Shown: one piece after another, positions 1-64,000 of the stretch | How the letters are laid out: the number at the start of each line of letters is the position of its first letter | Numbering within the stretch: position 1 is the stretch's first letter | From: Lachnospiraceae bacterium | Lineage (GTDB): Bacteria > Bacillota > Clostridia > Lachnospirales > Lachnospiraceae | Length of the DNA: 64,000 nucleotides | Direction: 5' to 3' | NCBI GenBank assembly: GCA_017463225.1 | Contig: JAFTPO010000056.1 | Span: 1-64,000 of the forward strand | Notes under the pieces: generated by a model | Seen by the model: the letters and a program-made list of their open reading frames with translations, nothing else | What the model was told of the DNA's origin: nothing | Database searches by the model: none | Position numbers and translations under genes: made by a program

Positions 1-981
1 CATTCCCTGTACAATACCACTTGTGAGTTCTATTAGTCTTGGGTCCTTTATCTTCAGCTTTAATTCTTTATTTTCTTCATCTGTATCGTATATTATTTCT
101 CTAAGCTCAACAGTATAATATTCCGGCTCTCCGGAAACTGAAGATAATAAATAAGCCTCTCCAACTTTAATTTCGTCTCGGTCAGCTATGGGTATATAAT
201 CATCATATGAAAGTTTATTTTTGCCTATATCAGTGATATAACCAGATATTCCGTAACAAGAATTGTCCTCTACACGACCTATCATATTTTCTGATGAGTA
301 ATCAATCAGCCCCTCTAATCTTCCCGGAAGCTTAGTATTTGACTTTACTATATTTATTAATTTGGCATCGTATATTGCACCATCACATATTTCAAAGACT
401 TCACCGGTATCATTATCATTTATACTATGTCCTAAAGCACCAAAACTGTCCTCATCATAATAAGTCAAAGTGCCTATTCCCGATATATCGTCCTTTACCC
501 AAAGTCCAAGCATATAATTTCCATACTCATCTAAGGCGGGGGTAACGGAAATTGTTTCTATATATACGCTACCTAAAGTATTTTCACTTTTCCTTTGAAC
601 TGTAATGTCTATAGTATGACCTTTAGAAGAATTAACAACAGATGTAAGCTGTGCCTTATCCTCTATAATCTGTCCTTCTATAGATAAAATATAATCTCCA
701 GCAGAAACCAGGCCAGAGCAAGGTGAGTGCATATGTCCATCAGCACCCATTATTTCTCCTACACCTATAATCATAACACCCTCTGATTTAACGTATATTC
801 CAATAGGCTCCCCTGATGGCACTACTAACTTTTCTTCCTCATCAACATCCGCCATAGCCACTGTCTTTTCAACATCAACCTCAATCCCTACAGTCCGATG
901 ATTGGATCTAGTTATGCCGGCACATATTAGGCATACATCCAAGGCCAATATCAAAACTATAATTTTTTTATAGCTATTCAT
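1..981 (-). CDS. spoIVB: SpoIVB serine peptidase (3' end outside window)
   Basis: This is the forespore-secreted signalling protease of the SpoIVB (S55) family, which in B. subtilis triggers pro-SigK processing and spore-stage signalling. The visible 327 residues show one N-terminal membrane segment (about residues 5-22), a PDZ domain (about 75-135, with GLVSAGDYILSIEGQ), then the S55 region with GIGTLTYYDEDSFGALGHSI, which carries the catalytic His. The Ser-containing end lies beyond base 1. The ATG at 979-981 follows a strong GGGGG ribosome site. Its position after recN, and presumably before spo0A, matches B. subtilis. The terminator between it and recN means it needs its own, probably forespore-specific, promoter, which I could not define. 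Confidence 0.93.
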   Translation of the reverse strand, partial: MNSYKKIIVLILALDVCLICAGITRSNHRTVGIEVDVEKTVAMADVDEEEKLVVPSGEPIGIYVKSEGVMIIGVGEIMGADGHMHSPCSGLVSAGDYILSIEGQIIEDKAQLTSVVNSSKGHTIDITVQRKSENTLGSVYIETISVTPALDEYGNYMLGLWVKDDISGIGTLTYYDEDSFGALGHSINDNDTGEVFEICDGAIYDAKLINIVKSNTKLPGRLEGLIDYSSENMIGRVEDNSCYGISGYITDIGKNKLSYDDYIPIADRDEIKVGEAYLLSSVSGEPEYYTVELREIIYDTDEENKELKLKIKDPRLIELTSGIVQGM

Positions 982-1009
982 ATATATCCCCCTTTATAAA
1001 TTAATCAAT

Positions 1010-1043
1010 AAAAAAGAGCACACTCTTTTACAAGTGTACTCTT
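1010..1043 (-). terminator. Rho-independent terminator after recN
   Basis: An 11-bp stem (1014-1024 with 1033-1043, one G-U pair in the minus-strand RNA) with an 8-nt loop is followed on the minus strand by a run of U residues. It lies 28 bases after the recN stop and before spoIVB, so it closes the ten-gene operon that starts near base 10100. Confidence 0.85.
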
Positions 1044-1070
1044 ATTATCCTTAGTTTCGGCCGATTAAAT

Positions 1071-2759
1071 TTAGTATATTTTTGTTCTATCTGCCAATCC
1101 TTTCATCTCTTCAGCAGATGCTATAGTGGCTTCTGTAATCATAGCACCACCTATAAGTCTTGCAATCTCACCAATTTCCTCCTCTCTATTAAGTCCTCGA
1201 ATACTGGTAAGAGTTTTATTGTTTTCCACATTTTTTTCTATAACATAATGTGCATCTGCCATAGCTGCAATTTGAGGAAGATGAGTTATACATATTACCT
1301 GATGATTCTTAGCAATAAGACTTAGCTTCTCAGCAACTAATTGAGCAGTTCTACCACTTATACCAACATCAATTTCATCAAATACTAATGTTGGTGTAGC
1401 ATCCAAATTAGCTATACATGATTTTAATGCTAACATAATTCGAGAAAGTTCTCCACCTGAGGCCACCTGACTGAGTGGTCTCATATCTTCGCCAACATTA
1501 GTGCATATGTAAAATTCAGCATAATCATAGCCTGATGATGAGAATTTATCCATTCTTTCAAATCTCATCTCAAATTCCACAGCAGAAAAATTAAGCTCAC
1601 ACAAAGAGGCTTTAATAAGATTACACATATTGTCCGCTACAGTTTTTCGTTTTATGGATAATGCCTCGCTAGATTTTAGCAAATCATTTTCAATTGTGGC
1701 AAGCTCCTTTTTTAATCCCTCAATATACTCTTCATAAGAAGAAAGCTTATCAAGCTCAACTTTATAAGCCTCCAAGCTATTTAATACCGCACCTATGGTT
1801 TTTCCATATTTTGCCTTAAGAGTATTAATTAAGTCCAGCCTTGACTCTACAGTCTTGAACTCCTCCTCATCGAATTCCATGCCCTTCATATACTGTGATA
1901 GCTCTCTATTAAAATCACTTAACATACTATCTATATCTACAAGGGTTTCGTAGCAGGAATTTAAATCCGAATCAAGCTCAGCAGCTCTCTTCATAATTCC
2001 CAACGAATGACCTAGCATATCTCCTGCCGAGGAAGGACCATTATAGCCTGTTGCCTGGTATACCTCATCTGCATACAACATAATATCCTTGGAATTAACT
2101 ATTTTTTTATATAAAGATTCCAGTTCATCATCCTCACCCGGCTTTAATCCTGCCGACTGGATTTCATCTATCTGATATTTAAGAAAATCCACCTGCTTGT
2201 TCTTAGCTGTTTCATCAAGCTCATCTGCCTTAAGTCTCGTCTTAATATCAACATATTTTGCATATAACTTAGATACCTCTTCCTTAAGAGAAGCAACCTC
2301 TTCCCCACCGAATCTGTCAAGTATCTCAATATGCTTTGATACCTTTAGCAAGGTTTGTTGTTCATGCTGAGCGTGAAGATCAATTAAAACAGCTGCAACT
2401 TCCTTAAGCTTTCCAATGGTAACAGTATTATCATTGATTCTATTAATGGTCTTACCTGAACCGTTAATTCTTCTTGATATAAGAAGAACATCTTCCTCAT
2501 CAGGATAGATTTCAAGAGAAGAAAGCTCCTCTCTCACATCCTGGCTTTCTACAGAAAACATGAGCTCCACTAGACCATCTTTACTTTCATCCCGAAGTAA
2601 ATCCTTAGAAAATTTACCACCTAAACAAATACCTAAAGAGCCGATGATAATTGACTTTCCTGCACCGGTCTCTCCTGTAAGTATATTTAGCCCTTCTCTA
2701 AGATTTATATCAATCTCATCTATAAGGGCTATATTTTTAACATGTATATTTAGCAACAT
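1071..2759 (-). CDS. recN: DNA repair protein RecN
   Basis: RecN is an SMC-like ATPase that acts early in double-strand break repair. The 562-aa length is normal. The N-terminal ATP-binding half has Walker A GETGAGKS (about residue 30). A central coiled-coil region follows, and the C-terminal half has the ABC signature SGGELSR and Walker B LVFDEIDVGISGRTA. Its start overlaps the end of argR by 10 bases, so the two are translationally coupled. The argR-recN-spoIVB order is conserved in B. subtilis. Last gene before the terminator at 1010-1043. Confidence 0.97.
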   Translation of the reverse strand: MLLNIHVKNIALIDEIDINLREGLNILTGETGAGKSIIIGSLGICLGGKFSKDLLRDESKDGLVELMFSVESQDVREELSSLEIYPDEEDVLLISRRINGSGKTINRINDNTVTIGKLKEVAAVLIDLHAQHEQQTLLKVSKHIEILDRFGGEEVASLKEEVSKLYAKYVDIKTRLKADELDETAKNKQVDFLKYQIDEIQSAGLKPGEDDELESLYKKIVNSKDIMLYADEVYQATGYNGPSSAGDMLGHSLGIMKRAAELDSDLNSCYETLVDIDSMLSDFNRELSQYMKGMEFDEEEFKTVESRLDLINTLKAKYGKTIGAVLNSLEAYKVELDKLSSYEEYIEGLKKELATIENDLLKSSEALSIKRKTVADNMCNLIKASLCELNFSAVEFEMRFERMDKFSSSGYDYAEFYICTNVGEDMRPLSQVASGGELSRIMLALKSCIANLDATPTLVFDEIDVGISGRTAQLVAEKLSLIAKNHQVICITHLPQIAAMADAHYVIEKNVENNKTLTSIRGLNREEEIGEIARLIGGAMITEATIASAEEMKGLADRTKIY

Positions 2760-3196
2760 TTTTTGATATCTCCAATTACCTTATCTGCCAGGTTACTGTG
2801 TCTTATGGCTAAAAATATAGTATCATCTCCTGCTATACTGCCTACAGTATCATCTAACGCCAGACTATCTATAGCTGCTGCCACTGCCATTGCCATACCG
2901 GCCACAGTTTTAATAACTACTATATTCTCTGCATTATCCATAGAAATAATACAGCTACCAAGCAAATGCTTATACGACTTAGCTCCTGCAGACTCTGTTA
3001 TTCGTCCTACCACATATTTATGTTTATTACCATCGTAGGATATCTTTGTAACATTAAGTTCTCTAATATCTCTGGAAACAGTTGCCTGAGTTGTGTCAAA
3101 GCCCTCTGCCTTAAGTAAACTAAGAAGCTCTTCCTGAGTTTCTATGCTATTATTATTTATTAAATTGATAATAGCCTCTTGCCTTTTCTGTTTCAA
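2750..3196 (-). CDS. argR: Arginine repressor ArgR/AhrC
   Basis: This is the transcription factor that senses arginine and controls arginine synthesis and breakdown. At 148 aa it has the family length. The N-terminal winged helix (about 1-70) has the typical TQEELLSLLKAEGFDTTQAT and SRDIRELNVTKI segments. The C-terminal oligomerisation and arginine-binding domain (about 80-148) has the GSIAGDDTIFLAIR segment holding the paired aspartates of the ligand site. It follows nadK by 4 bases and overlaps recN, as in other Firmicutes. Confidence 0.95.
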   Translation of the reverse strand: MKQKRQEAIINLINNNSIETQEELLSLLKAEGFDTTQATVSRDIRELNVTKISYDGNKHKYVVGRITESAGAKSYKHLLGSCIISMDNAENIVVIKTVAGMAMAVAAAIDSLALDDTVGSIAGDDTIFLAIRHSNLADKVIGDIKKCC

Positions 3197-3200
3197 GGGC

Positions 3201-4037
3201 TTAACCTCCTATTTTCTCTCTAAGTACGCTGTAAAAATTCACATCATACATCTTAATCAGGCTTATACTTCTGGCTGATAGTTTAACATTGACACAATCA
3301 CCTGCAGAAAGCTCAATATTATTCTCTCCATCAAAGGATACTATCGCCTCAGTTTCCTGGGTTTTTCTCTTCTTCATAATCTCAACACGAATCTCTTCCG
3401 TACTGTCAAACACAATACTTTTGGACGTTAAAGAATGTGGTGATATAGGTGTCACAACAATAGCAGACGCCTTAGGGCTTACAATTGGACCACCAGCTGA
3501 CATATTATATCCTGTGGAGCCTGTTGGCGTAGCTAATATTACACCGTCAGCACCATATGTATCCAAAAGCTGGTTATTTACATATATCTTAAGTCCAATT
3601 ATTCGGGAAAAGCCTGCTCTTGTTATAACAACATCATTGAGAGCGTCAAAAACCTTATCTTTTACACTACCCTCAATCATCATTCTTTCTTCGATTATGT
3701 AATCATCCTTAAGAAGCCTATCCAACGCTTCGTAAACGTTAGATTCTTCTATCTCAGTGAGAAATCCCAGTGTTCCCAGATTAATACCTATAAACGGAAT
3801 ATTATAGGTACCTATACTGTGGGCAGCTCTAAGCATAGTTCCATCGCCACCTAAGACGATAGCTGCCTGAACGCCCTCCATAAGCTCCTCCTTGATAGTG
3901 CATTCATCCCTGCTTTCACCAACATCACTTACAATGACAACCTTAGCTCCTGCATTGCGCAAATATTCACTTATTTTATTGCTTAGACTAAGATTTACAT
4001 CCTTGTCAGAATTTGCAAGTATGAGAAAATTATTCAT
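3201..4037 (-). CDS. nadK: NAD kinase
   Basis: This cytosolic enzyme phosphorylates NAD to NADP. The 278-aa protein shows the diagnostic GGDGTMLRAAH motif (about residue 63), NLGTLGFLTE and the TPTGSTGYNMSAGGPIV segment of the NAD-binding C-terminal domain. It sits between tlyA and argR. B. subtilis lacks it at this position; the insertion here is, from general knowledge, common in Clostridia. Spacing to argR is 4 bases, so both share the operon that begins at the Asp23-family gene. Confidence 0.97.
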   Translation of the reverse strand: MNNFLILANSDKDVNLSLSNKISEYLRNAGAKVVIVSDVGESRDECTIKEELMEGVQAAIVLGGDGTMLRAAHSIGTYNIPFIGINLGTLGFLTEIEESNVYEALDRLLKDDYIIEERMMIEGSVKDKVFDALNDVVITRAGFSRIIGLKIYVNNQLLDTYGADGVILATPTGSTGYNMSAGGPIVSPKASAIVVTPISPHSLTSKSIVFDSTEEIRVEIMKKRKTQETEAIVSFDGENNIELSAGDCVNVKLSARSISLIKMYDVNFYSVLREKIGG

Positions 4038-4064
4038 ATATTTTACCTAATCCTCTCCTATATA

Positions 4065-4913
4065 TTATGCTTCCTTATCAAGTGTCTTATGTGAGGCCTC
4101 TACAACCTCATGTATACTGAATTGGGAATCCCCAAATTCATTCAAATCCTGTGGGTTCTTTGTAAGGAACAAAAGGTATTCAATATTTCCCTCAGGTCCC
4201 TTAACAGGCGAGAAGTCCAGTCTTAACGGATGAAGCTCTATGGTTTTAGCATACTCAACAACCATCTCTATGACCTCTTCGTGAACCTTCCTATCTCTTA
4301 CTACACCCTTCTTACCAACCTTTTCTCTACCTGCCTCAAACTGCGGCTTAATAAGACATACGATTCTTCCGGTATCCTTAAGTAATTCCTTAACTGGAAG
4401 AAGTACTTTGGTGAGAGATATAAAGGAAACATCTATAGATGAAAAATCCAATCTATCCTCTATATCATCTGGTGTAACATATCTTATGTTGGTCTTCTCC
4501 ATACATACGACTCTGGAATCATTTCTAAGCTTCCAGTCTAGCTGCCCGTGTCCTACATCTACAGCATAAACCTTAGTCGCACCATTTTGAAGCATACAAT
4601 CTGTAAAGCCTCCGGTTGAGGAGCCAACATCCATACAAATCATATTATCAAGTCGAAGTCCGAACTCATTCATAGCCTTCTCCAGCTTCAAACCGCCTCG
4701 ACTTACATACTTAAGTGTATTACCCTTTATCTCAATATTAACATTTTCCGGAAAGGTTGTACCTGCCTTATCCTCCTTCTCTCCATCCACAAAAACTATT
4801 CCAGACATTATAATCGCCTTAGCTTTTTCTCTGGAGGTGGCAAGTCCTCTGTTTACTATAAGGACATCCAGCCTTTCTTTTTTTACCTTTTCCTGTTTTG
4901 TCTTATCCTGCAT
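4065..4913 (-). CDS. tlyA: TlyA-family S4/FtsJ rRNA methyltransferase
   Basis: The protein has an N-terminal S4 RNA-binding domain (RLDVLIVNRGLATSREKAKA, about residues 14-33) fused to an FtsJ-type SAM methyltransferase domain (DVGSSTGGFTDCMLQNGA for the SAM site, KPQFE further on). The TlyA family methylates 2'-OH of ribosomal RNA; some members were also called hemolysins. The B. subtilis homologue YqxC lies at the same locus. Length of 282 aa is normal. It starts 8 bases after dxs, inside the same operon. Confidence 0.93.
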   Translation of the reverse strand: MQDKTKQEKVKKERLDVLIVNRGLATSREKAKAIIMSGIVFVDGEKEDKAGTTFPENVNIEIKGNTLKYVSRGGLKLEKAMNEFGLRLDNMICMDVGSSTGGFTDCMLQNGATKVYAVDVGHGQLDWKLRNDSRVVCMEKTNIRYVTPDDIEDRLDFSSIDVSFISLTKVLLPVKELLKDTGRIVCLIKPQFEAGREKVGKKGVVRDRKVHEEVIEMVVEYAKTIELHPLRLDFSPVKGPEGNIEYLLFLTKNPQDLNEFGDSQFSIHEVVEASHKTLDKEA

Positions 4914-4921
4914 ACAAACCT

Positions 4922-6784
4922 CTAAACAAGCTTGGCATATACGCTCTTTGCATCAATGCCCAGCATACTTCTAAGCTCACTAATTTTTCCCTGTTCAACC
5001 TTACCACATGGTATAGAACAGTCTATATGTCTCACTTTAGCTATATCAGCTTTATCTCCCATATCAATTAAACAAGACATAAGCTGCTGCCCAAAGCCTC
5101 CATTGGTTACATTTTCCTCCATAGTAACCACTGTGTTATGACCATTTACAACATTCTTCAGTAAATCCTTGTCTATAACATTTATAAATCTGGCATTTAT
5201 AAGGGTCGGTCTCTTACCTGCTTCAACAAGCATATTGTAAAGAGTTAATGCCTCTTCCATCATATGACCACAGGAATATATGGCAATATCCTCTCCCTGG
5301 TATATTACCTCACTTTTACCATACTCTATCGGCTGATCAAAATCCATAAGCTGCTTTGAAGCAGAGCCTCTAGGATACTTTATAGCCACCGGACCATCCA
5401 ATTCCATAGCATAATCCATCATTCGAATAAGCTCCACCCTATTCTTAGGCGCCAATACAGTAATATTTGGCATATGAGAAAGATATGATACGTCATAAAT
5501 TCCCTGATGAGTTTCTCCATCCTGCCCCACCAAACCAGACCTGTCTATGCAAAATACCACATGCAAATTCTGAAGACACACATCATGAAGAATTTGGTCA
5601 TATGCCCTCTGTAAGAAGGATGAATAAATTGCAACCACAGGGATAAGTCCTGCTGCCGCCATACCTGCAGCGTAGGTAACAGCATGCTGTTCTGCTATAC
5701 CCACATCAAAGAATCTGTCCGGATATGCCTCACTAAATCTATTGAGTCCTGTACCTATGGACATAGCAGCACTTACAGCTGTCATATTAGGATATCTGTC
5801 ACCTAACTCCACCATATGTCTTCCAAACATATCTGTGTAAGTGCTTGTCTCCTTCTTAGTCTTAAGCTTTCCTGTATCTTTATAAAATGGTGCTACTCCA
5901 TGAAAATAATCCGGATGCTTTTCTGCCAGGGTATACCCCTTGCCCTTCTTTGTTTTTACATGTATTATAATCGGCTTATTTAGCTTAAATGCGCTATTTA
6001 TCGTAGAAACCAAATCTTCAACATTATGTCCATCCACAGGTCCTACATAGGTTATTCCGAGCTCCTCAAAAAACATTCCGGGAACCAAAAACTGCTTTAT
6101 GGTATCCTTTGAATGCTTTATAGTCTTAGCAACCTTTGTACCAACCTTACTGCTTAAAAGAGAATTCTCCACACCCTCTTTAAGCTCATTGTATGTTGTG
6201 CCTATACGAATGCTGTTAAGATACTTTGACAAGCCTCCCACATTCTTATCTATAGACATCTCATTATCATTTAAAATTATTACACATCCCGTCTTTTGCT
6301 GAGAAAGGCTGTTTATAGCTTCGTATGCCATACCACCGGTAAGAGAGCCATCACCAATAACAGCAGCAACTCTTTCGCTACCACCTCTTAAGTCCCTGGC
6401 AACAGCAAAACCCATTGCAGCAGATATACTAGTAGAGCTATGTCCCGTATTAAACACATCCGTATCACTTTCCTTAGTCTTAGGAAATCCACTTAATCCG
6501 TCCAGCTCTCTAAGGGATTCAAATCCATCTCTTCTACCTGTAAGAAGCTTATGTGTATATGACTGATGTCCCACATCAAAAATAAGCTTATCCTTAGGGA
6601 AATCCATGCACAAATGCAAAGCCATAGTAAGCTCAACCGAACCTAAATTTGAGGCAAGATGTCCACCCTTTTCGCTGACACTTTGCACCAGGAATTCTCT
6701 AATTTCTGAAGCCAAAGCATCATAATCCCTTTTGCTTATCTGTTTTATATCATTTTCCTTGGTTATCCTATCTAAAATACTCAT
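4922..6784 (-). CDS. dxs: 1-deoxy-D-xylulose-5-phosphate synthase
   Basis: This thiamine-diphosphate enzyme condenses pyruvate and glyceraldehyde-3-phosphate, the first step of the MEP isoprenoid pathway. The 620-aa protein has the TPP motif GDGSLTGG...NDNEMSI, the NTGHSSTSISAAMG segment, and in the pyrimidine domain GIAEQHAVTYAAGMA with the conserved Glu-His. It lies directly after ispA (1 base) and before tlyA, as in B. subtilis. Other MEP genes (ispG, dxr) lie at 55-59 kb. Confidence 0.97.
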   Translation of the reverse strand: MSILDRITKENDIKQISKRDYDALASEIREFLVQSVSEKGGHLASNLGSVELTMALHLCMDFPKDKLIFDVGHQSYTHKLLTGRRDGFESLRELDGLSGFPKTKESDTDVFNTGHSSTSISAAMGFAVARDLRGGSERVAAVIGDGSLTGGMAYEAINSLSQQKTGCVIILNDNEMSIDKNVGGLSKYLNSIRIGTTYNELKEGVENSLLSSKVGTKVAKTIKHSKDTIKQFLVPGMFFEELGITYVGPVDGHNVEDLVSTINSAFKLNKPIIIHVKTKKGKGYTLAEKHPDYFHGVAPFYKDTGKLKTKKETSTYTDMFGRHMVELGDRYPNMTAVSAAMSIGTGLNRFSEAYPDRFFDVGIAEQHAVTYAAGMAAAGLIPVVAIYSSFLQRAYDQILHDVCLQNLHVVFCIDRSGLVGQDGETHQGIYDVSYLSHMPNITVLAPKNRVELIRMMDYAMELDGPVAIKYPRGSASKQLMDFDQPIEYGKSEVIYQGEDIAIYSCGHMMEEALTLYNMLVEAGKRPTLINARFINVIDKDLLKNVVNGHNTVVTMEENVTNGGFGQQLMSCLIDMGDKADIAKVRHIDCSIPCGKVEQGKISELRSMLGIDAKSVYAKLV

Positions 6785-6785
6785 T

Positions 6786-7688
6786 TTAATAATCCCTGTT
6801 AATCAAAGTATTTATTAAATCCATTAGCTTTTCTCTTGCAGGCTCATTTACCACCTGCAGACTCTTAAGTATATTATTTGCCTTTTTAGACATAGTATTA
6901 ACATATTCCTTTGCTTTTTCAATTCCATGAATTGTAGCATAGTTATATTTTGCATTCTTCTCATCACTGTTTACAGGCTTGCCAAGCTTAGCTTCGTCTC
7001 CAATAATGTCCAGCACATCATCCTGTACTTGAAATGCAAGTCCTACACATCTAGCTACCTGTATGACTGCATCAGTGTCCTCCTTAGAAGCACCGGCCAA
7101 GGTTGCTCCTATGCCCATGGAACATTCTATGAGCGCCGCAGTTTTATTTAGATTAATATAATCTATCTGTTCTTCTGTTAATTCCTTGCCAGACATAGTA
7201 ACATCTAATACCTGTCCACCTATCATACCATCAATACCAGGTCTTGTTGCAAGTATTACAAAAGACCTCTCCACTGACTCATTAGAAGGAAACGCCAAAA
7301 AAGCCTTTGACGCTGTTTCAAAGGCATAATTAAGCAAACCATCTCCTGCTAAGATGGCTATATCTTCCCCATATTTTGCGTGACAGGTAAGCTGTCCACG
7401 TCTATACATATCATTATCCAGTGCAGGTAGGTCATCATGCACCAAGGAATAGGTGTGAATCATTTCTATGGCAGCCATAAATGGAGCCACCTTCTCAAGC
7501 TCGCTCTCTCCGTTAATATATGCTTCCTCGGTAAACATATCAAATGCAAGTTTGAGCATCATAGGACGAAGTCTCTTTCCTCCTGCCTTAAAGGAATAAT
7601 TCATAGCCTCTATAACAGGCTTTCCATACCCCTCCTCTTTAGGAAGGTACTTATATATAATATCTTCAATATCCTTTGTACTATACAT
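6786..7688 (-). CDS. ispA: Farnesyl/geranyl diphosphate synthase
   Basis: This prenyltransferase builds C15 (or C20) prenyl diphosphate from IPP. Both aspartate-rich motifs are present: the first in LVHDDLPALDNDMYRRG, the second in FQVQDDVLDIIGD. The 300-aa length fits short-chain trans-prenyl synthases. Its start overlaps the end of xseB by 8 bases, giving translational coupling. The product feeds the cis-prenyltransferase UppS encoded at 59.8 kb. Exact chain length cannot be read from the sequence alone. Confidence 0.95.
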   Translation of the reverse strand: MYSTKDIEDIIYKYLPKEEGYGKPVIEAMNYSFKAGGKRLRPMMLKLAFDMFTEEAYINGESELEKVAPFMAAIEMIHTYSLVHDDLPALDNDMYRRGQLTCHAKYGEDIAILAGDGLLNYAFETASKAFLAFPSNESVERSFVILATRPGIDGMIGGQVLDVTMSGKELTEEQIDYINLNKTAALIECSMGIGATLAGASKEDTDAVIQVARCVGLAFQVQDDVLDIIGDEAKLGKPVNSDEKNAKYNYATIHGIEKAKEYVNTMSKKANNILKSLQVVNEPAREKLMDLINTLINRDY

Positions 7689-7884
7689 TACTTAACTCCT
7701 GAATTTCCTTCTCAACCTCTGTAAGGTAATTCTTACAGGTATTTACAAGGTTAACACCCTCACTGTAAAGTGCGATGGAATCCTTAAGACTAACATTCTG
7801 GCTCTCCAGCTGCTGATTAATCTCTCTTAATCTGGTAAATGCGTTCTCTATAGAAAAATCATTATTTGACACATTGTTATCCAT
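7681..7884 (-). CDS. xseB: Exodeoxyribonuclease VII small subunit
   Basis: The 67-aa protein matches the XseB family: a short helical hairpin with the SIENAFTRLREINQQLES segment and the conserved SLKDSIALYSEGVNLV. It pairs with XseA to form a nuclease that degrades single-stranded DNA. The ATG has a good AAGGAG site. It sits directly between xseA and ispA, overlapping ispA. Confidence 0.95.
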   Translation of the reverse strand: MDNNVSNNDFSIENAFTRLREINQQLESQNVSLKDSIALYSEGVNLVNTCKNYLTEVEKEIQELSNV

Positions 7885-7898
7885 CTATTTATCTCCTT

Positions 7899-9272
7899 CT
7901 AGTAAATATCATTCTTCTTAACGTCATCAACTGTAGCAATTATCTTACTATCACTAAGGGTAATATTAATACGGTCTCCCTTAGATACGTCACTTCCTGT
8001 TCTTACAGGCTCACCATTAGCTGAAACATAACCAAAACCATTGATAAGTTTATTCGTAGGCGATAATCCGTTAAGTCTTGTGCTTATATATACAAAATCG
8101 TTAGTATATCTCATAAGCCTCTGATCCATATTCAGTCGAAGCTTATCACTAATCACATTATAATCCTGCTTTCGTTTGTCCAACAATACTTTAGGATTAT
8201 TGGCCTTAATTCTAACACCTATATTCTCAGCATAATTCTGATATCTAATAAGCTTTCCTGACATATTCGTAGTCATTATCTGCTCCTGACTGTCCAGCAT
8301 CTGTAGTTTTCTGTCAACCTGATTCTTTGGACTGTATGCTTGGAGCTTACTTAGATAGTTATCAGCATTTAACTTTAGATTATTAAGTCTTCCACCCACA
8401 AGAATATCAAAATCCTTAAGGTACTTATCCAGTTTCTCAAGATTTTCTCCCAGATGCGGAATCAAATCATCAGCCACTGCCTTGGGAACATATACGGACC
8501 TATCAGCAACCAGGTCAGCTAGATGATTACCATTTCTAGTATGCCCTATAGCGGTTACTATAGGTGTATTAGCGTTATATATAGCTCTTACAATATTTTC
8601 ATCATGGAAGGTCCACCTATCTTCTGTATCTCCACCACCTCTGGCAATTACGATAACGTCCAATCCCAAAGGATCTAACTGTCTAATAGAATTAACTATA
8701 TCAGCAGGCGCACTTGCCCCCTGCATAAAACTATACCTAACCACAAACTTAATGTGCTGATTTCTCTCGAAGCTTCTGGTAATCACATCGTAATATGCAT
8801 CACTATCTCTTCCTGTAATAAGTCCTATAACTCTTGGATAAGAAGGTATAGGCTTCTTGTGAGCTTCATCAAATATCCCCTCTGCTTCAAGTCTTTTCTG
8901 AAGAGCTTTGACTCTGGCCATTACAGCACCTTCTCCAACAGGCTGCACAGCGGTAGCTATAAGCTTATACTCACCCTTGTTGTTCCATACATCTATAGAA
9001 CCTCGTACTATTACCTTATCACCATTCTTAATATCATCTCTGGAAATATTTTGTTTAGAATACTCCCAAATAGCACACCCTATAACAGAGCTACTGTCTT
9101 TAAGGCTGAAAAAAAGATTCTTTGCTCCAAATGAAACATTGGATAATTCTCCCTCAACAGTAAAGCTTCTGCCTAATAAGGAATCATTTTTTAGCTTTTG
9201 TTTTATGGTTAAATTCAGTTGTGAAACACTTCTAAATGTAACATTAGTATTATCTACTGTAAAACCATCCAT
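7899..9272 (-). CDS. xseA: Exodeoxyribonuclease VII large subunit
   Basis: This is the catalytic subunit of exonuclease VII. The 457-aa protein has an N-terminal OB-fold (about residues 15-110, with GRSFTVEGELSNVSF) and the core domain with GLITGRDSDAYYDVITR and the VIARGGGDTEDRWTFHDE segment typical of the family, then a long helical region. It precedes xseB by 14 bases and follows nusB, the B. subtilis order minus folD. Confidence 0.96.
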   Translation of the reverse strand: MDGFTVDNTNVTFRSVSQLNLTIKQKLKNDSLLGRSFTVEGELSNVSFGAKNLFFSLKDSSSVIGCAIWEYSKQNISRDDIKNGDKVIVRGSIDVWNNKGEYKLIATAVQPVGEGAVMARVKALQKRLEAEGIFDEAHKKPIPSYPRVIGLITGRDSDAYYDVITRSFERNQHIKFVVRYSFMQGASAPADIVNSIRQLDPLGLDVIVIARGGGDTEDRWTFHDENIVRAIYNANTPIVTAIGHTRNGNHLADLVADRSVYVPKAVADDLIPHLGENLEKLDKYLKDFDILVGGRLNNLKLNADNYLSKLQAYSPKNQVDRKLQMLDSQEQIMTTNMSGKLIRYQNYAENIGVRIKANNPKVLLDKRKQDYNVISDKLRLNMDQRLMRYTNDFVYISTRLNGLSPTNKLINGFGYVSANGEPVRTGSDVSKGDRINITLSDSKIIATVDDVKKNDIY

Positions 9273-9275
9273 GTA

Positions 9276-9674
9276 TTACTCTTCCACCTTCGCAAGAACT
9301 CCGTTTATAAAGCTTTTTGCATCCTCGTCACAATAAATCTTAGAAAGCTCAACTGCCTCGTTAATAGCAACCTTAAACGGAACCTCATCATCGTACTTCA
9401 TCTCATAAATAGCAAGTCTTAATATGGCAATCTCTGCCTTACCAATTCTTCCTATTCTCCAGCCTGATGAAATCTTCTCTATAAATGCATCAATGTCACC
9501 GATAAGCCCAATCACCTTATTTGACTTATCAATAATATGCTGTCTATCCTTATCAGATATATTCTCAATATCCTCTAATGATAGCTCCATCTGCTCTGAC
9601 ATCTCATCTACATTATTAAATTCCAGTTTAAATAATATCTTAAAAATGTTCTCTCTTATCTGTCTTCTAGTCAT
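9276..9674 (-). CDS. nusB: Transcription antitermination factor NusB
   Basis: NusB works with NusE in antitermination of ribosomal RNA operons. The 132-aa all-helical protein shows the family start MTRRQIRENIFKILF and the C-terminal GKAEIAILRLAIYEMKY, PFKVAINEAVELSKIYCDE and FINGVLAKV segments. It starts 23 bases after the Asp23-family gene and ends 3 bases before xseA. Confidence 0.96.
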   Translation of the reverse strand: MTRRQIRENIFKILFKLEFNNVDEMSEQMELSLEDIENISDKDRQHIIDKSNKVIGLIGDIDAFIEKISSGWRIGRIGKAEIAILRLAIYEMKYDDEVPFKVAINEAVELSKIYCDEDAKSFINGVLAKVEE

Positions 9675-9697
9675 AGCTTCTTCCGTCCTTTGCGGGC

Positions 9698-10060
9698 TTA
9701 ATTGTTGTCAAGCTTTATACCTGAAACCACAACATTAACTACTCCTACGGTAAGTCCTGTCATATTCTCAATAGCCTGCTTAACCTTAACCTGAATCTCC
9801 TCTGACACCTTCTTAATAGCTGTGCCATACTTAATCTCAACAGAAATATCTGCGTTTACTACTCCATCAACGATATCAACCTTTACACCGTTAGCCAAAT
9901 TCTTCTTTCCAAGCTTGCTGACAAGCTCTTTAGAAATATTACCTGTAAGCTTAGATACTCCGTCTACCTCTATAGCAGCGATACCGGCAATAGATGCAAC
10001 TACACCATCTGCTATACTTATATTTCCAATCTTTGCCTCGTTATTAGCATTATCTCCCAT
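9698..10060 (-). CDS. Asp23/YqhY-family envelope-linked protein
   Basis: The 120-aa protein belongs to the Asp23/Gls24 family (DUF322): IGNISIADGVVASIAGIAAIEVDGV at the start and a central strand-rich VDIVDGVVNADISVEIKYG, followed by VSEEIQVKVKQAIENMTG. In B. subtilis YqhY sits in the same place, next to accBC and nusB, and has been linked to fatty-acid synthesis homeostasis; acc genes are absent here. It is the first gene of a long operon and has a strong promoter within an inverted repeat directly upstream. Confidence 0.92.
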   Translation of the reverse strand: MGDNANNEAKIGNISIADGVVASIAGIAAIEVDGVSKLTGNISKELVSKLGKKNLANGVKVDIVDGVVNADISVEIKYGTAIKKVSEEIQVKVKQAIENMTGLTVGVVNVVVSGIKLDNN

Positions 10061-10073
10061 TTATAATTCCTCC

Positions 10074-10123
10074 TTATCATAAATAAATAGCTATTTATAA
10101 TTATACCCAATTATTTATGATAA
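10074..10123. repeat. 13-bp perfect inverted repeat around the asp23-family promoter
   Basis: TTATCATAAATAA (10074-10086) is repeated inverted at 10111-10123, with a 24-base spacer. One arm lies inside the -35/-10 spacer of the promoter, the other overlaps the end of the ribosome site of the Asp23-family gene. A second 12-bp palindrome, AAATAGCTATTT, is nested at 10085-10096 near the expected transcription start. The first arm lies upstream of the start point, which favours a DNA operator over an RNA hairpin; this is inference. Confidence 0.7.
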
Positions 10124-10128
10124 TGCAA
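10100..10128 (-). promoter_or_regulatory. SigA-type promoter for asp23-nusB-...-recN operon
   Basis: On the minus strand TTGCAT and a consensus TATAAT are separated by exactly 17 bases, about 40 bases upstream of the Asp23-family start codon. It lies just after the spoIIIAH stop, so it uncouples the vegetative operon from the sporulation operon. Confidence 0.8.
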
Positions 10129-10132
10129 CAAA

Positions 10133-10759
10133 TTAAGGAGCCAAGGAAATAGTAACCATATCTATAGTACATCCGGTCTTTCTAACCACAACATCCTCTA
10201 TCTGAGCCTTTTCCTCCTCGGTTAATGCTTCCTTTCCTACAACAACATCAACAGAGCTATCACCTATAGTAACCATAACATCTGCTAATCCCTTAGCTAA
10301 TAGCATAGTTTCAATCTCTGTCTCCAGCTCCATGTTCTCAGTCAGCTTGATGTACGCATCTGTGGCAGACTGAACTGCTGCCTCATCCATACCATCAGAA
10401 TTCATAATCTCTAAATAGTTTTCCTTTGCCTTTGAACGTGTCTGCTCTCTGCTAAGCTTAATATTTACCATGCTTGATGAAGTAGTATCTGCGGAAGTAA
10501 GCACAGCCTCTCCGATAGAATCCTCATCAGAATTTAACTGAATATGCTCCTCACTTTCCACATCATCCATAGTCACCTCGCCTGAGGCCACATCGAATTC
10601 ATTTTCAGCAAATGCTGCCTCACTTCCCGTTGCAATTCCTTCTGAATTTCTCTGTCCTAAATCTAATTTGTTTCCGCCAAAATTTATGTAACCTGCTATT
10701 CCCAGTAATACTGCCAAAGCACCTATAACCATCTGATTCTTCTTTACTATTTTCTTCAA
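10133..10759 (-). CDS. spoIIIAH: Stage III sporulation protein AH
   Basis: SpoIIIAH is the mother-cell half of the SpoIIIAH-SpoIIQ channel that spans the two membranes around the engulfed forespore. The 208-aa protein has one N-terminal membrane segment (about residues 8-24), an acidic linker, and a C-terminal EscJ/PrgK-like ring-building domain (about 105-208) with ENYLEIMNSDGMDEAAVQ and the VVVGKEALTEEEKAQIEDVV segment. It is the last gene of the eight-gene spoIIIA operon. Confidence 0.93.
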   Translation of the reverse strand: MKKIVKKNQMVIGALAVLLGIAGYINFGGNKLDLGQRNSEGIATGSEAAFAENEFDVASGEVTMDDVESEEHIQLNSDEDSIGEAVLTSADTTSSSMVNIKLSREQTRSKAKENYLEIMNSDGMDEAAVQSATDAYIKLTENMELETEIETMLLAKGLADVMVTIGDSSVDVVVGKEALTEEEKAQIEDVVVRKTGCTIDMVTISLAP

Positions 10760-10773
10760 GATATAAATCCCCC

Positions 10774-11187
10774 TTATTTTTTTATAACTGCCACCTTATG
10801 TGCAGGTAGGTCAAATAGCGCACATACAGCAAATGCTATATCTCCTCGCGCTGCCTCATCCTCAACATCGGCCACGATTAGTACTCCATCAACCTGCATT
10901 TCCTTTTCATCATACATATCTCCCTGGTCTGATGACTCTTTGAGATGAACCATGACCTCCATAGTGCCCTCACCATAGGATTTTTCTAATATGACATTAA
11001 GCTTTTCCTCATAGTAGGCTGCAGATTCTTGATAAGTATCATAGCGCTGTCCTGCTTCCCCATCAGCATCTAAGCTTTTGGATGCTTTATCTTGATCCAT
11101 AGGAATTACTACAATAAGTAGTAATAGCCCTATTAATATTATGGTTATAATCTTACTAATATTCTCTTTTTTTAGCTTCAACTCCAT
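10774..11187 (-). CDS. spoIIIAG: Stage III sporulation protein AG (short form)
   Basis: SpoIIIAG forms a large ring of the engulfment channel. The protein has an N-terminal membrane segment (about 12-29), YEEKLNVILEKSYGEGTMEVMVHL, and a C-terminal GVLIVADVEDEAARGDIAFAV...LPAHKVAVIKK that closes the ring-building fold. At 137 aa it is much shorter than B. subtilis SpoIIIAG (about 229 aa); the part missing lies between these two segments, where the B. subtilis protein has its beta-triangle insertion. Position between spoIIIAF and spoIIIAH supports the call. Confidence 0.88.
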   Translation of the reverse strand: MELKLKKENISKIITIILIGLLLLIVVIPMDQDKASKSLDADGEAGQRYDTYQESAAYYEEKLNVILEKSYGEGTMEVMVHLKESSDQGDMYDEKEMQVDGVLIVADVEDEAARGDIAFAVCALFDLPAHKVAVIKK

Positions 11188-11191
11188 AACT

Positions 11192-11689
11192 TCACCGTCT
11201 TACAACATATATATTATCCATTTTTAAATTATAGACTTCTGAGATATACTTTTTTATATTTTCTTCTTGAAATGACCTTTCCATAGTATTGGTTTCGCCC
11301 ACATAAACCCTGCAATTAAGAAGCTTATTATCATCATCTGTCACTACACTAACCTGTGTAACTTCCAGTCCCCTGTCATTTAGCTCCTGTTTAATTCCTT
11401 CACTTATTCCAAGCTGAAGATAATCACAGGTTTCAGCTGTACCGGGCTCACCTAAGCTATACTCATCAAAATTTATCTGGCTTTCAGAGTAAACTCTATT
11501 AATCAGTCCATAAAGCTCTTTTTCATCATAGCTAAAAATAAAGCTCATAGGCTTGATAATTATAATAATAGCAACCAGTCCCGTCACCAGTCTAATGTGC
11601 TTCTTATAGCTGCCTGATGGAGAAAGGTTAATGATTGCTCCTGCAAAAATAAGATATACTATAAGATTTTTCATCCAACCATATAACAT
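11192..11689 (-). CDS. spoIIIAF: Stage III sporulation protein AF
   Basis: Two N-terminal membrane segments (about residues 7-24 and 32-51, with the family-like RLVTGLVAIIIIIKPM) precede a soluble domain of about 110 residues that likely takes the ring-building fold described for SpoIIIAF. The 165-aa protein has the AAGGAG ribosome site upstream. It is part of the mother-cell complex with SpoIIIAG and SpoIIIAH. Recognition rests on topology, the N-terminal signature and strict operon position. Confidence 0.88.
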   Translation of the reverse strand: MLYGWMKNLIVYLIFAGAIINLSPSGSYKKHIRLVTGLVAIIIIIKPMSFIFSYDEKELYGLINRVYSESQINFDEYSLGEPGTAETCDYLQLGISEGIKQELNDRGLEVTQVSVVTDDDNKLLNCRVYVGETNTMERSFQEENIKKYISEVYNLKMDNIYVVRR

Positions 11690-11701
11690 ATACTCTCCTT
11701 A

Positions 11702-12826
11702 TCAAACTCCCTTTGCCGAATATGCAACTATAGCTATAGTCAGCATGAACAAAACCACTGAGCTAAAAATAGTTTGAAGTAACAGCTGATTCCCCCTTGC
11801 AAGAGCCTCTACGCCTTCCACATACCTTCTCTCACCAATGGGCTGAATCATAGCCGAAGTAATTCTCACAGTTAGCATTATAACCAGCAATTTAATTATA
11901 GGCGCAAGAACAACTATAAGGAGTATCACAATCCCAGCCACACCTATACTATTTTTCACCACTACTCCTGCACCTAAAAATGTTCCTGTCAATGCATTTA
12001 CCATACCTCCACCAGGCAATAATGTAGCTACTCTATTTACCGTATTTCTTCCCAATGCATCAATCTGTGGCTCTACAAGACCCTTTATCAAATTAAGGCC
12101 TACTATAAAGTACACCACTGTTTTCAAAACCCAATTGACCAGGTTCATAACTAAAGCACTGAGCTTAGAGAAGCTATCCTCTTGATTTAGATTATTTACC
12201 AGGGATATGATTACATAGAATTTAATCATAGGAATGATAAACTTAAGAATTACTACCTGAACCAACCATATTCCCACCATAACAACTTCATACATCCCAA
12301 CCGAAGCCACACTTTGCCCTACAAAATTCATGGCAAGGGCATACAGTGGAACTATAATTTTAATGGTGGTTAGTATTTTTTCTATGGAAGCTGACACCAT
12401 ATCCATGGTCCCAACAAAGGAAAGCAGTAGCATAGAGGTTATAATCAGATATGTTATATAAAATCCATTTTCACTTACAAAGCCTGTCCCAAAGGAATTT
12501 GCAAGATTTACAAATATTGAGCCAAGCAAAACAACTATAACTATCTGCAGCATTAATTCTCTGTTGAAAACTATTTCACCTATAAGCTGCTCCTTTAATA
12601 TACTCATCAGTTGTTCCCCAACATATCCACCTTCTCCAGATACTATATCTTCTATCAGGCCTTTCAAATTTAGGTTAATGTTTTCTTGTCTGAGAAGCTT
12701 CTCAGTGTTATCCAGATTTAATATTTCATATATTTCCTGATAACTGGATTCATAATCCGTATCATATATGTAGTCTTCTTCTAATTCCTCTCTAGTGCTA
12801 TTCCAAATCCATCCAAACGAAAGCAC
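11702..12826 (-). CDS. spoIIIAE: Stage III sporulation protein AE
   Basis: This polytopic membrane protein is the largest of the SpoIIIA complex and resembles a permease. After a soluble acidic N-terminus of about 85 residues there are seven or more membrane segments (ELMLQIVIVVLLGSIFVNL first), with the conserved stretch around TLLPGGGMVNALTGTFLGAG. I chose the GTG at 12826, 7 bases after GGGAGG; the upstream TTG at 12841 would place that ribosome site inside the gene. With either start no signal peptide is visible. Confidence 0.92.
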   Translation of the reverse strand: MLSFGWIWNSTREELEEDYIYDTDYESSYQEIYEILNLDNTEKLLRQENINLNLKGLIEDIVSGEGGYVGEQLMSILKEQLIGEIVFNRELMLQIVIVVLLGSIFVNLANSFGTGFVSENGFYITYLIITSMLLLSFVGTMDMVSASIEKILTTIKIIVPLYALAMNFVGQSVASVGMYEVVMVGIWLVQVVILKFIIPMIKFYVIISLVNNLNQEDSFSKLSALVMNLVNWVLKTVVYFIVGLNLIKGLVEPQIDALGRNTVNRVATLLPGGGMVNALTGTFLGAGVVVKNSIGVAGIVILLIVVLAPIIKLLVIMLTVRITSAMIQPIGERRYVEGVEALARGNQLLLQTIFSSVVLFMLTIAIVAYSAKGV

Positions 12827-12844
12827 CCTAAAACCTCCCAAAAG

Positions 12845-13252
12845 CTACATTAAACCTGTTATACTCTCTACCAGGCTCAGCAATATAGGCAGTGATACCA
12901 TAAGCATGGTGAGCTTTCCCATAAGCTCAATCTGAGATGCAACTGCTCCATAGCCTGCATCTCTGCTTATTCCTGCTGCAAATTCACAGATATAAGCTAT
13001 CCCAATAAGTTTAATAAGTATTATGATATAGCCCTTATCAACATCTATACTATCCGTGATACCTTTTAAGGAGTCTACAATATACCTTAATCTGTCTATA
13101 CAAAGAGAAATAACCGTTAAACCTAGGGCTACACTTATCAGACTGCTAAACTCCGGACTTTTTGCCTTTAAGCTAAGGGCAAAGATTACACCTATTATGA
13201 CAAAAGCCATAACAACTCCCATGCTCATTCTAAGCCTGGCACCTCCCTGCAT
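12845..13252 (-). CDS. spoIIIAD: Stage III sporulation protein AD
   Basis: A small membrane protein of the SpoIIIA channel with about four hydrophobic segments and the conserved core IKLIGIAYICEFAAGISRDA followed by GYGAVASQIELMGKLTML. The start is uncertain: the ATG at 13252 overlaps the spoIIIAC stop (TAATATG) and allows stop-restart translation; a TTG at 13264 and an ATG at 13228 are alternatives. Length matches B. subtilis SpoIIIAD (about 133 aa). Confidence 0.9.
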   Translation of the reverse strand: MQGGARLRMSMGVVMAFVIIGVIFALSLKAKSPEFSSLISVALGLTVISLCIDRLRYIVDSLKGITDSIDVDKGYIIILIKLIGIAYICEFAAGISRDAGYGAVASQIELMGKLTMLMVSLPILLSLVESITGLM

Positions 13253-13253
13253 A

Positions 13254-13448
13254 TTAGAATTCAAATAGTCTATTTATATCGGAAAACAACTGGTATACAT
13301 ATGGTATAATCCAAGTTAACACAATAATAAGACCTGCTAAGGAAACCAGGTACGCATGATCATCTCTTCCTGAATGCTTTAGCACCTGGTTTAGCAGGGA
13401 TACAATTATACCAACCGCTCCAATTTTAAAAATTAATTCTATAGTCAC
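13254..13448 (-). CDS. spoIIIAC: Stage III sporulation protein AC
   Basis: This 64-aa protein has two membrane helices (about residues 3-20 and 31-56) joined by LKHSGRDDHAYLVSLAG, the hallmark of SpoIIIAC. It belongs to the engulfment-channel complex. It lies 15 bases after spoIIIAB and its stop codon overlaps the start region of spoIIIAD. Confidence 0.93.
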   Translation of the reverse strand: MTIELIFKIGAVGIIVSLLNQVLKHSGRDDHAYLVSLAGLIIVLTWIIPYVYQLFSDINRLFEF

Positions 13449-13463
13449 CCTTACCCCACCTTT

Positions 13464-13979
13464 CTAAAGCAATGCAATAACTGTCATAATACCTCCCAGC
13501 AGACAAACTACTACAGCATTCTTCATACGTACCCCTAGATCCTTGTCCAAGGATAAAACATGGGCATGAACCATTTCTAATTCCCTCCTAAGATTCATCT
13601 GCTGACTTTCTATATCAAGATATCCCAGTGCCTTTCCCACATCCTGTAATTGCTCCAAATCCTTATAACTAAGACAGGTAACTGCATGCAGGTTATCTAA
13701 GGATTTCTTCCACATATTGTATAAATCAATGTGAGAGTTATACTCCAAAGGGCTGTCCTGCTCACTGCCAGCACGTATATCCTGAACAAGTCCATATAAC
13801 CAGTCTCTAAAGGGCTGTCCGGATTTATCTGCCACACGGCTTAATGCCTCATCTATAGTAGAATGCCTGACTCGAAGTTCTCCCTCTAAAAAGGATAATA
13901 TTCGTTCTATCTCTTGAAGCTCTCTAATTCGTCCTTTCATGTTGAGAGCTATGCGTATTCCCAACGATAAGCTTCCCAC
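13464..13979 (-). CDS. spoIIIAB: Stage III sporulation protein AB
   Basis: The 171-aa protein matches SpoIIIAB: an N-terminal hydrophobic stretch, then RIRELQEIERILSFLEGELRVRHSTIDEALSRVA, and a C-terminal membrane segment (AVVVCLLGGIMTVIALL). The family resembles GspF-like parts of secretion systems. It follows spoIIIAA by 20 bases and precedes spoIIIAC. Confidence 0.92.
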   Translation of the reverse strand: MGSLSLGIRIALNMKGRIRELQEIERILSFLEGELRVRHSTIDEALSRVADKSGQPFRDWLYGLVQDIRAGSEQDSPLEYNSHIDLYNMWKKSLDNLHAVTCLSYKDLEQLQDVGKALGYLDIESQQMNLRRELEMVHAHVLSLDKDLGVRMKNAVVVCLLGGIMTVIALL

Positions 13980-13999
13980 TATGACAAGTACAACACCTA

Positions 14000-14944
14000 T
14001 TAATTTGCTACCGAAAGTAATGGCATATATAATTCATTTCCCCTTTCATCGAAAATATTGCCTATAGTTCCTACACCTTCATCTCCATCAATGACTATGT
14101 ACCTGTCAAACATTTTTAACTCCACCAGACTTCTTAAAACCGGTCTGGTTCTAATATCATCAATATTTGTTCCGTGAATGGTGGCCAATATGCTACATCC
14201 GCAATTTATAACATAATTGATAGCCTCTACATCCTGTCTGTCACCTATCTCGTCCACAGCAATCACCTTAGGATTCATACTTCTTAACAGCATAAGCATA
14301 CCCGAAGCCTTAGGACATCCATCCAAAACGTCTGTCCTCATCCCTAACGACCTTTGAGGCACACCCTGATAACAGGCAGCAAGCTCCGATCTCTCATCCA
14401 CCACACCAACATTCACACCTGTCATCATACTGCTTCCATCTGATAACAGTCTGACCAAGTCTCTTAGCAAAGTGGTTTTACCACAGCCAGGAGGAGAAAC
14501 TATTAATGTATTTAACACTCTCTGCTTGTCTATAATGTATGGCAAACATTTAATGCCACATCCCTTAACCTCGTGGGACACTCGTATATTCAAAAAAGAT
14601 ATATGTTTCATAGATTTTATTCTCCCGTCCTCTAGTATTACCTGTCCAGCGAAGCCTACTCTATGTCCACCTTTTACTGTAATGAAGCCTTGCCGAATCT
14701 CATTCTCATAGGCATAAAGAGAATATCCTGATATTAAATCCAGTGTAGTTCTAATATCCTCTTGTTTTACTATATAACCAGCCCCTGCATCATCAGGTAA
14801 AACATACTCTCCGTGACTATACAGCAAGAGGATAGGCTCATTTATTCTAAGTCTAACCTCCAGTAAATTCTGCTCATCAATATTTTGTCTACTGAATATG
14901 TATCTAATTCCAGGGGATAGTAATCCTCTTATACCTATGTCCAT
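14000..14944 (-). CDS. spoIIIAA: Stage III sporulation protein AA (ATPase)
   Basis: This secretion-type ATPase is thought to power the SpoIIIA-SpoIIQ channel. Walker A is SPPGCGKTTLLRD (about residue 150) and Walker B is VIAVDEIGDRQD, with the SGYSLYAYENEIRQGFITV and HRVGFAGQV segments before. I chose the ATG at 14944 because AAGAGG lies 8 bases upstream; an in-frame GTG at 14953 overlaps that ribosome site. First gene of the spoIIIA operon, divergent from efp. In B. subtilis the operon is SigE-dependent; the AT-rich repeats upstream (14955-14995) do not give a clear single match. Confidence 0.95.
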   Translation of the reverse strand: MDIGIRGLLSPGIRYIFSRQNIDEQNLLEVRLRINEPILLLYSHGEYVLPDDAGAGYIVKQEDIRTTLDLISGYSLYAYENEIRQGFITVKGGHRVGFAGQVILEDGRIKSMKHISFLNIRVSHEVKGCGIKCLPYIIDKQRVLNTLIVSPPGCGKTTLLRDLVRLLSDGSSMMTGVNVGVVDERSELAACYQGVPQRSLGMRTDVLDGCPKASGMLMLLRSMNPKVIAVDEIGDRQDVEAINYVINCGCSILATIHGTNIDDIRTRPVLRSLVELKMFDRYIVIDGDEGVGTIGNIFDERGNELYMPLLSVAN

Positions 14945-15012
14945 AATTAACACCTCTTAATATGTATATGCTGATATGCTATAAATATGCTCTCGCTTCT
15001 GGGAAAAAATAG

Positions 15013-15041
15013 TTGAAAAATTGTATTAGTTATATTACAAT
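15013..15041 (+). promoter_or_regulatory. SigA-type promoter of efp
   Basis: TTGAAA (15013-15018) and TACAAT (15036-15041) are separated by 17 bases. The start point would lie near 15048, about 24 bases before the efp ATG, which has an AAGGAGG site at 15059-15065. Confidence 0.75.
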
Positions 15042-15071
15042 ATCTTATATGCGATTTTAAGGAGGATTATT

Positions 15072-15629
15072 ATGGTTTCAGCAGGCGATTTTAGAAATGG
15101 TGTTACTCTTGAGTTAGAGGGTAACATATATCAGATTATCGAATTCCAGCATGTAAAGCCAGGTAAGGGAGCAGCTTTCGTTAGAACAAAGCTTAAGAAC
15201 ATCAAGTCAGGCGGTGTAGTTGAGAAGACTTTCCGTCCTACAGAGAAGTTCCCTAAGGCACATATCGATAGAAAGGATATGCAGTACTTATATTCAGATG
15301 GTGATTTATACAACTTTATGGATATGGAGACTTACGAGCAGATAGCTCTTAACGCAGACGTTATCGGAGATGCATTAAAGTTCGTTAAGGAAAACGATAC
15401 TTGTAAGATTGCTTCTCACAATGGACAGGTGTTTGCAGTAGAGCCACCTCTCTTTGTTGAGCTTCTTATCACTGAGTGTGAGCCAGGTGTTAAGGGAGAT
15501 ACTGCTACAGGTGCTACAAAGCCATGTACAGTAGAGACTGGTGCTACTCTCAATGTACCACTCTTCGTTAACCAGGGTGATACAATTAAGATTGATACAA
15601 GAACAGGTGAGTATCTTTCAAGGGTTTAA
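15072..15629 (+). CDS. efp: Translation elongation factor P
   Basis: EF-P rescues ribosomes stalled at polyproline. The 185-aa protein has the three-domain layout: KOW-like domain I with the modification-loop region [14 protein letters not shown], then the OB domains, ending in [21 protein letters not shown]. The loop has Lys at the site that is modified or left as Lys depending on lineage. It is one of few plus-strand genes; it diverges from spoIIIAA and converges on the peptidase gene. Confidence 0.97.
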
Positions 15630-15646
15630 TACAGTAACTTTATAAT

Positions 15647-15682
15647 AAAAATGGACAAGGATTAAAATCCTTGTCCATTTTT
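15647..15682. terminator. Bidirectional terminator between efp and M24 peptidase gene
   Basis: A perfect 16-bp stem (15647-15662 with 15667-15682) with a 4-base loop starts with A4 and ends with T5, so a U-tract follows the hairpin in both directions. It lies 18 bases after the efp stop and 2 bases after the end of the peptidase gene on the other strand. Confidence 0.92.
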
Positions 15683-15683
15683 A

Positions 15684-16784
15684 TTACATCAATATCAATA
15701 CCTTTGGCGAAGAAGCCAAATTCTCATATCCATCTTCCGTTACCACTATAAGATCTTCTATTCTTACTCCAAACTCTCCAGGCAGATATATTCCCGGTTC
15801 TACGGAAAGTACCATTCCAGGCTCTAAAACAACATCACAGGTTCTGGAGAATCTTGGTTCCTCGTGAATGTATAAGCCTACACCATGCCCCAAGCCATGT
15901 CCAAAATACTCTCCATAGCCGGCAGATGCAATATAATCTCTTGCAATCTTATCTATATCAGAGCATATCATTCCCGGCTTAATACATTTGAGAGCTTCCT
16001 TCTGAGCATTTAATACAACTGTATAAACCTCCAGCTGTTTTTCTGTCATCTCATCACCCATATAGACAGTTCTGGTCATATCTGAACAGTATCCCTTATA
16101 TATACAGCCAAAATCCATCGTCACAAAGTCACCATCCTCAATAACCTTATCTGTAGGAACAGCATGAGGCATAGAGGAATTCTTACCGGAAGCTACTATA
16201 GTATCAAAGCTAAGTCTATCTGCTCCTAAGCTCTTCATAGCATATTCCAGCTCTAAAGCCACTTCCTTTTCAGTCATCCCCACTTCCATAGTATTAAGGA
16301 TATGCTCAAAAGCCTTATCTCCTATGGCTTCTGCCTCGGCTATAAGCAGTATCTCTTCTTTAGACTTTACCATACGAAGCTTATCTATCTGGTCATTAAG
16401 CTCCACCAGCTCTACTATCTCTTCTAAATTATCTCTAAATGCTTTGTACTGACTGTAGGATATGGATTTGTCCTCAAAACCGCATCGAAGTTTTTCAGCA
16501 TTATTGATATTGTTACAATACTTTTCATTTAGAATACGTCTAATAGTCTTGGAATATCCATCTAGCGCAATATCTATAACTTTAAATTCCGGTGCTTCTA
16601 TCTCAGCCTGCTCAGTATATCTGGAATCAGTGAGCAAATATCTGTCATCTTCTAGTATTAGAACAACTCCTGTATGACCCTTGTAGCCTGTTAAATAATG
16701 TATATTGTAACCATCAGTTAGTATTATGCCATGTAGATTGTTGTTCTTTATAACATCATTTAATCTCGTATATCGTTTTTCCAT
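15684..16784 (-). CDS. M24-family Xaa-Pro aminopeptidase
   Basis: This cytosolic dinuclear-metal peptidase releases N-terminal residues next to proline. The 366-aa protein has an N-terminal creatinase-like domain (about 1-130) and the M24 catalytic domain with the five metal ligands: two Asp in MDFGCIYKGYCSDMTRT, His in GHGLGHGVGL, Glu in LSVEPGIY and Glu in GVRIEDLIVV. B. subtilis has the homologue yqhT next to efp, in tandem; here the two genes converge. Confidence 0.94.
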   Translation of the reverse strand: MEKRYTRLNDVIKNNNLHGIILTDGYNIHYLTGYKGHTGVVLILEDDRYLLTDSRYTEQAEIEAPEFKVIDIALDGYSKTIRRILNEKYCNNINNAEKLRCGFEDKSISYSQYKAFRDNLEEIVELVELNDQIDKLRMVKSKEEILLIAEAEAIGDKAFEHILNTMEVGMTEKEVALELEYAMKSLGADRLSFDTIVASGKNSSMPHAVPTDKVIEDGDFVTMDFGCIYKGYCSDMTRTVYMGDEMTEKQLEVYTVVLNAQKEALKCIKPGMICSDIDKIARDYIASAGYGEYFGHGLGHGVGLYIHEEPRFSRTCDVVLEPGMVLSVEPGIYLPGEFGVRIEDLIVVTEDGYENLASSPKVLILM

Positions 16785-16814
16785 ATGATTGTTCCTCCTA
16801 AGGGTGGATATTGA

Positions 16815-16843
16815 ATTACATTACCTTGAATACTGTAACACAA
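16815..16843 (-). promoter_or_regulatory. Candidate promoter of the M24 peptidase gene
   Basis: On the minus strand TTGTGT and TGTAAT are 17 bases apart, about 30 bases before the ATG, which has an AGGAGG site. A second, overlapping candidate (TTGTAG-17-TACAGT) lies slightly upstream. Confidence 0.5.
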
Positions 16844-16863
16844 GTTTTACTTAACTACAAGAA

Positions 16864-16891
16864 AAGAGGTGAAGATTTCTCTTCACCTCTT
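16864..16891 (-). terminator. Terminator of the type IV pilus operon
   Basis: A perfect 12-bp stem (16864-16875 with 16880-16891) with a 4-base loop is followed on the minus strand by TTTTC. It lies 9 bases after the stop of the 1976-aa gene, the last gene of the pilus locus. Confidence 0.88.
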
Positions 16892-16900
16892 GGATTTGTT

Positions 16901-19900
16901 TTAGGTTAAGTTGAATAGATGTTCTTTACGCTCTATCTTAATTCTCTTATATGTTGGTGTACTACTCTCTGTATCATATACAGCTATTACAATATATGTA
17001 TACTTGCCACCATACTTGTTAAAGTATTCATCCTTGAGATAGAGTTTAGTTCTATTCATAGTGTCCAAATCACCGTCTCCGTCAATATCATATTGCTCAG
17101 TTACAGGTATAGGCTTGTTATTGGTATCAAGCACAAGCTTTCCATCCTTGTCAACCTGATATTCCACATTAAGATCACCATCATATCTAAATACATCTCT
17201 TACCGTACCCTTAGTTACGTTCTTGTCTGTCCAATCTGCAATTAAAATATGATTCTCTAAATCCTTATCATCATATGCATCTGATTCATCATCGATGTAA
17301 TCTAAGTCAAAGTAAATCTGTACCTTCTTAATCTCTGCATCTTCATCCAGTCTAGCTAAGAAGCTAAAATCAAGATACTCACAGTCTTCTTCAACCTTAG
17401 TCACGTACATTCCGTTAACATTCTTGATAATATTATTCTCTTCAGTCTGATAATCATATACATAGATGTCTGGCTGAGCTATACTCTTCTTAACTGAGTT
17501 ACAGATAATATTAATATAGAGTCTTCTCTCATCATTATTATCCTTACCACATCCTGTAACATTTGTATGTCCAGCACCACAGTAGTTGAAATTCTTGTAT
17601 GTATAGATGAAATAACTATCCATACCATCGTTAGGTGAAGCTGCATATACAGAAGAACCTTTCTTATCTCCAGTTCCTCCACCCATAGAATACCATACTG
17701 TAACATCATCATTCTCAATATCTACAGCATAAGCCTGAGCATGAGTGAATGACACATTAAGCTGGTCTGCAAGTGTGAATGGATAAAGAGTTACTACTCC
17801 CTCGTTTGTACGACTGGCCTTATCGGCTCCATATGCTCCACTTGCTTTGCCTGATAAATATGTTTGATCATCTCTAGCATATATAGCTGCAATTGACCAC
17901 TCTAAATCTGCATATATATATGGCATAGCATTCTCATGTGAACCACCAGTATTCTGAATTACTGCTGAAGTGTCAGTATAAGCAACATCAGAAAGATACA
18001 ATCCAGGAAGTCCTTCACTTAACAACGCATTTGTTTCACTCAACCAATTCATATACTTGGCAGAACCTTGGCTAGGACTATTTGCTATAGAAATATCTGT
18101 CATAAAATACTTCTCAGGATCAGTTGACTTATAAGGTACATAGTAACTAGCTGTAAGATTATCAGTCTTAGATTTATCTATCTCCATATTGTATCTGTCC
18201 ATAGCAGCATACTTCTTAATCATATTAGTAAGATAAACTGAGCCTGCATCATCAAATCTAGTAAGAGTGTCATGGAACATAAGAACCTGACCATCATTCT
18301 TCATATAATCCTCTAAGTCAGCTAAAGCACGTGCTGCTGGAAGTGGCTTGCCATCTTTATCAGTAACAACTGTTGAAGCAGTTACATCAGTTATATCAAC
18401 CGATGTTACTTCTCTCTGAGTAATAATATAATTATCTACATCAAAGTTAAATTTACCACTTGCATCTGTTGTTACAGTAAATGTCTCATTAATAGCATTA
18501 TTATCTGATGCTATTGTAACATCCATAGTAATATCCTTCATAGCAACTAACTTAGTATAGTCATAATCTATGTAAAAATAATACTCGTTTGGCCATACCT
18601 CATAAGCTGTTGGCTCATATAAAACACCACTAAACGAAACATTACCATAAGGATCTAATATCTTGTCAGATAATTTATGTTCTGACTTAACAGGTTGATT
18701 ACTTACGTTAAATCCATTCCATGGTTCCTTAGCATTCTTATAAAGTGCTATATCTGCTCCTGCAACATTCTTACCAATTGAGAATTCATACTTCGCATCG
18801 ATAACTTGATTATTATTTACAAATACAGCATTACCTTTGCTATCCTTAAAATTACTAAGTGTAACCTTTAGTGAATTAGCAATATAAGTATCTGTCACAA
18901 TCTCAGAATTATGCTTAACACTAAATTCTCCTTCTGACTTTGTTAAAATAAAATCATCATTAGAAAAATCGTCTGCAGCTCCGATTACTATCATATCAAA
19001 TCCAGTATCTTTATCAAGTAACCACTCACTTCCGCTAAGATATCGAGAATACTTCTTATACTGATTATTAGCTAGTATTTCTTTATCTTTTAATTTAACA
19101 TACTCCTGATAGAGCGCATTAAGATTCTCACCATCTTTTGTAATATACCAATTCTCTTTATTAGTATATTTACCATTATCAATAGAATAATAATCCCAAT
19201 AATGTCTTGTCACAAGTAATCTATCAATCTCCTTACCATGGAAAGAGTCAACACCTAATTCGTCTCTCATGTGTATAAGAGCATTTCTAAGATCAATCTC
19301 TGCATCTATAGTAGACTTCGTATAGCTTGCCTCGGCCTTCTGCGCCTCTGTAAGAGTATTTAACTCTAACTTATACTCATCAATATACTGATAATCAACA
19401 AAAGCTGCATTAAAATCATCTTCTGTGTAGTATATAAGTGAAGTAAGCTCTTTATACTCATCTAAAGCTTCATCTCTAAGTGTTTCATAATTTACATCAT
19501 AAACCATCTTAAGCTTAGCTTCCGGCTCAGCTTTCGCGTAAGCATCATACTCCTCAGTTTTCTCTTCGTAAGGATTATTTGCTGTAAGGGTTGCCTTTTC
19601 TGTATCGGACAACTTACTGAAATCATATGCATTAGCAACATCTGTACTCATCTGTACAAATTCACTTCTCATCATAATTTCAATATCAAAATCATATTTG
19701 TCTCTTACTTCATCTGCAAGATTAAGATCCCAATTATCAGCACCTACAATGTTTTTCTCTGATACTTCCATTGTACTGTCATACTTAACTATACCAAACT
19801 CATGTTCATGTACACCCAGATATATCTTACCTGCATTACCCTGATATGATAATCCATTCTCATGATCAATCATTCTACCATCGTACAATGCTACATAACT

Positions 19901-22831
19901 TGTTCTTCCACCGCTCTCTGAACTTGGATTAAACTCAAGTCTTTCATAGGCCTGCTGACATATAGTACAGAAGTAAAGTGAGTTTTTACCCTGTGCAGTC
20001 TCACCAGCGTCTGCATTACGCTTACCTGCTCCATTATATGTTCCCGGCATAATCTGAAGTATCTTAACCTTCTGCTTTGAAGAAGCAGTATTTCCAATAT
20101 AGCTTATTCCGGTTGTGCTTGCCTCTAATCCAGTTGGATTAGCAACAACAAGTTTCCAATATACCGGACCATAGAAGTTATCACTTGCTACGAAATCCAA
20201 TTTATTCTTATCACCTGTAGCAACAACCTCACTACCCTCAAATACGCTATTTCCATTATCATCAACATAAAGCTTTACAGTATAATTTGTAGCTCCTGCA
20301 ACTTTATATTTAAAGCTCATTGTCTTGTTAGTAATAATAGAGGAATCGTCATACATATTGTACGTTGCAGGCATCTCAGTAAGAGTAACCTTAGGTCTCT
20401 TAACGTTATTATTATATAAATCATTAAGTTCTCCTGCCTGAGCATCTGCAAATACAGTAACAAATCCTGTTAACGTATCACCATAATCTCCACCATTATT
20501 CTCTACGCTTTGAACCTGTGTTTGATCAAAATTCCAAAGTACGTTCGACTTATTTGAAGAACCACAGTAAGCCATAAACTTACACATATTACTGTCTGGG
20601 TCTATAGAATTCTGATTGTACTTTAATTCTTTAACGGCAGAATATGCCTCACTAGCTTCCTTACTGAAAACAACTGGCATACCCTTATCAACATACTCCT
20701 GAAGCTGAGTAAGCTTTGTAAGGGTTATATCATTACCATTCAATAAAGTGAAACTCGCCTCTTTAGTTCCATCACCATCAATATCAACATAAGCTGAAGG
20801 AACATCACCCACTACAGTACCACTTGCCTGTGCAAGTGCATTTAAATCTGTCTGTATCAATTCTCCAGAGTGAGAATACATAACATAAATAGGCATCTTT
20901 GATAAATCATTAGGATTCTTTAACAAGTTATTCAATGTCAATGATGCTGAATTCTTAGCTATAAGACCGTACGCACCGTAGTCTCCTGCTTTCTTAAGTG
21001 CAGATGTATTACCACCGATATATATCAAATCGTATGTACCAAATACATCTTCCTTAGTAGAAGCAAACTGCTCTGAAGACATCTGTACCAATGTTATCTG
21101 GTCTGTAGTAAGATTAAATGCTGCAGCTATCTTTGCCTTTGAAAGCTCCCATGCATAGTATTCTGTACCATCTAAAAGTTCTTCCTTTGTCTGTCCATTA
21201 ACAACGTCTGAAGGAATTGTATAGTAATTCTTATTCTTTGCTGCTAATGCTTCATCAATAGGATAACATGGCTGAATCTCAAGCACTGTAAATTTACTTG
21301 ATGAGCTCTTTGGACCTCCTATACCTCTAAATGCAGAAGCATTAATCAAGTCAGCAATAACCTTTGCTGTTGAAGAACTCTTGCTACCTGCGATGATATC
21401 AAACTCAGTCCTATTAGTAACCATAATATTCTCATACTTTTCCTGACCGGTAGTTGTAGCTACCATATAGAAAATCTCAGAGAAATTTGTCGCCTGCTGG
21501 TCTCCAACATCAACAGAACCACCTGATGCCGGACCTGACGCAGTAACAGTAGTCATTACTGATGAATATACCATATGGATATTTCCATACATAGCTGCTG
21601 CTAACTGATTATAATCATCTGAACTAATGGCAGCGCCTGCGCAATTAGCCTCAATAATAACCATATCATACTTATCTAAGCTATGCTTAGATATATCAGC
21701 AAGCTGAATCTCTGTTACCTTCATATAATCCGGTCTAACATTATTTGATTTTGAATTATATCCAGACTGATATATTAAAGCATTGTTAGTCTTAATATCA
21801 TATACATCGCCTTCAACATCAGTTCCTGTCACATACTTAAGTCCTGTTACAGGATTACCAAAATCACCCATAACCTCATCAGCCATAGGAGTTGTAGTAC
21901 CATTGGTTATGATAAGCATCTCTGCCATCTTCTTGGCCGACTGTGGTGTAGTACCCTGCTCAGTAGAATCTGTAGGGGATGCTATATCAGTTCCAACATC
22001 TGACCAATTTACTGACTTCTTCTTACCATTCATAGTAAGATACATAGAACCATCCTGATGGGCGAAGAAGGTTGAAAGCTCCTGCTTATCCTTCCAATTG
22101 AAGGTATAGTAATATCTACCATATACTTCAAACATATCGTTTGCTAACTTTGTAGTAGTAATATTTGTAGTTGAGTCATCAACTCCACCATTTCCACCAG
22201 AATTACTTATATCACTAATAACAAGCGGCTTATAATCACCAACAGCATAAGTGTGAAGAATATTATATAATTCCTCATCTAAATCATTACCCTTACCAAA
22301 AGGACTTGCTGTGTCATTATACAGATAGATAAAATCTGCTTTTGAAACAACCGCTAAGATATTATTATAGTCTGTCTTATCTTCCTTCTTAGCAGCAGCA
22401 AGTACTTCTGCTGCAGTATAATGCTCATAAGAGATAGCATCAATTTCAGGATTCATAATTGCATCTATAATTTTATCCTTGCCTTCTGCATCCTTAATAG
22501 TATATGAATCTTTTGTAGCATTACCATTTACTACATAGCTCTCGAAATCACCATCCTCAACCATAGCCTTTAAACTGGATGGGGAGCCTGAAGTAATCTC
22601 AACTACTCTGTAAATATGGTCGCCATTCTCTCTTACATTGTAAGAGTTCTCGATAATATTATCGATATTGGTATTTGTATCAGCGGTTGCTGTTACAAGT
22701 GCTGCATCATCTGTAAGATAACCCTCCTTGTTATCATTACCTGCCAGAGAGAAGGATACTACAGTAACAGCCAAAGCCATAACAAGCATTACTGCAAGAG
22801 CAGAAATTGTTATTTTTATATTTCTTTTCAC
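16901..22831 (-). CDS. Giant secreted protein of the pilus locus, PilY1-like role proposed
   Basis: The 1976-aa protein has a Sec-type N-terminus (hydrophobic about residues 8-31, no pilin cleavage site) and no sortase motif or C-terminal anchor. It looks like the Lachnospiraceae DUF5057 type, from memory. Rossmann-like segments recur: strands ending VVEIT (about 75), VTEIQL (about 372), VLEIQP (about 517) and ILQIMPG (about 922), plus YDMVIIEAN, YDLIYIGGN and FDMIVIGAAD. Calcium-type loops include DIDGDGTKE (about 680), DDNGNSVFEGSE (about 855) and DIDGDGDLD (about 1915). A CxxC pair (about 960) and four Cys near 1800 may be metal or disulfide sites. GTG start with GGAGG 10 bases upstream. 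The position after the minor pilins suggests a tip or adhesin role; no function is proven. Confidence 0.7.
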   Translation of the reverse strand: MKRNIKITISALAVMLVMALAVTVVSFSLAGNDNKEGYLTDDAALVTATADTNTNIDNIIENSYNVRENGDHIYRVVEITSGSPSSLKAMVEDGDFESYVVNGNATKDSYTIKDAEGKDKIIDAIMNPEIDAISYEHYTAAEVLAAAKKEDKTDYNNILAVVSKADFIYLYNDTASPFGKGNDLDEELYNILHTYAVGDYKPLVISDISNSGGNGGVDDSTTNITTTKLANDMFEVYGRYYYTFNWKDKQELSTFFAHQDGSMYLTMNGKKKSVNWSDVGTDIASPTDSTEQGTTPQSAKKMAEMLIITNGTTTPMADEVMGDFGNPVTGLKYVTGTDVEGDVYDIKTNNALIYQSGYNSKSNNVRPDYMKVTEIQLADISKHSLDKYDMVIIEANCAGAAISSDDYNQLAAAMYGNIHMVYSSVMTTVTASGPASGGSVDVGDQQATNFSEIFYMVATTTGQEKYENIMVTNRTEFDIIAGSKSSSTAKVIADLINASAFRGIGGPKSSSSKFTVLEIQPCYPIDEALAAKNKNYYTIPSDVVNGQTKEELLDGTEYYAWELSKAKIAAAFNLTTDQITLVQMSSEQFASTKEDVFGTYDLIYIGGNTSALKKAGDYGAYGLIAKNSASLTLNNLLKNPNDLSKMPIYVMYSHSGELIQTDLNALAQASGTVVGDVPSAYVDIDGDGTKEASFTLLNGNDITLTKLTQLQEYVDKGMPVVFSKEASEAYSAVKELKYNQNSIDPDSNMCKFMAYCGSSNKSNVLWNFDQTQVQSVENNGGDYGDTLTGFVTVFADAQAGELNDLYNNNVKRPKVTLTEMPATYNMYDDSSIITNKTMSFKYKVAGATNYTVKLYVDDNGNSVFEGSEVVATGDKNKLDFVASDNFYGPVYWKLVVANPTGLEASTTGISYIGNTASSKQKVKILQIMPGTYNGAGKRNADAGETAQGKNSLYFCTICQQAYERLEFNPSSESGGRTSYVALYDGRMIDHENGLSYQGNAGKIYLGVHEHEFGIVKYDSTMEVSEKNIVGADNWDLNLADEVRDKYDFDIEIMMRSEFVQMSTDVANAYDFSKLSDTEKATLTANNPYEEKTEEYDAYAKAEPEAKLKMVYDVNYETLRDEALDEYKELTSLIYYTEDDFNAAFVDYQYIDEYKLELNTLTEAQKAEASYTKSTIDAEIDLRNALIHMRDELGVDSFHGKEIDRLLVTRHYWDYYSIDNGKYTNKENWYITKDGENLNALYQEYVKLKDKEILANNQYKKYSRYLSGSEWLLDKDTGFDMIVIGAADDFSNDDFILTKSEGEFSVKHNSEIVTDTYIANSLKVTLSNFKDSKGNAVFVNNNQVIDAKYEFSIGKNVAGADIALYKNAKEPWNGFNVSNQPVKSEHKLSDKILDPYGNVSFSGVLYEPTAYEVWPNEYYFYIDYDYTKLVAMKDITMDVTIASDNNAINETFTVTTDASGKFNFDVDNYIITQREVTSVDITDVTASTVVTDKDGKPLPAARALADLEDYMKNDGQVLMFHDTLTRFDDAGSVYLTNMIKKYAAMDRYNMEIDKSKTDNLTASYYVPYKSTDPEKYFMTDISIANSPSQGSAKYMNWLSETNALLSEGLPGLYLSDVAYTDTSAVIQNTGGSHENAMPYIYADLEWSIAAIYARDDQTYLSGKASGAYGADKASRTNEGVVTLYPFTLADQLNVSFTHAQAYAVDIENDDVTVWYSMGGGTGDKKGSSVYAASPNDGMDSYFIYTYKNFNYCGAGHTNVTGCGKDNNDERRLYINIICNSVKKSIAQPDIYVYDYQTEENNIIKNVNGMYVTKVEEDCEYLDFSFLARLDEDAEIKKVQIYFDLDYIDDESDAYDDKDLENHILIADWTDKNVTKGTVRDVFRYDGDLNVEYQVDKDGKLVLDTNNKPIPVTEQYDIDGDGDLDTMNRTKLYLKDEYFNKYGGKYTYIVIAVYDTESSTPTYKRIKIERKEHLFNLT

Positions 22832-22846
22832 TTTGCTTTTACCTCC

Positions 22847-23770
22847 TTAATCTGCTTTTGGCATGAAAACATAAGAGTTTCTTGCACTTACCATACCATT
22901 TGTTGTGTATGTCATATTCTTATCATCAAACTGGAATTCTATTCCAATAGAGCCATTTGGGGCATCAACCACAGCTGTACAAGCTGCAATATCAGCTGAT
23001 GATGAACCTGAAGTAGTAACATAGCTAAATCCATTATTATAAATACATGATTCCTTTGAACCTGCTACAGCAGGATTAATCATATCATTTAAATCTGTCA
23101 TAAAGCTATATTTCTTCTCATAGTACATACAATTCTTATCGAAAGTATAGATATTAATCATATTATCATACTTATCATAAAGTTTAGCTCCACTAGCTGA
23201 AGCTCCATTTTCTTTGATAGTTACACTTCCTCCAAAAAGATTATCTGCTATAGTCCACTGTGTTGGACCAGCTGTAATATCCGGAGCATATGAAGCATCT
23301 ATTGGAGCTGCTGTAAGAACTATAAGCTTCTTAATGTAGAATGTCTTGGTTCCATCAAAGTTACTAAAGAACTTTACATTACTTCCATCTCCAGCAACGC
23401 CGTCAGTAGTTGTTATTCCATAGACTGTTGGATGTGCAAGTATATCATCCTTCATCTTTTGATCCTTAACATATACTACTATATTAGGTGTTGTCCCTAC
23501 ATCCTTACCTGGCTCATCAAAATCGTACTCTGATGAAGACTCATAGCCTATAAGAACAACCTCCTTAGCCTGCATAACAGAATCTGTTACCTGATTGTAA
23601 GTAGTCTGTGCAGAGCTATGCACCTGAATCTCTGCCTTAGCCTTCTTATGAGTTAAAACACTTGATCCCATTAGAGAGCCAACTGCTGTCATAAGAAACG
23701 CAAGAACAGCCATAGCAATTATCAACTCTACAAGAGTGAAACCGCTATTATTCTTTTTAATATTTTTCAC
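22847..23770 (-). CDS. Type IV minor pilin, PilW-like position
   Basis: The 307-aa protein begins with a class III prepilin leader: MKNIKKNNSG then FTLVELIIAMAVLAFLM, with Gly before the cleavage site and Glu at mature position 5. A soluble domain of about 270 residues follows; I recognise no other motif. GTG start with GGGGGAG upstream. It lies 13 bases after the smaller minor pilin gene and 15 before the giant gene. It is probably a low-abundance pseudopilin that primes assembly. Confidence 0.85.
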   Translation of the reverse strand: MKNIKKNNSGFTLVELIIAMAVLAFLMTAVGSLMGSSVLTHKKAKAEIQVHSSAQTTYNQVTDSVMQAKEVVLIGYESSSEYDFDEPGKDVGTTPNIVVYVKDQKMKDDILAHPTVYGITTTDGVAGDGSNVKFFSNFDGTKTFYIKKLIVLTAAPIDASYAPDITAGPTQWTIADNLFGGSVTIKENGASASGAKLYDKYDNMINIYTFDKNCMYYEKKYSFMTDLNDMINPAVAGSKESCIYNNGFSYVTTSGSSSADIAACTAVVDAPNGSIGIEFQFDDKNMTYTTNGMVSARNSYVFMPKAD

Positions 23771-23783
23771 AGTTCACTCCCCC

Positions 23784-24371
23784 TTATTTTGATATTACGC
23801 TACCGTTTTTATTAACGTTTACAGTTGCAATACTACTTCCATTATCTCTATAAAACTTATATGTACCTACTCCTAGCTTACATGTACCATCCTTACCATA
23901 ATAGATAAGAGCTTCATAACTAGAGTCATCTATCTTTTTCTCAGCTCCACCTATAGGTGAATATGTAACATATACATAGCTTGATAAACTAGTTCCTTTT
24001 CCTTTATTAAGGTTGTTATCCTTCTCGTAGGTAGCATCTGGTTCATATACTCCATTCTTTACTATTACCTTCTGAATATAGCATTTTGAACCATCATCAT
24101 AAATTCTTAAACCAAAGCTAAGATTTTGATCATCCACGTCGTTTACATCGCCATCGCCATCAAAGTCATAAGCTTTGCCTTTAGTAGTGCTATGCAAATC
24201 CTTAACAGCAGACTCGAAGCTCATAGAAGCTTCTTTAGCCTTTGCTGTCTGGATTGTGTTAACTGTTATAACTGCTGCTGCAGTCATAACAGCTATAATA
24301 GCTATTACGATAATCATCTCAACTAATGAGTAACCATCGTTGTTTAGTTTTTTCATTCTTCTCTTCATCAT
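23784..24371 (-). CDS. Type IV minor pilin with a calcium-type loop
   Basis: The protein has a prepilin leader ending NNDG followed by YSLVEMIIVIAIIAVMTAA (Tyr instead of Phe at mature position 1, Glu5 present). At about residues 67-80 it carries DFDGDGDVNDVDD, which fits the Dx[DN]xDGxxNxxD loop of EF-hand and dockerin modules. I chose the ATG at 24371, 5 bases after AGAGG, over the in-frame GTG at 24377. Its start is close to the end of the 1071-aa gene, suggesting coupled translation. Confidence 0.85.
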   Translation of the reverse strand: MMKRRMKKLNNDGYSLVEMIIVIAIIAVMTAAAVITVNTIQTAKAKEASMSFESAVKDLHSTTKGKAYDFDGDGDVNDVDDQNLSFGLRIYDDGSKCYIQKVIVKNGVYEPDATYEKDNNLNKGKGTSLSSYVYVTYSPIGGAEKKIDDSSYEALIYYGKDGTCKLGVGTYKFYRDNGSSIATVNVNKNGSVISK

Positions 24372-24379
24372 AGGCACCT

Positions 24380-27300
24380 CTATTCTACATTCTTCATCCA
24401 GTTGTTGAATCTACAAACATCTGAATAATCAATGTTGTCAATTGTCTTTGCCTGATTTGAAGCATTGGCATCTCCAGGAGATGCAACAGGTTTATTTGTA
24501 TTGTCTACTTCATATCCTTTGAAAAGACTAAGTACTAACTCCGCATTAGAAGTACCAAGAAGCTGACACTCATTTAATATTGTTTGACATATAGCTGCGT
24601 TGGCATTCATAGTTGCAAGGTTCTCAGTGATATATACCTTACCACCTGATATAATAAGACCCTCAAAGCTAGTTACATTAGAATTAAATTTAACATCACC
24701 TTTTGTAACTACTAATCCTCTTACTGCTCCCTGATCCTTATCTCTTGCCTTAATCTCAACATCTCCATAGGACACCCATACTGAATATCCTGAGCTTAAA
24801 TCTAATACCTTAGGACCATTATCGGAACCAGAAAGATTTGGTATTATACTTGTGTCATCAACAATCTTATCTACATTAAGGAATTTATTAATAGGTGTTA
24901 TAGATGCATCTCCATAATTCACATCATCAACCATTTTCTGAATATATTCAATCTCTGTAGCGTTCTTTAACGCATCCGGACCTGTTGTCTCATAGTGACC
25001 TAAATTCCACTTAACAAGATCATACTCAATCTCTAAATCATCTGATAACAAATATGCCTGTGGATACAATGAACTATCAGCCTGCATCTCAGAAGTAGTG
25101 AGGCCATTGCCATTAGCATATACGTCAAATGAGAAATTATAACCTGGTTCTGAACTGAACAATTTTTCTAACTCTGCATTAGTCCACTTATCAGATTTCT
25201 TTATAGTAAACTGCGTATTCTCCTTAGTAGTTATGGCTCCACTAGAATATATGAACGCATTAGGAGTTATTGGATATGGGTTTAAGTCAGTTGGTTCTTG
25301 CTTCTTTGGTAATATTATATCACCAGGCTCAAAATTATGCTCCTCGAAATCAAAGATATCTACAAGATAATCTGTATAAAGTTCAATTTCTGTATTACTA
25401 CTCTGCTTAAGCTGTTCATTCTTCTTTATCTCTGCATCATAGTCTACTATAAATGCTGAAGCATAGTATTGAGCAGATGGATATAAATCCTTAAAGTTAG
25501 CCGCACCGCTCTCACCTACAGCCTCTAACATCATATTATAAGCTGTTTCAAAATCATAGTAATAGTACTTTTTACCGGATATCTCCTGCATAACACATGG
25601 AATCTTATAATCCTTAAATACAGTTTCTGGGAAATACTTGTCGAAAAGATATCCTCCCTGAAGTTTTACATGTAATTCTGCCTCAAAGTATCCAGCAAAA
25701 TTCTTCTTTGCTGCATCTGTATAAACAGGTGTTGGGATACCTGAATACATAACAGGGATGTAAGCAAGCTGAGATGTCTTCATAGATATAGACTCTCCAG
25801 TCTTGTAGTCCCTTAAGAATACAGTACCCTCCTCTTCATCATGATCCACATCATCATCTTCAGGATCAAGTGGATCGCCACCCTTTGGAAGATATGTATA
25901 TGTCTCTGATATTACAGTATGCTTATCCTCTGTAGTAGTTCCATTAGAATTAGCTGTTGTAGTAACTTCCTCTTCCGTAAACGCATGTTTTCCAGATAAC
26001 TCTATGTAAGAACGTCCGGCAAGATATATTACATCTGCATTTGCAAGATCTAGAGTAGACTTCTGACCATTAATTATAATAGCACTACTATTATAATGGC
26101 CTCTGTTCTCCCATACAGTCTCTGCATTTTCACCCTGACCCTTCACATAAGAAAACTGGAAATTCTCTTTATCTACAGTAGGCATGAACACCCTTTCATC
26201 CTTTTCTGTACTATCTCCATATCCGAAATAGTTTCCTCTTAATTTGAATTCTGAGCCATTAGCATTGAGTTCTGTATCATCCTTAATATATGTATTTGCA
26301 TATAAAACCATAGATGAACCATCATATACATTTACAGTGTCGCCCTCTGTTGTAAGCTCTTCCTTCTTAATACTCTGGCCACCTAATATTATATTATCTG
26401 CCCAGAGCTCAGCTTCGGATGTATTTCTTCCGCTTTTTCCGTAAAGTGAAAATGAACCATTATCCAATACCGCTACAGTACCTGGAACTATAACCATATC
26501 ACCAACGATAGAAAGTGATGATCCATCAACATATATTCCAGAATACATACTGTTATCATTCACACCATCAAACATATAATCAGCTTTGAATTTTCCAGTT
26601 TGACCTGTCGCTAAATCCCCATCATCGTAAGCTGCATTATACATAGTATTATATGCAGCCGATTTAGCATATTTTTTAGATGTTACACTGCCGTGAGTAT
26701 AAACATCTATACTCTCTGAAGTCTTATTACCTTCTTTATCCTCAACTTCATATGTAAGTCCTGAATTATACTTCTTGTCTGAATCCTTAACTATTAACTC
26801 ATCCTTATCATTTACCACATATCTACTCTCATTGTACTTCTTATTATAATAATCCGCAGCTGCGTATACATTACCTGTTACAACAAGAGGAGTTGTAGGC
26901 TGAATAACCTCTATACCCATATCTGCAACCATTGAATAATCAAATATGTTAGCATATTCCTGGTTTGTTGAATTAAATAAAACCGCAAAGTTTGGCTCAC
27001 CAATCTCTATATCAGTTGATATAGTCTGTGTATACGAACCATTAGCTACATTCCTATCATACTCAACAGTTCTTGTTAAGGTTACGTTCTTTATTACAAT
27101 CTTTGTAACCTTACCATTTGTCAATACTTTTTCTACAGATACTCTACTTTTATCTAACTTAACAGAGTCATTTGATATATACTTCTCTAAAGCATTTGCC
27201 AAATCTGTATTACTACCACTAAAGAATGAATTCGCCTGTACATTGTTCATAAAACGATCTGTGAACATCTTCTGTACTTCATCATCATCTAAAGTAATGT

Positions 27301-27595
27301 AACTGTTTGTTATAAAATCGTATCTAACCATATTCTCAACAGTGTAAGTATATGCCTCCTGCATATCCTTAACTGTCTGAGAGCCCACTCCTGCATAAAT
27401 CTCATTCATGGCCTGCTCAACATAGTAGAAGTTATCTCTTGAATTAAGATCCTGCATCTTAAGTCTGTAGGAATAACCTGCAGCCGTAAGCAATGCACCA
27501 ACTATAACTCCCAAAAATGTTAACGCAACTATAACAAGTAATATACTGGAGCCGCGATTATCTAATTTTTTAAATAGCTTTTTAATTTTATTCAA
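24380..27595 (-). CDS. 1071-aa PilX-like pilus protein
   Basis: The N-terminus KLDNRGSSILLVIVALTFLGVIV resembles PilX-type assembly proteins: a short basic leader with Gly before a membrane helix, but without the Glu5 of ordinary pilins. The rest, over 1000 residues, is rich in short strands with many Gly, Asn and Ser (SLSIVGDMVIVPGTVAVLDN; LVVTKGDVKFNSNVTSFEGL), which suggests beta-helix-like stacking. A very acidic stretch lies near residue 580. The TTG start directly abuts the previous stop and has GGGGG 8 bases upstream. PilX proteins are usually below about 300 aa, so the size is unusual. Confidence 0.75.
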   Translation of the reverse strand: MNKIKKLFKKLDNRGSSILLVIVALTFLGVIVGALLTAAGYSYRLKMQDLNSRDNFYYVEQAMNEIYAGVGSQTVKDMQEAYTYTVENMVRYDFITNSYITLDDDEVQKMFTDRFMNNVQANSFFSGSNTDLANALEKYISNDSVKLDKSRVSVEKVLTNGKVTKIVIKNVTLTRTVEYDRNVANGSYTQTISTDIEIGEPNFAVLFNSTNQEYANIFDYSMVADMGIEVIQPTTPLVVTGNVYAAADYYNKKYNESRYVVNDKDELIVKDSDKKYNSGLTYEVEDKEGNKTSESIDVYTHGSVTSKKYAKSAAYNTMYNAAYDDGDLATGQTGKFKADYMFDGVNDNSMYSGIYVDGSSLSIVGDMVIVPGTVAVLDNGSFSLYGKSGRNTSEAELWADNIILGGQSIKKEELTTEGDTVNVYDGSSMVLYANTYIKDDTELNANGSEFKLRGNYFGYGDSTEKDERVFMPTVDKENFQFSYVKGQGENAETVWENRGHYNSSAIIINGQKSTLDLANADVIYLAGRSYIELSGKHAFTEEEVTTTANSNGTTTEDKHTVISETYTYLPKGGDPLDPEDDDVDHDEEEGTVFLRDYKTGESISMKTSQLAYIPVMYSGIPTPVYTDAAKKNFAGYFEAELHVKLQGGYLFDKYFPETVFKDYKIPCVMQEISGKKYYYYDFETAYNMMLEAVGESGAANFKDLYPSAQYYASAFIVDYDAEIKKNEQLKQSSNTEIELYTDYLVDIFDFEEHNFEPGDIILPKKQEPTDLNPYPITPNAFIYSSGAITTKENTQFTIKKSDKWTNAELEKLFSSEPGYNFSFDVYANGNGLTTSEMQADSSLYPQAYLLSDDLEIEYDLVKWNLGHYETTGPDALKNATEIEYIQKMVDDVNYGDASITPINKFLNVDKIVDDTSIIPNLSGSDNGPKVLDLSSGYSVWVSYGDVEIKARDKDQGAVRGLVVTKGDVKFNSNVTSFEGLIISGGKVYITENLATMNANAAICQTILNECQLLGTSNAELVLSLFKGYEVDNTNKPVASPGDANASNQAKTIDNIDYSDVCRFNNWMKNVE

Positions 27596-29335
27596 CTATT
27601 TTTCCCCCTTTGCTCCAGATAATCTTACTGTGTTAGTATTTCCTGAAACAGGTTCCATAATTACAGTAACAGATTTAAGTCTGTCATCAGTTCTTGTATC
27701 TTCATTTATAGACTTAATATAAGCCGGATTGAAACCAACCTTAGTTGTACCCTTTGACTTAACATCAGATACTACTGACTCATTCGCTGCCTTGTTATAT
27801 GATTCCTCACCATCAAAAATACTTGTATCACAGTAGAACTGTATTGCCTGTTTTGTTTTATCTTCATCTTTTACCTTAGAATTATAGACAATTGTACTCT
27901 TATCACTATCTTTAATTGCATTTGTATCTAAGTTAGTGTAAATTGTAGTATTCTCGTCTAAAACACTAGAATTTGCTTTTACAATATGTATATTCACAGC
28001 ATTATCCTTCTTAAATGCCTGATACAAGCTTGCATCTGCTTTCACACTAGCTGAAGGTGCTGTCTTTGTATACACATAACTATCCTTATTATATACATCA
28101 ACATTATTCGCAACATTCTGAGCATCGTTATATGGTTTGTAAAGATATAGCTTTACTCCCTCAACATAATTGTCTATAACGAGATAATCCTCATCGGCAT
28201 AGGTTACATTATAATTCTTGCCAGATGCAGTGTTAGTAACAACGTTAGAAGATATAAACGGCTGATATTCAAAGTATATGTCAGGACACTTCTCTGTATC
28301 AAATCTCTGAGAAAAAACATTGTATTCTAACACAACTTTAAACTTACCATTTTCATCAATACCTTCTCCTGTAAGGTCATTACCTTCCTTATCCTGCAAG
28401 AAAAATGTACTAATATAATATACATCCATCTTTACTATATAATAGTATTTACCACTGGCATTATCCTTTAGCTTATCTACATAAAGCTTTGTTACCTTCT
28501 TAACTGGGTCATCGCCAACACAATCTTCTATAACACTAGCATTTTCATTGTGGTTTATAGCCTGATCCCACGAATCATAATCCAGCTGTTTTAATGTTTC
28601 AAGCTGTTCAGCAAATATAGCCTCCTCAGCCTGACTGTCAAACATTGCACCCTTGCCATTAATCATTGCCACTGTATCAAGGTCAAGATTCTGCATATTA
28701 CCCAAGTTAATCTCATTAGGGTTGCCTGTGTAGTAGGCAGTTTCACATACTATCTTATTTATGTTACCATCAGCATCATACTGAACTATACTACCCTCGT
28801 TAGTCAGCGTATATCCACTTGGCAATGCGCTCAAATAACTATTATCCAGATTATATGCTATAGTATATCCTGCGTCTGAAGCTGTAGAAGCTCCGGCATT
28901 AGTCTGGCCTTTAACCTGAGCAGATAAATCATCAACCTTTACTATCTTGTTATATAATGTATTTCTTGCGCCAATTTCAATATTCTCAGTCTTATAAGTA
29001 TTTACATTATACGTTACTTTTCCTATAGGATTACCTGCTGTATCAACAAGTTCACATTCAACAGCATCTGTCTTTGAACTATAAGGAAGCCCTGTATCTA
29101 ATGAATTCTGAACGTATATATCATTAAGTTTATCATCATCAACATCATTAGGTACTACCTGAGCCTCCTCTAAGGCATATATAGCTTCCTCATTAATATA
29201 CTGCTGCTCCTTTGCAAGACGGCTGGTTCTCATTGTCTGTGCAAACTGTTTCATAACAGGTGTCAAAAGCAATGTTAATATGGCTATGGCGATAACAATT
29301 TCTATTAAACTGAAACCTTTATTATTTTTTGCCAT
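27596..29335 (-). CDS. Type IV minor pilin, PilV-like, 579 aa
   Basis: A prepilin leader MAKNNKG precedes FSLIEIVIAIAILTLLLTP with Glu at mature position 5. The following soluble part of about 540 residues is far larger than a normal minor pilin. I see many Lys, Asp and Asn residues but no known enzymatic motif. It follows pilO by 16 bases with a GAGAGG site, and its stop codon abuts the TTG of the PilX-like gene. It probably forms part of the pilus tip complex with its three neighbours; that is inference. Confidence 0.83.
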   Translation of the reverse strand: MAKNNKGFSLIEIVIAIAILTLLLTPVMKQFAQTMRTSRLAKEQQYINEEAIYALEEAQVVPNDVDDDKLNDIYVQNSLDTGLPYSSKTDAVECELVDTAGNPIGKVTYNVNTYKTENIEIGARNTLYNKIVKVDDLSAQVKGQTNAGASTASDAGYTIAYNLDNSYLSALPSGYTLTNEGSIVQYDADGNINKIVCETAYYTGNPNEINLGNMQNLDLDTVAMINGKGAMFDSQAEEAIFAEQLETLKQLDYDSWDQAINHNENASVIEDCVGDDPVKKVTKLYVDKLKDNASGKYYYIVKMDVYYISTFFLQDKEGNDLTGEGIDENGKFKVVLEYNVFSQRFDTEKCPDIYFEYQPFISSNVVTNTASGKNYNVTYADEDYLVIDNYVEGVKLYLYKPYNDAQNVANNVDVYNKDSYVYTKTAPSASVKADASLYQAFKKDNAVNIHIVKANSSVLDENTTIYTNLDTNAIKDSDKSTIVYNSKVKDEDKTKQAIQFYCDTSIFDGEESYNKAANESVVSDVKSKGTTKVGFNPAYIKSINEDTRTDDRLKSVTVIMEPVSGNTNTVRLSGAKGEK

Positions 29336-29351
29336 AAATCCTCATCCTCTC

Positions 29352-30437
29352 TTAGTATACCTTAACTACACCTGTCTTGGTTCCTAAATCAAATCTTGGT
29401 GAAGTTGTATCATCACCATCAACCTTTACATAAACTGGAACATCTGTTGAATTCTCAACGCTAAACTTAATTCCGTTTGAGTCATTAGCATCAACTCTCT
29501 CATTAGACTGAACGTATACAGTAAGCTCCTTATCAGCAAGCTCCATCTGGTATGAATCTGAACCGATAGCATAAGTTACCATATTCTTTCCGTCAACTTC
29601 CTCAACAGTAACCTTAACATCAACTACTGAATTATCAGCACTTGTTACATAAGTATCACTGCCACCTGCTGAAAGAATAATACCATCTGTAGCATCGTTG
29701 TTAGCATTGTTAAGTGCAACTAAGATATCATAATCTCCTGCTATAGATGCTCCGTTATCAGCATCATGTGATGATGAAGTATTATCTGCTGCATCATCTC
29801 CACCATGGAAGATATTATAAACACCGTTATCAACATTAACTGATACTGTATCTGCTACTCTATCCTCTCCAGATACTGAGTATGCATTAACAAGGAATGA
29901 ACCTGAATAAGTCTCATCAGTAGAATTATATGCAATATTAAATGAACTAATATTCATTCTGTACTTATAATTCATAATATAATCAACAAAATCCTTAAGT
30001 CCCTCATAAGAGCCCTCGTAAGTAATAGGAAACTGTGCTGTATAGCACTGATATCCTGCTTCCTGTCCATAAGCAGGAGCCAATGAATAATAAAGCATTT
30101 CTCTACCTAATCCAACACTCTGAACATCAAACTGAAGATTTCCCTTATCCTTCTCTACACCCTTGAAGAACATAACTGAAATCTCCTGATCTAATGTTGC
30201 TGGGAAATAAGAAACAACTTCATCAAAATACTCTCTATTTGACTCTATCTCTGCAAGATATTCTTCTCTGTGGGCATCCTGAGCTTTAAGATCATCATAT
30301 TTTGCCTGAAGTTCATCTATCTCTGTCTGTAACTGCTCTTTCTCCTCAACATTTGGCTTATATACATACATAAATGTACCGCCCAATATTAAGATTGTTG
30401 CTAAAACAAGTAATACTTTTATATTGCTCTGTGTCAT
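29352..30437 (-). CDS. pilO: PilO-like inner-membrane pilus assembly protein with C-terminal extension
   Basis: PilO proteins form the membrane alignment complex with PilM and PilN. Here an N-terminal membrane helix (about 7-26) is followed by a coiled coil (KEQLQTEIDELQAKYDDLKAQ) and the ferredoxin-like PilO core, with FPITYEGSYEGLKDFVDYI typical of the family. About 160 extra residues after residue 200 are Asp-, Asn- and Val-rich and not part of usual PilO (about 200 aa). AGGAGG site upstream; 19 bases after pilMN. Confidence 0.85.
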   Translation of the reverse strand: MTQSNIKVLLVLATILILGGTFMYVYKPNVEEKEQLQTEIDELQAKYDDLKAQDAHREEYLAEIESNREYFDEVVSYFPATLDQEISVMFFKGVEKDKGNLQFDVQSVGLGREMLYYSLAPAYGQEAGYQCYTAQFPITYEGSYEGLKDFVDYIMNYKYRMNISSFNIAYNSTDETYSGSFLVNAYSVSGEDRVADTVSVNVDNGVYNIFHGGDDAADNTSSSHDADNGASIAGDYDILVALNNANNDATDGIILSAGGSDTYVTSADNSVVDVKVTVEEVDGKNMVTYAIGSDSYQMELADKELTVYVQSNERVDANDSNGIKFSVENSTDVPVYVKVDGDDTTSPRFDLGTKTGVVKVY

Positions 30438-30456
30438 ATCTTAATACCTCCTATCG

Positions 30457-32061
30457 TTACTCTGCTACTGTTTCTGACTCTGCATCAACTGCCGGCATAA
30501 CATAAGTAGCAGTTACTGTAAAGTTGTACTGATATGTATCTGTAATCTCATCATATGACTCTGATATACTTGCCACATAGGCATCACTAATACATTCCAT
30601 AGTCTTAAGCTGCATAATAAACTCTGCAATAGCATCATAACTTGTAGAAACAGCTGGAATGCTAATACCAGCATCTGAAGAACTAAAGCTCTTTACTATT
30701 ACACTTGTAGGAATCTTATTCTCAAGCTCAGTAATGAACTCTCTAGCATTCTCATTTAAGTGATATGTTGTACCAACCATAGTTGTCACATCAAGAACCT
30801 GCGCTCTGGATGCCTCTAAATCCATTACAATCTGCTCTATATCGCTAAGTCTTGCAATATCAGCCTCAAGCTGTGCCTTCTTGTCCTTAGCCTCCTGAAC
30901 CTGCTTAATGGATACGAAAGCAAGTGCTGCTGCTGCGATAGCTGCAATAACTGTTACTGCAACAAATGGAGCTACACTTCCGCCACCACTTGATGACTTA
31001 GTCTTACCTGATGCATCCTGAAGTTCGAAGCCCATAGGAGCAAAAGCAGCTCCGATAGGAGTTACAAGATATACTGGGTTATAAACTTTAAGGTCAATAC
31101 TTGGATCAAACTTAATATTATATAAGCTATCCATAATTCTTGTACTTACATTAAGCTGAATCTTGAAGAGTCCATCGATACCTCTGATAAGAGCTCCATC
31201 ACCTGTAAGGAATACATCCTCGATTGGCTTGTCAGGATTCTTAGAAGCATAGAAGTCCATAACTCTTCCTATATTATTAATAAGATATCTAAATGCTCCT
31301 GTAGTCTCATTGTCATCGAAATCTACAGTTATAAGTCTGTCATTCTGAAGCAATGTCATAGCAGTTGTAGCATCTACACCCTTCTCGTCCATTACTACAT
31401 TTACTACAGAGTTGGTACCATATGGAACTGTTCTCTGAAGAAGAAGATTGTCACCCTGTACAATATTAAGTACTGTTGACTCACTTCCTAACTGGATTAC
31501 CATAGTTGTTGCATTTGCATTAGTCTGAGTCTTGATTAACTGAAGCATAGCATTACCGATGTAATCAAGGTCGATTACATTAAGTCCAGCCATCTCAGCT
31601 AAGTCATAGTATGACTTAACCATATGCTGTGGAGCTGCTACAGCAAGAACTCTAATCTGCTTGTTGTTCTCCTCGTCTGTTACTGTCTCAAGAACAGTAT
31701 GAGAAACCACGTAATCCTCTATATTTACAGGGAAATACTCTGATGAGTTCGCATTGATGATTCCTCTGATTTTATTCTCTTTTACGTAAGGTATAACTAC
31801 CTCTCTGTTAACAATCTTAGCTGAAGATAATACGAACACAGCGTTCTTATTAGTAATTCCTCTAGCCATAAGATTCTCCTTGATTGCAGCTGCAATCTTC
31901 TCAGGCTCCTTGATAGCTCCATCCTCAAATGAATCTTCCGGAGTCTCAAAAATGATAACATTGTGAATGTTAGTCTGCTTCTTAGCAGAAGCTGTTAATT
32001 CAATAATTGTAATACTTTCATTTGTGATATCAATTGATAACACCTTATTGCTCTTTGCCAT
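30457..32061 (-). CDS. pilMN: Fused PilM-PilN type IV pilus assembly protein
   Basis: Residues 1 to about 345 form an actin-like PilM domain (KVLSIDITNESITIIEL at the start, FLTGDGALIRGIDGLF near 270). A Ser-Gly linker then leads to a membrane helix (about 362-384) and a PilN-like periplasm-side domain with a coiled coil and FITELENKIPTSVIVKSFS. PilM and PilN are separate proteins in Gram-negative bacteria; a fused form is known in some Clostridia. GGGAGG site upstream of the ATG. Confidence 0.9.
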   Translation of the reverse strand: MAKSNKVLSIDITNESITIIELTASAKKQTNIHNVIIFETPEDSFEDGAIKEPEKIAAAIKENLMARGITNKNAVFVLSSAKIVNREVVIPYVKENKIRGIINANSSEYFPVNIEDYVVSHTVLETVTDEENNKQIRVLAVAAPQHMVKSYYDLAEMAGLNVIDLDYIGNAMLQLIKTQTNANATTMVIQLGSESTVLNIVQGDNLLLQRTVPYGTNSVVNVVMDEKGVDATTAMTLLQNDRLITVDFDDNETTGAFRYLINNIGRVMDFYASKNPDKPIEDVFLTGDGALIRGIDGLFKIQLNVSTRIMDSLYNIKFDPSIDLKVYNPVYLVTPIGAAFAPMGFELQDASGKTKSSSGGGSVAPFVAVTVIAAIAAAALAFVSIKQVQEAKDKKAQLEADIARLSDIEQIVMDLEASRAQVLDVTTMVGTTYHLNENAREFITELENKIPTSVIVKSFSSSDAGISIPAVSTSYDAIAEFIMQLKTMECISDAYVASISESYDEITDTYQYNFTVTATYVMPAVDAESETVAE

Positions 32062-32109
32062 TCTTTATAGCCTCCCTCGCTAATCAGTGATTTAATAAAA
32101 TGTTAAGGA

Positions 32110-32868
32110 CTAATAGGTAGCCCACATACTTAGGTACCAGCTCACGAGCTGCTCACCCCATATCATTGCTATAAATACGCCCGCCGACAAGTACGGACCA
32201 AACGCCAACTCTCGGCCGACCTTCTTTATAGCCATTAAAGCCAGATGTACAATAGATGCTATGATACATCCCAGCAAAAATGCTACAATAACAAGCTGCC
32301 AGCCCAATAGCAAGCCGGTTGTTGCCATAAGTTTAATGTCGCCGCCTCCCATCGCCTTACCTTTAGTTACCAAGAACAGTAAGTATAAGAAACCGCTGAC
32401 CGCAAACAAACCGATTACGTACTGATGCCAATTACTAAAATCAGTAATAAGTCTAATCAGTCCTAAAATAAATATAAAAATGTTGAATCCCACGGGGATC
32501 TCTTTGGTGCGCCAATCTATTACACTTAGCGCAAGTAAGGCAGAAGCACACAGGCAGTAAAGAATCCCTTCTATACTAATACCGCATGCGAGGTACACTA
32601 TCACATATAGAATTCCATTAGCAGCCTCTACAATAGGATACTGTATGGTTATGTGACTCTTGCATTGCCTGCACTTTCCACCTAAAAATATGTAACTAAA
32701 TAGCGGTATAAGCTCATACCATTTAAGGATATGACCGCAACTCATACAATGTGACCTAGTAAGGGTTACGCTTTCCTTTAAAGGAATTCTTAATATAAGC
32801 ACATTTAAGAAGCTTCCTATAACAATTCCATATAAACAAAAAAATATACTAAACACTATATCTAGCAT
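32110..32868 (-). CDS. pilD: Prepilin peptidase (A24)
   Basis: This membrane aspartic protease cleaves prepilin leaders and can N-methylate the new terminus. The 252-aa protein has the N-terminal zinc-type cysteines in CMSCGHILKWYELIPLFSY and CRQCKSH, and the catalytic aspartates in IDWRTKEIP and GGGDIKLMA. About seven further hydrophobic segments follow. It sits directly after pilA, whose product is its main substrate. GC of the gene looks slightly higher than that of its neighbours. Confidence 0.95.
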   Translation of the reverse strand: MLDIVFSIFFCLYGIVIGSFLNVLILRIPLKESVTLTRSHCMSCGHILKWYELIPLFSYIFLGGKCRQCKSHITIQYPIVEAANGILYVIVYLACGISIEGILYCLCASALLALSVIDWRTKEIPVGFNIFIFILGLIRLITDFSNWHQYVIGLFAVSGFLYLLFLVTKGKAMGGGDIKLMATTGLLLGWQLVIVAFLLGCIIASIVHLALMAIKKVGRELAFGPYLSAGVFIAMIWGEQLVSWYLSMWATY

Positions 32869-32904
32869 GTCAATAACCTTCCTACGTCAAAATGTACTAT
32901 AACA

Positions 32905-32946
32905 TAGCCAAATTCCACCTGGCGTGGCAGGTGGAATTGTTAGCTA
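32905..32946 (-). promoter_or_regulatory. Intercistronic hairpin between pilA and pilD
   Basis: A perfect 10-bp stem (32911-32920 with 32929-32938) and an 8-base loop, extended by a further 4-bp stem (32905-32908 with 32943-32946) across a small internal loop. It begins 15 bases after the pilA stop. There is no U-run after it on the minus strand, so it is more likely an mRNA-stabilising or partial attenuating element than a terminator. Confidence 0.7.
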
Positions 32947-32960
32947 TATTAAGTTTAAGC

Positions 32961-33467
32961 TTACTGATACTGCTCACAAAGTTCTGGAGCAACCTCATAC
33001 TTGATAGCCTTGCTATCAGTTGACATACCAACCTTAACAGTACCACCAGGTGTAATCTCAACAACAAATGCCTTTGCATCAAGCTTCTTATACTTAATTT
33101 TTGGAGTCTTCTCGCCGATGTTAGCACCGATCTCAGTCTTTGCTGCAGCATCACCTGAACCAGATAAAGCAGCACCGCCTGAACCTAAAAGAGTTATACC
33201 GCCACCGCCTGAAGTCTCAGTATCAGGTGAAACAACGATAGTAGAACCCTTTCCTGAGTTAGTAAGTAACTCGTAAGTCTTCTCATTAGCCATAGCAGTC
33301 TCTACAGCTGTCTTGATTGTCTTACATGATGATACATCGTTAGAGATTCTTGACTTATCAATATATCTGATAAGCGCTGGTGCGATAGCACCTGCAAGTA
33401 TAGCCATAATAGCTATAACGATAATAAGCTCTACGAGTGAGAAACCTTTGTTGTTCATTTTCTTCAT
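32961..33467 (-). CDS. pilA: Major type IV pilin
   Basis: The 168-aa protein has a leader MKKMNNKG followed by FSLVELIIVIAIMAILAGA, with Glu at mature position 5 and the long hydrophobic N-terminal helix. Two Cys (about 43 and 164) could form a disulfide linking helix and C-terminus. The middle has a Gly/Ser-rich stretch (SGGGGITLLGSGGAALSGSG), probably a flexible surface loop. AAGGAG site 9 bases before the ATG. It has the hairpin features of a highly expressed gene on both sides, and is the best candidate for the main fibre subunit by size and position. Confidence 0.92.
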   Translation of the reverse strand: MKKMNNKGFSLVELIIVIAIMAILAGAIAPALIRYIDKSRISNDVSSCKTIKTAVETAMANEKTYELLTNSGKGSTIVVSPDTETSGGGGITLLGSGGAALSGSGDAAAKTEIGANIGEKTPKIKYKKLDAKAFVVEITPGGTVKVGMSTDSKAIKYEVAPELCEQYQ

Positions 33468-33505
33468 AAATTTTCTCTCCTTTTCTTTAATAAAATTTTC
33501 TTTAA

Positions 33506-33560
33506 ATTATATGATAAAGCCACCGTCCTCGCCCAGCGGCTATTATCCAACTTTTAGTTG
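33506..33560 (-). promoter_or_regulatory. Structured leader upstream of pilA
   Basis: In the pilC-pilA gap there are two hairpins on the minus strand: a 5-bp stem CAACT/AGTTG (33548-33560) and a GC-rich one (33514-33543) with GCCGC pairing GTGGC around a 12-base loop, extendable through a 2-base bulge. A TATAAT (33506-33511) follows, without a matching -35. It fits none of the riboswitch consensus sequences I compared by eye (c-di-GMP I and II, fluoride, guanidine). Confidence 0.4.
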
Positions 33561-33571
33561 TGCGACTAATC

Positions 33572-34774
33572 TTAATAATTATCGATAGCGTCGTACATAT
33601 TAAGCATAGGTGAGTAAATAGCAAGTACTATACCACCAACAACAACACCCATTACTACGATGATAAGTGGCTCCATCATAGCTGTAAGAGCATCAGTTGC
33701 ATCATTAACCTCCATCTCATAGTAATCTGCAACCTTATCAACCATTTCTTCAATATTACCAGTCTCCTCACCAATCTTAATCATCTGAGGAAGCATAGCT
33801 GGAAATATCTCCATATCTCTAATAGGCTTTGAAAGAGGCACACCCTTTGCAACCTGAACCTTAGCATCCATTAAACCTTCTCTAATGATACGATTATTCA
33901 TCATCTTAGCAACCTGCTCAACTGCATCTATAAGAGGTATACCCGCTGCAAGAAGTGTACTAAGAGTTCTAGAGAATGTAGCCGCTGCTGACTTGATAGT
34001 AAGATTACCAAAAACAGGCGCCTTCATAGCTATCTTAGCATAAAGATATGAACCACCATCAGTCTTGCCAAACGCCTTAAGAGCAAATACTATAGCAGCC
34101 ACTATAGCTATACATATGTACCACTTATGCTGTAAGAACTCACTAAATGCAACCAACATTCTTGTAAATATTGGAAGCTCTGAGCCTAAATCTGAGAACA
34201 TCTGCTCAAACTGTGGTATTACTGCTACAAGAAGAACTATTACCACTATAATAACAATTATAAGAATTACACAAGGGTATGTCATAGCTCCCTTAACCTT
34301 AGACTTTAACTTATTTGAATTCTCAAAGTGAGTTGTAAGTCTTTCAAAAGCTGTCTCAAGATTACCAGACATCTCACCAGCAGCTACCATGTTGATAAGT
34401 ATAGGTGGGAATATCTTAGGATTAATCTTAAATGCATCAGCAAGGGAACCACCCTTCTGTACATAAGCCTGAGCTTCTCTTAATCCTCTCTGTAATGTCT
34501 TATTCTCCATCTGTTCTGACATCATCTCAAGAGCTGATATGACAGTAACACCGGCATTAAGAACTGCAACGAACTGCTTACAGAAAACTGCAAGATCCTT
34601 GTCCTTAACCTTCTTACCACCGCTTTTCTTGCCAGCGCCCTGTTCCTTAACATCCTGGACTATATAGCCCTCGGACTTGAGTTTTTCTTTTGCCTTGTCC
34701 TCATTAACGGCTTCAACCACACCCTTCTTGGTTTTACCGCTTTTGTCCATGACCTTGTAATTATACTGTGCCAT
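33572..34774 (-). CDS. pilC: Type IV pilus platform protein PilC/GspF family
   Basis: PilC is the inner-membrane platform that couples the motor ATPases to pilin insertion. The 400-aa protein has the N-terminal YNYKVMDKSGKTKKGVVEA segment, two GspF domains (about 70-195 and 270-395) with paired FCKQFVAVLNAGVTVISALE and FSRTLSTLLAAGIPLIDAVE motifs, and three membrane helices. GGAGGAG site. It follows pilT by 142 bases, a gap with a possible internal promoter. Confidence 0.96.
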   Translation of the reverse strand: MAQYNYKVMDKSGKTKKGVVEAVNEDKAKEKLKSEGYIVQDVKEQGAGKKSGGKKVKDKDLAVFCKQFVAVLNAGVTVISALEMMSEQMENKTLQRGLREAQAYVQKGGSLADAFKINPKIFPPILINMVAAGEMSGNLETAFERLTTHFENSNKLKSKVKGAMTYPCVILIIVIIVVIVLLVAVIPQFEQMFSDLGSELPIFTRMLVAFSEFLQHKWYICIAIVAAIVFALKAFGKTDGGSYLYAKIAMKAPVFGNLTIKSAAATFSRTLSTLLAAGIPLIDAVEQVAKMMNNRIIREGLMDAKVQVAKGVPLSKPIRDMEIFPAMLPQMIKIGEETGNIEEMVDKVADYYEMEVNDATDALTAMMEPLIIVVMGVVVGGIVLAIYSPMLNMYDAIDNY

Positions 34775-34834
34775 TTAACTACTCCTCCGACCCAAAATTT
34801 TTAAAAATGAACAAAATATTAACATTGTATCTAT

Positions 34835-34863
34835 GTTGATATTACATCACATTTCTACATTTT
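34835..34863 (-). promoter_or_regulatory. Possible internal promoter before pilC
   Basis: In the 142-base pilT-pilC gap the minus strand holds TTGCAA followed 17 bases later by TAATAT. The gap is otherwise extremely AT-rich, so chance matches are likely. Confidence 0.3.
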
Positions 34864-34916
34864 GCAATATTATTAGATAATTTTTTAATATTTTGTGAAT
34901 TTTGCACAAACTTTTC

Positions 34917-35969
34917 TTACATTTGTTTCTTCATTGAAGCCTGATCCTGCGCATATGTAAGAGCACTGTCTCTTGTAATACTTCCATTTCTATAAAGCTC
35001 TAAGATGAAATCATCCATAGTAACCATACCCTGTGCTCTACTTGTCTGGATATGTGACTGTATCTGATGAGTCTTTGCATCTCTGATAAGGCTTCGAATA
35101 GCCGGTGTAGCTAACATAACCTCGAAGGCTGCCACTCGTCCATTGCCATCAGCAGTAGGTATAAGAGACTGAGATATAACTCCCTCAAGTACCATAGAAA
35201 GCTGGATACGTGTCTGCTGCTGCTGATGTGGTGGGAATACGTCAACCACACGGTCGATGGTTGATGCAGCACCAATTGTATGAAGTGTAGAGAATACAAG
35301 GTGACCAGTCTCTGCTGCAGTGATGGCAGTTGAGATAGTCTCAAGATCTCTCATCTCTCCTACAAGGATTATGTCAGGATCCTCACGAAGCGCTGCTCTA
35401 AGAGCATTTGCATAGGTAAGTGTATCCATACCAATCTCTCTCTGGTTAACAACTGACTTCTTATGCTTATGTACATACTCAATAGGATCCTCAAGTGTAA
35501 TAATATGATCTGTAAGGTTTTCATTTGCCTTATTGATTATAGAAGCAAGTGTAGTTGACTTACCGGAACCTGTAGGTCCTGTTACAAGTACAAGTCCTCT
35601 CTTTTTCTTATAAAGCTGTACTACGGAATCAGGAATACCAAGCATATCCGGTCTAGGAATGTTTGTATCAACCTTTCTGTATGCGGCAGCCATATTACCT
35701 CTATCCATGAATACATTAACACGGAATCGACCAGTCTCTGCTGACGCATATGAGAAGTCAACTTCTCCCCTCTCCTTAAGTATAGCTTTATGTCTCTCGT
35801 GCATAGTAGAGCCAATGGCATCTGCCACATCCTGTGGTCCAAGCGGCGGAACCTCTACCTCTGTAAGTCTACCATGAATACGAAGCTTCGGTGGTATACC
35901 ACAAGCTATATGGATATCTGATGCATTTTGCTCAACAGCAAATGCAAGCAACTCCTTCATATCTAACAT
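34917..35969 (-). CDS. pilT: Pilus retraction ATPase PilT
   Basis: PilT is the hexameric motor that depolymerises pili, driving twitching. The 350-aa protein has a PAS-like N-domain, Walker A GPTGSGKSTTLAS, Asp box TLEDPIEYVHKH, Walker B ILVGEMRD, His box STLHTIGAA and the C-terminal retraction-type helix AIRSLIRDAKTHQIQSHIQT, which separates it from PilB-type ATPases. It lies just after pilB. Confidence 0.96.
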   Translation of the reverse strand: MLDMKELLAFAVEQNASDIHIACGIPPKLRIHGRLTEVEVPPLGPQDVADAIGSTMHERHKAILKERGEVDFSYASAETGRFRVNVFMDRGNMAAAYRKVDTNIPRPDMLGIPDSVVQLYKKKRGLVLVTGPTGSGKSTTLASIINKANENLTDHIITLEDPIEYVHKHKKSVVNQREIGMDTLTYANALRAALREDPDIILVGEMRDLETISTAITAAETGHLVFSTLHTIGAASTIDRVVDVFPPHQQQQTRIQLSMVLEGVISQSLIPTADGNGRVAAFEVMLATPAIRSLIRDAKTHQIQSHIQTSRAQGMVTMDDFILELYRNGSITRDSALTYAQDQASMKKQM

Positions 35970-36001
35970 AATACTTTATATCTCCTTCTCTTTAATATAT
36001 T

Positions 36002-37723
36002 TTAATACTCATCACCGGTAGTATATACTATCTTCTTCATCTCCATCATAGATGTAATACCATTAAGAACATGCTTTGCAGCACCCATCTTTAGAGTAAG
36101 CATACCCTCTGCCAAAGCCTGTTTCTCAATAACATCTGCAGTTGAACCTCTGGCAATAACCGCCTGGAGTTCCTTCGATACAGGCATCATCTCATACACA
36201 CCGATTCGTCCTGCATATCCGGTATCGCCGCAAAGAGTACATCCTGTTGGCTCATATACAATAACATCATCCTCGTCGTCTTCTACACCAAGAATCTTCT
36301 TCTCCTCCGGTTCAGCGAGTCTTGGCTGTTTGCAAGAAGTGCAAAGTCTTCTTACAAGTCTCTGAGCGATAACGCCTACCAGCGCATCTCCTGCAACATA
36401 TGGCTCGATACCCATATCAATAATACGGGTAACTGTTGATGCCGCTGAGTTTGTATGGAGTGTTGATACAACAAGGTGTCCTGTAATAGCCGCCTGAACC
36501 GCTATCTGAGCAGTCTCACCATCTCGAATCTCTCCTATCATTATGATATCAGGGTCCTGACGAAGTATAGAACGAAGAGCTGCCGCGAAGGTCATCTCTG
36601 CCTTAACATTAACCTGCACCTGATTGATACCATCTATATTTGCCTCTACAGGATCCTCAACTGTGATAATATTAACATCCTCTGTGTTAAGTTCACTGAG
36701 AGATGTGTAAAGTGTAGTTGACTTACCGGAACCTGTTGGTCCGGTTACAAGGATAATACCATGTGGGTTACTTAAGATTCCATCGAACACCTTCAGTGTC
36801 TCAGGATCAAATCCAAGAGCCGACTTAGGCTTTGTAAGTCCGTCCTTGGAGGTAAGTCTCATAACCGTTTTCTCGCCGTATACAGTAGGAAGCATAGATA
36901 CACGGACATCATACTCTCTTCTGTCTACCATAATGGTTATACGACCGTCCTGTGGTTTTCTCTTCTCAGCGATATCCATACCACCTATAATCTTGATACG
37001 GGCACTAATAGCTGAAAGCAAGCTATAGTCATATGTCATAACCTGCTTAAGAGCACCATCTATACGATATCTAACTCTTACGCTTGTCTCAAGTGGCTCA
37101 ATATGTATATCAGAAGCTCTCTGTCTTACACCACCCTCAATAATCTGCTTAACAAGAAGTACTACAGGAGAATTCTCAATATCCTCGTTTATAGCATCCT
37201 CCTCAGCAGTAGTAAGACCATCCTGTTCCATCTCTCTACGATACTGCTCTGCAGCCTCCATAGCCTGTGAATTACCATAGTACTTACCTATGGCCTCATT
37301 CATATCATCTTCCATAGCAAGGAGTGGTTCTACCTGTGTATTAGTTGCAATACCAATATCATCTATAGCATTAAGATCCATAGGATCTACCATAGCCACC
37401 CTTAGCACGTTAGGATTCATCTCATCAAACCCAATAGGTATAGCTTTATATTTATTAACTAAAGTCTCCGGCACCAGCTTGAGTATCTCATCATCAAGTC
37501 TGCACGCCTTAAGCTCGATATAATCGAGACCCATCTGTGTGGTAAGCACTGTTACAAGAAGGTCCTGGCTGATGAAACCAAGCTCCATGATAACATTACC
37601 TATACGACCACCGTTCTCCTTTTGATAGGCAAGTGCCTCCATAAGCTGCTCTTCAGTAATAGCCCCAGCCTCTACAAGCAAATCACCTACACGAATCTTT
37701 TTTCTTCCGCTACTTATTCGCAT
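36002..37723 (-). CDS. pilB: Pilus extension ATPase PilB with MshEN-type N-domain
   Basis: PilB powers pilus polymerisation. The N-terminus shows two tandem segments, RVGDLLVEAGAITEEQLMEA and RIGNVIMELGFISQDLLVTV, separated as in the MshEN c-di-GMP-binding domain. The motor domain has Walker A GPTGSGKSTTLY, Walker B IIMIGEIRD, His box STLHTNSAA and a tetra-cysteine zinc site (CTSC and CTLC). I chose the ATG at 37723 (AGAGG upstream); a TTG at 37729 is possible. First gene of the pilus locus, with its own promoter. Confidence 0.96.
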   Translation of the reverse strand: MRISSGRKKIRVGDLLVEAGAITEEQLMEALAYQKENGGRIGNVIMELGFISQDLLVTVLTTQMGLDYIELKACRLDDEILKLVPETLVNKYKAIPIGFDEMNPNVLRVAMVDPMDLNAIDDIGIATNTQVEPLLAMEDDMNEAIGKYYGNSQAMEAAEQYRREMEQDGLTTAEEDAINEDIENSPVVLLVKQIIEGGVRQRASDIHIEPLETSVRVRYRIDGALKQVMTYDYSLLSAISARIKIIGGMDIAEKRKPQDGRITIMVDRREYDVRVSMLPTVYGEKTVMRLTSKDGLTKPKSALGFDPETLKVFDGILSNPHGIILVTGPTGSGKSTTLYTSLSELNTEDVNIITVEDPVEANIDGINQVQVNVKAEMTFAAALRSILRQDPDIIMIGEIRDGETAQIAVQAAITGHLVVSTLHTNSAASTVTRIIDMGIEPYVAGDALVGVIAQRLVRRLCTSCKQPRLAEPEEKKILGVEDDEDDVIVYEPTGCTLCGDTGYAGRIGVYEMMPVSKELQAVIARGSTADVIEKQALAEGMLTLKMGAAKHVLNGITSMMEMKKIVYTTGDEY

Positions 37724-37753
37724 AGTCAAATACCTCTCTACATAATTTTAGTT

Positions 37754-37781
37754 ATTATAATTTTATCATATCTTGTCGCAA
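37754..37781 (-). promoter_or_regulatory. SigA-type promoter of the pilus operon
   Basis: On the minus strand TTGCGA (37776-37781) is 16 bases from a consensus TATAAT (37754-37759), about 30 bases before the pilB ATG. I found no c-di-GMP riboswitch in the short leader. Confidence 0.65.
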
Positions 37782-37842
37782 TTGAAAAGGAATTTTTTAT
37801 CCATTCAAATCCCTCTCCATATTATATCCCCATCAAAATAAA

Positions 37843-39150
37843 CTATATAATACCCAAATCATAAATATTTTTCATTACGCCAAAATTACCTAAAGTAATA
37901 ATCACTCCAAATAACAATTGTTTCTTCCTATATGTTAGGTTCTTCCATATATCACATGCAAGAACGGACGCAACCACAATCATAGCAATATATAAAAAAG
38001 TATATGTTCTTTCATACCTTTGCCATCCGGTGTTAGCAAAGCCTACAACTACACGTCCTGCAAAGCCCGCTACCAGTATAGTCGTCATCCAAATAAACTT
38101 TTCGTTTTTTCCATAAATATAATACATACACAGCACAATCGCCAAAAGAGCTAATGCTCCGCAAATTATTACAACCCACGCTCTAAATCCAACTGAACAT
38201 GTTCCAAATATGTAATCAAATTCTGGTGGTATCCATGTCATAAACCAGAAAGCCAGTGGAATAAATGATAAAAATCTAGGCAGTATCTTTTTTGTTGCAA
38301 ACCATACCACAACGATAAGTACTATAACCAAACAAAGAAATGCAAAATTATGTTCAAAAACTATATGTCTAAAGGTGGACGATAAGCCTATAGTCACTTT
38401 GTCAAAAAATCCATAATCATGCGCACCATAAAAGGACTTTCTCTCATATCTTGCCTGATTATTTGGCGATAGCAAATGCCACAGGAAGTTCCCTACAGAT
38501 ATACCTAATTGAACCAAGAAAACAATATATCTTCTCTTTTTTACCAGCGCCATCACAAGAGCTACGCCAAAAATGATTATGCCCATCACAGACAATTCTT
38601 CCTTATTGGTTGAAAAAATAGTCATCAACAAAATTCCTATCATTTGATACCATTTTATGTTCTCATCTTTATAGTTTTTTACTATAGTCAAGCAAGCTAC
38701 CATAAACGAAGCCGCCACCCATATATATGTCATAGTCGATACTCGCCAACCTATTTCATAATAATCAACAAAGGACAATGTACACATCATAGCCGACAGC
38801 ACAAACAAATGTGGTACTTTATCACTCATTAATCCATATTTTTTTATAAGCTGATACATTAACACAAAGCAAATCATCTCAACACAAAACCATACCCTGT
38901 AATCAAAATGCATCATTACATATATTAGAGGATTAATCAGATATCTCCCACTCCAACCATTGCAAATATTGGGCAAATTTTTTATCTCCAACCATAGATT
39001 ATCCTTCAACCCTGCTAAAACAGCATAATCGTCTCCAAACACCTCAAAAGAAGCTATATGCAAAAATGCCACAACAACAAGAAAATAAATATAAGGAAAC
39101 GCCTTATGGTTAAACAAGTCCTCTATCATAATATCTTTTAGTTTTTTCAT
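37843..39150 (-). CDS. Polytopic membrane protein, DUF6056/GT-C-like
   Basis: The 435-aa protein has about 11 hydrophobic segments. After the first helix it carries FGDDYAVLAG and, further on, NGWSGRYLINPLIY. A DD pair in the first outer loop and a W-x-GRY motif are seen in GT-C-fold glycosyltransferases that use polyprenyl-linked sugars, and in the DUF6056 family. Function is therefore inferred only. It is the last gene of the glycan island, upstream of pilB on the same strand, and could be transcribed into pilB. Confidence 0.6.
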   Translation of the reverse strand: MKKLKDIMIEDLFNHKAFPYIYFLVVVAFLHIASFEVFGDDYAVLAGLKDNLWLEIKNLPNICNGWSGRYLINPLIYVMMHFDYRVWFCVEMICFVLMYQLIKKYGLMSDKVPHLFVLSAMMCTLSFVDYYEIGWRVSTMTYIWVAASFMVACLTIVKNYKDENIKWYQMIGILLMTIFSTNKEELSVMGIIIFGVALVMALVKKRRYIVFLVQLGISVGNFLWHLLSPNNQARYERKSFYGAHDYGFFDKVTIGLSSTFRHIVFEHNFAFLCLVIVLIVVVWFATKKILPRFLSFIPLAFWFMTWIPPEFDYIFGTCSVGFRAWVVIICGALALLAIVLCMYYIYGKNEKFIWMTTILVAGFAGRVVVGFANTGWQRYERTYTFLYIAMIVVASVLACDIWKNLTYRKKQLLFGVIITLGNFGVMKNIYDLGII

Positions 39151-39199
39151 AATATAATATTCCTTTCTTCATTATTATTTTACCTAAATTGACAACCCT

Positions 39200-40579
39200 T
39201 TACGTTTTTGAACCAATCTTAGAATCCAAACGTCCAAGTACAAACTTACAAACCACATTCACAAACAAATATAAACATACAGATAAAACAAAATTGTAAT
39301 TTAAGCAAAGAAAAGCAATCACAGCTATAAAAATTCTAATCCAAACAAAAACATAAGGTACTTTTAAATGCACAAAGATTTCTAAAGCAGCAAGCCATAT
39401 CAACGAAGAAACAACGCTGGCTATTCCTATAGCCTCCACACTTTCTCCACCAACAAAAGCTACCCAATTCAATACTACAGACACAATTAAAACAAAAATA
39501 TTAATAACCAAAAAAACATTATTCTTTTTCAGAACCTTGCAAACATTATTGTATACTCCCATCACTATCATTTTCACCAGAATGGTAACATATAATATCT
39601 TTATTACAGGAATACTATCTGTGTACTGAGGAACAAACTCTCTTAAAATCACCTCTAATACATAATATGTAGCAAGAAACAAAATACCTAAATCCAACAT
39701 TATATTGTGAAGTTTTTCAAAAGTTTTTCCTTCATCATTCTCTCTCACCAAATACGGATAACAGATGCCATTTACATAGGTCATCAATGCATAAACTGCA
39801 TTTATTATTGAAACCGCAAACGCATATATCGCAAAATCATATACACTAAATAAATGCTGTACAAATATCAAATCAACATTAATTAGTATTAACCCTATCA
39901 ATTCGCTTAGCATAACATATGATCCCGACTTTATAAAACCTTTAACGTCACACCACACATTTTTTATTTTTTCTCGCTTTCCAAATGCAATATCACAATT
40001 AATTGCAATTTGATATATCATAGCAAACAGATTAATAAACAAAACTTGAGGCAATACTTCTCTGCTATCATCAGTTACGCCAAAAAACAAACCAATTGCT
40101 AAAATACACCACAGTAATGATTGTGCACCTTGGACAGTGGTATCTTTTTTAAACCGTTTAGTAAACTGATTTATAAGTGAAAAATAACAATTTAAATTTA
40201 TTAATGGTACATTCAGCGCCACATAAAAATAACTTAATTTATACTCCTTGAAACAAAACAAAGCAAACACAACCATTCCCACCGTTACCAACATCTGCAT
40301 AATTAACAGAATAAGAAAATATGCTCTAAACTTATCTTTTGGCAATTGATCATAATTTAACTTTCCATATTCCAAGTATACACCATTAATAAACCCAAAA
40401 TGAAGCAAGCCTGCGAAAGCGATGTATGTAGTGTATATTTTATATTCAGCATAAGCTTCATATGTCAAACACAATGGCATAATCAATCCAACAATATTGG
40501 TCACTAAAACTGTCACCATCCCCGTAGTAACTACATACTTTAAATTCTTTTTTAATTCACCTTTTTCTATTGCATTCAT
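39200..40579 (-). CDS. Polysaccharide flippase (Wzx/MOP superfamily)
   Basis: The 459-aa protein has about 12-14 membrane helices and the look of Wzx-type exporters: MNAIEKGELKKNLKYVVTTGMVTVLVTNIVGL at the N-terminus and paired helical bundles. It would flip lipid-linked glycan repeats across the membrane. Its start overlaps the end of the upstream 263-aa gene by 23 bases. The cluster has no obvious polymerase, so the glycan may be short. Confidence 0.8.
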   Translation of the reverse strand: MNAIEKGELKKNLKYVVTTGMVTVLVTNIVGLIMPLCLTYEAYAEYKIYTTYIAFAGLLHFGFINGVYLEYGKLNYDQLPKDKFRAYFLILLIMQMLVTVGMVVFALFCFKEYKLSYFYVALNVPLINLNCYFSLINQFTKRFKKDTTVQGAQSLLWCILAIGLFFGVTDDSREVLPQVLFINLFAMIYQIAINCDIAFGKREKIKNVWCDVKGFIKSGSYVMLSELIGLILINVDLIFVQHLFSVYDFAIYAFAVSIINAVYALMTYVNGICYPYLVRENDEGKTFEKLHNIMLDLGILFLATYYVLEVILREFVPQYTDSIPVIKILYVTILVKMIVMGVYNNVCKVLKKNNVFLVINIFVLIVSVVLNWVAFVGGESVEAIGIASVVSSLIWLAALEIFVHLKVPYVFVWIRIFIAVIAFLCLNYNFVLSVCLYLFVNVVCKFVLGRLDSKIGSKT

Positions 40580-41348
40580 ATTTCGGTCCCATTTTAAGAA
40601 TTCTAAATATCACATCCATCATTTTCCCGCGTTTTGCATCAACACTATATTCACCAATCACGAGAAGTATATTTTTAACAAACATCCTTAATCTGCTACA
40701 GTCATATCTTTGACCATCCGTTCCACAAACCCCACAAAAATCCGGATACAATACAAACCTGTCGCATTTCACATGATTATTAACTGTTCGTTCATACATC
40801 ACATATTCAATTGCGCGACCGTTTTTCTCGTCACACTCTTCCCCCATATCAGTATAAAACTCTAAAAAATCTTTTCTACTAATTTTATAAAACAATGTAA
40901 AACAATACCTAATATTGTTATATGCTAAAAACTGGTTAGTATTTTTTTCTTTATGTATTAACGAATTAATGTTTTTTACAAACACCCTTCCCGTACACTT
41001 ATATATGAACTCTTCCTCTTTCAACAACTCGCTATACTTTATCCCATATTCCATCAAAACAGCCTCGCCATAAGATTTTCCTAAACGAATGGTTTTTTCT
41101 ATATCTGTTTTAACATAAATATATTCAAACTGTTTTTTGTATTTTTCAGCAATGCTCATTATATGTTTGGTTGGAAATTCATATCCTGAATTCTCTACAA
41201 ACACAACCTTATCGAAATTGCTTTCTTTAATATACCTTATAATGGTATTCACGTACTGATTTAACCTATCTTTTGTATCTGTAACTACAACATTCGTATT
41301 ATTGAATACACCACTATCTATCGTTCCAGTCAATAATAACCCACTCAT
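40557..41348 (-). CDS. Unknown protein of glycan clusters, possible glycosyltransferase-like fold
   Basis: I do not recognise a named family. The 263-aa soluble protein starts MSGLLLTGTIDSGVFNNTNV, then has DTKDRLNQYVNTI and VVFVENSGYEF, a FIYKCTGRVFVKNIN segment and several Cys near the end (CGVCGTDGQRYDC). I recall similar proteins in capsule and LPS-type clusters, annotated only as hypothetical. It starts 1 base after the FkbM gene stop and overlaps the flippase gene, so it belongs to the glycan operon. Confidence 0.55.
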   Translation of the reverse strand: MSGLLLTGTIDSGVFNNTNVVVTDTKDRLNQYVNTIIRYIKESNFDKVVFVENSGYEFPTKHIMSIAEKYKKQFEYIYVKTDIEKTIRLGKSYGEAVLMEYGIKYSELLKEEEFIYKCTGRVFVKNINSLIHKEKNTNQFLAYNNIRYCFTLFYKISRKDFLEFYTDMGEECDEKNGRAIEYVMYERTVNNHVKCDRFVLYPDFCGVCGTDGQRYDCSRLRMFVKNILLVIGEYSVDAKRGKMMDVIFRILKMGPKYECNRKR

Positions 41349-41349
41349 A

Positions 41350-42222
41350 TTATCCTCTACACGCCTTTATAACACCATATCTAAAATACGGTGGTTTTAT
41401 ATTCTTGTCATATATAAACAAAATCTTATTTTTCCGTTTTTGAACTCTGTATCCTTCCAAGTAATTTGTTATCTCTTTGTAATCATTTGCTTTGTGATAA
41501 ACACACAACAATAACACACATTGAGGATTTACGTCTAAAATACTTTTTGCTCCAATCAAAGCATTTAACTCCTCTCCTTCTATATCCATTTTAATCAAAT
41601 CAATTTTCGAATCTCTCAAGGATTCAATGTCATCCAATTTTACAACATCCCCACGACTATAATCAGATACAAACCTTTTAATAATATGAACCTTTTCCTT
41701 CCAAGGTTCAAATGTAAACCTCAATGCTTCTACCCAATCCTCATCATATTCAAATATATAAACATTTTCAGAATGTTCAATTACACTTAAAGCAAAGTTA
41801 CCTTCCGCTCCACCTAAATCCAATACTGTATCATAATGCCTTTCCTGTAATTCAGCATCCAAGTATTTATGCGGAGAGTCATCATCCTGTTCCATCAACA
41901 AGGTACGATAGTAATCCACAATTTGTTTTTTTGACATTTTTCTAGGAAAGTACAGTTTGTGGCCCATATCATCATACAAATATTTTAAACCATTTCTATC
42001 ATCACAAGATATTTCAATTTCTTTCGCACAGTATTTATCTGTAAAATCATAATTAAAAACTTCCAGACCCTTATTTTGAATATAGTTTAACTCTGATTTG
42101 TATTTTCCATATTCATTTGATGCAAAATACTCTTTTATTTCTTTTTTTAATTTCCTTTTCCATACATCGCTATGAATATATAGACTATGTATATAATTAA
42201 TTATTCTTTTTATAAAACTCAT
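41350..42222 (-). CDS. FkbM-family SAM methyltransferase
   Basis: The 290-aa protein has the SAM motif VLDLGGAEGNFALSVIEHS followed by IFEYDEDWVEAL, and the FkbM-typical IDLIKMDIEGEELNALIGA. These enzymes O-methylate sugars or other small groups; in a glycan cluster a sugar methylation is the natural guess. An N-terminal extension of about 110 residues precedes the SAM domain. Its start overlaps the upstream glycosyltransferase by 4 bases (ATGA). Confidence 0.85.
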   Translation of the reverse strand: MSFIKRIINYIHSLYIHSDVWKRKLKKEIKEYFASNEYGKYKSELNYIQNKGLEVFNYDFTDKYCAKEIEISCDDRNGLKYLYDDMGHKLYFPRKMSKKQIVDYYRTLLMEQDDDSPHKYLDAELQERHYDTVLDLGGAEGNFALSVIEHSENVYIFEYDEDWVEALRFTFEPWKEKVHIIKRFVSDYSRGDVVKLDDIESLRDSKIDLIKMDIEGEELNALIGAKSILDVNPQCVLLLCVYHKANDYKEITNYLEGYRVQKRKNKILFIYDKNIKPPYFRYGVIKACRG

Positions 42223-43496
42223 ACCTTTATTACCTTAATTCTCAACCAATTATAGAACTTATAAACAAAAGAAAATAACCTATAATTTCTAATCTTTATA
42301 TCTTCACATCCAACATTATCAATGATTTTTTCATCTTTAATACTAGAGATCAATTGATTATTAAATATAAATCTGTATCCATTTCCCGATTGTTTATCAT
42401 TACACAAATCAATCAGTAAATCATAATCATTTACGACCTCTGAAAGAGAATATCTGTTTTTCACAATTCCACATTGGTATTTATCTACCATGCATGGTAT
42501 ATTACCAGCTTCATCATTAGTTAATATAACAGCACCCGTCTCAAGAGCTTCAAAGAAAGTATAAGAATAAGTTTCCGGCCAAATCGACCATAAGACAACC
42601 ACATCAATCTTATCTTCTATCATTTTATCTCGCATAAGCATAAGATTATCTTTAGAAAAGTACCCCTTCTTCTGCAATGCCCCAGACGGCTTTGTCGCAT
42701 CCGAATACTCTATAAAGCATATATTGTTTTCATTCTTGTTTATGGCATCTGTCCAATATTCGTAACCTTTAAAAAACCTGCTGTTACCTAAATACGCAAC
42801 TTTGATTTGTTCACCATGTTCCTTATATTTTATTTTTTTCTCATATGTAACTGGAATCTGGTGTTCCAACACCATAACTCTATTCATCTTCCCAAATGCC
42901 AATTCCCAAACTGTTTTTGCACATTCAGAAGGAGCTATAATGGTGATTCTATTTTTAAATTTGCAGAAAAACTTTTTGTACTTTCCGAAGTGTTCCTGCC
43001 TATTTGCACAATATTTACAGCCACCTTTTTCTTCACATTTAACCTGACAAAAAATCTTTTCGTCATTTAACAAAAGCTGATTTTCACAAACACAATAATA
43101 GTCGTGAACAAAAAATTTTATAGGTACCTCAAACAACTCTACAAAGCTCTCAATATCGATAACTTCGATATCTTTAAAATGGTGAATATGTACATCCACT
43201 AATTTATTATGTTTTAAATTATATTTCACTATATCAATTATAGATTCTATATCTGTAGAAATCTCTAAATCTCGTTCATCTACTTTACATCCATATTTCT
43301 TTACTAATGTTTTCTGACTTATAGGACTTTTCACTGTCTTGGGATATATAAAAACAATACTAATGTCATTATTCATCAATTCTCTACTGTATTCCAACAA
43401 GTATCTACTTACTCCTCCATGCATAATCATATAATCTCCATATGAAATGCAAACTACAAATCTTTGATTTTTTACTAGTATTTTATCATAATTCAT
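42219..43496 (-). CDS. GT-B fold glycosyltransferase (GT4/GT1-like)
   Basis: The 425-aa protein begins with a CISYGDYMIMHGGVSRYLLEY segment typical of GT4 acceptor domains, and has the C-terminal nucleotide-sugar region IWPETYSYTFFEALETGAVI with the E-x7-E arrangement. A Cys-rich insert near residue 150 (CVCENQLL, CQVKCEEKGGCKYC) could bind a metal and occurs in some capsular GTs. First gene of the minus-strand glycan operon; divergent from the GT2 gene. Confidence 0.82.
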   Translation of the reverse strand: MNYDKILVKNQRFVVCISYGDYMIMHGGVSRYLLEYSRELMNNDISIVFIYPKTVKSPISQKTLVKKYGCKVDERDLEISTDIESIIDIVKYNLKHNKLVDVHIHHFKDIEVIDIESFVELFEVPIKFFVHDYYCVCENQLLLNDEKIFCQVKCEEKGGCKYCANRQEHFGKYKKFFCKFKNRITIIAPSECAKTVWELAFGKMNRVMVLEHQIPVTYEKKIKYKEHGEQIKVAYLGNSRFFKGYEYWTDAINKNENNICFIEYSDATKPSGALQKKGYFSKDNLMLMRDKMIEDKIDVVVLWSIWPETYSYTFFEALETGAVILTNDEAGNIPCMVDKYQCGIVKNRYSLSEVVNDYDLLIDLCNDKQSGNGYRFIFNNQLISSIKDEKIIDNVGCEDIKIRNYRLFSFVYKFYNWLRIKVIKV

Positions 43497-43518
43497 AAAT
43501 CAAAACCCTATGTCCTTC

Positions 43519-43547
43519 TTGTAAAATCACAATATATAATATAAAAT
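43519..43547 (+). promoter_or_regulatory. Candidate promoter of the GT2 gene
   Basis: TTGTAA (43519-43524) is 17 bases from TAAAAT (43542-43547), about 28 bases before the chosen ATG. It overlaps the divergent promoter of the minus-strand glycan operon. Confidence 0.45.
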
Positions 43548-43563
43548 ACGCTATATAAAACAA
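43536..43563 (-). promoter_or_regulatory. Candidate promoter of the minus-strand glycan operon
   Basis: On the minus strand TTGTTT (43558-43563) is 16 bases from TATTAT (43536-43541). The start point would be about 30 bases before the GT-B gene ATG. The two divergent promoters share the same 45 bases, so only one polymerase could bind at a time. Confidence 0.45.
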
Positions 43564-43574
43564 TGGAGGAAACT

Positions 43575-44558
43575 ATGAAATCATTATCTTTTATAATTCC
43601 TGTTTATAATGGTGAAAAATATATATCCCGATGTTTAAAAAGTGTATTTAGCCAAGATTACCCTTATTTAGAAATCATCATTATCGATGATGGTTCTTCG
43701 GATAACAGTGTTGAAATTATAAAAAAATCTATATTATTATACAATAAAAAAAATTACAATACAATAATTATATCCCAAAAAAACGCAGGAGTATCGCAGG
43801 CAAGAAATAAGGGTATCAATGTTTCGACCTCTGATTATATAGCCTTTTTAGATCAGGACGATTACATACTTCCTAATTTTTGCAAGAAATTTATGTCAGA
43901 AGTCAAAAGCATACCTTACGACATGGTAATCGGTGGTTTTATAAGGAAAAACAAAAATAACAAAACAACAAGAATTATGAAAGCTAACAACAGCGATTGG
44001 TCAAAATTCTGTCTTACTTATCCATGGGCAAGAATTATAAGACGTGCTTTTTTAATATCAAATAACATATTATTCAAAAACACCACTATCGGAGAAGATA
44101 TTTATTTTGATTTAATATCATATTCACACACAAAAAATATAAAAATGATACCTGATTGTCTATATGTATGGAACAACAATCCGCAATCTGTTTCAAACAC
44201 AAAATATACAACTATCAACAAATCAGTAAATCCTATCGAAACATTTAATCTGATATTAAATGATTTTAATAAACCAAATACTATACCAGATGATTATATC
44301 GAGTATTATTTTATTAAATTTATAGTGTGGTTTCTACTGACCAATGCACGCAAGAGCACAAAACAAGATATAATAAAAACGCGCGACAAACTTTTCCATT
44401 GGTTAGAAATCAATTTTCCAAATTATTCTTGCAATAAAAATCTATCTTTGTTTCTTCCAAAGGGCGATATCGTACGCAACAAATTAGCTGTATTTATCTA
44501 TATGAAGCTAAAACATTTTAAAATAGATACTTTGATTTTTTCTATTCTATCAAAATAA
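43575..44558 (+). CDS. Glycosyltransferase family 2
   Basis: The 327-aa protein has the GT-A hallmarks: SFIIPVYNGEKYISRCLKSV, IIIIDDGSSDNS, NAGVSQARNKGI and FLDQDD (the DxD-type metal site). It likely adds a sugar to a lipid-linked glycan. I chose the ATG at 43575, 5 bases after GGAGG; the upstream ATG at 43563 overlaps that site. It is strongly AT-rich with many Lys, Asn and Ile, unlike flanking housekeeping genes. The only plus-strand gene of the glycan island. Confidence 0.9.
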   Translation: MKSLSFIIPVYNGEKYISRCLKSVFSQDYPYLEIIIIDDGSSDNSVEIIKKSILLYNKKNYNTIIISQKNAGVSQARNKGINVSTSDYIAFLDQDDYILPNFCKKFMSEVKSIPYDMVIGGFIRKNKNNKTTRIMKANNSDWSKFCLTYPWARIIRRAFLISNNILFKNTTIGEDIYFDLISYSHTKNIKMIPDCLYVWNNNPQSVSNTKYTTINKSVNPIETFNLILNDFNKPNTIPDDYIEYYFIKFIVWFLLTNARKSTKQDIIKTRDKLFHWLEINFPNYSCNKNLSLFLPKGDIVRNKLAVFIYMKLKHFKIDTLIFSILSK

Positions 44559-44585
44559 ATAAACTATATAAATTTTTGGAAAAGC

Positions 44586-44613
44586 ACTTTTTCTTCCCCC
44601 ACAACATATTATA
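44586..44613 (+). promoter_or_regulatory. SigK/SigE-type promoter of sigK
   Basis: AC (44586-44587) is followed 17 bases later by CATATTATA (44605-44613), which fits the SigK pattern AC-N16/17-CATAnnnTA and in part SigE. It lies 25 bases before the sigK ATG. The match rests on few bases. Confidence 0.45.
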
Positions 44614-44637
44614 TACAAACAGCCTGTGGAGGTATCT

Positions 44638-45258
44638 ATGAACACCTTCAAGCAGCCTCTGTCCAAGGATGAAGAAAACCACTATCTAAAGCTTGCCAAA
44701 GAAGGAGACATAAATGCCAGAAACAAATTAGTAGAATATAATCTAAGACTGGTAGCTCACATAGCAAAGAAATACTTCGCACCGAACAGAAACACCGATG
44801 ATTTAATCTCCATCGGTACCATAGGTTTAATCAAAGCCGTAGATTCATTCGACAACTCAAAGGGCAACAGACTTGCCACTTATGCATCCAGATGCATCGA
44901 AAATGAACTTCTAATGAGACTCAGGCAGGAAAGAAAGGAAGCTAGGGAAGTATCTATATACGAACCCATCGGAACAGATAAGGAAGGTAACGAAATCAGC
45001 CTGTTAGATATAATAAGCTGTGATGAGGAGTCCATGATAAGTAATCTAATCCTCCAGGAGAATCTAGGGCTAATCAGTTCACATTTTAACAAACTACTAG
45101 ATAAGAAGGAACAGCAGGTCATAGCTCTCAGGTATGGATTGTGTGGATATCAGGAGCTTACCCAGAGAGAAGTGGCTAAACTACTTAATATCTCCCGTTC
45201 CTACGTATCCCGTATAGAGAAAAAAGCACTGCTTAAGCTTCGCAGTGCCTTGATCTAA
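44638..45258 (+). CDS. sigK: Sporulation sigma factor SigK without pro-sequence
   Basis: SigK directs late mother-cell transcription. The protein has region 2 (NLRLVAHIAKKYF, DDLISIGTIGLIKAVDSFD, ATYASRCIENELLMRLR), the SigK/SigE-type DKEGNEISLLDII, and region 4 (LTQREVAKLLNISRSYVSRIEKKAL). The ATG at 44638 is preceded by GGAGG at 5 bases; the protein begins at the point that follows the 20-residue pro-peptide in B. subtilis. In-frame codons upstream reach a stop at 44569 with no hydrophobic pro-sequence. The gene is uninterrupted, with no skin element. Its 3' end overlaps the trhP end by 26 bases. Confidence 0.9.
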   Translation: MNTFKQPLSKDEENHYLKLAKEGDINARNKLVEYNLRLVAHIAKKYFAPNRNTDDLISIGTIGLIKAVDSFDNSKGNRLATYASRCIENELLMRLRQERKEAREVSIYEPIGTDKEGNEISLLDIISCDEESMISNLILQENLGLISSHFNKLLDKKEQQVIALRYGLCGYQELTQREVAKLLNISRSYVSRIEKKALLKLRSALI

Positions 45259-46492
45259 TTACCATTCCCTTAGCTACCTTAGTGTTATCTGACACCTTCA
45301 GATAAAGAAGCTGCTTAGGGTGTGGTGCGGACTCCACCGGATGCATTCTTTCATCATAGATTGCATCCACAGTTACATAGTGGTTATCTCCATTAAAGTC
45401 CATTATATTAATTTCATCCCCTACCAGGAATTTATTCTTCTGATGTATAACAAGGTATCCCTGGTCGGTTATATCCTCAACTATACCAAGATAGGTGTAG
45501 TTTTTGATATAAGTGTTATTATCATATATCTGAGAATTCTCATTAGTCTTACCAAAATAAAAACCAGTTGTAAACTGTCTAAAGGTACAGGCCGATATCT
45601 CCTCTTCGTAATAATCCATCCTCTGTCTGTATTTCTCCTCAGATTCGAAATAATCATCTATAGCCTGTCTGTAGGTTCTGGTTACAACAGCCACATAAAG
45701 AGCTGTCTTCATTCTGCCTTCTATCTTGAAGGAATTAATGCCAGCCTCTATCATCTCAGGAATGTACTGTATCATACACAAATCCTTAGAATTAAATATA
45801 TAGGTTCCTCTCTCGTCCTCTTCTATAGGAAGATATTCACCAGGGCGTTTCTCCTCGACTATAGAATACTTCCATCTACACGGATGAGTACATGCACCCT
45901 TGTTTGCATCTCTTCCTGTAAAATAACTACTCAACAAGCATCTGCCCGAATAAGATATACACATAGCCCCATGCATAAAGGCCTCAATCTCCATATCCTC
46001 AGGTATATTATCTCGTATTGTTTTAATCTCCTTTAAGGATAACTCTCTAGCCGCCACCACTCTGGTAGCACCCTGATTGTACCAGAAGTTATAAGTAAGA
46101 TAGTTGGTATTATTAGACTGCGTACTAATATGAATCTCTACCTCCGGCAGTATCTGTCTGGCAAGAGTAAATATACCCGGGTCAGATATAATAAAGCCAT
46201 CTATCTTCTCATGAAGACCATAAGCTCTAATATCATTAAAATATCCCTTGACGCCTTCTATATCATCATTATGTGCAAATATATTAACTGTCACGTAAAG
46301 CTTCTTGCCAGCGGCATGAACATAATCTGCAGCCTCTACCATTTCTTCTAATGTAAAATTACCGGCTTTTGCTCTAAGGCCAAACTTCTGACCACCAATA
46401 TAAACTGCATCAGCACCATAGTCTATGGCACACTTAAGAACCTCTAAGCTCCCAGCAGGTATTAACAATTCCGGTTTTTTTATCTCTCTCAT
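45233..46492 (-). CDS. trhP: U32-family protein TrhP (tRNA U34 hydroxylation)
   Basis: The 419-aa protein has the U32 signature: EAFMHGAMCISYSGRCLLSS followed by GACTHPCRWKY, with the Cys set that binds an iron-sulfur cluster in this family, and PELLIPAGSLEVLKCAIDYGADAVY at the N-terminus. TrhP proteins use prephenate to hydroxylate U34 of tRNAs. The neighbour TrmR methylates that hydroxyl, so the pair would make mo5U. In B. subtilis the equivalent yrrN and yrrO lie after yrrM. End overlaps convergent sigK. Confidence 0.88.
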   Translation of the reverse strand: MREIKKPELLIPAGSLEVLKCAIDYGADAVYIGGQKFGLRAKAGNFTLEEMVEAADYVHAAGKKLYVTVNIFAHNDDIEGVKGYFNDIRAYGLHEKIDGFIISDPGIFTLARQILPEVEIHISTQSNNTNYLTYNFWYNQGATRVVAARELSLKEIKTIRDNIPEDMEIEAFMHGAMCISYSGRCLLSSYFTGRDANKGACTHPCRWKYSIVEEKRPGEYLPIEEDERGTYIFNSKDLCMIQYIPEMIEAGINSFKIEGRMKTALYVAVVTRTYRQAIDDYFESEEKYRQRMDYYEEEISACTFRQFTTGFYFGKTNENSQIYDNNTYIKNYTYLGIVEDITDQGYLVIHQKNKFLVGDEINIMDFNGDNHYVTVDAIYDERMHPVESAPHPKQLLYLKVSDNTKVAKGMVIRSRHCEA

Positions 46493-46518
46493 ATATTCTT
46501 CCCTTCAAAATATATCCA

Positions 46519-47175
46519 TTATCTCTTTATCGATATGGCAACACCATCACCAACAGAAACCAAGGCTGTGTCTAATCTGTCATCATGTGTTATAGTGTAC
46601 AAATATTCCCTCATTCTATCATGTATGGTCCTATTTCGCTTATCAACTGTAAAGTGTGATTCTAACACATCCCCATCCTGAAGCACATTATCAGATATTA
46701 TCACCCCACCTGATTTAACAACACGCATAACATCAGGATAATAATTTATATACTGCCCCTTAGCGGCATCCACGAATGCAAAATCATAATAATTATCCGG
46801 CAATGTTTTCAGCACCTCGTAGGCATCTCCCTGAATAACCTCTATAACATCCTGTTTATCCATATCTATTATGTTGGACTTGGCAATTTTTACCCTTTCC
46901 TCATCAAGCTCAACAGTGGTTATCTTTCCACCCTCTGCCAAATAATTACTCATATAAATAGAAGAATAGCCTACTGCAGTTCCTATCTCTAAAAGCTGCA
47001 TAGGCTTCTTCATAATCAACTGAGTCTTAAGCAATTCTCTTGTCTCCGGTCTCATAACCGGAACCTGATTTTTGACTGCTTCAAGGTAAATCTGCCCAAG
47101 CTTACCCTCATCATCCTTTATAAAGGATTTAATGAAGGATGAAATTCTTTCCATAGTTTGAGCCTGTCCCTGCAA
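46519..47175 (-). CDS. trmR: O-methyltransferase TrmR (tRNA ho5U)
   Basis: The 218-aa SAM methyltransferase of the YrrM/COMT-like family has LEIGTAVGYSSIYMSNYL for SAM, FAFVDAAKGQYINYYPDV with the metal-binding Asp, and VISDNVLQDGDVL. In B. subtilis YrrM methylates 5-hydroxyuridine at tRNA position 34. The next gene, trhP, makes that hydroxyl. TTG start with GAGGAGG 7 bases upstream. Confidence 0.88.
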   Translation of the reverse strand: MQGQAQTMERISSFIKSFIKDDEGKLGQIYLEAVKNQVPVMRPETRELLKTQLIMKKPMQLLEIGTAVGYSSIYMSNYLAEGGKITTVELDEERVKIAKSNIIDMDKQDVIEVIQGDAYEVLKTLPDNYYDFAFVDAAKGQYINYYPDVMRVVKSGGVIISDNVLQDGDVLESHFTVDKRNRTIHDRMREYLYTITHDDRLDTALVSVGDGVAISIKR

Positions 47176-47177
47176 GA

Positions 47178-47666
47178 CTACTCCTCCTCTTCGGTATCCA
47201 AATCACATATTATCTCTAATATCTCATCATAGTTCATAGATGCAGACAGACCGAATTTTCCTGTCTTAATCTGATCTCCATAGCCTTTAACCTTAACCTT
47301 AGCAAAAAACACGTATTTATCCTTTATTACGCCCCCATCTTCTAAGGCCTGACCTATCTCTAGTATGCTTGAGTCTGCCGGTATCTCAACTACCACGTAC
47401 TCTGTATCTCCCGGCGACATACACACATCGCCAAATATACTGTAGGTGAAATTAAATGCATACGAAAACACCTTAATTACCATAAAAACAATAAGTACAT
47501 TGATTAGCAAACTACCGGTAAATCCAGCCGAATGTTTAAGACCCTTTCTAATACTATTAGGAGAAAGGACCTGCTCAGTAAAGCTCTTCTTAGCCTTTTT
47601 CTTTGAAGAAGTCTTCTTGACATTGCCCTGCTCTATGCTATTGTTATTTACATTCTTATTACTCAT
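47178..47666 (-). CDS. Short MltG-like membrane protein without catalytic domain
   Basis: The 162-aa protein sits where B. subtilis has yrrL (mltG), before yrrM. It has a basic, Ser/Lys-rich cytoplasmic N-terminus, a membrane helix (about 51-71) and a YceG/LysM-like segment (VVVEIPADSSILEIGQALEDGGVIKDKYVFFAKVKVKG). It ends after IKTGKFGLSASMNYDEILEIICD. The catalytic region of MltG (about 200 further residues with the active Glu) is absent, so it is not expected to cut glycan strands. Overlaps the YlbF-family gene by 8 bases. Confidence 0.75.
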   Translation of the reverse strand: MSNKNVNNNSIEQGNVKKTSSKKKAKKSFTEQVLSPNSIRKGLKHSAGFTGSLLINVLIVFMVIKVFSYAFNFTYSIFGDVCMSPGDTEYVVVEIPADSSILEIGQALEDGGVIKDKYVFFAKVKVKGYGDQIKTGKFGLSASMNYDEILEIICDLDTEEEE

Positions 47667-47994
47667 CTAAATAATCAAACTCCAATCCCTCTGCGATGGA
47701 ACAGTACACTTCCTGCATCATCTTGCATATTCTCTGCTCAGCCTTCAAGAATTCATGAACCAGCGAATTATGAAGCATCTCATCATAATCTCTCACCAGA
47801 TTACAGATTTCATCATAAGGATTAACACCTTCTCTGTTTTGCAATTCGTAGTTTCGATTTCTAAATTCTCGTAGCTTGTTGCATAAGTCCATATTATCAT
47901 ACAAAGCTCTTTTAGTGTCAATATATCTTTTGTATTCTGTTGTAGCTTTGATTTCAGCATTTAAACGCTTACTCTCTGCAATAACTTCCTTCAT
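47659..47994 (-). CDS. YlbF/YmcA-family protein
   Basis: The 111-aa helical protein has the family's conserved start EVIAESKRLNAEIKATTEYKRYIDTK and a C-terminal helix with HEFLKAEQRICKMMQEVY. In B. subtilis YlbF, YmcA and YaaT form a complex that modulates RNase Y. Here the gene sits between RNase J and the MltG-like gene, an RNA-decay context. Spacing 11 bases after rnjA. The exact paralogue cannot be decided. Confidence 0.8.
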   Translation of the reverse strand: MKEVIAESKRLNAEIKATTEYKRYIDTKRALYDNMDLCNKLREFRNRNYELQNREGVNPYDEICNLVRDYDEMLHNSLVHEFLKAEQRICKMMQEVYCSIAEGLEFDYLDE

Positions 47995-48005
47995 CTATCT
48001 TCCTC

Positions 48006-49670
48006 TTATACCTCTGAAATAATTGGCAAAATCATAGGACTTCTCTTGGTCTTCTTCCACAGGAAGTCGCCTAAAGAATCTCTAATGGTAGACTTGATCT
48101 TACCCCAATCAGTTATATTCTTATCCTGACAGTACTCTAGCGCTGCCTGAACTACCTCTCTACACTCATCCATCAGGTTCTCTGACTCTCTCACGTAAAC
48201 AAATCCACGTGATACTATATCCGGTCCTGCAAGCACCATATTGCTACCCTGCTCTAAGGTTACAACTACTATAAGAAGACCATTTTGTGACAAGTGCTGT
48301 CTGTCGCGAAGAACTATATTTCCTACATCACCAACTCCCAAGCCATCAACCATGATTCCCTGAGCCACAACCTTATCTGTTACCTTAAATACATTTTCTC
48401 CAATCTCAAGCACATCTCCTGCAGAAAGGATTTTAACATTATCCTTCTCCACTCCCATCTCAACAGCAAGCTCCGCATGCCTCTTAAGATGTCTATACTC
48501 ACCATGAACAGGTATAGCGTACTTAGGCTTAGTCAACGCATACATTAACTTAAGCTCCTCCTGACATGCATGTCCTGATACGTGAGTATCCTGGAATATA
48601 ACATGAGCACCCTTTTGCTCCAATTCATTTATAACCTTGAATACAGCTTTTTCGTTTCCAGGTATTGGATTAGAAGAAAAGATAACCACATCGCCCGGCT
48701 TTATTGTAATCTTGTTGTGTATAGATGCCGCTATACGTGACAAAGCCGCCATATTCTCTCCCTGGCTGCCTGTTGTAATAAGCACTATCTGCTCGTCAGG
48801 ATAATTCTTAATCTGGTCTATCTCTATAAGGGTATTATCAGGAATACTTATATATCCAAGCTCCGTAGCAGTCTGGATTATATTCACCATACTTCTTCCC
48901 TCAACCACAACCTTGCGGCCATACTTGTACGCAGAATTGATAATCTGCTGAACTCTGTCCACATTAGATGCAAATGTTGCTATTATAATTCTATGTTCTC
49001 TATTATCAGCAAATAAATTATCAAAGGTCTTTCCCACTGTCTTTTCCGACTGTGTATAGCCTGGTCTCTCTGCATTAGTAGAGTCTGCCATCAATGCCAG
49101 AACGCCCTTCTTACCAAGTTCACCAAATCTTGGAAGATCAATAGCTTCTCCAAACACAGGTGTAAAATCAACCTTGAAATCACCTGTATGAATAATAATT
49201 CCCTCAGGTGTATATATCGCCAATGCCGCAGCATCAACTATAGAATGATTAGTTCTAATAAACTCTATTCTAAGACAGCCTAAATTTATTATTTGTCCAT
49301 GCTTTACAACCTTTCTTTTAACATTATTAAGGTTGTTATGTTCCTTAAGCTTATTCTCAATAAGTCCCATAGTAAGCTTAGTACAATATATAGGCATATT
49401 TATCTCATTTTCAATATAAGGGATAGCTCCTATATGATCCTCATGTCCATGAGTAACAACAAGCCCCTTAACCTTATCTGCATTCTCCTTGAGGTAAGTA
49501 ACGTCAGGTATTACCAAATCGATACCCAGCATCTCATCCTCAGGAAATGCCAATCCACAGTCTATTACCACTATGGTATCATCATATTCTATGGCAGTAA
49601 TGTTCATTCCAATCTGCTCTAATCCGCCCAGTGGAATAATCTTCACTGACTTTTTTTCGTTGCTTTTCAA
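48006..49670 (-). CDS. rnjA: Ribonuclease J
   Basis: RNase J is a metallo-beta-lactamase RNase with both endo- and 5'-3' exonuclease activity. The 554-aa protein has the zinc motif VTHGHEDHIGAIPY (HxHxDH), HTGDFKVDFTP, ADSTNAERPG, the beta-CASP region with TTGSQGENMAALSRIA and SSNPIPGNEKAVF, and HVSGHACQEELKLM and IPVHGEYRHLKRH. It follows the DUF1292 gene by 2 bases, which B. subtilis does not have at this locus. Confidence 0.95.
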   Translation of the reverse strand: MKSNEKKSVKIIPLGGLEQIGMNITAIEYDDTIVVIDCGLAFPEDEMLGIDLVIPDVTYLKENADKVKGLVVTHGHEDHIGAIPYIENEINMPIYCTKLTMGLIENKLKEHNNLNNVKRKVVKHGQIINLGCLRIEFIRTNHSIVDAAALAIYTPEGIIIHTGDFKVDFTPVFGEAIDLPRFGELGKKGVLALMADSTNAERPGYTQSEKTVGKTFDNLFADNREHRIIIATFASNVDRVQQIINSAYKYGRKVVVEGRSMVNIIQTATELGYISIPDNTLIEIDQIKNYPDEQIVLITTGSQGENMAALSRIAASIHNKITIKPGDVVIFSSNPIPGNEKAVFKVINELEQKGAHVIFQDTHVSGHACQEELKLMYALTKPKYAIPVHGEYRHLKRHAELAVEMGVEKDNVKILSAGDVLEIGENVFKVTDKVVAQGIMVDGLGVGDVGNIVLRDRQHLSQNGLLIVVVTLEQGSNMVLAGPDIVSRGFVYVRESENLMDECREVVQAALEYCQDKNITDWGKIKSTIRDSLGDFLWKKTKRSPMILPIISEV

Positions 49671-49672
49671 AT

Positions 49673-49990
49673 TTATACCTCCAAATCAATTCCTTCAACT
49701 ATCTCATTAAATATTTGCACGATGGATTTTAACTCTTTCTCATCATCCAATATATCATAAGAAGAAAATCCATCCTCATCCTCCGGACCTTCCTTAAGGA
49801 TTAAAAATCCTCCATCCTCATCATCCTCATCAACAGAATTAGTCACCAAAAGGTAATTTACCCCTCCCAACATAGTCTGCTCTATAATGTAAAAATCCTC
49901 CTCGCCATCCTCTGACTCAAAGGTTATCTTCATATATTCCTTCTGCATATCCCCCATTAACTCATCCTGTGAAAACTCTCTATTATCCAT
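49673..49990 (-). CDS. DUF1292 (YrzB-like) protein
   Basis: An acidic protein of about 105 aa with YMKITFESEDGEEDFYIIEQ, GGVNYLLVTNSVDEDDEDGGFLIL and a Ser-Tyr-Asp-Ile-Leu-Asp segment, typical of DUF1292. Function unknown. I chose the ATG at 49990, 8 bases after AAGGAGG; an upstream in-frame TTG at 50017 overlaps that site. It lies between ruvX and rnjA, as YrzB lies after yrrK in B. subtilis. Confidence 0.85.
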   Translation of the reverse strand: MDNREFSQDELMGDMQKEYMKITFESEDGEEDFYIIEQTMLGGVNYLLVTNSVDEDDEDGGFLILKEGPEDEDGFSSYDILDDEKELKSIVQIFNEIVEGIDLEV

Positions 49991-50045
49991 ACTATATTCC
50001 TCCTTATTAAAACTCAATCAGTCAGATTCAATAATCTCAATTACT

Positions 50046-50480
50046 TTAACTATGTGTCTTATTATACTCAACATCTAAATAGTTCTGTAATATTATAGCC
50101 GCAGCCATTTTGTCAATGTGTTCCTTTCTTGAGCTTTTAGCAACACCGGTATCCTCCAATATTCGGTCTGCCTCTACCGTAGTTAATCTCTCATCTACCA
50201 AAACAACCTGAAGCCCTGTTCTTCTCTCAAGGGCCTCTTTAAACTCAGTGGTAGCCTGAGCTCTTTCCCCCTCTGTATTATTCATATTCTTAGGGTATCC
50301 CAACACTATAAGCTCAACATCCTGCTCCTCGATAATCTTTTCTATGGCAGCATAGGTTTGTCTCAATTTATTAGCCTGTTTTCTCTCTATAGTCAACAGA
50401 GGCTGGGCAATGAGCTTCATCTCATCACTAACCGCCACTCCAACTGTTTTAGTTCCGTAGTCTAGTCCTATTACTCTCAA
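50046..50480 (-). CDS. ruvX: RuvX/YqgF-family nuclease
   Basis: The 144-aa protein has the RNase-H-fold start MRVIGLDYGTKTVGVAVSDE, VLGYPKNMN and VLVDERLTTVEADRIL, with the conserved acidic residues. The family is linked to 16S rRNA 5' end maturation and Holliday-junction resolution. TTG start with GGAG 7 bases upstream. It follows ireB after a 153-base gap that carries a possible antisense small gene. Confidence 0.93.
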   Translation of the reverse strand: MRVIGLDYGTKTVGVAVSDEMKLIAQPLLTIERKQANKLRQTYAAIEKIIEEQDVELIVLGYPKNMNNTEGERAQATTEFKEALERRTGLQVVLVDERLTTVEADRILEDTGVAKSSRKEHIDKMAAAIILQNYLDVEYNKTHS

Positions 50481-50550
50481 AGGTTTATCTCCTTTACACT
50501 AATTAAGGATATAACCAAACCTATATCTCTTGTTAAAAGGAGCTATCAGT

Positions 50551-50658
50551 ATGATTATATCCGTAATTACTTGCATTATAATCTGTTGTATAACAACCTG
50601 GTACGCCATAACCGCAGGCGCACTTATAACCTATTACTTAAGTCTTGTCTCGATATAG
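50551..50658 (+). CDS. Candidate small hydrophobic peptide (35 aa)
   Basis: An ATG at 50551 preceded by AAAAGGAG (8 bases spacing) opens a 35-codon frame ending TAG at 50656-50658. The peptide starts [16 protein letters not shown], continues with [19 protein letters not shown] and is almost entirely one membrane span. It lies antisense to the ireB-ruvX gap and its last 25 bases overlap the ireB 3' end. I see no clear promoter on the plus strand. It resembles type I toxin peptides or small membrane regulators in size, but I recognise no family. Confidence 0.4.
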
Positions 50659-50891
50659 TTCTCAAGAAGAACCTCTATAATCTCATCACGTTCAGCCTTC
50701 ATAATAAGACTTCTCGCATTCTTATAGCTGGTGATATAGGTTGGGTCACCGCTCATTACATACCCTACTATCTGGCTTACCGGATTATAGCCCTTTTCAG
50801 AAAGAGCACCATAAACCTGAGCAAGTATCTCTGTAACCTCTATAGTCGATTCTCTAATTATCCCTATATCCTGAGTATTTTGATTAGTCAT
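50634..50891 (-). CDS. IreB-family regulator (DUF965)
   Basis: The 85-aa protein matches IreB/Yrz[42 protein letters not shown] and [20 protein letters not shown]. In Enterococcus faecalis IreB is a substrate of the PASTA kinase IreK and affects cephalosporin resistance; here the Thr residues near the N-terminus (residues 3 and 16-20) would be candidate sites. First gene of the operon that runs to trhP, with its own promoter just after polC. Confidence 0.93.
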
Positions 50892-50921
50892 TTCATCACG
50901 TCCTTTAACACATATAGGAAT

Positions 50922-50950
50922 ATTTTAATATATTATCTAAAAAATATCAA
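50922..50950 (-). promoter_or_regulatory. SigA-type promoter of ireB operon
   Basis: On the minus strand TTGATA (50945-50950) and TAAAAT (50922-50927) are 17 bases apart. It begins 4 bases after the polC stop and about 30 bases before the ireB ATG. Confidence 0.75.
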
Positions 50951-50954
50951 CTCT

Positions 50955-53900
50955 TTAATTAAGCATTCCAAAGAAATCATACTGATTTGTATCAGGAAGC
51001 CCTGCAAGAAGGCCTAATGCCTCCATATCATCAAGTATGGTTTTAGATACCTTTCCTCTCACACGTATATCCTCTTTGGACATAAACTCTCCATCCTTTG
51101 CAGCTTCCTGTAGCATCTCGGCAGCTTTTGCCCCCATTCCCGGAAGAGAAGAAAAGCTTGGCATTATCTTTCCATCTATGATCTGGAATTTATGAGCATC
51201 TGCTCTATATAAGTCAATAGGCATAAACTCTATTCCTCTTGCATACATTTCCTGAACAATCTTCATATCTCTGATTGTATCCTTAATTGTGGCAGTTTGC
51301 TTTTCCTTAGGAGTCTTCTGGAATTCCTTAAGCTCCGCCTCTAAAACATCCTTGCCCTGACACATAAGCTTATAGTCAAAAGCTGAAGCTCTTATACTAA
51401 AGAATGCGGTGTAGTAAGCCAATGGATAATTCACTTTATAGTATGCAACTCTCCATCCCATCATAACGTATGCCGCAGCGTGAGCCTTAGGGAACATGTA
51501 CTTTATCTTCTTACATGACCATATATACCAATCCGGCACACCATGAGCAAGCATTTCTTCCTCCCACTCAGGCTTCAGGCCCTTACCCTTACGAACGCTT
51601 TCCATAATGGTAAATGCAAGTCCGGATTCAAGACCCATGTTGATAAGATAAATCATAATGTCATCTCTGGTACATATTGCTGTTCCAAGAACACACTTCC
51701 CCTCCTGAATAAGAGTTTGAGCATTGCCCAGCCACACATCTGTACCATGAGAAAGTCCAGCTATACGAACCAAATCAGAGAAATTCTGAGGATCCGCATC
51801 AATAAGCATCTGCATAGCAAATTCCGTACCAAATTCAGGTACTCCCAGAGAACCTAACTTTGTACCACCTATATCCTCCGGTGTTATGCCTAAGGCTTCT
51901 GTACCGTGGAATAAAGACATTACCTTCTCATCATCCAAAGGTATAGTCTTTGCATCAAGTCCGGTCAAATCCTCCAAACGCTTAATCATAGTTGGATCAT
52001 CGTGTCCAAGTATATCAAGCTTCAAAAGGTTATGATCTATAGAATGATACTCGAAGTGAGTTGTAATAATATCTGTATTCATATCATTTGCAGGCTTTTG
52101 TATAGGTGTAAAAGAGTAAATCTCCTCATGCTTTGGCAGAACTATCATACCTCCGGGATGCTGCCCGGTAGTTCTCTTAACGCCTGTACAACCCTCTGCG
52201 ATTCTCTCCATCTCACAACGTCTCTTTTGACCTTCCTGCCCCTTGTCCTTAAAATAGTTATAAACATATCCAAAGGCAGTCTTATCAGCCATAGTACCGA
52301 TAGTTCCTGCTCTAAAGGCTTTTCCTTTTCCAAACAGTTCTTCCGTATATGCATGTGCCTTAGGCTGATACTCTCCAGAGAAGTTAAGGTCTATATCCGG
52401 TTCCTTGTCTCCCTTGAATCCAAGGAATGTTTCAAAAGGTATATCATGTCCCTCTTTAATAAGCTTATGTCCACACTTTGGACATGTTCTGTCAGGCATA
52501 TCACACCCTGACTGTCCCTGCATCTGATATGGCTTAACATGCTCCGAATCAAAATCTGTAAAGAAACACTCCGGACATATATAGTGAGCAGGCAGTGGAT
52601 TAACCTCAGTTATACCTGCCATAGTAGCAACAAATGACGAACCAACAGAGCCTCTGGAACCAACCAGATATCCATCGTCATTAGAACGCCAGACCAGCTT
52701 CTGAGCAATTATATACATAACCGCAAAGCCGTTAGTTATGATGGAATTCAATTCCTTTTCAAGTCTCTTCACAACTATATTAGGAAGGTCCGGACCATAT
52801 ATCTCATGAGCCTTATCGTAGCATATATTGGTAAGAGTCTCATCAGAATTCTCAATTATAGGTGGCTGCTTATCCGGTCTCACAGGGGATATCTTCTCAA
52901 TCATATCAGCTATAAGATTAGTGTTAGTAATTACTACCTCCTTGGCTTCATCACTTCCAAGATAAGCAAATTCCTCTAACATCTCCTCTGTAGTTCTAAA
53001 GTAAAGTGGTGGTTGATTATCAGCATCATCAAAACCCTTACCAGCCATTATAATTCTACGGTATATCTCATCCTCAGGATCCAAAAAATGCACATCACAG
53101 GTAGCAACTACAGGCTTATTAAATTGCTTACCAAGGTTATATATCTTTCTGTTAAGCTCCTGCAGATCCTGCACTGAATTCACCGGCACGCTTTCCTTGT
53201 CCAACATAAACATATTATTGCCTATAGGCTGTATCTCGTAATAGTCATAAAAATTAGCAAGTCGTGTAATCTCATCCTCACCACTATCATAGAGCATAGC
53301 TGTATAAAGCTCTCCTGCTTCACAGGCAGAACCTATTATCAATCCCTCTCTATATTTATTTATAAGACTCTTTGGTATTCTAGGTCTTCTATTAAAGTAA
53401 TTAATATGCGATTCTGATATGAGCCTGTAAAGATTTACTCTTCCTATGTCATTCTTAACCAGTATAATACCATGATAGGTTTTTGCCTTCTTAATAGCCT
53501 CTGGAGAAGCGGAACCCATGACATTCAAGTCCTTTATGGTATTTATACCTCTCTCCTTTATCATATCAAGCATCTTAAGGAATATTCTCGCTGTGGCATC
53601 CGCATCATCGCAGGCTCTGTGATGATGCTCCAGTGAAACATTAAACTGCTTACACAATCTATCAAGTGTAAATTTACCTAACTCTGGCACCAATATGTGA
53701 GCCAAACTCATAGTATCCACTACTGTATAATCAAAATCTAATCCCTGGCGTTTCGCAAACTCTCTTATAAAGCCCGTATCAAAGCTTGCGTTATGAGCTA
53801 CCAAAACACTATCACCCACATATTCCAAAAATTTTGGTAATATTTCTTCTATAGTTGGAGCCTCCAACACCATGGCATCATTAATAGACGTTAGTTTTGT

Positions 53901-55511
53901 AATAGAGTAAGGTATAGGCACTTCAGGGTTAACAAACTCCGAAAATGTATCAACAATCTTATCTCCCTTTATTCTAACGGCACCAATCTCTATAATCTTG
54001 TTAAACTTAGGGCTCAGTCCTGTAGTCTCTATATCAAAAACCACATAATCCGAATCAATAGACTGTCCCTTATCACCCTGAACTAAATCCTTTAAGTCAT
54101 CTACGAAATATCCCTCTACTCCATACAATATCTTAAAGTCTTCATCCGGTTTTACCTCGTGATTAGCAATAGGAAAGGCCTGAACACACCCATGGTCTGT
54201 TATAGCTACTGCCTTGTGTCCCCAATCCTTTGCTCTCTTAATAACCTTCTTTATGTCAACCACACTGTCCATCTCACTCATAACAGTGTGTAAATGCAGT
54301 TCAACTCGTTTCTCAATAGCGGTATCTACTCTAGGTGTCCTAAAATCATTAATAGGCTTAATTCCCGATATATATGTCAGTGCCACCTCTCCTGCATAAG
54401 AGTCATACGCAGGCACTGCCTTTATCATATAAAAGCTACCCTTCTTAAGCTCTCCTAATATAGGCTCCATATCATCCTCTGATACAAACATTTTAAAATT
54501 AATTGTGTCAGTAAAATCAGTTATAGTAGCTGTTATAATAAATTTACCACTCTTAAGCTGTCTGGATTCGATATTTAATATCTGCCCGCGAATTACACTT
54601 GGACCATCACCATCGTTAAGGTCTGCGATACTAACAAGCTCTCCCTCAACATTTTGTCCATAAATCACATCAGGATCAGAAGACGATTGTTTTCCTCTTC
54701 CCTTGAATCCGGATTTATTTGTTTTATCTGGTGAGTTAGCCACTTTGCCGGAACGTTCCTGCTTCGGAGCACTAGTCTGACTACTATCTGCCACCTGCTT
54801 ATCTGCTGACTGAGTCTTATCTGCTTCCGTTACATTTTTCTTCTCATTAGTGGTTTTCTCTGTAACCTTATCTGACTTAGGCTTCTCTGCCTCCGCCTGT
54901 TTATTATCCTCAGCAACATTCTCTGCTATAATTGCATTCCGCTTTTCTATCTCTTCAAGCTCATTTTTAAGCTTAATCTCATTAACCTTTCTGTGGTTGG
55001 TCCTTTTGTCGTCCGTAAACTCTATATCAACCGCAACCTCCATACCAAATCTTCTACTAAGAGAACCAGATATAATATCACTCATCTGTTTAGAATGCGC
55101 TCTGGAGATGGTTGAGTCTTCAACCGCAAGTCTTATACGCCCCTCCTCAACCATCCATGTACCACGCTTTAGTATTCTATAATCAAAATGACTTTCGTGT
55201 TTAACCTCAAGCAAAATACTTTCCTTGTACATATTTACCAGAGATTCTAAATTATACTGACTGGATAGCTCATATGTATCTCGTATAATACACGTTGCCT
55301 CCGAATTGCCAAACACTTCCTTAGCAATAATTTCCTGAGCTCTCTCAATATCAGTCAAATCAATTAAATTATCACTTACGATATGTACCATAAGCTCCTG
55401 CTTGTCCTGATCCACAGAAATAGCAGTCACCTTAGTTTGTCCGATCAAATCATTCAGTTCCCTTCCTAAATCAACACTAGGGAACACTTCACTAAATCTC
55501 TTATCAGCCAA
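50955..55511 (-). CDS. polC: DNA polymerase III PolC-type alpha subunit
   Basis: PolC is the main replicative polymerase of low-GC Gram-positive bacteria. The 1518-aa protein has an N-terminal region (about 1-180), a Lys/Glu-rich linker (about 190-270), an OB domain, a split PHP domain ([22 protein letters not shown]), the inserted DEDDh exonuclease ([21 protein letters not shown]), a zinc site (CPECFF...CPKCG) and the polymerase core ([24 protein letters not shown] and [11 protein letters not shown]). TTG start with GGAGGG 6 bases upstream, overlapping ispG spacing by 1 base. Confidence 0.97.
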   Translation of the reverse strand: [1518 protein letters not shown]

Positions 55512-55512
55512 A

Positions 55513-56580
55513 TTAATCCCTCCAATTATCTAATTCGAATCTTAGGGCATCCAGCAATTCCTCCTGTGGTAATTTCTTGAGGATTTCTCCCCTCTTAAAA
55601 AGCAAGCCTTCACCTACTCCACCTGCTATTCCAAGTTCTGCCTCTTTTGCTTCACCAGGGCCATTTACAACACAACCCATAACAGCTACCTTGATATTAA
55701 GATGGTCATAGCCTTGAATAAGCTGCTCTACCTGCTGTGCTAATCCTATCAAATCTATTTTTGTTCTACCACAGGTTGGGCAGGAAACTAATTCGATACC
55801 ATCATTTCTAAGATTCAACGTTCTAAGTATAGTTTTTGCAGATACAATCTCATCACATGGGTCACTTGTAAGAGATACTCTAATAGTATCACCTATTCCC
55901 TGTCCTAAAATCATACCAAGTCCTACTGCAGACTTGATATTGCCTCTGTACAGAGTTCCCGACTCAGTTATACCCACATGCAATGGATAATTTGTCTTAT
56001 CTGCAATAATTTCGTGAGCTTTTACACACATCATAACATCAGAGGATTTAATGCTTATAACCATATTGTCATAACCAAGTCTCTCTATCATAGATACCTT
56101 GTCTAGTGCACTCTCGACAATACCTTCAGCAGTTACCCCACCATATTTTTCCACAAGATTTTTCTCTAGAGAACCTGAATTCACGCCTACTCTTATAGGA
56201 ATATTATCAATCTTTGCTCTCTCAACCACCTTCTTAAGATTTTCCTCTCCACCGATATTCCCCGGATTGATTCTAATCTTATCTGCTCCGTGGTCCATAG
56301 CTGCTATAGCCAGCTTATAATCAAAGTGTATATCTGCCACCAAAGGGATATGAATTCTCTCCTTTATCTTGGAAAAGGCTACAGCCGATTCCATGGTATT
56401 AGCTGTAGCTCTAACTATCTGACATCCCGCCTCTTCTAATCTAAGTATCTGCTCCACAGTTTTATCAACATCAGCAGTATCTGTATTCGTCATAGACTGA
56501 ATGGCTATTGGATTGCCGCCTCCTATAAGCACATCTCCTATCTTAATAACCTTTGTGTTATCTCTGTGTAATGCTTTCAT
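55513..56580 (-). CDS. ispG: 4-hydroxy-3-methylbut-2-enyl-diphosphate synthase
   Basis: This [4Fe-4S] enzyme makes HMBPP in the MEP pathway. The 355-aa protein has the three cluster Cys in VSCPTCGRTKID and MGCVVNGPGEA, plus IAIQSMTNTDTADVD near the N-terminus. It lies between rseP and polC; in B. subtilis that place is taken by proS. Together with dxr (57.8 kb), dxs and ispA it places four isoprenoid steps in the window. Confidence 0.97.
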   Translation of the reverse strand: MKALHRDNTKVIKIGDVLIGGGNPIAIQSMTNTDTADVDKTVEQILRLEEAGCQIVRATANTMESAVAFSKIKERIHIPLVADIHFDYKLAIAAMDHGADKIRINPGNIGGEENLKKVVERAKIDNIPIRVGVNSGSLEKNLVEKYGGVTAEGIVESALDKVSMIERLGYDNMVISIKSSDVMMCVKAHEIIADKTNYPLHVGITESGTLYRGNIKSAVGLGMILGQGIGDTIRVSLTSDPCDEIVSAKTILRTLNLRNDGIELVSCPTCGRTKIDLIGLAQQVEQLIQGYDHLNIKVAVMGCVVNGPGEAKEAELGIAGGVGEGLLFKRGEILKKLPQEELLDALRFELDNWRD

Positions 56581-56660
56581 ATCTATTATTATAGTCCTTT
56601 CTCCAACTTATTAAAATAAACCATCTGTTTAATCCTTTAGAAAACTACTCTAGCTTCTAA

Positions 56661-57716
56661 CTAGCTAAAGAATAAATTTTTCACATCATTTGAAAGAATA
56701 ACAAACATTAATATAATTACCAGAACAAAGCCTATAACATTGATTATAGCTTCCTTGTCCTCCGGAATCTTCTTTCTGGTAATTCCCTCGATAAGAAGGA
56801 GCACCAATCTTCCACCATCCAGGGCAGGTATTGGAAGAAGGTTCATAATACCAAGATTTACACTGAGTAGAATACACCAGTTCAGCATATTAAGGAATAT
56901 ATTCAAAACTGCTTCACCTGTAGTTTCACTTTCCTCCTTAACCTCTTCAATTACGTCATTCATAGCCCCTCCAACTCCCACAGGGCCCATAACATCTTCG
57001 CTTTCAACTCCGCCTGTCACTATCATTTTAAGGCTTGTAATAGTAGCCTTTACCCAGTATCTAAGTTCGTAGCCGGCAAATTTAATATTCTCACCTATAC
57101 CATCGCACAATCTATATCCACCTACAACACCTATACGATACACTCCATCACTGTCCAGCTTAGGCGTAAGTGTAACCTGGTAAAGCTCTCCATTTTCCTT
57201 CTGAATAGTAAGCTCCACAGGCTCATGCTTCCCATTGAGCTCCATATGAAGCGTAAGCTCTCTATAGTTATAAATATTATCTCCATTAATCTCTACGATT
57301 TTATCTCCAGGTTCAACTCCTGCCTCATATGCAGCACCGCCCTCTACAACCTGATACAATACCGCCGGATCACATCCAACTTGATTTATGAGTATAATTG
57401 AAAACAGGAATGCAAGTATAAAGTTAAACACCGGACCTGCAGCAATTACAAGTATCCTTACCCACACCGGCTTATTCGAAAAAGCATTCTCATCCTCAGA
57501 TGCCTCATCCTCCCCAAGCATAAGGCAGTAACCTCCTAAAGGAAGTAATCTCAGGTAATACTTGGTCTCCTTTTTTCCAAATGAAAATATGGCTGGTCCC
57601 ATACCAATAGAAAACTCAGAAACTTTTATTTTATTAAGCTTTGCAACAATAAAATGTCCAAACTCGTGAAAAAACACTATAACTCCAAAAACCAGGATTA
57701 TAAGTATTAAATTCAT
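56661..57716 (-). CDS. rseP: Site-2 metalloprotease RseP/RasP
   Basis: This intramembrane zinc protease cleaves anti-sigma factors and remnant signal peptides. The 351-aa protein has HEFGHFIVAK (zinc motif), a PDZ domain (about 110-190, with AAYEAGVEPGDKIVEING), and near the C-terminus LLPIPALDGGRLVLLLIEG (LDG motif). Four membrane segments are visible. Order dxr-rseP follows the B. subtilis dxr-rasP pair; here ispG replaces proS after it. Confidence 0.95.
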   Translation of the reverse strand: MNLILIILVFGVIVFFHEFGHFIVAKLNKIKVSEFSIGMGPAIFSFGKKETKYYLRLLPLGGYCLMLGEDEASEDENAFSNKPVWVRILVIAAGPVFNFILAFLFSIILINQVGCDPAVLYQVVEGGAAYEAGVEPGDKIVEINGDNIYNYRELTLHMELNGKHEPVELTIQKENGELYQVTLTPKLDSDGVYRIGVVGGYRLCDGIGENIKFAGYELRYWVKATITSLKMIVTGGVESEDVMGPVGVGGAMNDVIEEVKEESETTGEAVLNIFLNMLNWCILLSVNLGIMNLLPIPALDGGRLVLLLIEGITRKKIPEDKEAIINVIGFVLVIILMFVILSNDVKNLFFS

Positions 57717-57797
57717 ATATATTCTCCTTTAAAATTCTATAAATATTATATGTTGTGCCACCTATAACAAGAACTTCTCCTTGTCGCACGGATATTT

Positions 57798-58958
57798 TTA
57801 TAATTCAAGCACATCCTCAATATAATTATATACCCACTGTTCTACACTTAATATCTCCTCTAAATTAGGACAATCTATAACCTGATGAGCCTCCATGCAG
57901 GAGCGTATTATATCGTATATTTGAAGAAATCTTATCTTTTTATCCAAAAACAGCGCCACAGCTCTTTCATTTGCTGCATTAAAAACAGTAGGCATACTTC
58001 CACCTGTCTTAATTGCTTCATATGCAAAATTTAGTCCCAGGAAGGTGTCTGTATCCGGTGTATCGATGATTATTCCACTCATCTTTGTAAAATCCAGCCT
58101 ATCTCCTTTAAGATATCTTCTCTCCGGATAATAAAGGGCATACTGTATAGGTAATTTCATATCCGGGGTTCCAAGCTGTGCTTTGACACTTCCGTCCTCA
58201 AATTCCACCATAGAGTGAATTATACTCTGAGGCTGAACAACCACCTCAATATTTTCCGGCTCCACACCAAACAACCACTTAGCTTCGATAACCTCCAAGC
58301 CCTTGTTGACCAGTGTAGCTGAATCTATGGTGATCTTTCTACCCATAGCCCAATTAGGATGTTTTAAAGCATCTTCTACTGTTACATCCTTTAACTGTTC
58401 TGTATTTCTTCCTCTAAAAGGTCCACCTGAAGCTGTTATAAGCAATCTGCTAATCTCATTATCCACATCATTTGAACACTCACCATGTATACACTGGAAT
58501 ATGGCTGAATGTTCACTGTCAACAGGGAGTATTTTAACTCCCTTTTCCTTTGCCAAAGGCATAATAATATGTCCTGCTGTTACCAATGTCTCTTTATTAG
58601 CTAATGCAATATCCTTACCAGCTTTAATGGCCTCTATGGTAGGTCTAATACCTATCATTCCCACTATAGCCGTTACCAAAACCTCAGATTGGTGGCAGGT
58701 GGCTATTTCAACCAAGCCCTCCATGCCAGACACAACCCTAATATTAACATCAGACAAGGCTACGCGTAACTGCTTAGCCTTGTCTTCATCCCATATTCCA
58801 ACTATATCAGGCTGAAATTCTCTAGCCTGCTTTTCTAAAAGCTCAACATTGCTGCCTGCTGATATGGCAACAACATTTAAGTCCTTATTTTCTCTAACTA
58901 TCTCTAAGGTTTGGGTTCCAATTGAACCTGTAGAACCTATTATTGCAATATTTTTCAC
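57798..58958 (-). CDS. dxr: 1-deoxy-D-xylulose-5-phosphate reductoisomerase
   Basis: DXR converts DXP to MEP with NADPH. The protein has the Rossmann start IAIIGSTGSIGTQTLEIV, LPVDSEHSAIFQCI with metal ligands, ITASGGPFRGR and TLVNKGLEVIEAKWLFG. I chose the GTG at 58958, 8 bases after GGAGG; an in-frame TTG at 58973 overlaps that site. It lies between cdsA and rseP. Confidence 0.96.
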   Translation of the reverse strand: MKNIAIIGSTGSIGTQTLEIVRENKDLNVVAISAGSNVELLEKQAREFQPDIVGIWDEDKAKQLRVALSDVNIRVVSGMEGLVEIATCHQSEVLVTAIVGMIGIRPTIEAIKAGKDIALANKETLVTAGHIIMPLAKEKGVKILPVDSEHSAIFQCIHGECSNDVDNEISRLLITASGGPFRGRNTEQLKDVTVEDALKHPNWAMGRKITIDSATLVNKGLEVIEAKWLFGVEPENIEVVVQPQSIIHSMVEFEDGSVKAQLGTPDMKLPIQYALYYPERRYLKGDRLDFTKMSGIIIDTPDTDTFLGLNFAYEAIKTGGSMPTVFNAANERAVALFLDKKIRFLQIYDIIRSCMEAHQVIDCPNLEEILSVEQWVYNYIEDVLEL

Positions 58959-58989
58959 TTGTTTAACCTCCAAGATTTATGTCTCAGCA

Positions 58990-59790
58990 TTAAATCATAT
59001 AAATAAATCCATAGTAGATTATTGGAGCAGTAAATATAATACTGTCAAATCTGTCCATTATTCCACCATGACCCGGTATAAGCTTACCATAATCCTTAAT
59101 ATCATTATTTCTCTTAATAGCAGAGGCAGCCAAATCGCCAATTACGGCTACCACAGCTCCTACAGCTCCTATAATTGCAAATATAATAGGAGCATTCTCC
59201 AAAGTCATTACCTGCTTATTAAAGAACATTCCATATAATGCTCCAAAAGCAGCACTTCCTACAATGCCTCCCACAAGTCCTTCCACACTTTTCTTAGGAC
59301 TAAGCTTTGGTGTCATCTTGTGTTTTCCCATAGTAACACCTACACAGTAAGCGCAAGTATCATTAACCCATGAGCACACAAATACCATAACAACAAGGGC
59401 TCCACCATGAGCTAAATCTCTTATAAGATACATATAGGAAAGCATTACTGTAACATACATAAAGGAAAGAACTGCTGCCATAGCGTCCTTGTCAGTAAAC
59501 CTAGGGTATGTAGCAACATATATTCCAAGTATAGTAAGAACTAAAACTATTATAAGCGGCATCACAAATTGGTTCTTATCAAATATAAGCAAGCCATAAT
59601 ATATAATGGTTGCTATATAAGTAACTATACCTATAGGTGTCTTGTGTAGCTTATATATTCTAAGCAGCTCAAACACTCCACCCAAGGACAGCAACAGCAT
59701 AGCTCCTGCTGTAACATATCCGCCCAGATACAACACTCCTAAAACAAGTACAACCAATACTATTCCACTTAATAATCTTGTCTTAAACAT
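58990..59790 (-). CDS. cdsA: Phosphatidate cytidylyltransferase
   Basis: CdsA makes CDP-diacylglycerol for phospholipids. The 266-aa protein has seven or eight membrane segments, LSPKKSVEGLVGGIVGS and the CDP-alcohol-type signature KDYGKLIPGHGGIMDRFDS near the C-terminus. Its ribosome-binding region lies in a 27-bp near-copy of the end of uppS. Confidence 0.95.
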   Translation of the reverse strand: MFKTRLLSGIVLVVLVLGVLYLGGYVTAGAMLLLSLGGVFELLRIYKLHKTPIGIVTYIATIIYYGLLIFDKNQFVMPLIIVLVLTILGIYVATYPRFTDKDAMAAVLSFMYVTVMLSYMYLIRDLAHGGALVVMVFVCSWVNDTCAYCVGVTMGKHKMTPKLSPKKSVEGLVGGIVGSAAFGALYGMFFNKQVMTLENAPIIFAIIGAVGAVVAVIGDLAASAIKRNNDIKDYGKLIPGHGGIMDRFDSIIFTAPIIYYGFIYMI

Positions 59791-59794
59791 TTAC

Positions 59795-59863
59795 TTTACC
59801 CCGCCGAAGCGTCTTTCTTTTTATATTTGAGTCTATTTTACTCCGCCGAAGCGTCTTTCTTTT
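59795..59863. repeat. 27-bp direct repeat of the uppS 3' end at the cdsA start
   Basis: Bases 59795-59821 and 59837-59863 are identical except for one base (59800 C versus 59842 T), with a 42-base period. The copy at 59837-59863 encodes the last residues of UppS (KERRFGGVK); the other lies in the uppS-cdsA gap and supplies a GGGG(T) ribosome site for cdsA. Confidence 0.85.
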
Positions 59864-60561
59864 CCATTATAGTATCTAATGGCTTCCTTCAAATCCTCTA
59901 TGGTGAAATCGGGCCACAGAACATCCATAAAACAAAACTCCGCATAAGCAAGCTGCCATATTAGATAATTGGATAGTCTCACCTCTCCGCTGGTTCTAAT
60001 CATAAGATCCGGGTCAGGCAAATCACTAGTGTCAAGGTATGTAGATATAAGCTTCTCATCAATGGCATCCTCTGATATTTTACCTGCCTTTACATCAGCG
60101 GCTATAGCCTTAATACCTCGTCTAAGCTCATCTCTTCCACCATAATTTAAGGCTATGGTAAAGGTTAAGCCATCATACTGAGCAGTTTTACTCTCAAGCT
60201 CTTCTATCTTTTCCACAATATCCTTATCAAGGGCCGTTCTATCACCTATAACACGAACCCGCATATTGTTCTTAGAAGCTCTCTCAATACTGTCCACCAG
60301 ATAATTCCTAAGAAGATTCATAATACCTGAAACCTCTTCTACAGACCTTTTCCAATTCTCAGTAGAAAATGCATACACAGTTAGATACTTAATGCCCAGA
60401 CTATGCGCATCCTCGCATATCTGTTCAACTACCTTCGCACCAGCTTTATGACCAAAGTTTCTAGGCATAAGCCTCTTCTTTGCCCATCTGCCATTACCAT
60501 CCATTATAATGGCTACATGCTCAGGAATATTTAACTTTTCACCATCAATTATCTTCTCCAC
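59833..60561 (-). CDS. uppS: Undecaprenyl diphosphate synthase
   Basis: UppS extends farnesyl diphosphate to the C55 cell-wall carrier. The protein has the substrate motif HVAIIMDGNGRWAKKR and DPDLMIRTSGEVRLSNYLIW near the end. The start is one of two adjacent GTG codons (60561 or 60564); I chose 60561, 7 bases after AGGAG. A longer frame from 60618 would overlap frr by 47 bases and lacks a ribosome site. Order pyrH-frr-uppS-cdsA matches B. subtilis. Confidence 0.95.
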   Translation of the reverse strand: MEKIIDGEKLNIPEHVAIIMDGNGRWAKKRLMPRNFGHKAGAKVVEQICEDAHSLGIKYLTVYAFSTENWKRSVEEVSGIMNLLRNYLVDSIERASKNNMRVRVIGDRTALDKDIVEKIEELESKTAQYDGLTFTIALNYGGRDELRRGIKAIAADVKAGKISEDAIDEKLISTYLDTSDLPDPDLMIRTSGEVRLSNYLIWQLAYAEFCFMDVLWPDFTIEDLKEAIRYYNGKERRFGGVK

Positions 60562-60571
60562 CACAAGTCTC

Positions 60572-61117
60572 CTATACAGTAAGGATTTCCTTTGACTTAT
60601 CCTCGATTGCCTTGTCAATCTTATCTACAAACTTATCAGTCATCTTCTGAACCTTATCTTCGTTATTCTTAAGTTCATCCTCTGATATTTCGTTAGCCTT
60701 GCTCATCTTCTTAAGTGCATCATTAGCATCTCTTCTAATGTTTCTCACCGCAACCTTTGCAGCCTCACCCTTCTTCTTAATATCCTTAACAAGATCCTTA
60801 CGTCTTTCCTCAGTAAGTTCTGGGAAGTTAAGAATTACACACTTGCCATCATTGTTAGGTGTTACTCCTAAATCAGAACACATAATAGCCTTCTCAATCT
60901 CCTTAATTAAGCTTGACTCCCATGGCTGAATCATAAGTGTTCTAGCCTCTGGAACTGTAACATTGGCAGCCTGCTGAATAGGAGTAGGAACTCCATAATA
61001 ATCCACCTTCAGCTTATCTAGAATATGTGGGTTTGCTCTACCAGCTCTAATTCCTGCATACTCTGAATATAAATTGTCTAATGTCTTCTCCATCTTGTTT
61101 TCATACTGTGATAACAT
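60572..61117 (-). CDS. frr: Ribosome recycling factor
   Basis: RRF, with EF-G, splits post-termination ribosomes. The 181-aa protein has the typical YAGIRAGRANPHILDKLKVDYYG, LMIQPWESSLIKEIEKAI and LTEERRKDLVKDIKKKGEAAKVAVRNIRRDAND segments of the three-helix and beta domains. AGGAGG site. It follows pyrH by 56 bases. Confidence 0.97.
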   Translation of the reverse strand: MLSQYENKMEKTLDNLYSEYAGIRAGRANPHILDKLKVDYYGVPTPIQQAANVTVPEARTLMIQPWESSLIKEIEKAIMCSDLGVTPNNDGKCVILNFPELTEERRKDLVKDIKKKGEAAKVAVRNIRRDANDALKKMSKANEISEDELKNNEDKVQKMTDKFVDKIDKAIEDKSKEILTV

Positions 61118-61173
61118 ATTTTGTCCTCCTAAAATTAAAATATTCTTCGTAATTCACATCAAATCACTTTATA

Positions 61174-61887
61174 TTATTTGTCATCCGCCTGGATTATCGT
61201 TCCGCCAAACTCATAATTTTCTAAGTCTGTTGCTCTTATAATGCTATCCTCTTCATTTAATCCAAAGAGATACATTGGCATATTATTTTCCATAGCCAAA
61301 ACTGCAGATGATAAGTCAATTACACCAAGCTTCTTGTCTACTATCTCACTAATATGCATACTCTTTATCTTCTTGGCATTTGGATCGACCTTAGGATCAC
61401 TGGTATATACGCCATCTATAGCCTTAGCCATATATATTGCATCCACCTCAACCTCTACCGCCATCAATACTGTGGCCGTATCAGTTGAAAAATACGGATG
61501 TCCTGTTCCTCCTGCAAAGAATACCACATCACCATTTTCCAAATACTCCACAGCTTTATCCTTAGAAAAAAGCTCTGTTACATTGCCACAGACAAACGGA
61601 GTCATAACATGAGTTTTAAGACCTTCCTGTCTAAACATATCCGCTGTGTAAACACAATTCATAACTGTTGCAAGCATTCCAATCTGGTCAGCCTTAACTC
61701 TATCCATATCTCCAGAGGTTCTTCCTCTCCAGAAATTTCCTCCACCAATAACAACGCTGACCTGCTTTCCACTGTCAACAACCTTTTTTACTTGTCTGGC
61801 AACATCTCTTACCGTATCCTCGTCGAAGCCCATCTTTCTGTCTCCGGCAAGTGCCTCTCCACTAAGCTTTAATAGTATTCTTTTCAT
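61174..61887 (-). CDS. pyrH: UMP kinase
   Basis: This hexameric bacterial UMP kinase makes UDP for pyrimidine nucleotides. The 237-aa protein has KRILLKLSGEALAGD at the start, VIGGGNFWRGRTSG, MLATVMNCVYTADMF and TGHPYFSTDTATVLMAVEVEVDA, all typical of PyrH. GGAG site upstream. It is second in the operon, after the bactofilin gene. Confidence 0.97.
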   Translation of the reverse strand: MKRILLKLSGEALAGDRKMGFDEDTVRDVARQVKKVVDSGKQVSVVIGGGNFWRGRTSGDMDRVKADQIGMLATVMNCVYTADMFRQEGLKTHVMTPFVCGNVTELFSKDKAVEYLENGDVVFFAGGTGHPYFSTDTATVLMAVEVEVDAIYMAKAIDGVYTSDPKVDPNAKKIKSMHISEIVDKKLGVIDLSSAVLAMENNMPMYLFGLNEEDSIIRATDLENYEFGGTIIQADDK

Positions 61888-61907
61888 ATCCTACTCTCCT
61901 ATACTCT

Positions 61908-63110
61908 CTACTCAAAAAAGCTCTTTACATCAATCTCTGAATAGCACTGTGAACAGAAGCCTTCTATAACAGCTCCATTATTTATCTGTACTGAACGGGA
62001 TTTGATATTACCCATAATTACAGCAGTTGAATCAACAATTACAGGGCCATGAACATCAATATCTCCATTTACAGCTCCCGCTATAACAGCAGAAGTTGCA
62101 TTTACATTACCTACAATAACTGTTCCAACACCTATTTTTACGCTTCCATCACAGATAAGCTCACCTTCAACCTTAGCCGCATTAGCATAAACCTCTCCGG
62201 CAGTAACATTACCCTTTATGGTTCCTCCAACAATAAGCTTACCTCCACAGCTAAGATTACCCTCAACTGTACCTATAACATCCACACTGCCATCTGTCTC
62301 AATATTACCCTTTATAGTAGTTCCCTTAGTAATATATGTGGTATCATCTGTCAAAACGCTGTTAATCTCCTGCTCCTTGCTACTTGACTCATTCTGACTT
62401 TTGCCATCTAGCACCATAGTATCTTCCTCCTCAGCATCATCACCAACAGGTGCAGCTACATCGTTTTCCTCTTCATTCTTAAGTATTGCTGCCTCTACAG
62501 CCTTACTTAAATCTACATTCAAATATTCCTCTGAAGCCTGAGGCATCTCCTCTGTATAATCTACAGCAAGAGCCTCCTGGGTATTCTCCAGCATATTATC
62601 CTCATCTAAATCCTCTAAATTCTTAAGTTCATCCTCAAGCTCATCCAATTGACTATCCTCTTTAGTCTTCTCAGCCTCTAAATCAACAGCTATAGTCTCT
62701 GTGCTTACAACCTCAGGATTGATAAACTCCGATATAATATCCTGAGCAAAATCCGAATTCTCCTGTTGCTCCATATCGCTCATCGTGCTATCAGATATAA
62801 TTTCTGCTGAAGGAACTGTATCAAATACACTCTCTTCCTTTGGCTTTTCATCCTCATCGTAATCTGTATCAGGACGTTCCATCTCGTAAAGCTTCTCCTC
62901 TGCCTTAGGATCAACTATGTGTCTGTCATCGATAGTATAATCATCAAGATCCTCCATCATATCCTCCGGAGCTATATCCATATTGTCGTTATCATCGAAG
63001 GTATTCACCATATCCTCATCATCGTATTCTGCGCTAAGCTCATCCTTATCAGGCATAAGCTCATTAACCGCCTGTGCAAAATCCCTCTTAAAATCCTTAA
63101 AAAAGCCCAT
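61908..63110 (-). CDS. Bactofilin with long acidic N-terminal region
   Basis: The C-terminal part (about 250-395) is a bactofilin beta-helix: TYITKGTTIKGNIETDGSVD, VIGTVEGNLSCGGKLIVGGT, and further repeats to VQINNGAVIEGFC. Bactofilins polymerise into filaments used in cell shape or polarity. A basic-amphipathic start (MGFFKDFKRDFAQAVNEL) could bind the membrane. Between lies a 220-residue region rich in Glu and Asp, which is unusual; typical bactofilins are 100-200 aa. First gene of the pyrH-polC operon. Confidence 0.88.
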   Translation of the reverse strand: MGFFKDFKRDFAQAVNELMPDKDELSAEYDDEDMVNTFDDNDNMDIAPEDMMEDLDDYTIDDRHIVDPKAEEKLYEMERPDTDYDEDEKPKEESVFDTVPSAEIISDSTMSDMEQQENSDFAQDIISEFINPEVVSTETIAVDLEAEKTKEDSQLDELEDELKNLEDLDEDNMLENTQEALAVDYTEEMPQASEEYLNVDLSKAVEAAILKNEEENDVAAPVGDDAEEEDTMVLDGKSQNESSSKEQEINSVLTDDTTYITKGTTIKGNIETDGSVDVIGTVEGNLSCGGKLIVGGTIKGNVTAGEVYANAAKVEGELICDGSVKIGVGTVIVGNVNATSAVIAGAVNGDIDVHGPVIVDSTAVIMGNIKSRSVQINNGAVIEGFCSQCYSEIDVKSFFE

Positions 63111-63204
63111 AATGTCCTCCTTTTATCACGTTATCATACTAAAACATACTGTTTAAAACCATCTAATCACAAATCAACTTCTTACCATTTACGTAAGCCA
63201 CTAT

Positions 63205-63233
63205 ATTATACATCATTTTATAGATTAATTCAA
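63205..63233 (-). promoter_or_regulatory. SigA-type promoter of the bactofilin-pyrH-polC operon
   Basis: On the minus strand TTGAAT (63228-63233) and TATAAT (63205-63210) are 17 bases apart. The transcript start would be near 63198, giving an 88-base leader to the bactofilin ATG, which has AAAAGGAGG upstream. Confidence 0.82.
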
Positions 63234-63246
63234 TCTGATTAACCTC

Positions 63247-63801
63247 CTAAAACTCTTTAAACATCCTTATGATTACCATGAGAATTGCAAAGGTTTTATT
63301 GATATCGCTAGGATGCTCCAGGGAATGTCCTACCTCTTCAAACTGTTTTAGAGGAACATCCTGGCCTACACAATAAATCTTCAGTTTCCTGCTCTCAAGT
63401 ATCATATCCTCTTTGCCTGCTATAACTATGCACTTGCCTCTTCGCATATATTTTAAGCTGGCATCAACAGGAGTTAAAAACACATGTCTGGCTCTTAGAT
63501 TGTAATGCTCCTCGCAGAAACCGGCAACAGCACATCCCATGCTTTTTGACACAAAAACTATGTCATCATAGCTACTAAAATCAACCATATCCAGTTGTTT
63601 AAGCACAATTTCCTTTGACTCCTCTATAAGCGAAGGAATATCATCCTTATTTCCCCTAAGTCTAAAATTGTAATCAAGCTGTATAACATCATATCCTCTA
63701 TCCGCAAATATCTTGCCACAGTAATAAAGCAGAGGTCTGTCGCAGCTATAATTTCTACCAGGGAATTCTATCAAAAGCTTTCTACCCTGTTTATTCTCCA
63801 T
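63247..63801 (-). CDS. Small alpha/beta-hydrolase-like protein
   Basis: The 184-aa protein has FVSKSMGCAVAGF (nucleophile-elbow-like SxSxG), an acidic residue in CIVIAGKEDMIL and a His in FEEVGHSLEHP, placed as in alpha/beta hydrolases. The N-terminus GRKLLIEFPGRNYSCDRPLLYY fits the family. A good AAGGAG site precedes the ATG. Substrate is unknown. It lies between the PEP-utilizer-like gene at the right edge and the bactofilin operon. Confidence 0.65.
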   Translation of the reverse strand: MENKQGRKLLIEFPGRNYSCDRPLLYYCGKIFADRGYDVIQLDYNFRLRGNKDDIPSLIEESKEIVLKQLDMVDFSSYDDIVFVSKSMGCAVAGFCEEHYNLRARHVFLTPVDASLKYMRRGKCIVIAGKEDMILESRKLKIYCVGQDVPLKQFEEVGHSLEHPSDINKTFAILMVIIRMFKEF

Positions 63802-63824
63802 CTGTTTCTCCTTAGAAATCTCCT

Positions 63825-64000
63825 TTATTTTACCTCACTAATGGTTCCATTCTCGCAATCCAATTCTACCTTATCCATCAAAAGAACCGTATTGAATAAC
63901 TTTTCCCCACAGCCAAGAGCTGCCGGTATATTAAGCTCCATACATCGTTTGGCAATTCTGGAATTTTTAGTGTCCTTTTTGGTTATGACACCCTTTATAT
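63825..64000 (-). CDS. C-terminal end of a PEP-utilizer mobile-domain-like protein
   Basis: The window keeps only the last 58 residues (stop at 63825-63827). They read GVITKKDTKNSRIAKRC..ELNIPAALGCGEKLF..DKVELDCENGTI, which follows the phosphohistidine swivelling domain of PEP synthase, PPDK and enzyme I. The SH dipeptide that carries the catalytic His in that family reads SR here. The rest of the gene is upstream, outside the window. The full protein could be a degenerate or regulatory member. Confidence 0.55.
   Translation of the reverse strand, partial: IKGVITKKDTKNSRIAKRCMELNIPAALGCGEKLFNTVLLMDKVELDCENGTISEVK

Follow-up and report, generated by a model that had tools for sequence, protein, structure and literature searches.

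A minor pilin block followed by a giant DUF5057 protein probably encodes an adhesive pilus cap in a Lachnospiraceae bacterium

What do the genes that close the pil operon of this Lachnospiraceae bacterium encode? In the window (the whole stretch of 64,000 nucleotides analysed here), five ORFs occupy the 3' end of a minus-strand pil operon (pilB-T-C-A-D-MN-O), and their coordinates, lengths and position at the end of the pilus locus, reported in an earlier note, were all confirmed (Table 1). The locus is of type IVa, with pilB, pilC, pilM/N/O, a prepilin peptidase and a pilin found together, PilO below its cut-off only. The gaps across the five-gene block are 0, 2, 13 and 15 bp, and a terminator-like hairpin follows; the hairpin scan, with 11 sites of this kind across the region scanned versus 7.2 on average in shuffles (sd 2.6), is weak when taken alone. 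This operon tail, with four putative subunits of the pilus tip and a secreted protein of very large size, probably specifies an adhesive pilus cap. With a probability of about 0.62, we interpret the block as encoding a type IVa pilus tip in a monoderm, that is, a counterpart of the PilY1/minor pilin tip in which an unrelated giant would dock on the large prepilin X via a C-terminal strand.

Table 1. Genes and signals of the pil operon, with positions in the window
Feature	Coordinates	Strand	Assignment and evidence
Terminator-like hairpin closing the operon	16864..16891	-	12-bp stem, ~10 bp past the giant's stop
Giant non-pilin, 1976 aa	16901..22831	-	Hydrophobic signal at the N-terminus; DUF5057 spanning aa 700-1073; related domains in tandem; tail HLFNLT at the C-terminus
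Minor prepilin, 307 aa	22847..23770	-	J/PilW slot; N_methyl above cut-off
Minor prepilin, 197 aa	23784..24377	-	H/FimU-like; NCBIfam gspH E 6e-6, below cut-off; Glu5 present
X, large prepilin without Glu5, 1071 aa	24380..27595	-	K/PilX-like, tapirin-related; leader DNRG/SSILLV
Minor prepilin 1, 579 aa	27596..29335	-	I/PilV-like by position and ComGE-like N-terminus (NCBIfam ComGE E 6.8e-9, below cut-off); N_methyl 30.1 bits (Pfam); class III leader KNNKG/FSLIE, Glu5 present
PilO-like gene	29352..30437	-	Pfam 16.6 bits, E 0.0092, below cut-off of 22
PilM-PilN fusion	30457..32061	-	105.7 and 30.8 bits, both above cut-offs
PilD prepilin peptidase	32110..32868	-	Peptidase A24
PilA pilin	32961..33467	-	N_methyl 36.4 bits
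PilC platform	33572..34774	-	T2SSF 211 bits
PilT-like ATPase, 350 aa	34917..35969	-	T2SSE 161.7 bits; no MshEN match
PilB extension ATPase	36002..37729	-	T2SSE and MshEN

The earlier note had read the block in the order PilV-PilX-PilW-PilY1. This layout holds, but the naming does not, as there are four minor pilins, including a GspH-like 197-aa pilin between X and the 307-aa pilin, and the order becomes I(V)-K(X)-H-J(W)-giant. The 579-, 197- and 307-aa proteins match the Pfam N_methyl family (PF07963) above cut-off, and X does not match it. Both in the window and in relatives, exactly one of the four prepilins, X, lacks Glu5, as an H-I-J-K minor pilin set requires: the residue occurs in 0/68 X relatives versus 54/56, 63/64 and 66/67 for the other three minor pilins. 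A subunit without Glu5 caps the tip complex described in PMC10191384, and the sequences indicate that the missing Glu5 marks X as the putative tip-capping K/PilX subunit. In addition, the pilin of the J slot (the 307-aa position) exceeds 350 aa in 13 relatives, reaching 898 aa, and in locus L147 it carries an F5/8 type C domain.

Full-length X has no Pfam match. In 46/46 of its relatives a Gly is invariant and Glu5 is missing, and the family most often matched by these N-termini is PilX_N (PF14341; 13/46 at E<=1, with a best value of 7.4e-6), although X of the window does not match it; together with the Glu5 counts, this supports the earlier description of X as PilX-like. The GspK model matched 6/46 of the N-termini at E<=1 (best 1.3e-4). 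In hhalign comparisons X and the tapirins reached 97.6%, and 93.5% with the pilin helix removed, versus at most 0.7% for controls, while one bridging comparison (fxC-tapC) failed at 1.4%. These profile comparisons indicate that X is homologous to tapirins, also beyond the pilin helix. The link rests on hhalign because the NCBIfam matches of the N-termini are about equally frequent for tapirin (13/46) and for SAG1386/EF1546, an apparently unrelated family (12/46). Tapirin membership by score was rejected, as the NF051896 model has a curated cut-off of 600 bits and the window's X does not match it at E<=1; no match was found in 10 full-length X relatives either. Through the tapirins, one member of the module has biochemically studied relatives.

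In loci L233 and L234, tapirins (NF051896) take the position of X, behind the PilO gene and the I-like pilin gene, and like X they have a Glu5-less, class III type N-terminus; however, they measure 642-660 aa against 1071 aa for X. They are described as cellulose-binding in PMC9933333 and PMC10267330 and in the NCBIfam name, a feature that may extend to X. In loci L235-L238, X relatives stand without a giant behind them. Across the phylum sample the X profile matched 70/298 genomes, most of the listed matches consisting of the pilin helix alone, so that this figure is not a count of X. A profile search for a solved structure returned pilin N-termini (E 0.03) and an antifreeze beta-helix (E 0.5), which are leads only.

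The giant of the window is a member of Pfam DUF5057 (PF16480; 51.4 bits versus a cut-off of 27.9), an entry that gives no function and spans only the end of domain D2, an Ig-like stretch and the start of domain D3. Full giants in the relatives' loci range from 1190 to 2847 aa and hold repeated, related domains in tandem; compared directly, D1 and D3 gave 7.5% and 0%, which is not significant. As the earlier note had suspected, the giant is unlike PilY1: PF05567 (T4P_PilY1), the beta-propeller family, was not among the matches of the window giant (E<=1) or of 30 relatives (E<=0.01), and PilY1 homology was dropped on these grounds. Searching 150 genomes for PF05567 likewise yielded 0 matches, but no control matched either. 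Pfam wall-anchor families were absent from the window giant (E<=1) and from 30 giants (E<=0.01). A looser calcium-like motif, D-x-[DN]-x-[DNS]-G-x-[FYWL], occurs in 57/79 giants versus 6.35 in shuffles, the PilY1 motif being Dx(D/N)xDGxxD; the only calcium-type motif of the window giant is DIDGDG, at aa 683 and 1915. Among five D3 pieces, two resembled ThuA (E 0.0036 and 0.011, below cut-off). A ThuA/class I amidotransferase-like fold for D3 was kept as a lead only, at best 18.0 bits versus a cut-off of 33.4 and 10.9-17.3% by hhalign, with an alignment that took in 6/7 ThuA pieces fetched. The giant's profile retrieved no relevant solved structure (best E 0.33), and 26 stretches searched for a phage origin gave no relative.

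Giants usually end in L-F-x-L-[D/N/T], as does that of the window. Among 107 tails, in which some genomes are counted twice, position -2 is Leu in 95 and position -5 is Leu, Met or Ile in 95. The strict form of the tail, a pattern picked after inspecting giants, ends 55/82 giants versus 6/830 other ORFs, and within the window 1/47 ORFs, the giant itself. More distant members have an imperfect tail (e.g. L091, L104, L107, L122, L125, L127 and L143). The tail resembles the modelled strand of Myxococcus PilY1.3, whose last eight residues (LQNVYELP) are added to PilX3 in the model presented in PMC11046646; similar strand addition for other PilY1 proteins is reported in PMC13190605.

Within 150 genomes of the family, divided by the presence of the PilB domain MshEN, giants were found in 35/70 MshEN-positive versus 0/80 MshEN-negative genomes (Fisher p 5.9e-15, for genomes that all belong to one family and are not independent). 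Giants in genomes without pilus genes, which the earlier note had named as evidence against its proposal, were thus not encountered among the 80. MshEN was used instead of PilM_2, a search too unspecific for this purpose (partial-coverage matches in 115/150 genomes and 9/14 controls). Pil genes lie nearby in 73/73 loci free of contig-edge cuts, drawn from the best 80 of 256 loci, and in 28/31 loci of another set. Of 54 relatives whose loci extend 6 kb or more upstream, 42 have all five genes on one strand in exactly this order; the gene labels in this count come from custom profiles, several of them built by gene position and hence not independent of the order, and their source genomes overlap with those of the counted loci. 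The five-gene arrangement is not due to chance. In two loci from Paenibacillus (L125 and L190), giant and pil genes lie on opposite strands. Culturable carriers include Anaerocolumna aminovalerica (L103), Mobilisporobacter senegalensis (L115) and Lachnotalea glycerini (L094).

The module is not obligatory: no giant was detected in 35/70 MshEN-positive genomes, so that pili as such do not require one. Eleven giant-less loci were inspected, chosen non-randomly among these 35 genomes because PilM matched close to MshEN or because the contig was pil-like; L188 among them measures 5.2 kb, and L188 and L189 look like another pilus type. In 4/11 the slot holds shorter kin that carry the D1 domain (97.9%), 3/4 of which end in the strict tail, and in the remaining 7/11 nothing similar was seen there. 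The proposed monoderm counterpart of the tip complex is supported as regards its minor-pilin/PilY1-like layout, whereas the giant is no orphan sequence and the module is not obligatory.

The closest comparison is with the PilC/PilY1 systems of Neisseria, Pseudomonas and Myxococcus type IVa pili, where FimU/H, PilV/I, PilW/J and PilX/K likewise make four minor pilins, one without Glu5, together with a very large non-pilin after the minor pilins. However, the giant described here occurs in monoderms and bears DUF5057 and repeated domains instead of PF05567, and X is far larger than PilX. A 2023 paper (PMC9934059) describes the PilC/PilY1 type of large non-pilin tip effector as absent in monoderms, and presents PilA-PilB-PilC of the monoderm Streptococcus sanguinis as a tip complex that has a subunit lacking Glu5 and pilins that are large and modular. 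The F5/8 type C domain of the L147 J-slot pilin recalls that tip, which has three pilins and no non-pilin effector, in contrast to the four pilins and giant here.

Under the PilY1-like reading, the 579-, 197- and 307-aa pilins and X would assemble in the membrane as a starter complex of the H-I-J-K type, with X placed on top because it lacks Glu5. The giant, presumably exported by Sec, may add the beta-strand of its tail to a minor pilin, most likely X, by analogy with the PilY1-PilX model in Myxococcus. PilA extension underneath would carry X together with the giant across the cell wall. Once outside, the tapirin-like domain of X and the large domains of the giant and of some J-slot pilins may attach to a surface, perhaps to plant polysaccharide, and retraction by PilT would then pull. 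The giant would be a functional replacement for PilY1, showing no sequence kinship so far as compared. Gene order, pil linkage, co-occurrence with MshEN, the Glu5 pattern, the giant's tail, the shorter D1 kin in the slot and X-tapirin homology support this reading. It is weakened by the giant-less MshEN-positive genomes, the 7/11 slots with nothing similar, the giant-less X of L235-L238, the imperfect tails, the opposite-strand loci, the non-significant D1-D3 comparison and four secreted ORFs (L062, L195-L197) that have D3-like domains without pil genes or the tail.

These four ORFs, and the weak likeness of D3 to the enzyme-type fold family ThuA, would also suit a giant that is merely co-transcribed and acts alone as a secreted or wall-held surface protein, whether adhesin, polysaccharide-modifying or matrix protein. 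We consider this unlikely, as giants are absent from the 80 MshEN-negative genomes of the family, shorter kin keep both the slot and the D1 domain, and Pfam shows no wall-anchor family in the window giant or in 30 giants. Still less probable is an arrangement in which X alone is the tapirin-like tip adhesin and the giant, instead of being the outermost adhesin, helps in assembly or stabilisation or acts as a regulator. The loci with X or a tapirin and no giant, and the cellulose binding ascribed to tapirins, are in keeping with it; however, the size and variable middle of the giant would suit an exposed effector better than a chaperone, and minor pilins plus a non-pilin form the PilY1 pattern. 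A short, type II-like pseudopilus secreting the giant as its substrate is highly improbable: a large Glu5-less subunit also marks GspK, whose model matched some X N-termini, but pilT and pilMN are present, and Lachnospiraceae have no outer membrane, the barrier that type II systems exist to cross.

Beyond the PilY1-like reading of this locus, we tentatively propose, at somewhat less than even odds, that in many Bacillota the type IV pili bear a second class of non-pilin tip effector, one that arose independently and is held by a short C-terminal docking strand (approximately L-F-x-L-D/N) on a Glu5-less pilin of the tapirin/PilX type. The tail may then be an address by which unrelated or shrunken tip proteins are swapped, and tapirins a reduced version in which adhesion falls to the pilin itself. 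DUF5057 gains a probable role from the conservation of a pil-linked giant in Lachnospiraceae and other Bacillota, and tapirins would be placed as PilX/K-type tip pilins. The carriers are bacteria that abound in gut and rumen and whose mode of attachment is poorly understood, and the giant's tail is a candidate docking peptide, directly testable, for retaining tip proteins on their pili. Such a tip cap has so far been described for two-membrane bacteria; if the docking-tail reading is true, PilY1-type tip caps would be a general solution rather than a diderm one.

The five minus-strand ORFs at the end of the pil operon, encoding I/PilV-like (579 aa), K/PilX-like (1071 aa; termed X), H-like (197 aa) and J/PilW-slot (307 aa) prepilins and a 1976-aa non-pilin giant, lie exactly at the positions given in the earlier note when checked against the window's ORFs. 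Upstream of them, in order, are pilB, pilT, pilC, pilA, pilD, a pilM-pilN fusion and a PilO-like gene, from which onward the intergenic gaps are 0-16 bp, and a terminator-like hairpin lies directly beyond the giant. The PilB domain MshEN, used as a type IV pilus marker, occurs once in the whole genome, in the window's pilB. The comparison extended beyond the window to a 16-kb neighbour set.

Features with coordinates in the window, in the giant protein, or in numbered loci (L) of relatives in other genomes
Feature	Location	Description
X, large prepilin	window 24380-27595, minus strand	N-W-x-K stretch near C-terminus
435-aa ORF	window 37843-39150	immediately upstream of pilB; no Pfam match at E<=0.01
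DUF5057 of giant	aa 700-1073	only Pfam match over cut-off
898-aa J-slot minor pilin	L147:3807-6500	modular pilin; C-terminal F5/8 type C (galactose-binding-like) domain, E 5.6e-18
657-667 aa proteins (tapirin genus)	L231:4763-6736; L232:3948-5951	signal-like N-terminus; after X-like gene

The giant is linked to pil genes across genomes. In a sample of 150 genomes of the family (one per genus; judged from named relatives to be Lachnospiraceae), giants were detected by DUF5057 in 32, by a profile of its third domain (D3) in 34 and by either in 35, and MshEN was present in 70 (69 over the cut-off). The earlier note would be refuted by large proteins in genomes lacking pilB/pilC/pilA; for the giant this was not seen in the sample, all 35 carriers being MshEN-positive (Fisher p 5.9e-15, ignoring kinship of the genomes). 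A DNA scan of public genomes yielded 256 relatives among 269 pattern matches, and among the best 80 of the 256, which were kept, named relatives are mostly Lachnospiraceae but include Oceanirhabdus, Fusibacter, Tepidibacter, Desulfosporosinus, Clostridium and Paenibacillus. In these 80, pil genes (called by our own profiles at >25 bits) were found in the fetched stretch at 73/73 loci uncut near the giant and at 2/7 edge loci. The exact order 579-X-197-307-giant is kept in 42 of the 54 loci with at least 6 kb upstream; the remaining 12 have no H-like gene, contain one gene more or a gap in ORF calling, or carry the giant on the other strand (Paenibacillus). In another set of 31 loci, pil genes accompany the giant in 28; of the other three, two lie at contig ends and one is a paralogue located apart from pil genes. 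In samples reaching beyond the family the giant is rare (6/196 genomes of the class at E<=0.001; 6/299 of the phylum). In one sub-group (L093, L120, L123, L140, L146) an additional ORF of 160-177 aa separates the giant from the J-slot pilin. In a reduced locus (L037, genome G025), pilB, pilT and pilC directly precede a 652-aa giant remnant that retains D3 and the C-terminal tail, and minor pilins were not seen between pilC and the remnant. Tandem giants follow the minor pilins in L124 (1621 and >1653 aa) and L142 (1633 and 1661 aa), and are perhaps alternative tips.

DUF5057 is present in 30/30 scanned giant relatives, with five further families each in 1-3 of them. PilY1 was absent from their Pfam matches at E<=0.01, bearing out the earlier suggestion that the giant is unlike PilY1; identity with PilY1 was rejected because the beta-propeller family PF05567 matched neither the window's giant (E<=1) nor these relatives. 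The N-terminus of the window's giant is basic and then hydrophobic, and the protein is therefore predicted from sequence to be secreted. Every giant has an L-E-I-V-P-like opening near the N-terminus and a V-L-E-x-Q/E-P opening mid-protein, and most of 79 have a G-A-G-H-like site near the end; slicing at these points gave three related domains, D1 to D3. D2 and D3 are homologous (96.5% locally, 97.7% in a second run) and D1 matches D2 (89.7-90.5%), but direct D1-D3 comparison fails (7.5% and 0%); Ig-like and pil controls stayed at <=2%, except for slices overlapping by design. Given the D2/D3 borders, DUF5057 therefore runs from the last part of D2 through an Ig-like stretch into the beginning of D3. 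D3 may resemble ThuA, as a lead only, with E 0.0036 and 0.011 in 2/5 pieces (below the cut-off) and 11-17% by hhalign. D3-like domains also occur in large secreted-looking ORFs of L062, L195, L196 and L197, which are not near pil genes and lack the C-terminal tail.

The 579-, 197- and 307-aa proteins pass the Pfam N_methyl cut-off, and their NCBIfam leanings, all below cut-offs and N-terminus-driven, are ComGE, gspH and an ambiguous set, respectively. A Pfam scan of X found no match. Among 46 X relatives, the Gly ahead of the hydrophobic stretch is kept in all and Glu at +5 in none; in named loci, with leader sites set by our own rule, Glu5 occurs in 54/56, 63/64 and 66/67 proteins of the other three slots and in 0/68 X. 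A minor-pilin tip complex capped by a Glu5-less subunit has been described (PMC10191384). Of the Pfam families, PilX_N matched the largest number of X N-termini (13/46 at E<=1, best 7.4e-6; runners-up 5/46), the window's X not being among the 13. The N-W-x-K stretch is conserved in X relatives (31/58 by one pattern); it is nearly invariant in one alignment and present also in distant X, such as those of L235-L238. The J slot is variable, exceeding 350 aa in 13 named loci.

X also resembles tapirins, which are described as cellulose-binding or attachment proteins (PMC9933333, PMC10267330). The NCBIfam tapirin model touched 13/46 X N-termini (best 1.3e-4) and SAG1386/EF1546 touched 12/46; the tapirin model did not match 10 full-length X. 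It exceeded its cut-off in 2/298 phylum genomes, assigning the tapirin label to four ORFs, which in both genomes directly follow pilM, pilN, pilO and an I-like pilin, that is, occupy the X slot. In profile comparison these four matched 58 X at 97.6% (93.5% without pilin helices), and two 897-900 aa proteins in the same slot of the tapirin genus matched X at 99.5% and 98.9%, versus <=0.7% for pil controls. The X-like proteins of L235-L238 failed as a bridge, matching X at 100% and tapirin cores at 1.4%.

The giant slot itself appears exchangeable. No giant was detected in 35 of the MshEN-positive genomes, and 11 loci from these were inspected. Four (L180, L181, L182, L184) encode in the slot an 802-1024 aa protein with an L-E-I/V-V-P opening and D1 homology (97.9%); three of these proteins carry the strict tail at their end, and that of L180 carries a looser form. 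Nothing similar was seen in the slot at the other seven. The 657-667 aa proteins of L231 and L232 do not match the giant and may represent another non-pilin tip protein. Of 107 giants whose C-terminus is complete, 95 carry Leu at position -2, 95 carry Leu, Met or Ile at -5, and 65 carry Phe at -4. The strict tail pattern, defined after seeing the tails, occurs in 55/82 giants versus 6/830 of the remaining ORFs at these loci; among the window's 47 ORFs it fits one, the giant. It is often missing in distant members. In a model of Myxococcus PilY1.3, its C-terminal residues, LQNVYELP, join PilX3 as an additional strand (PMC11046646), and strand addition by the PilY1 C-terminal end is described more generally (PMC13190605); the likeness of N-V-Y-E-L-P to the giant-type N-L-F-E-L-N was noted by eye and is not a test.

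Passages of two papers describe the large non-pilin PilC/PilY1 as absent (PMC9934059) and late-stage components as missing (PMC6916266) in monoderms. Our literature search, which covered a minority of subscription journals, found no paper on DUF5057 or describing this module. The locus classes as a type IVa pilus locus and has an H-I-J-K-like minor pilin set. Collectively, the module resembles the tip of a type IVa pilus, one that would act like PilY1 and its minor pilins, but differs from that system in having a giant non-homologous to PilY1 and an enlarged, tapirin-like PilX.
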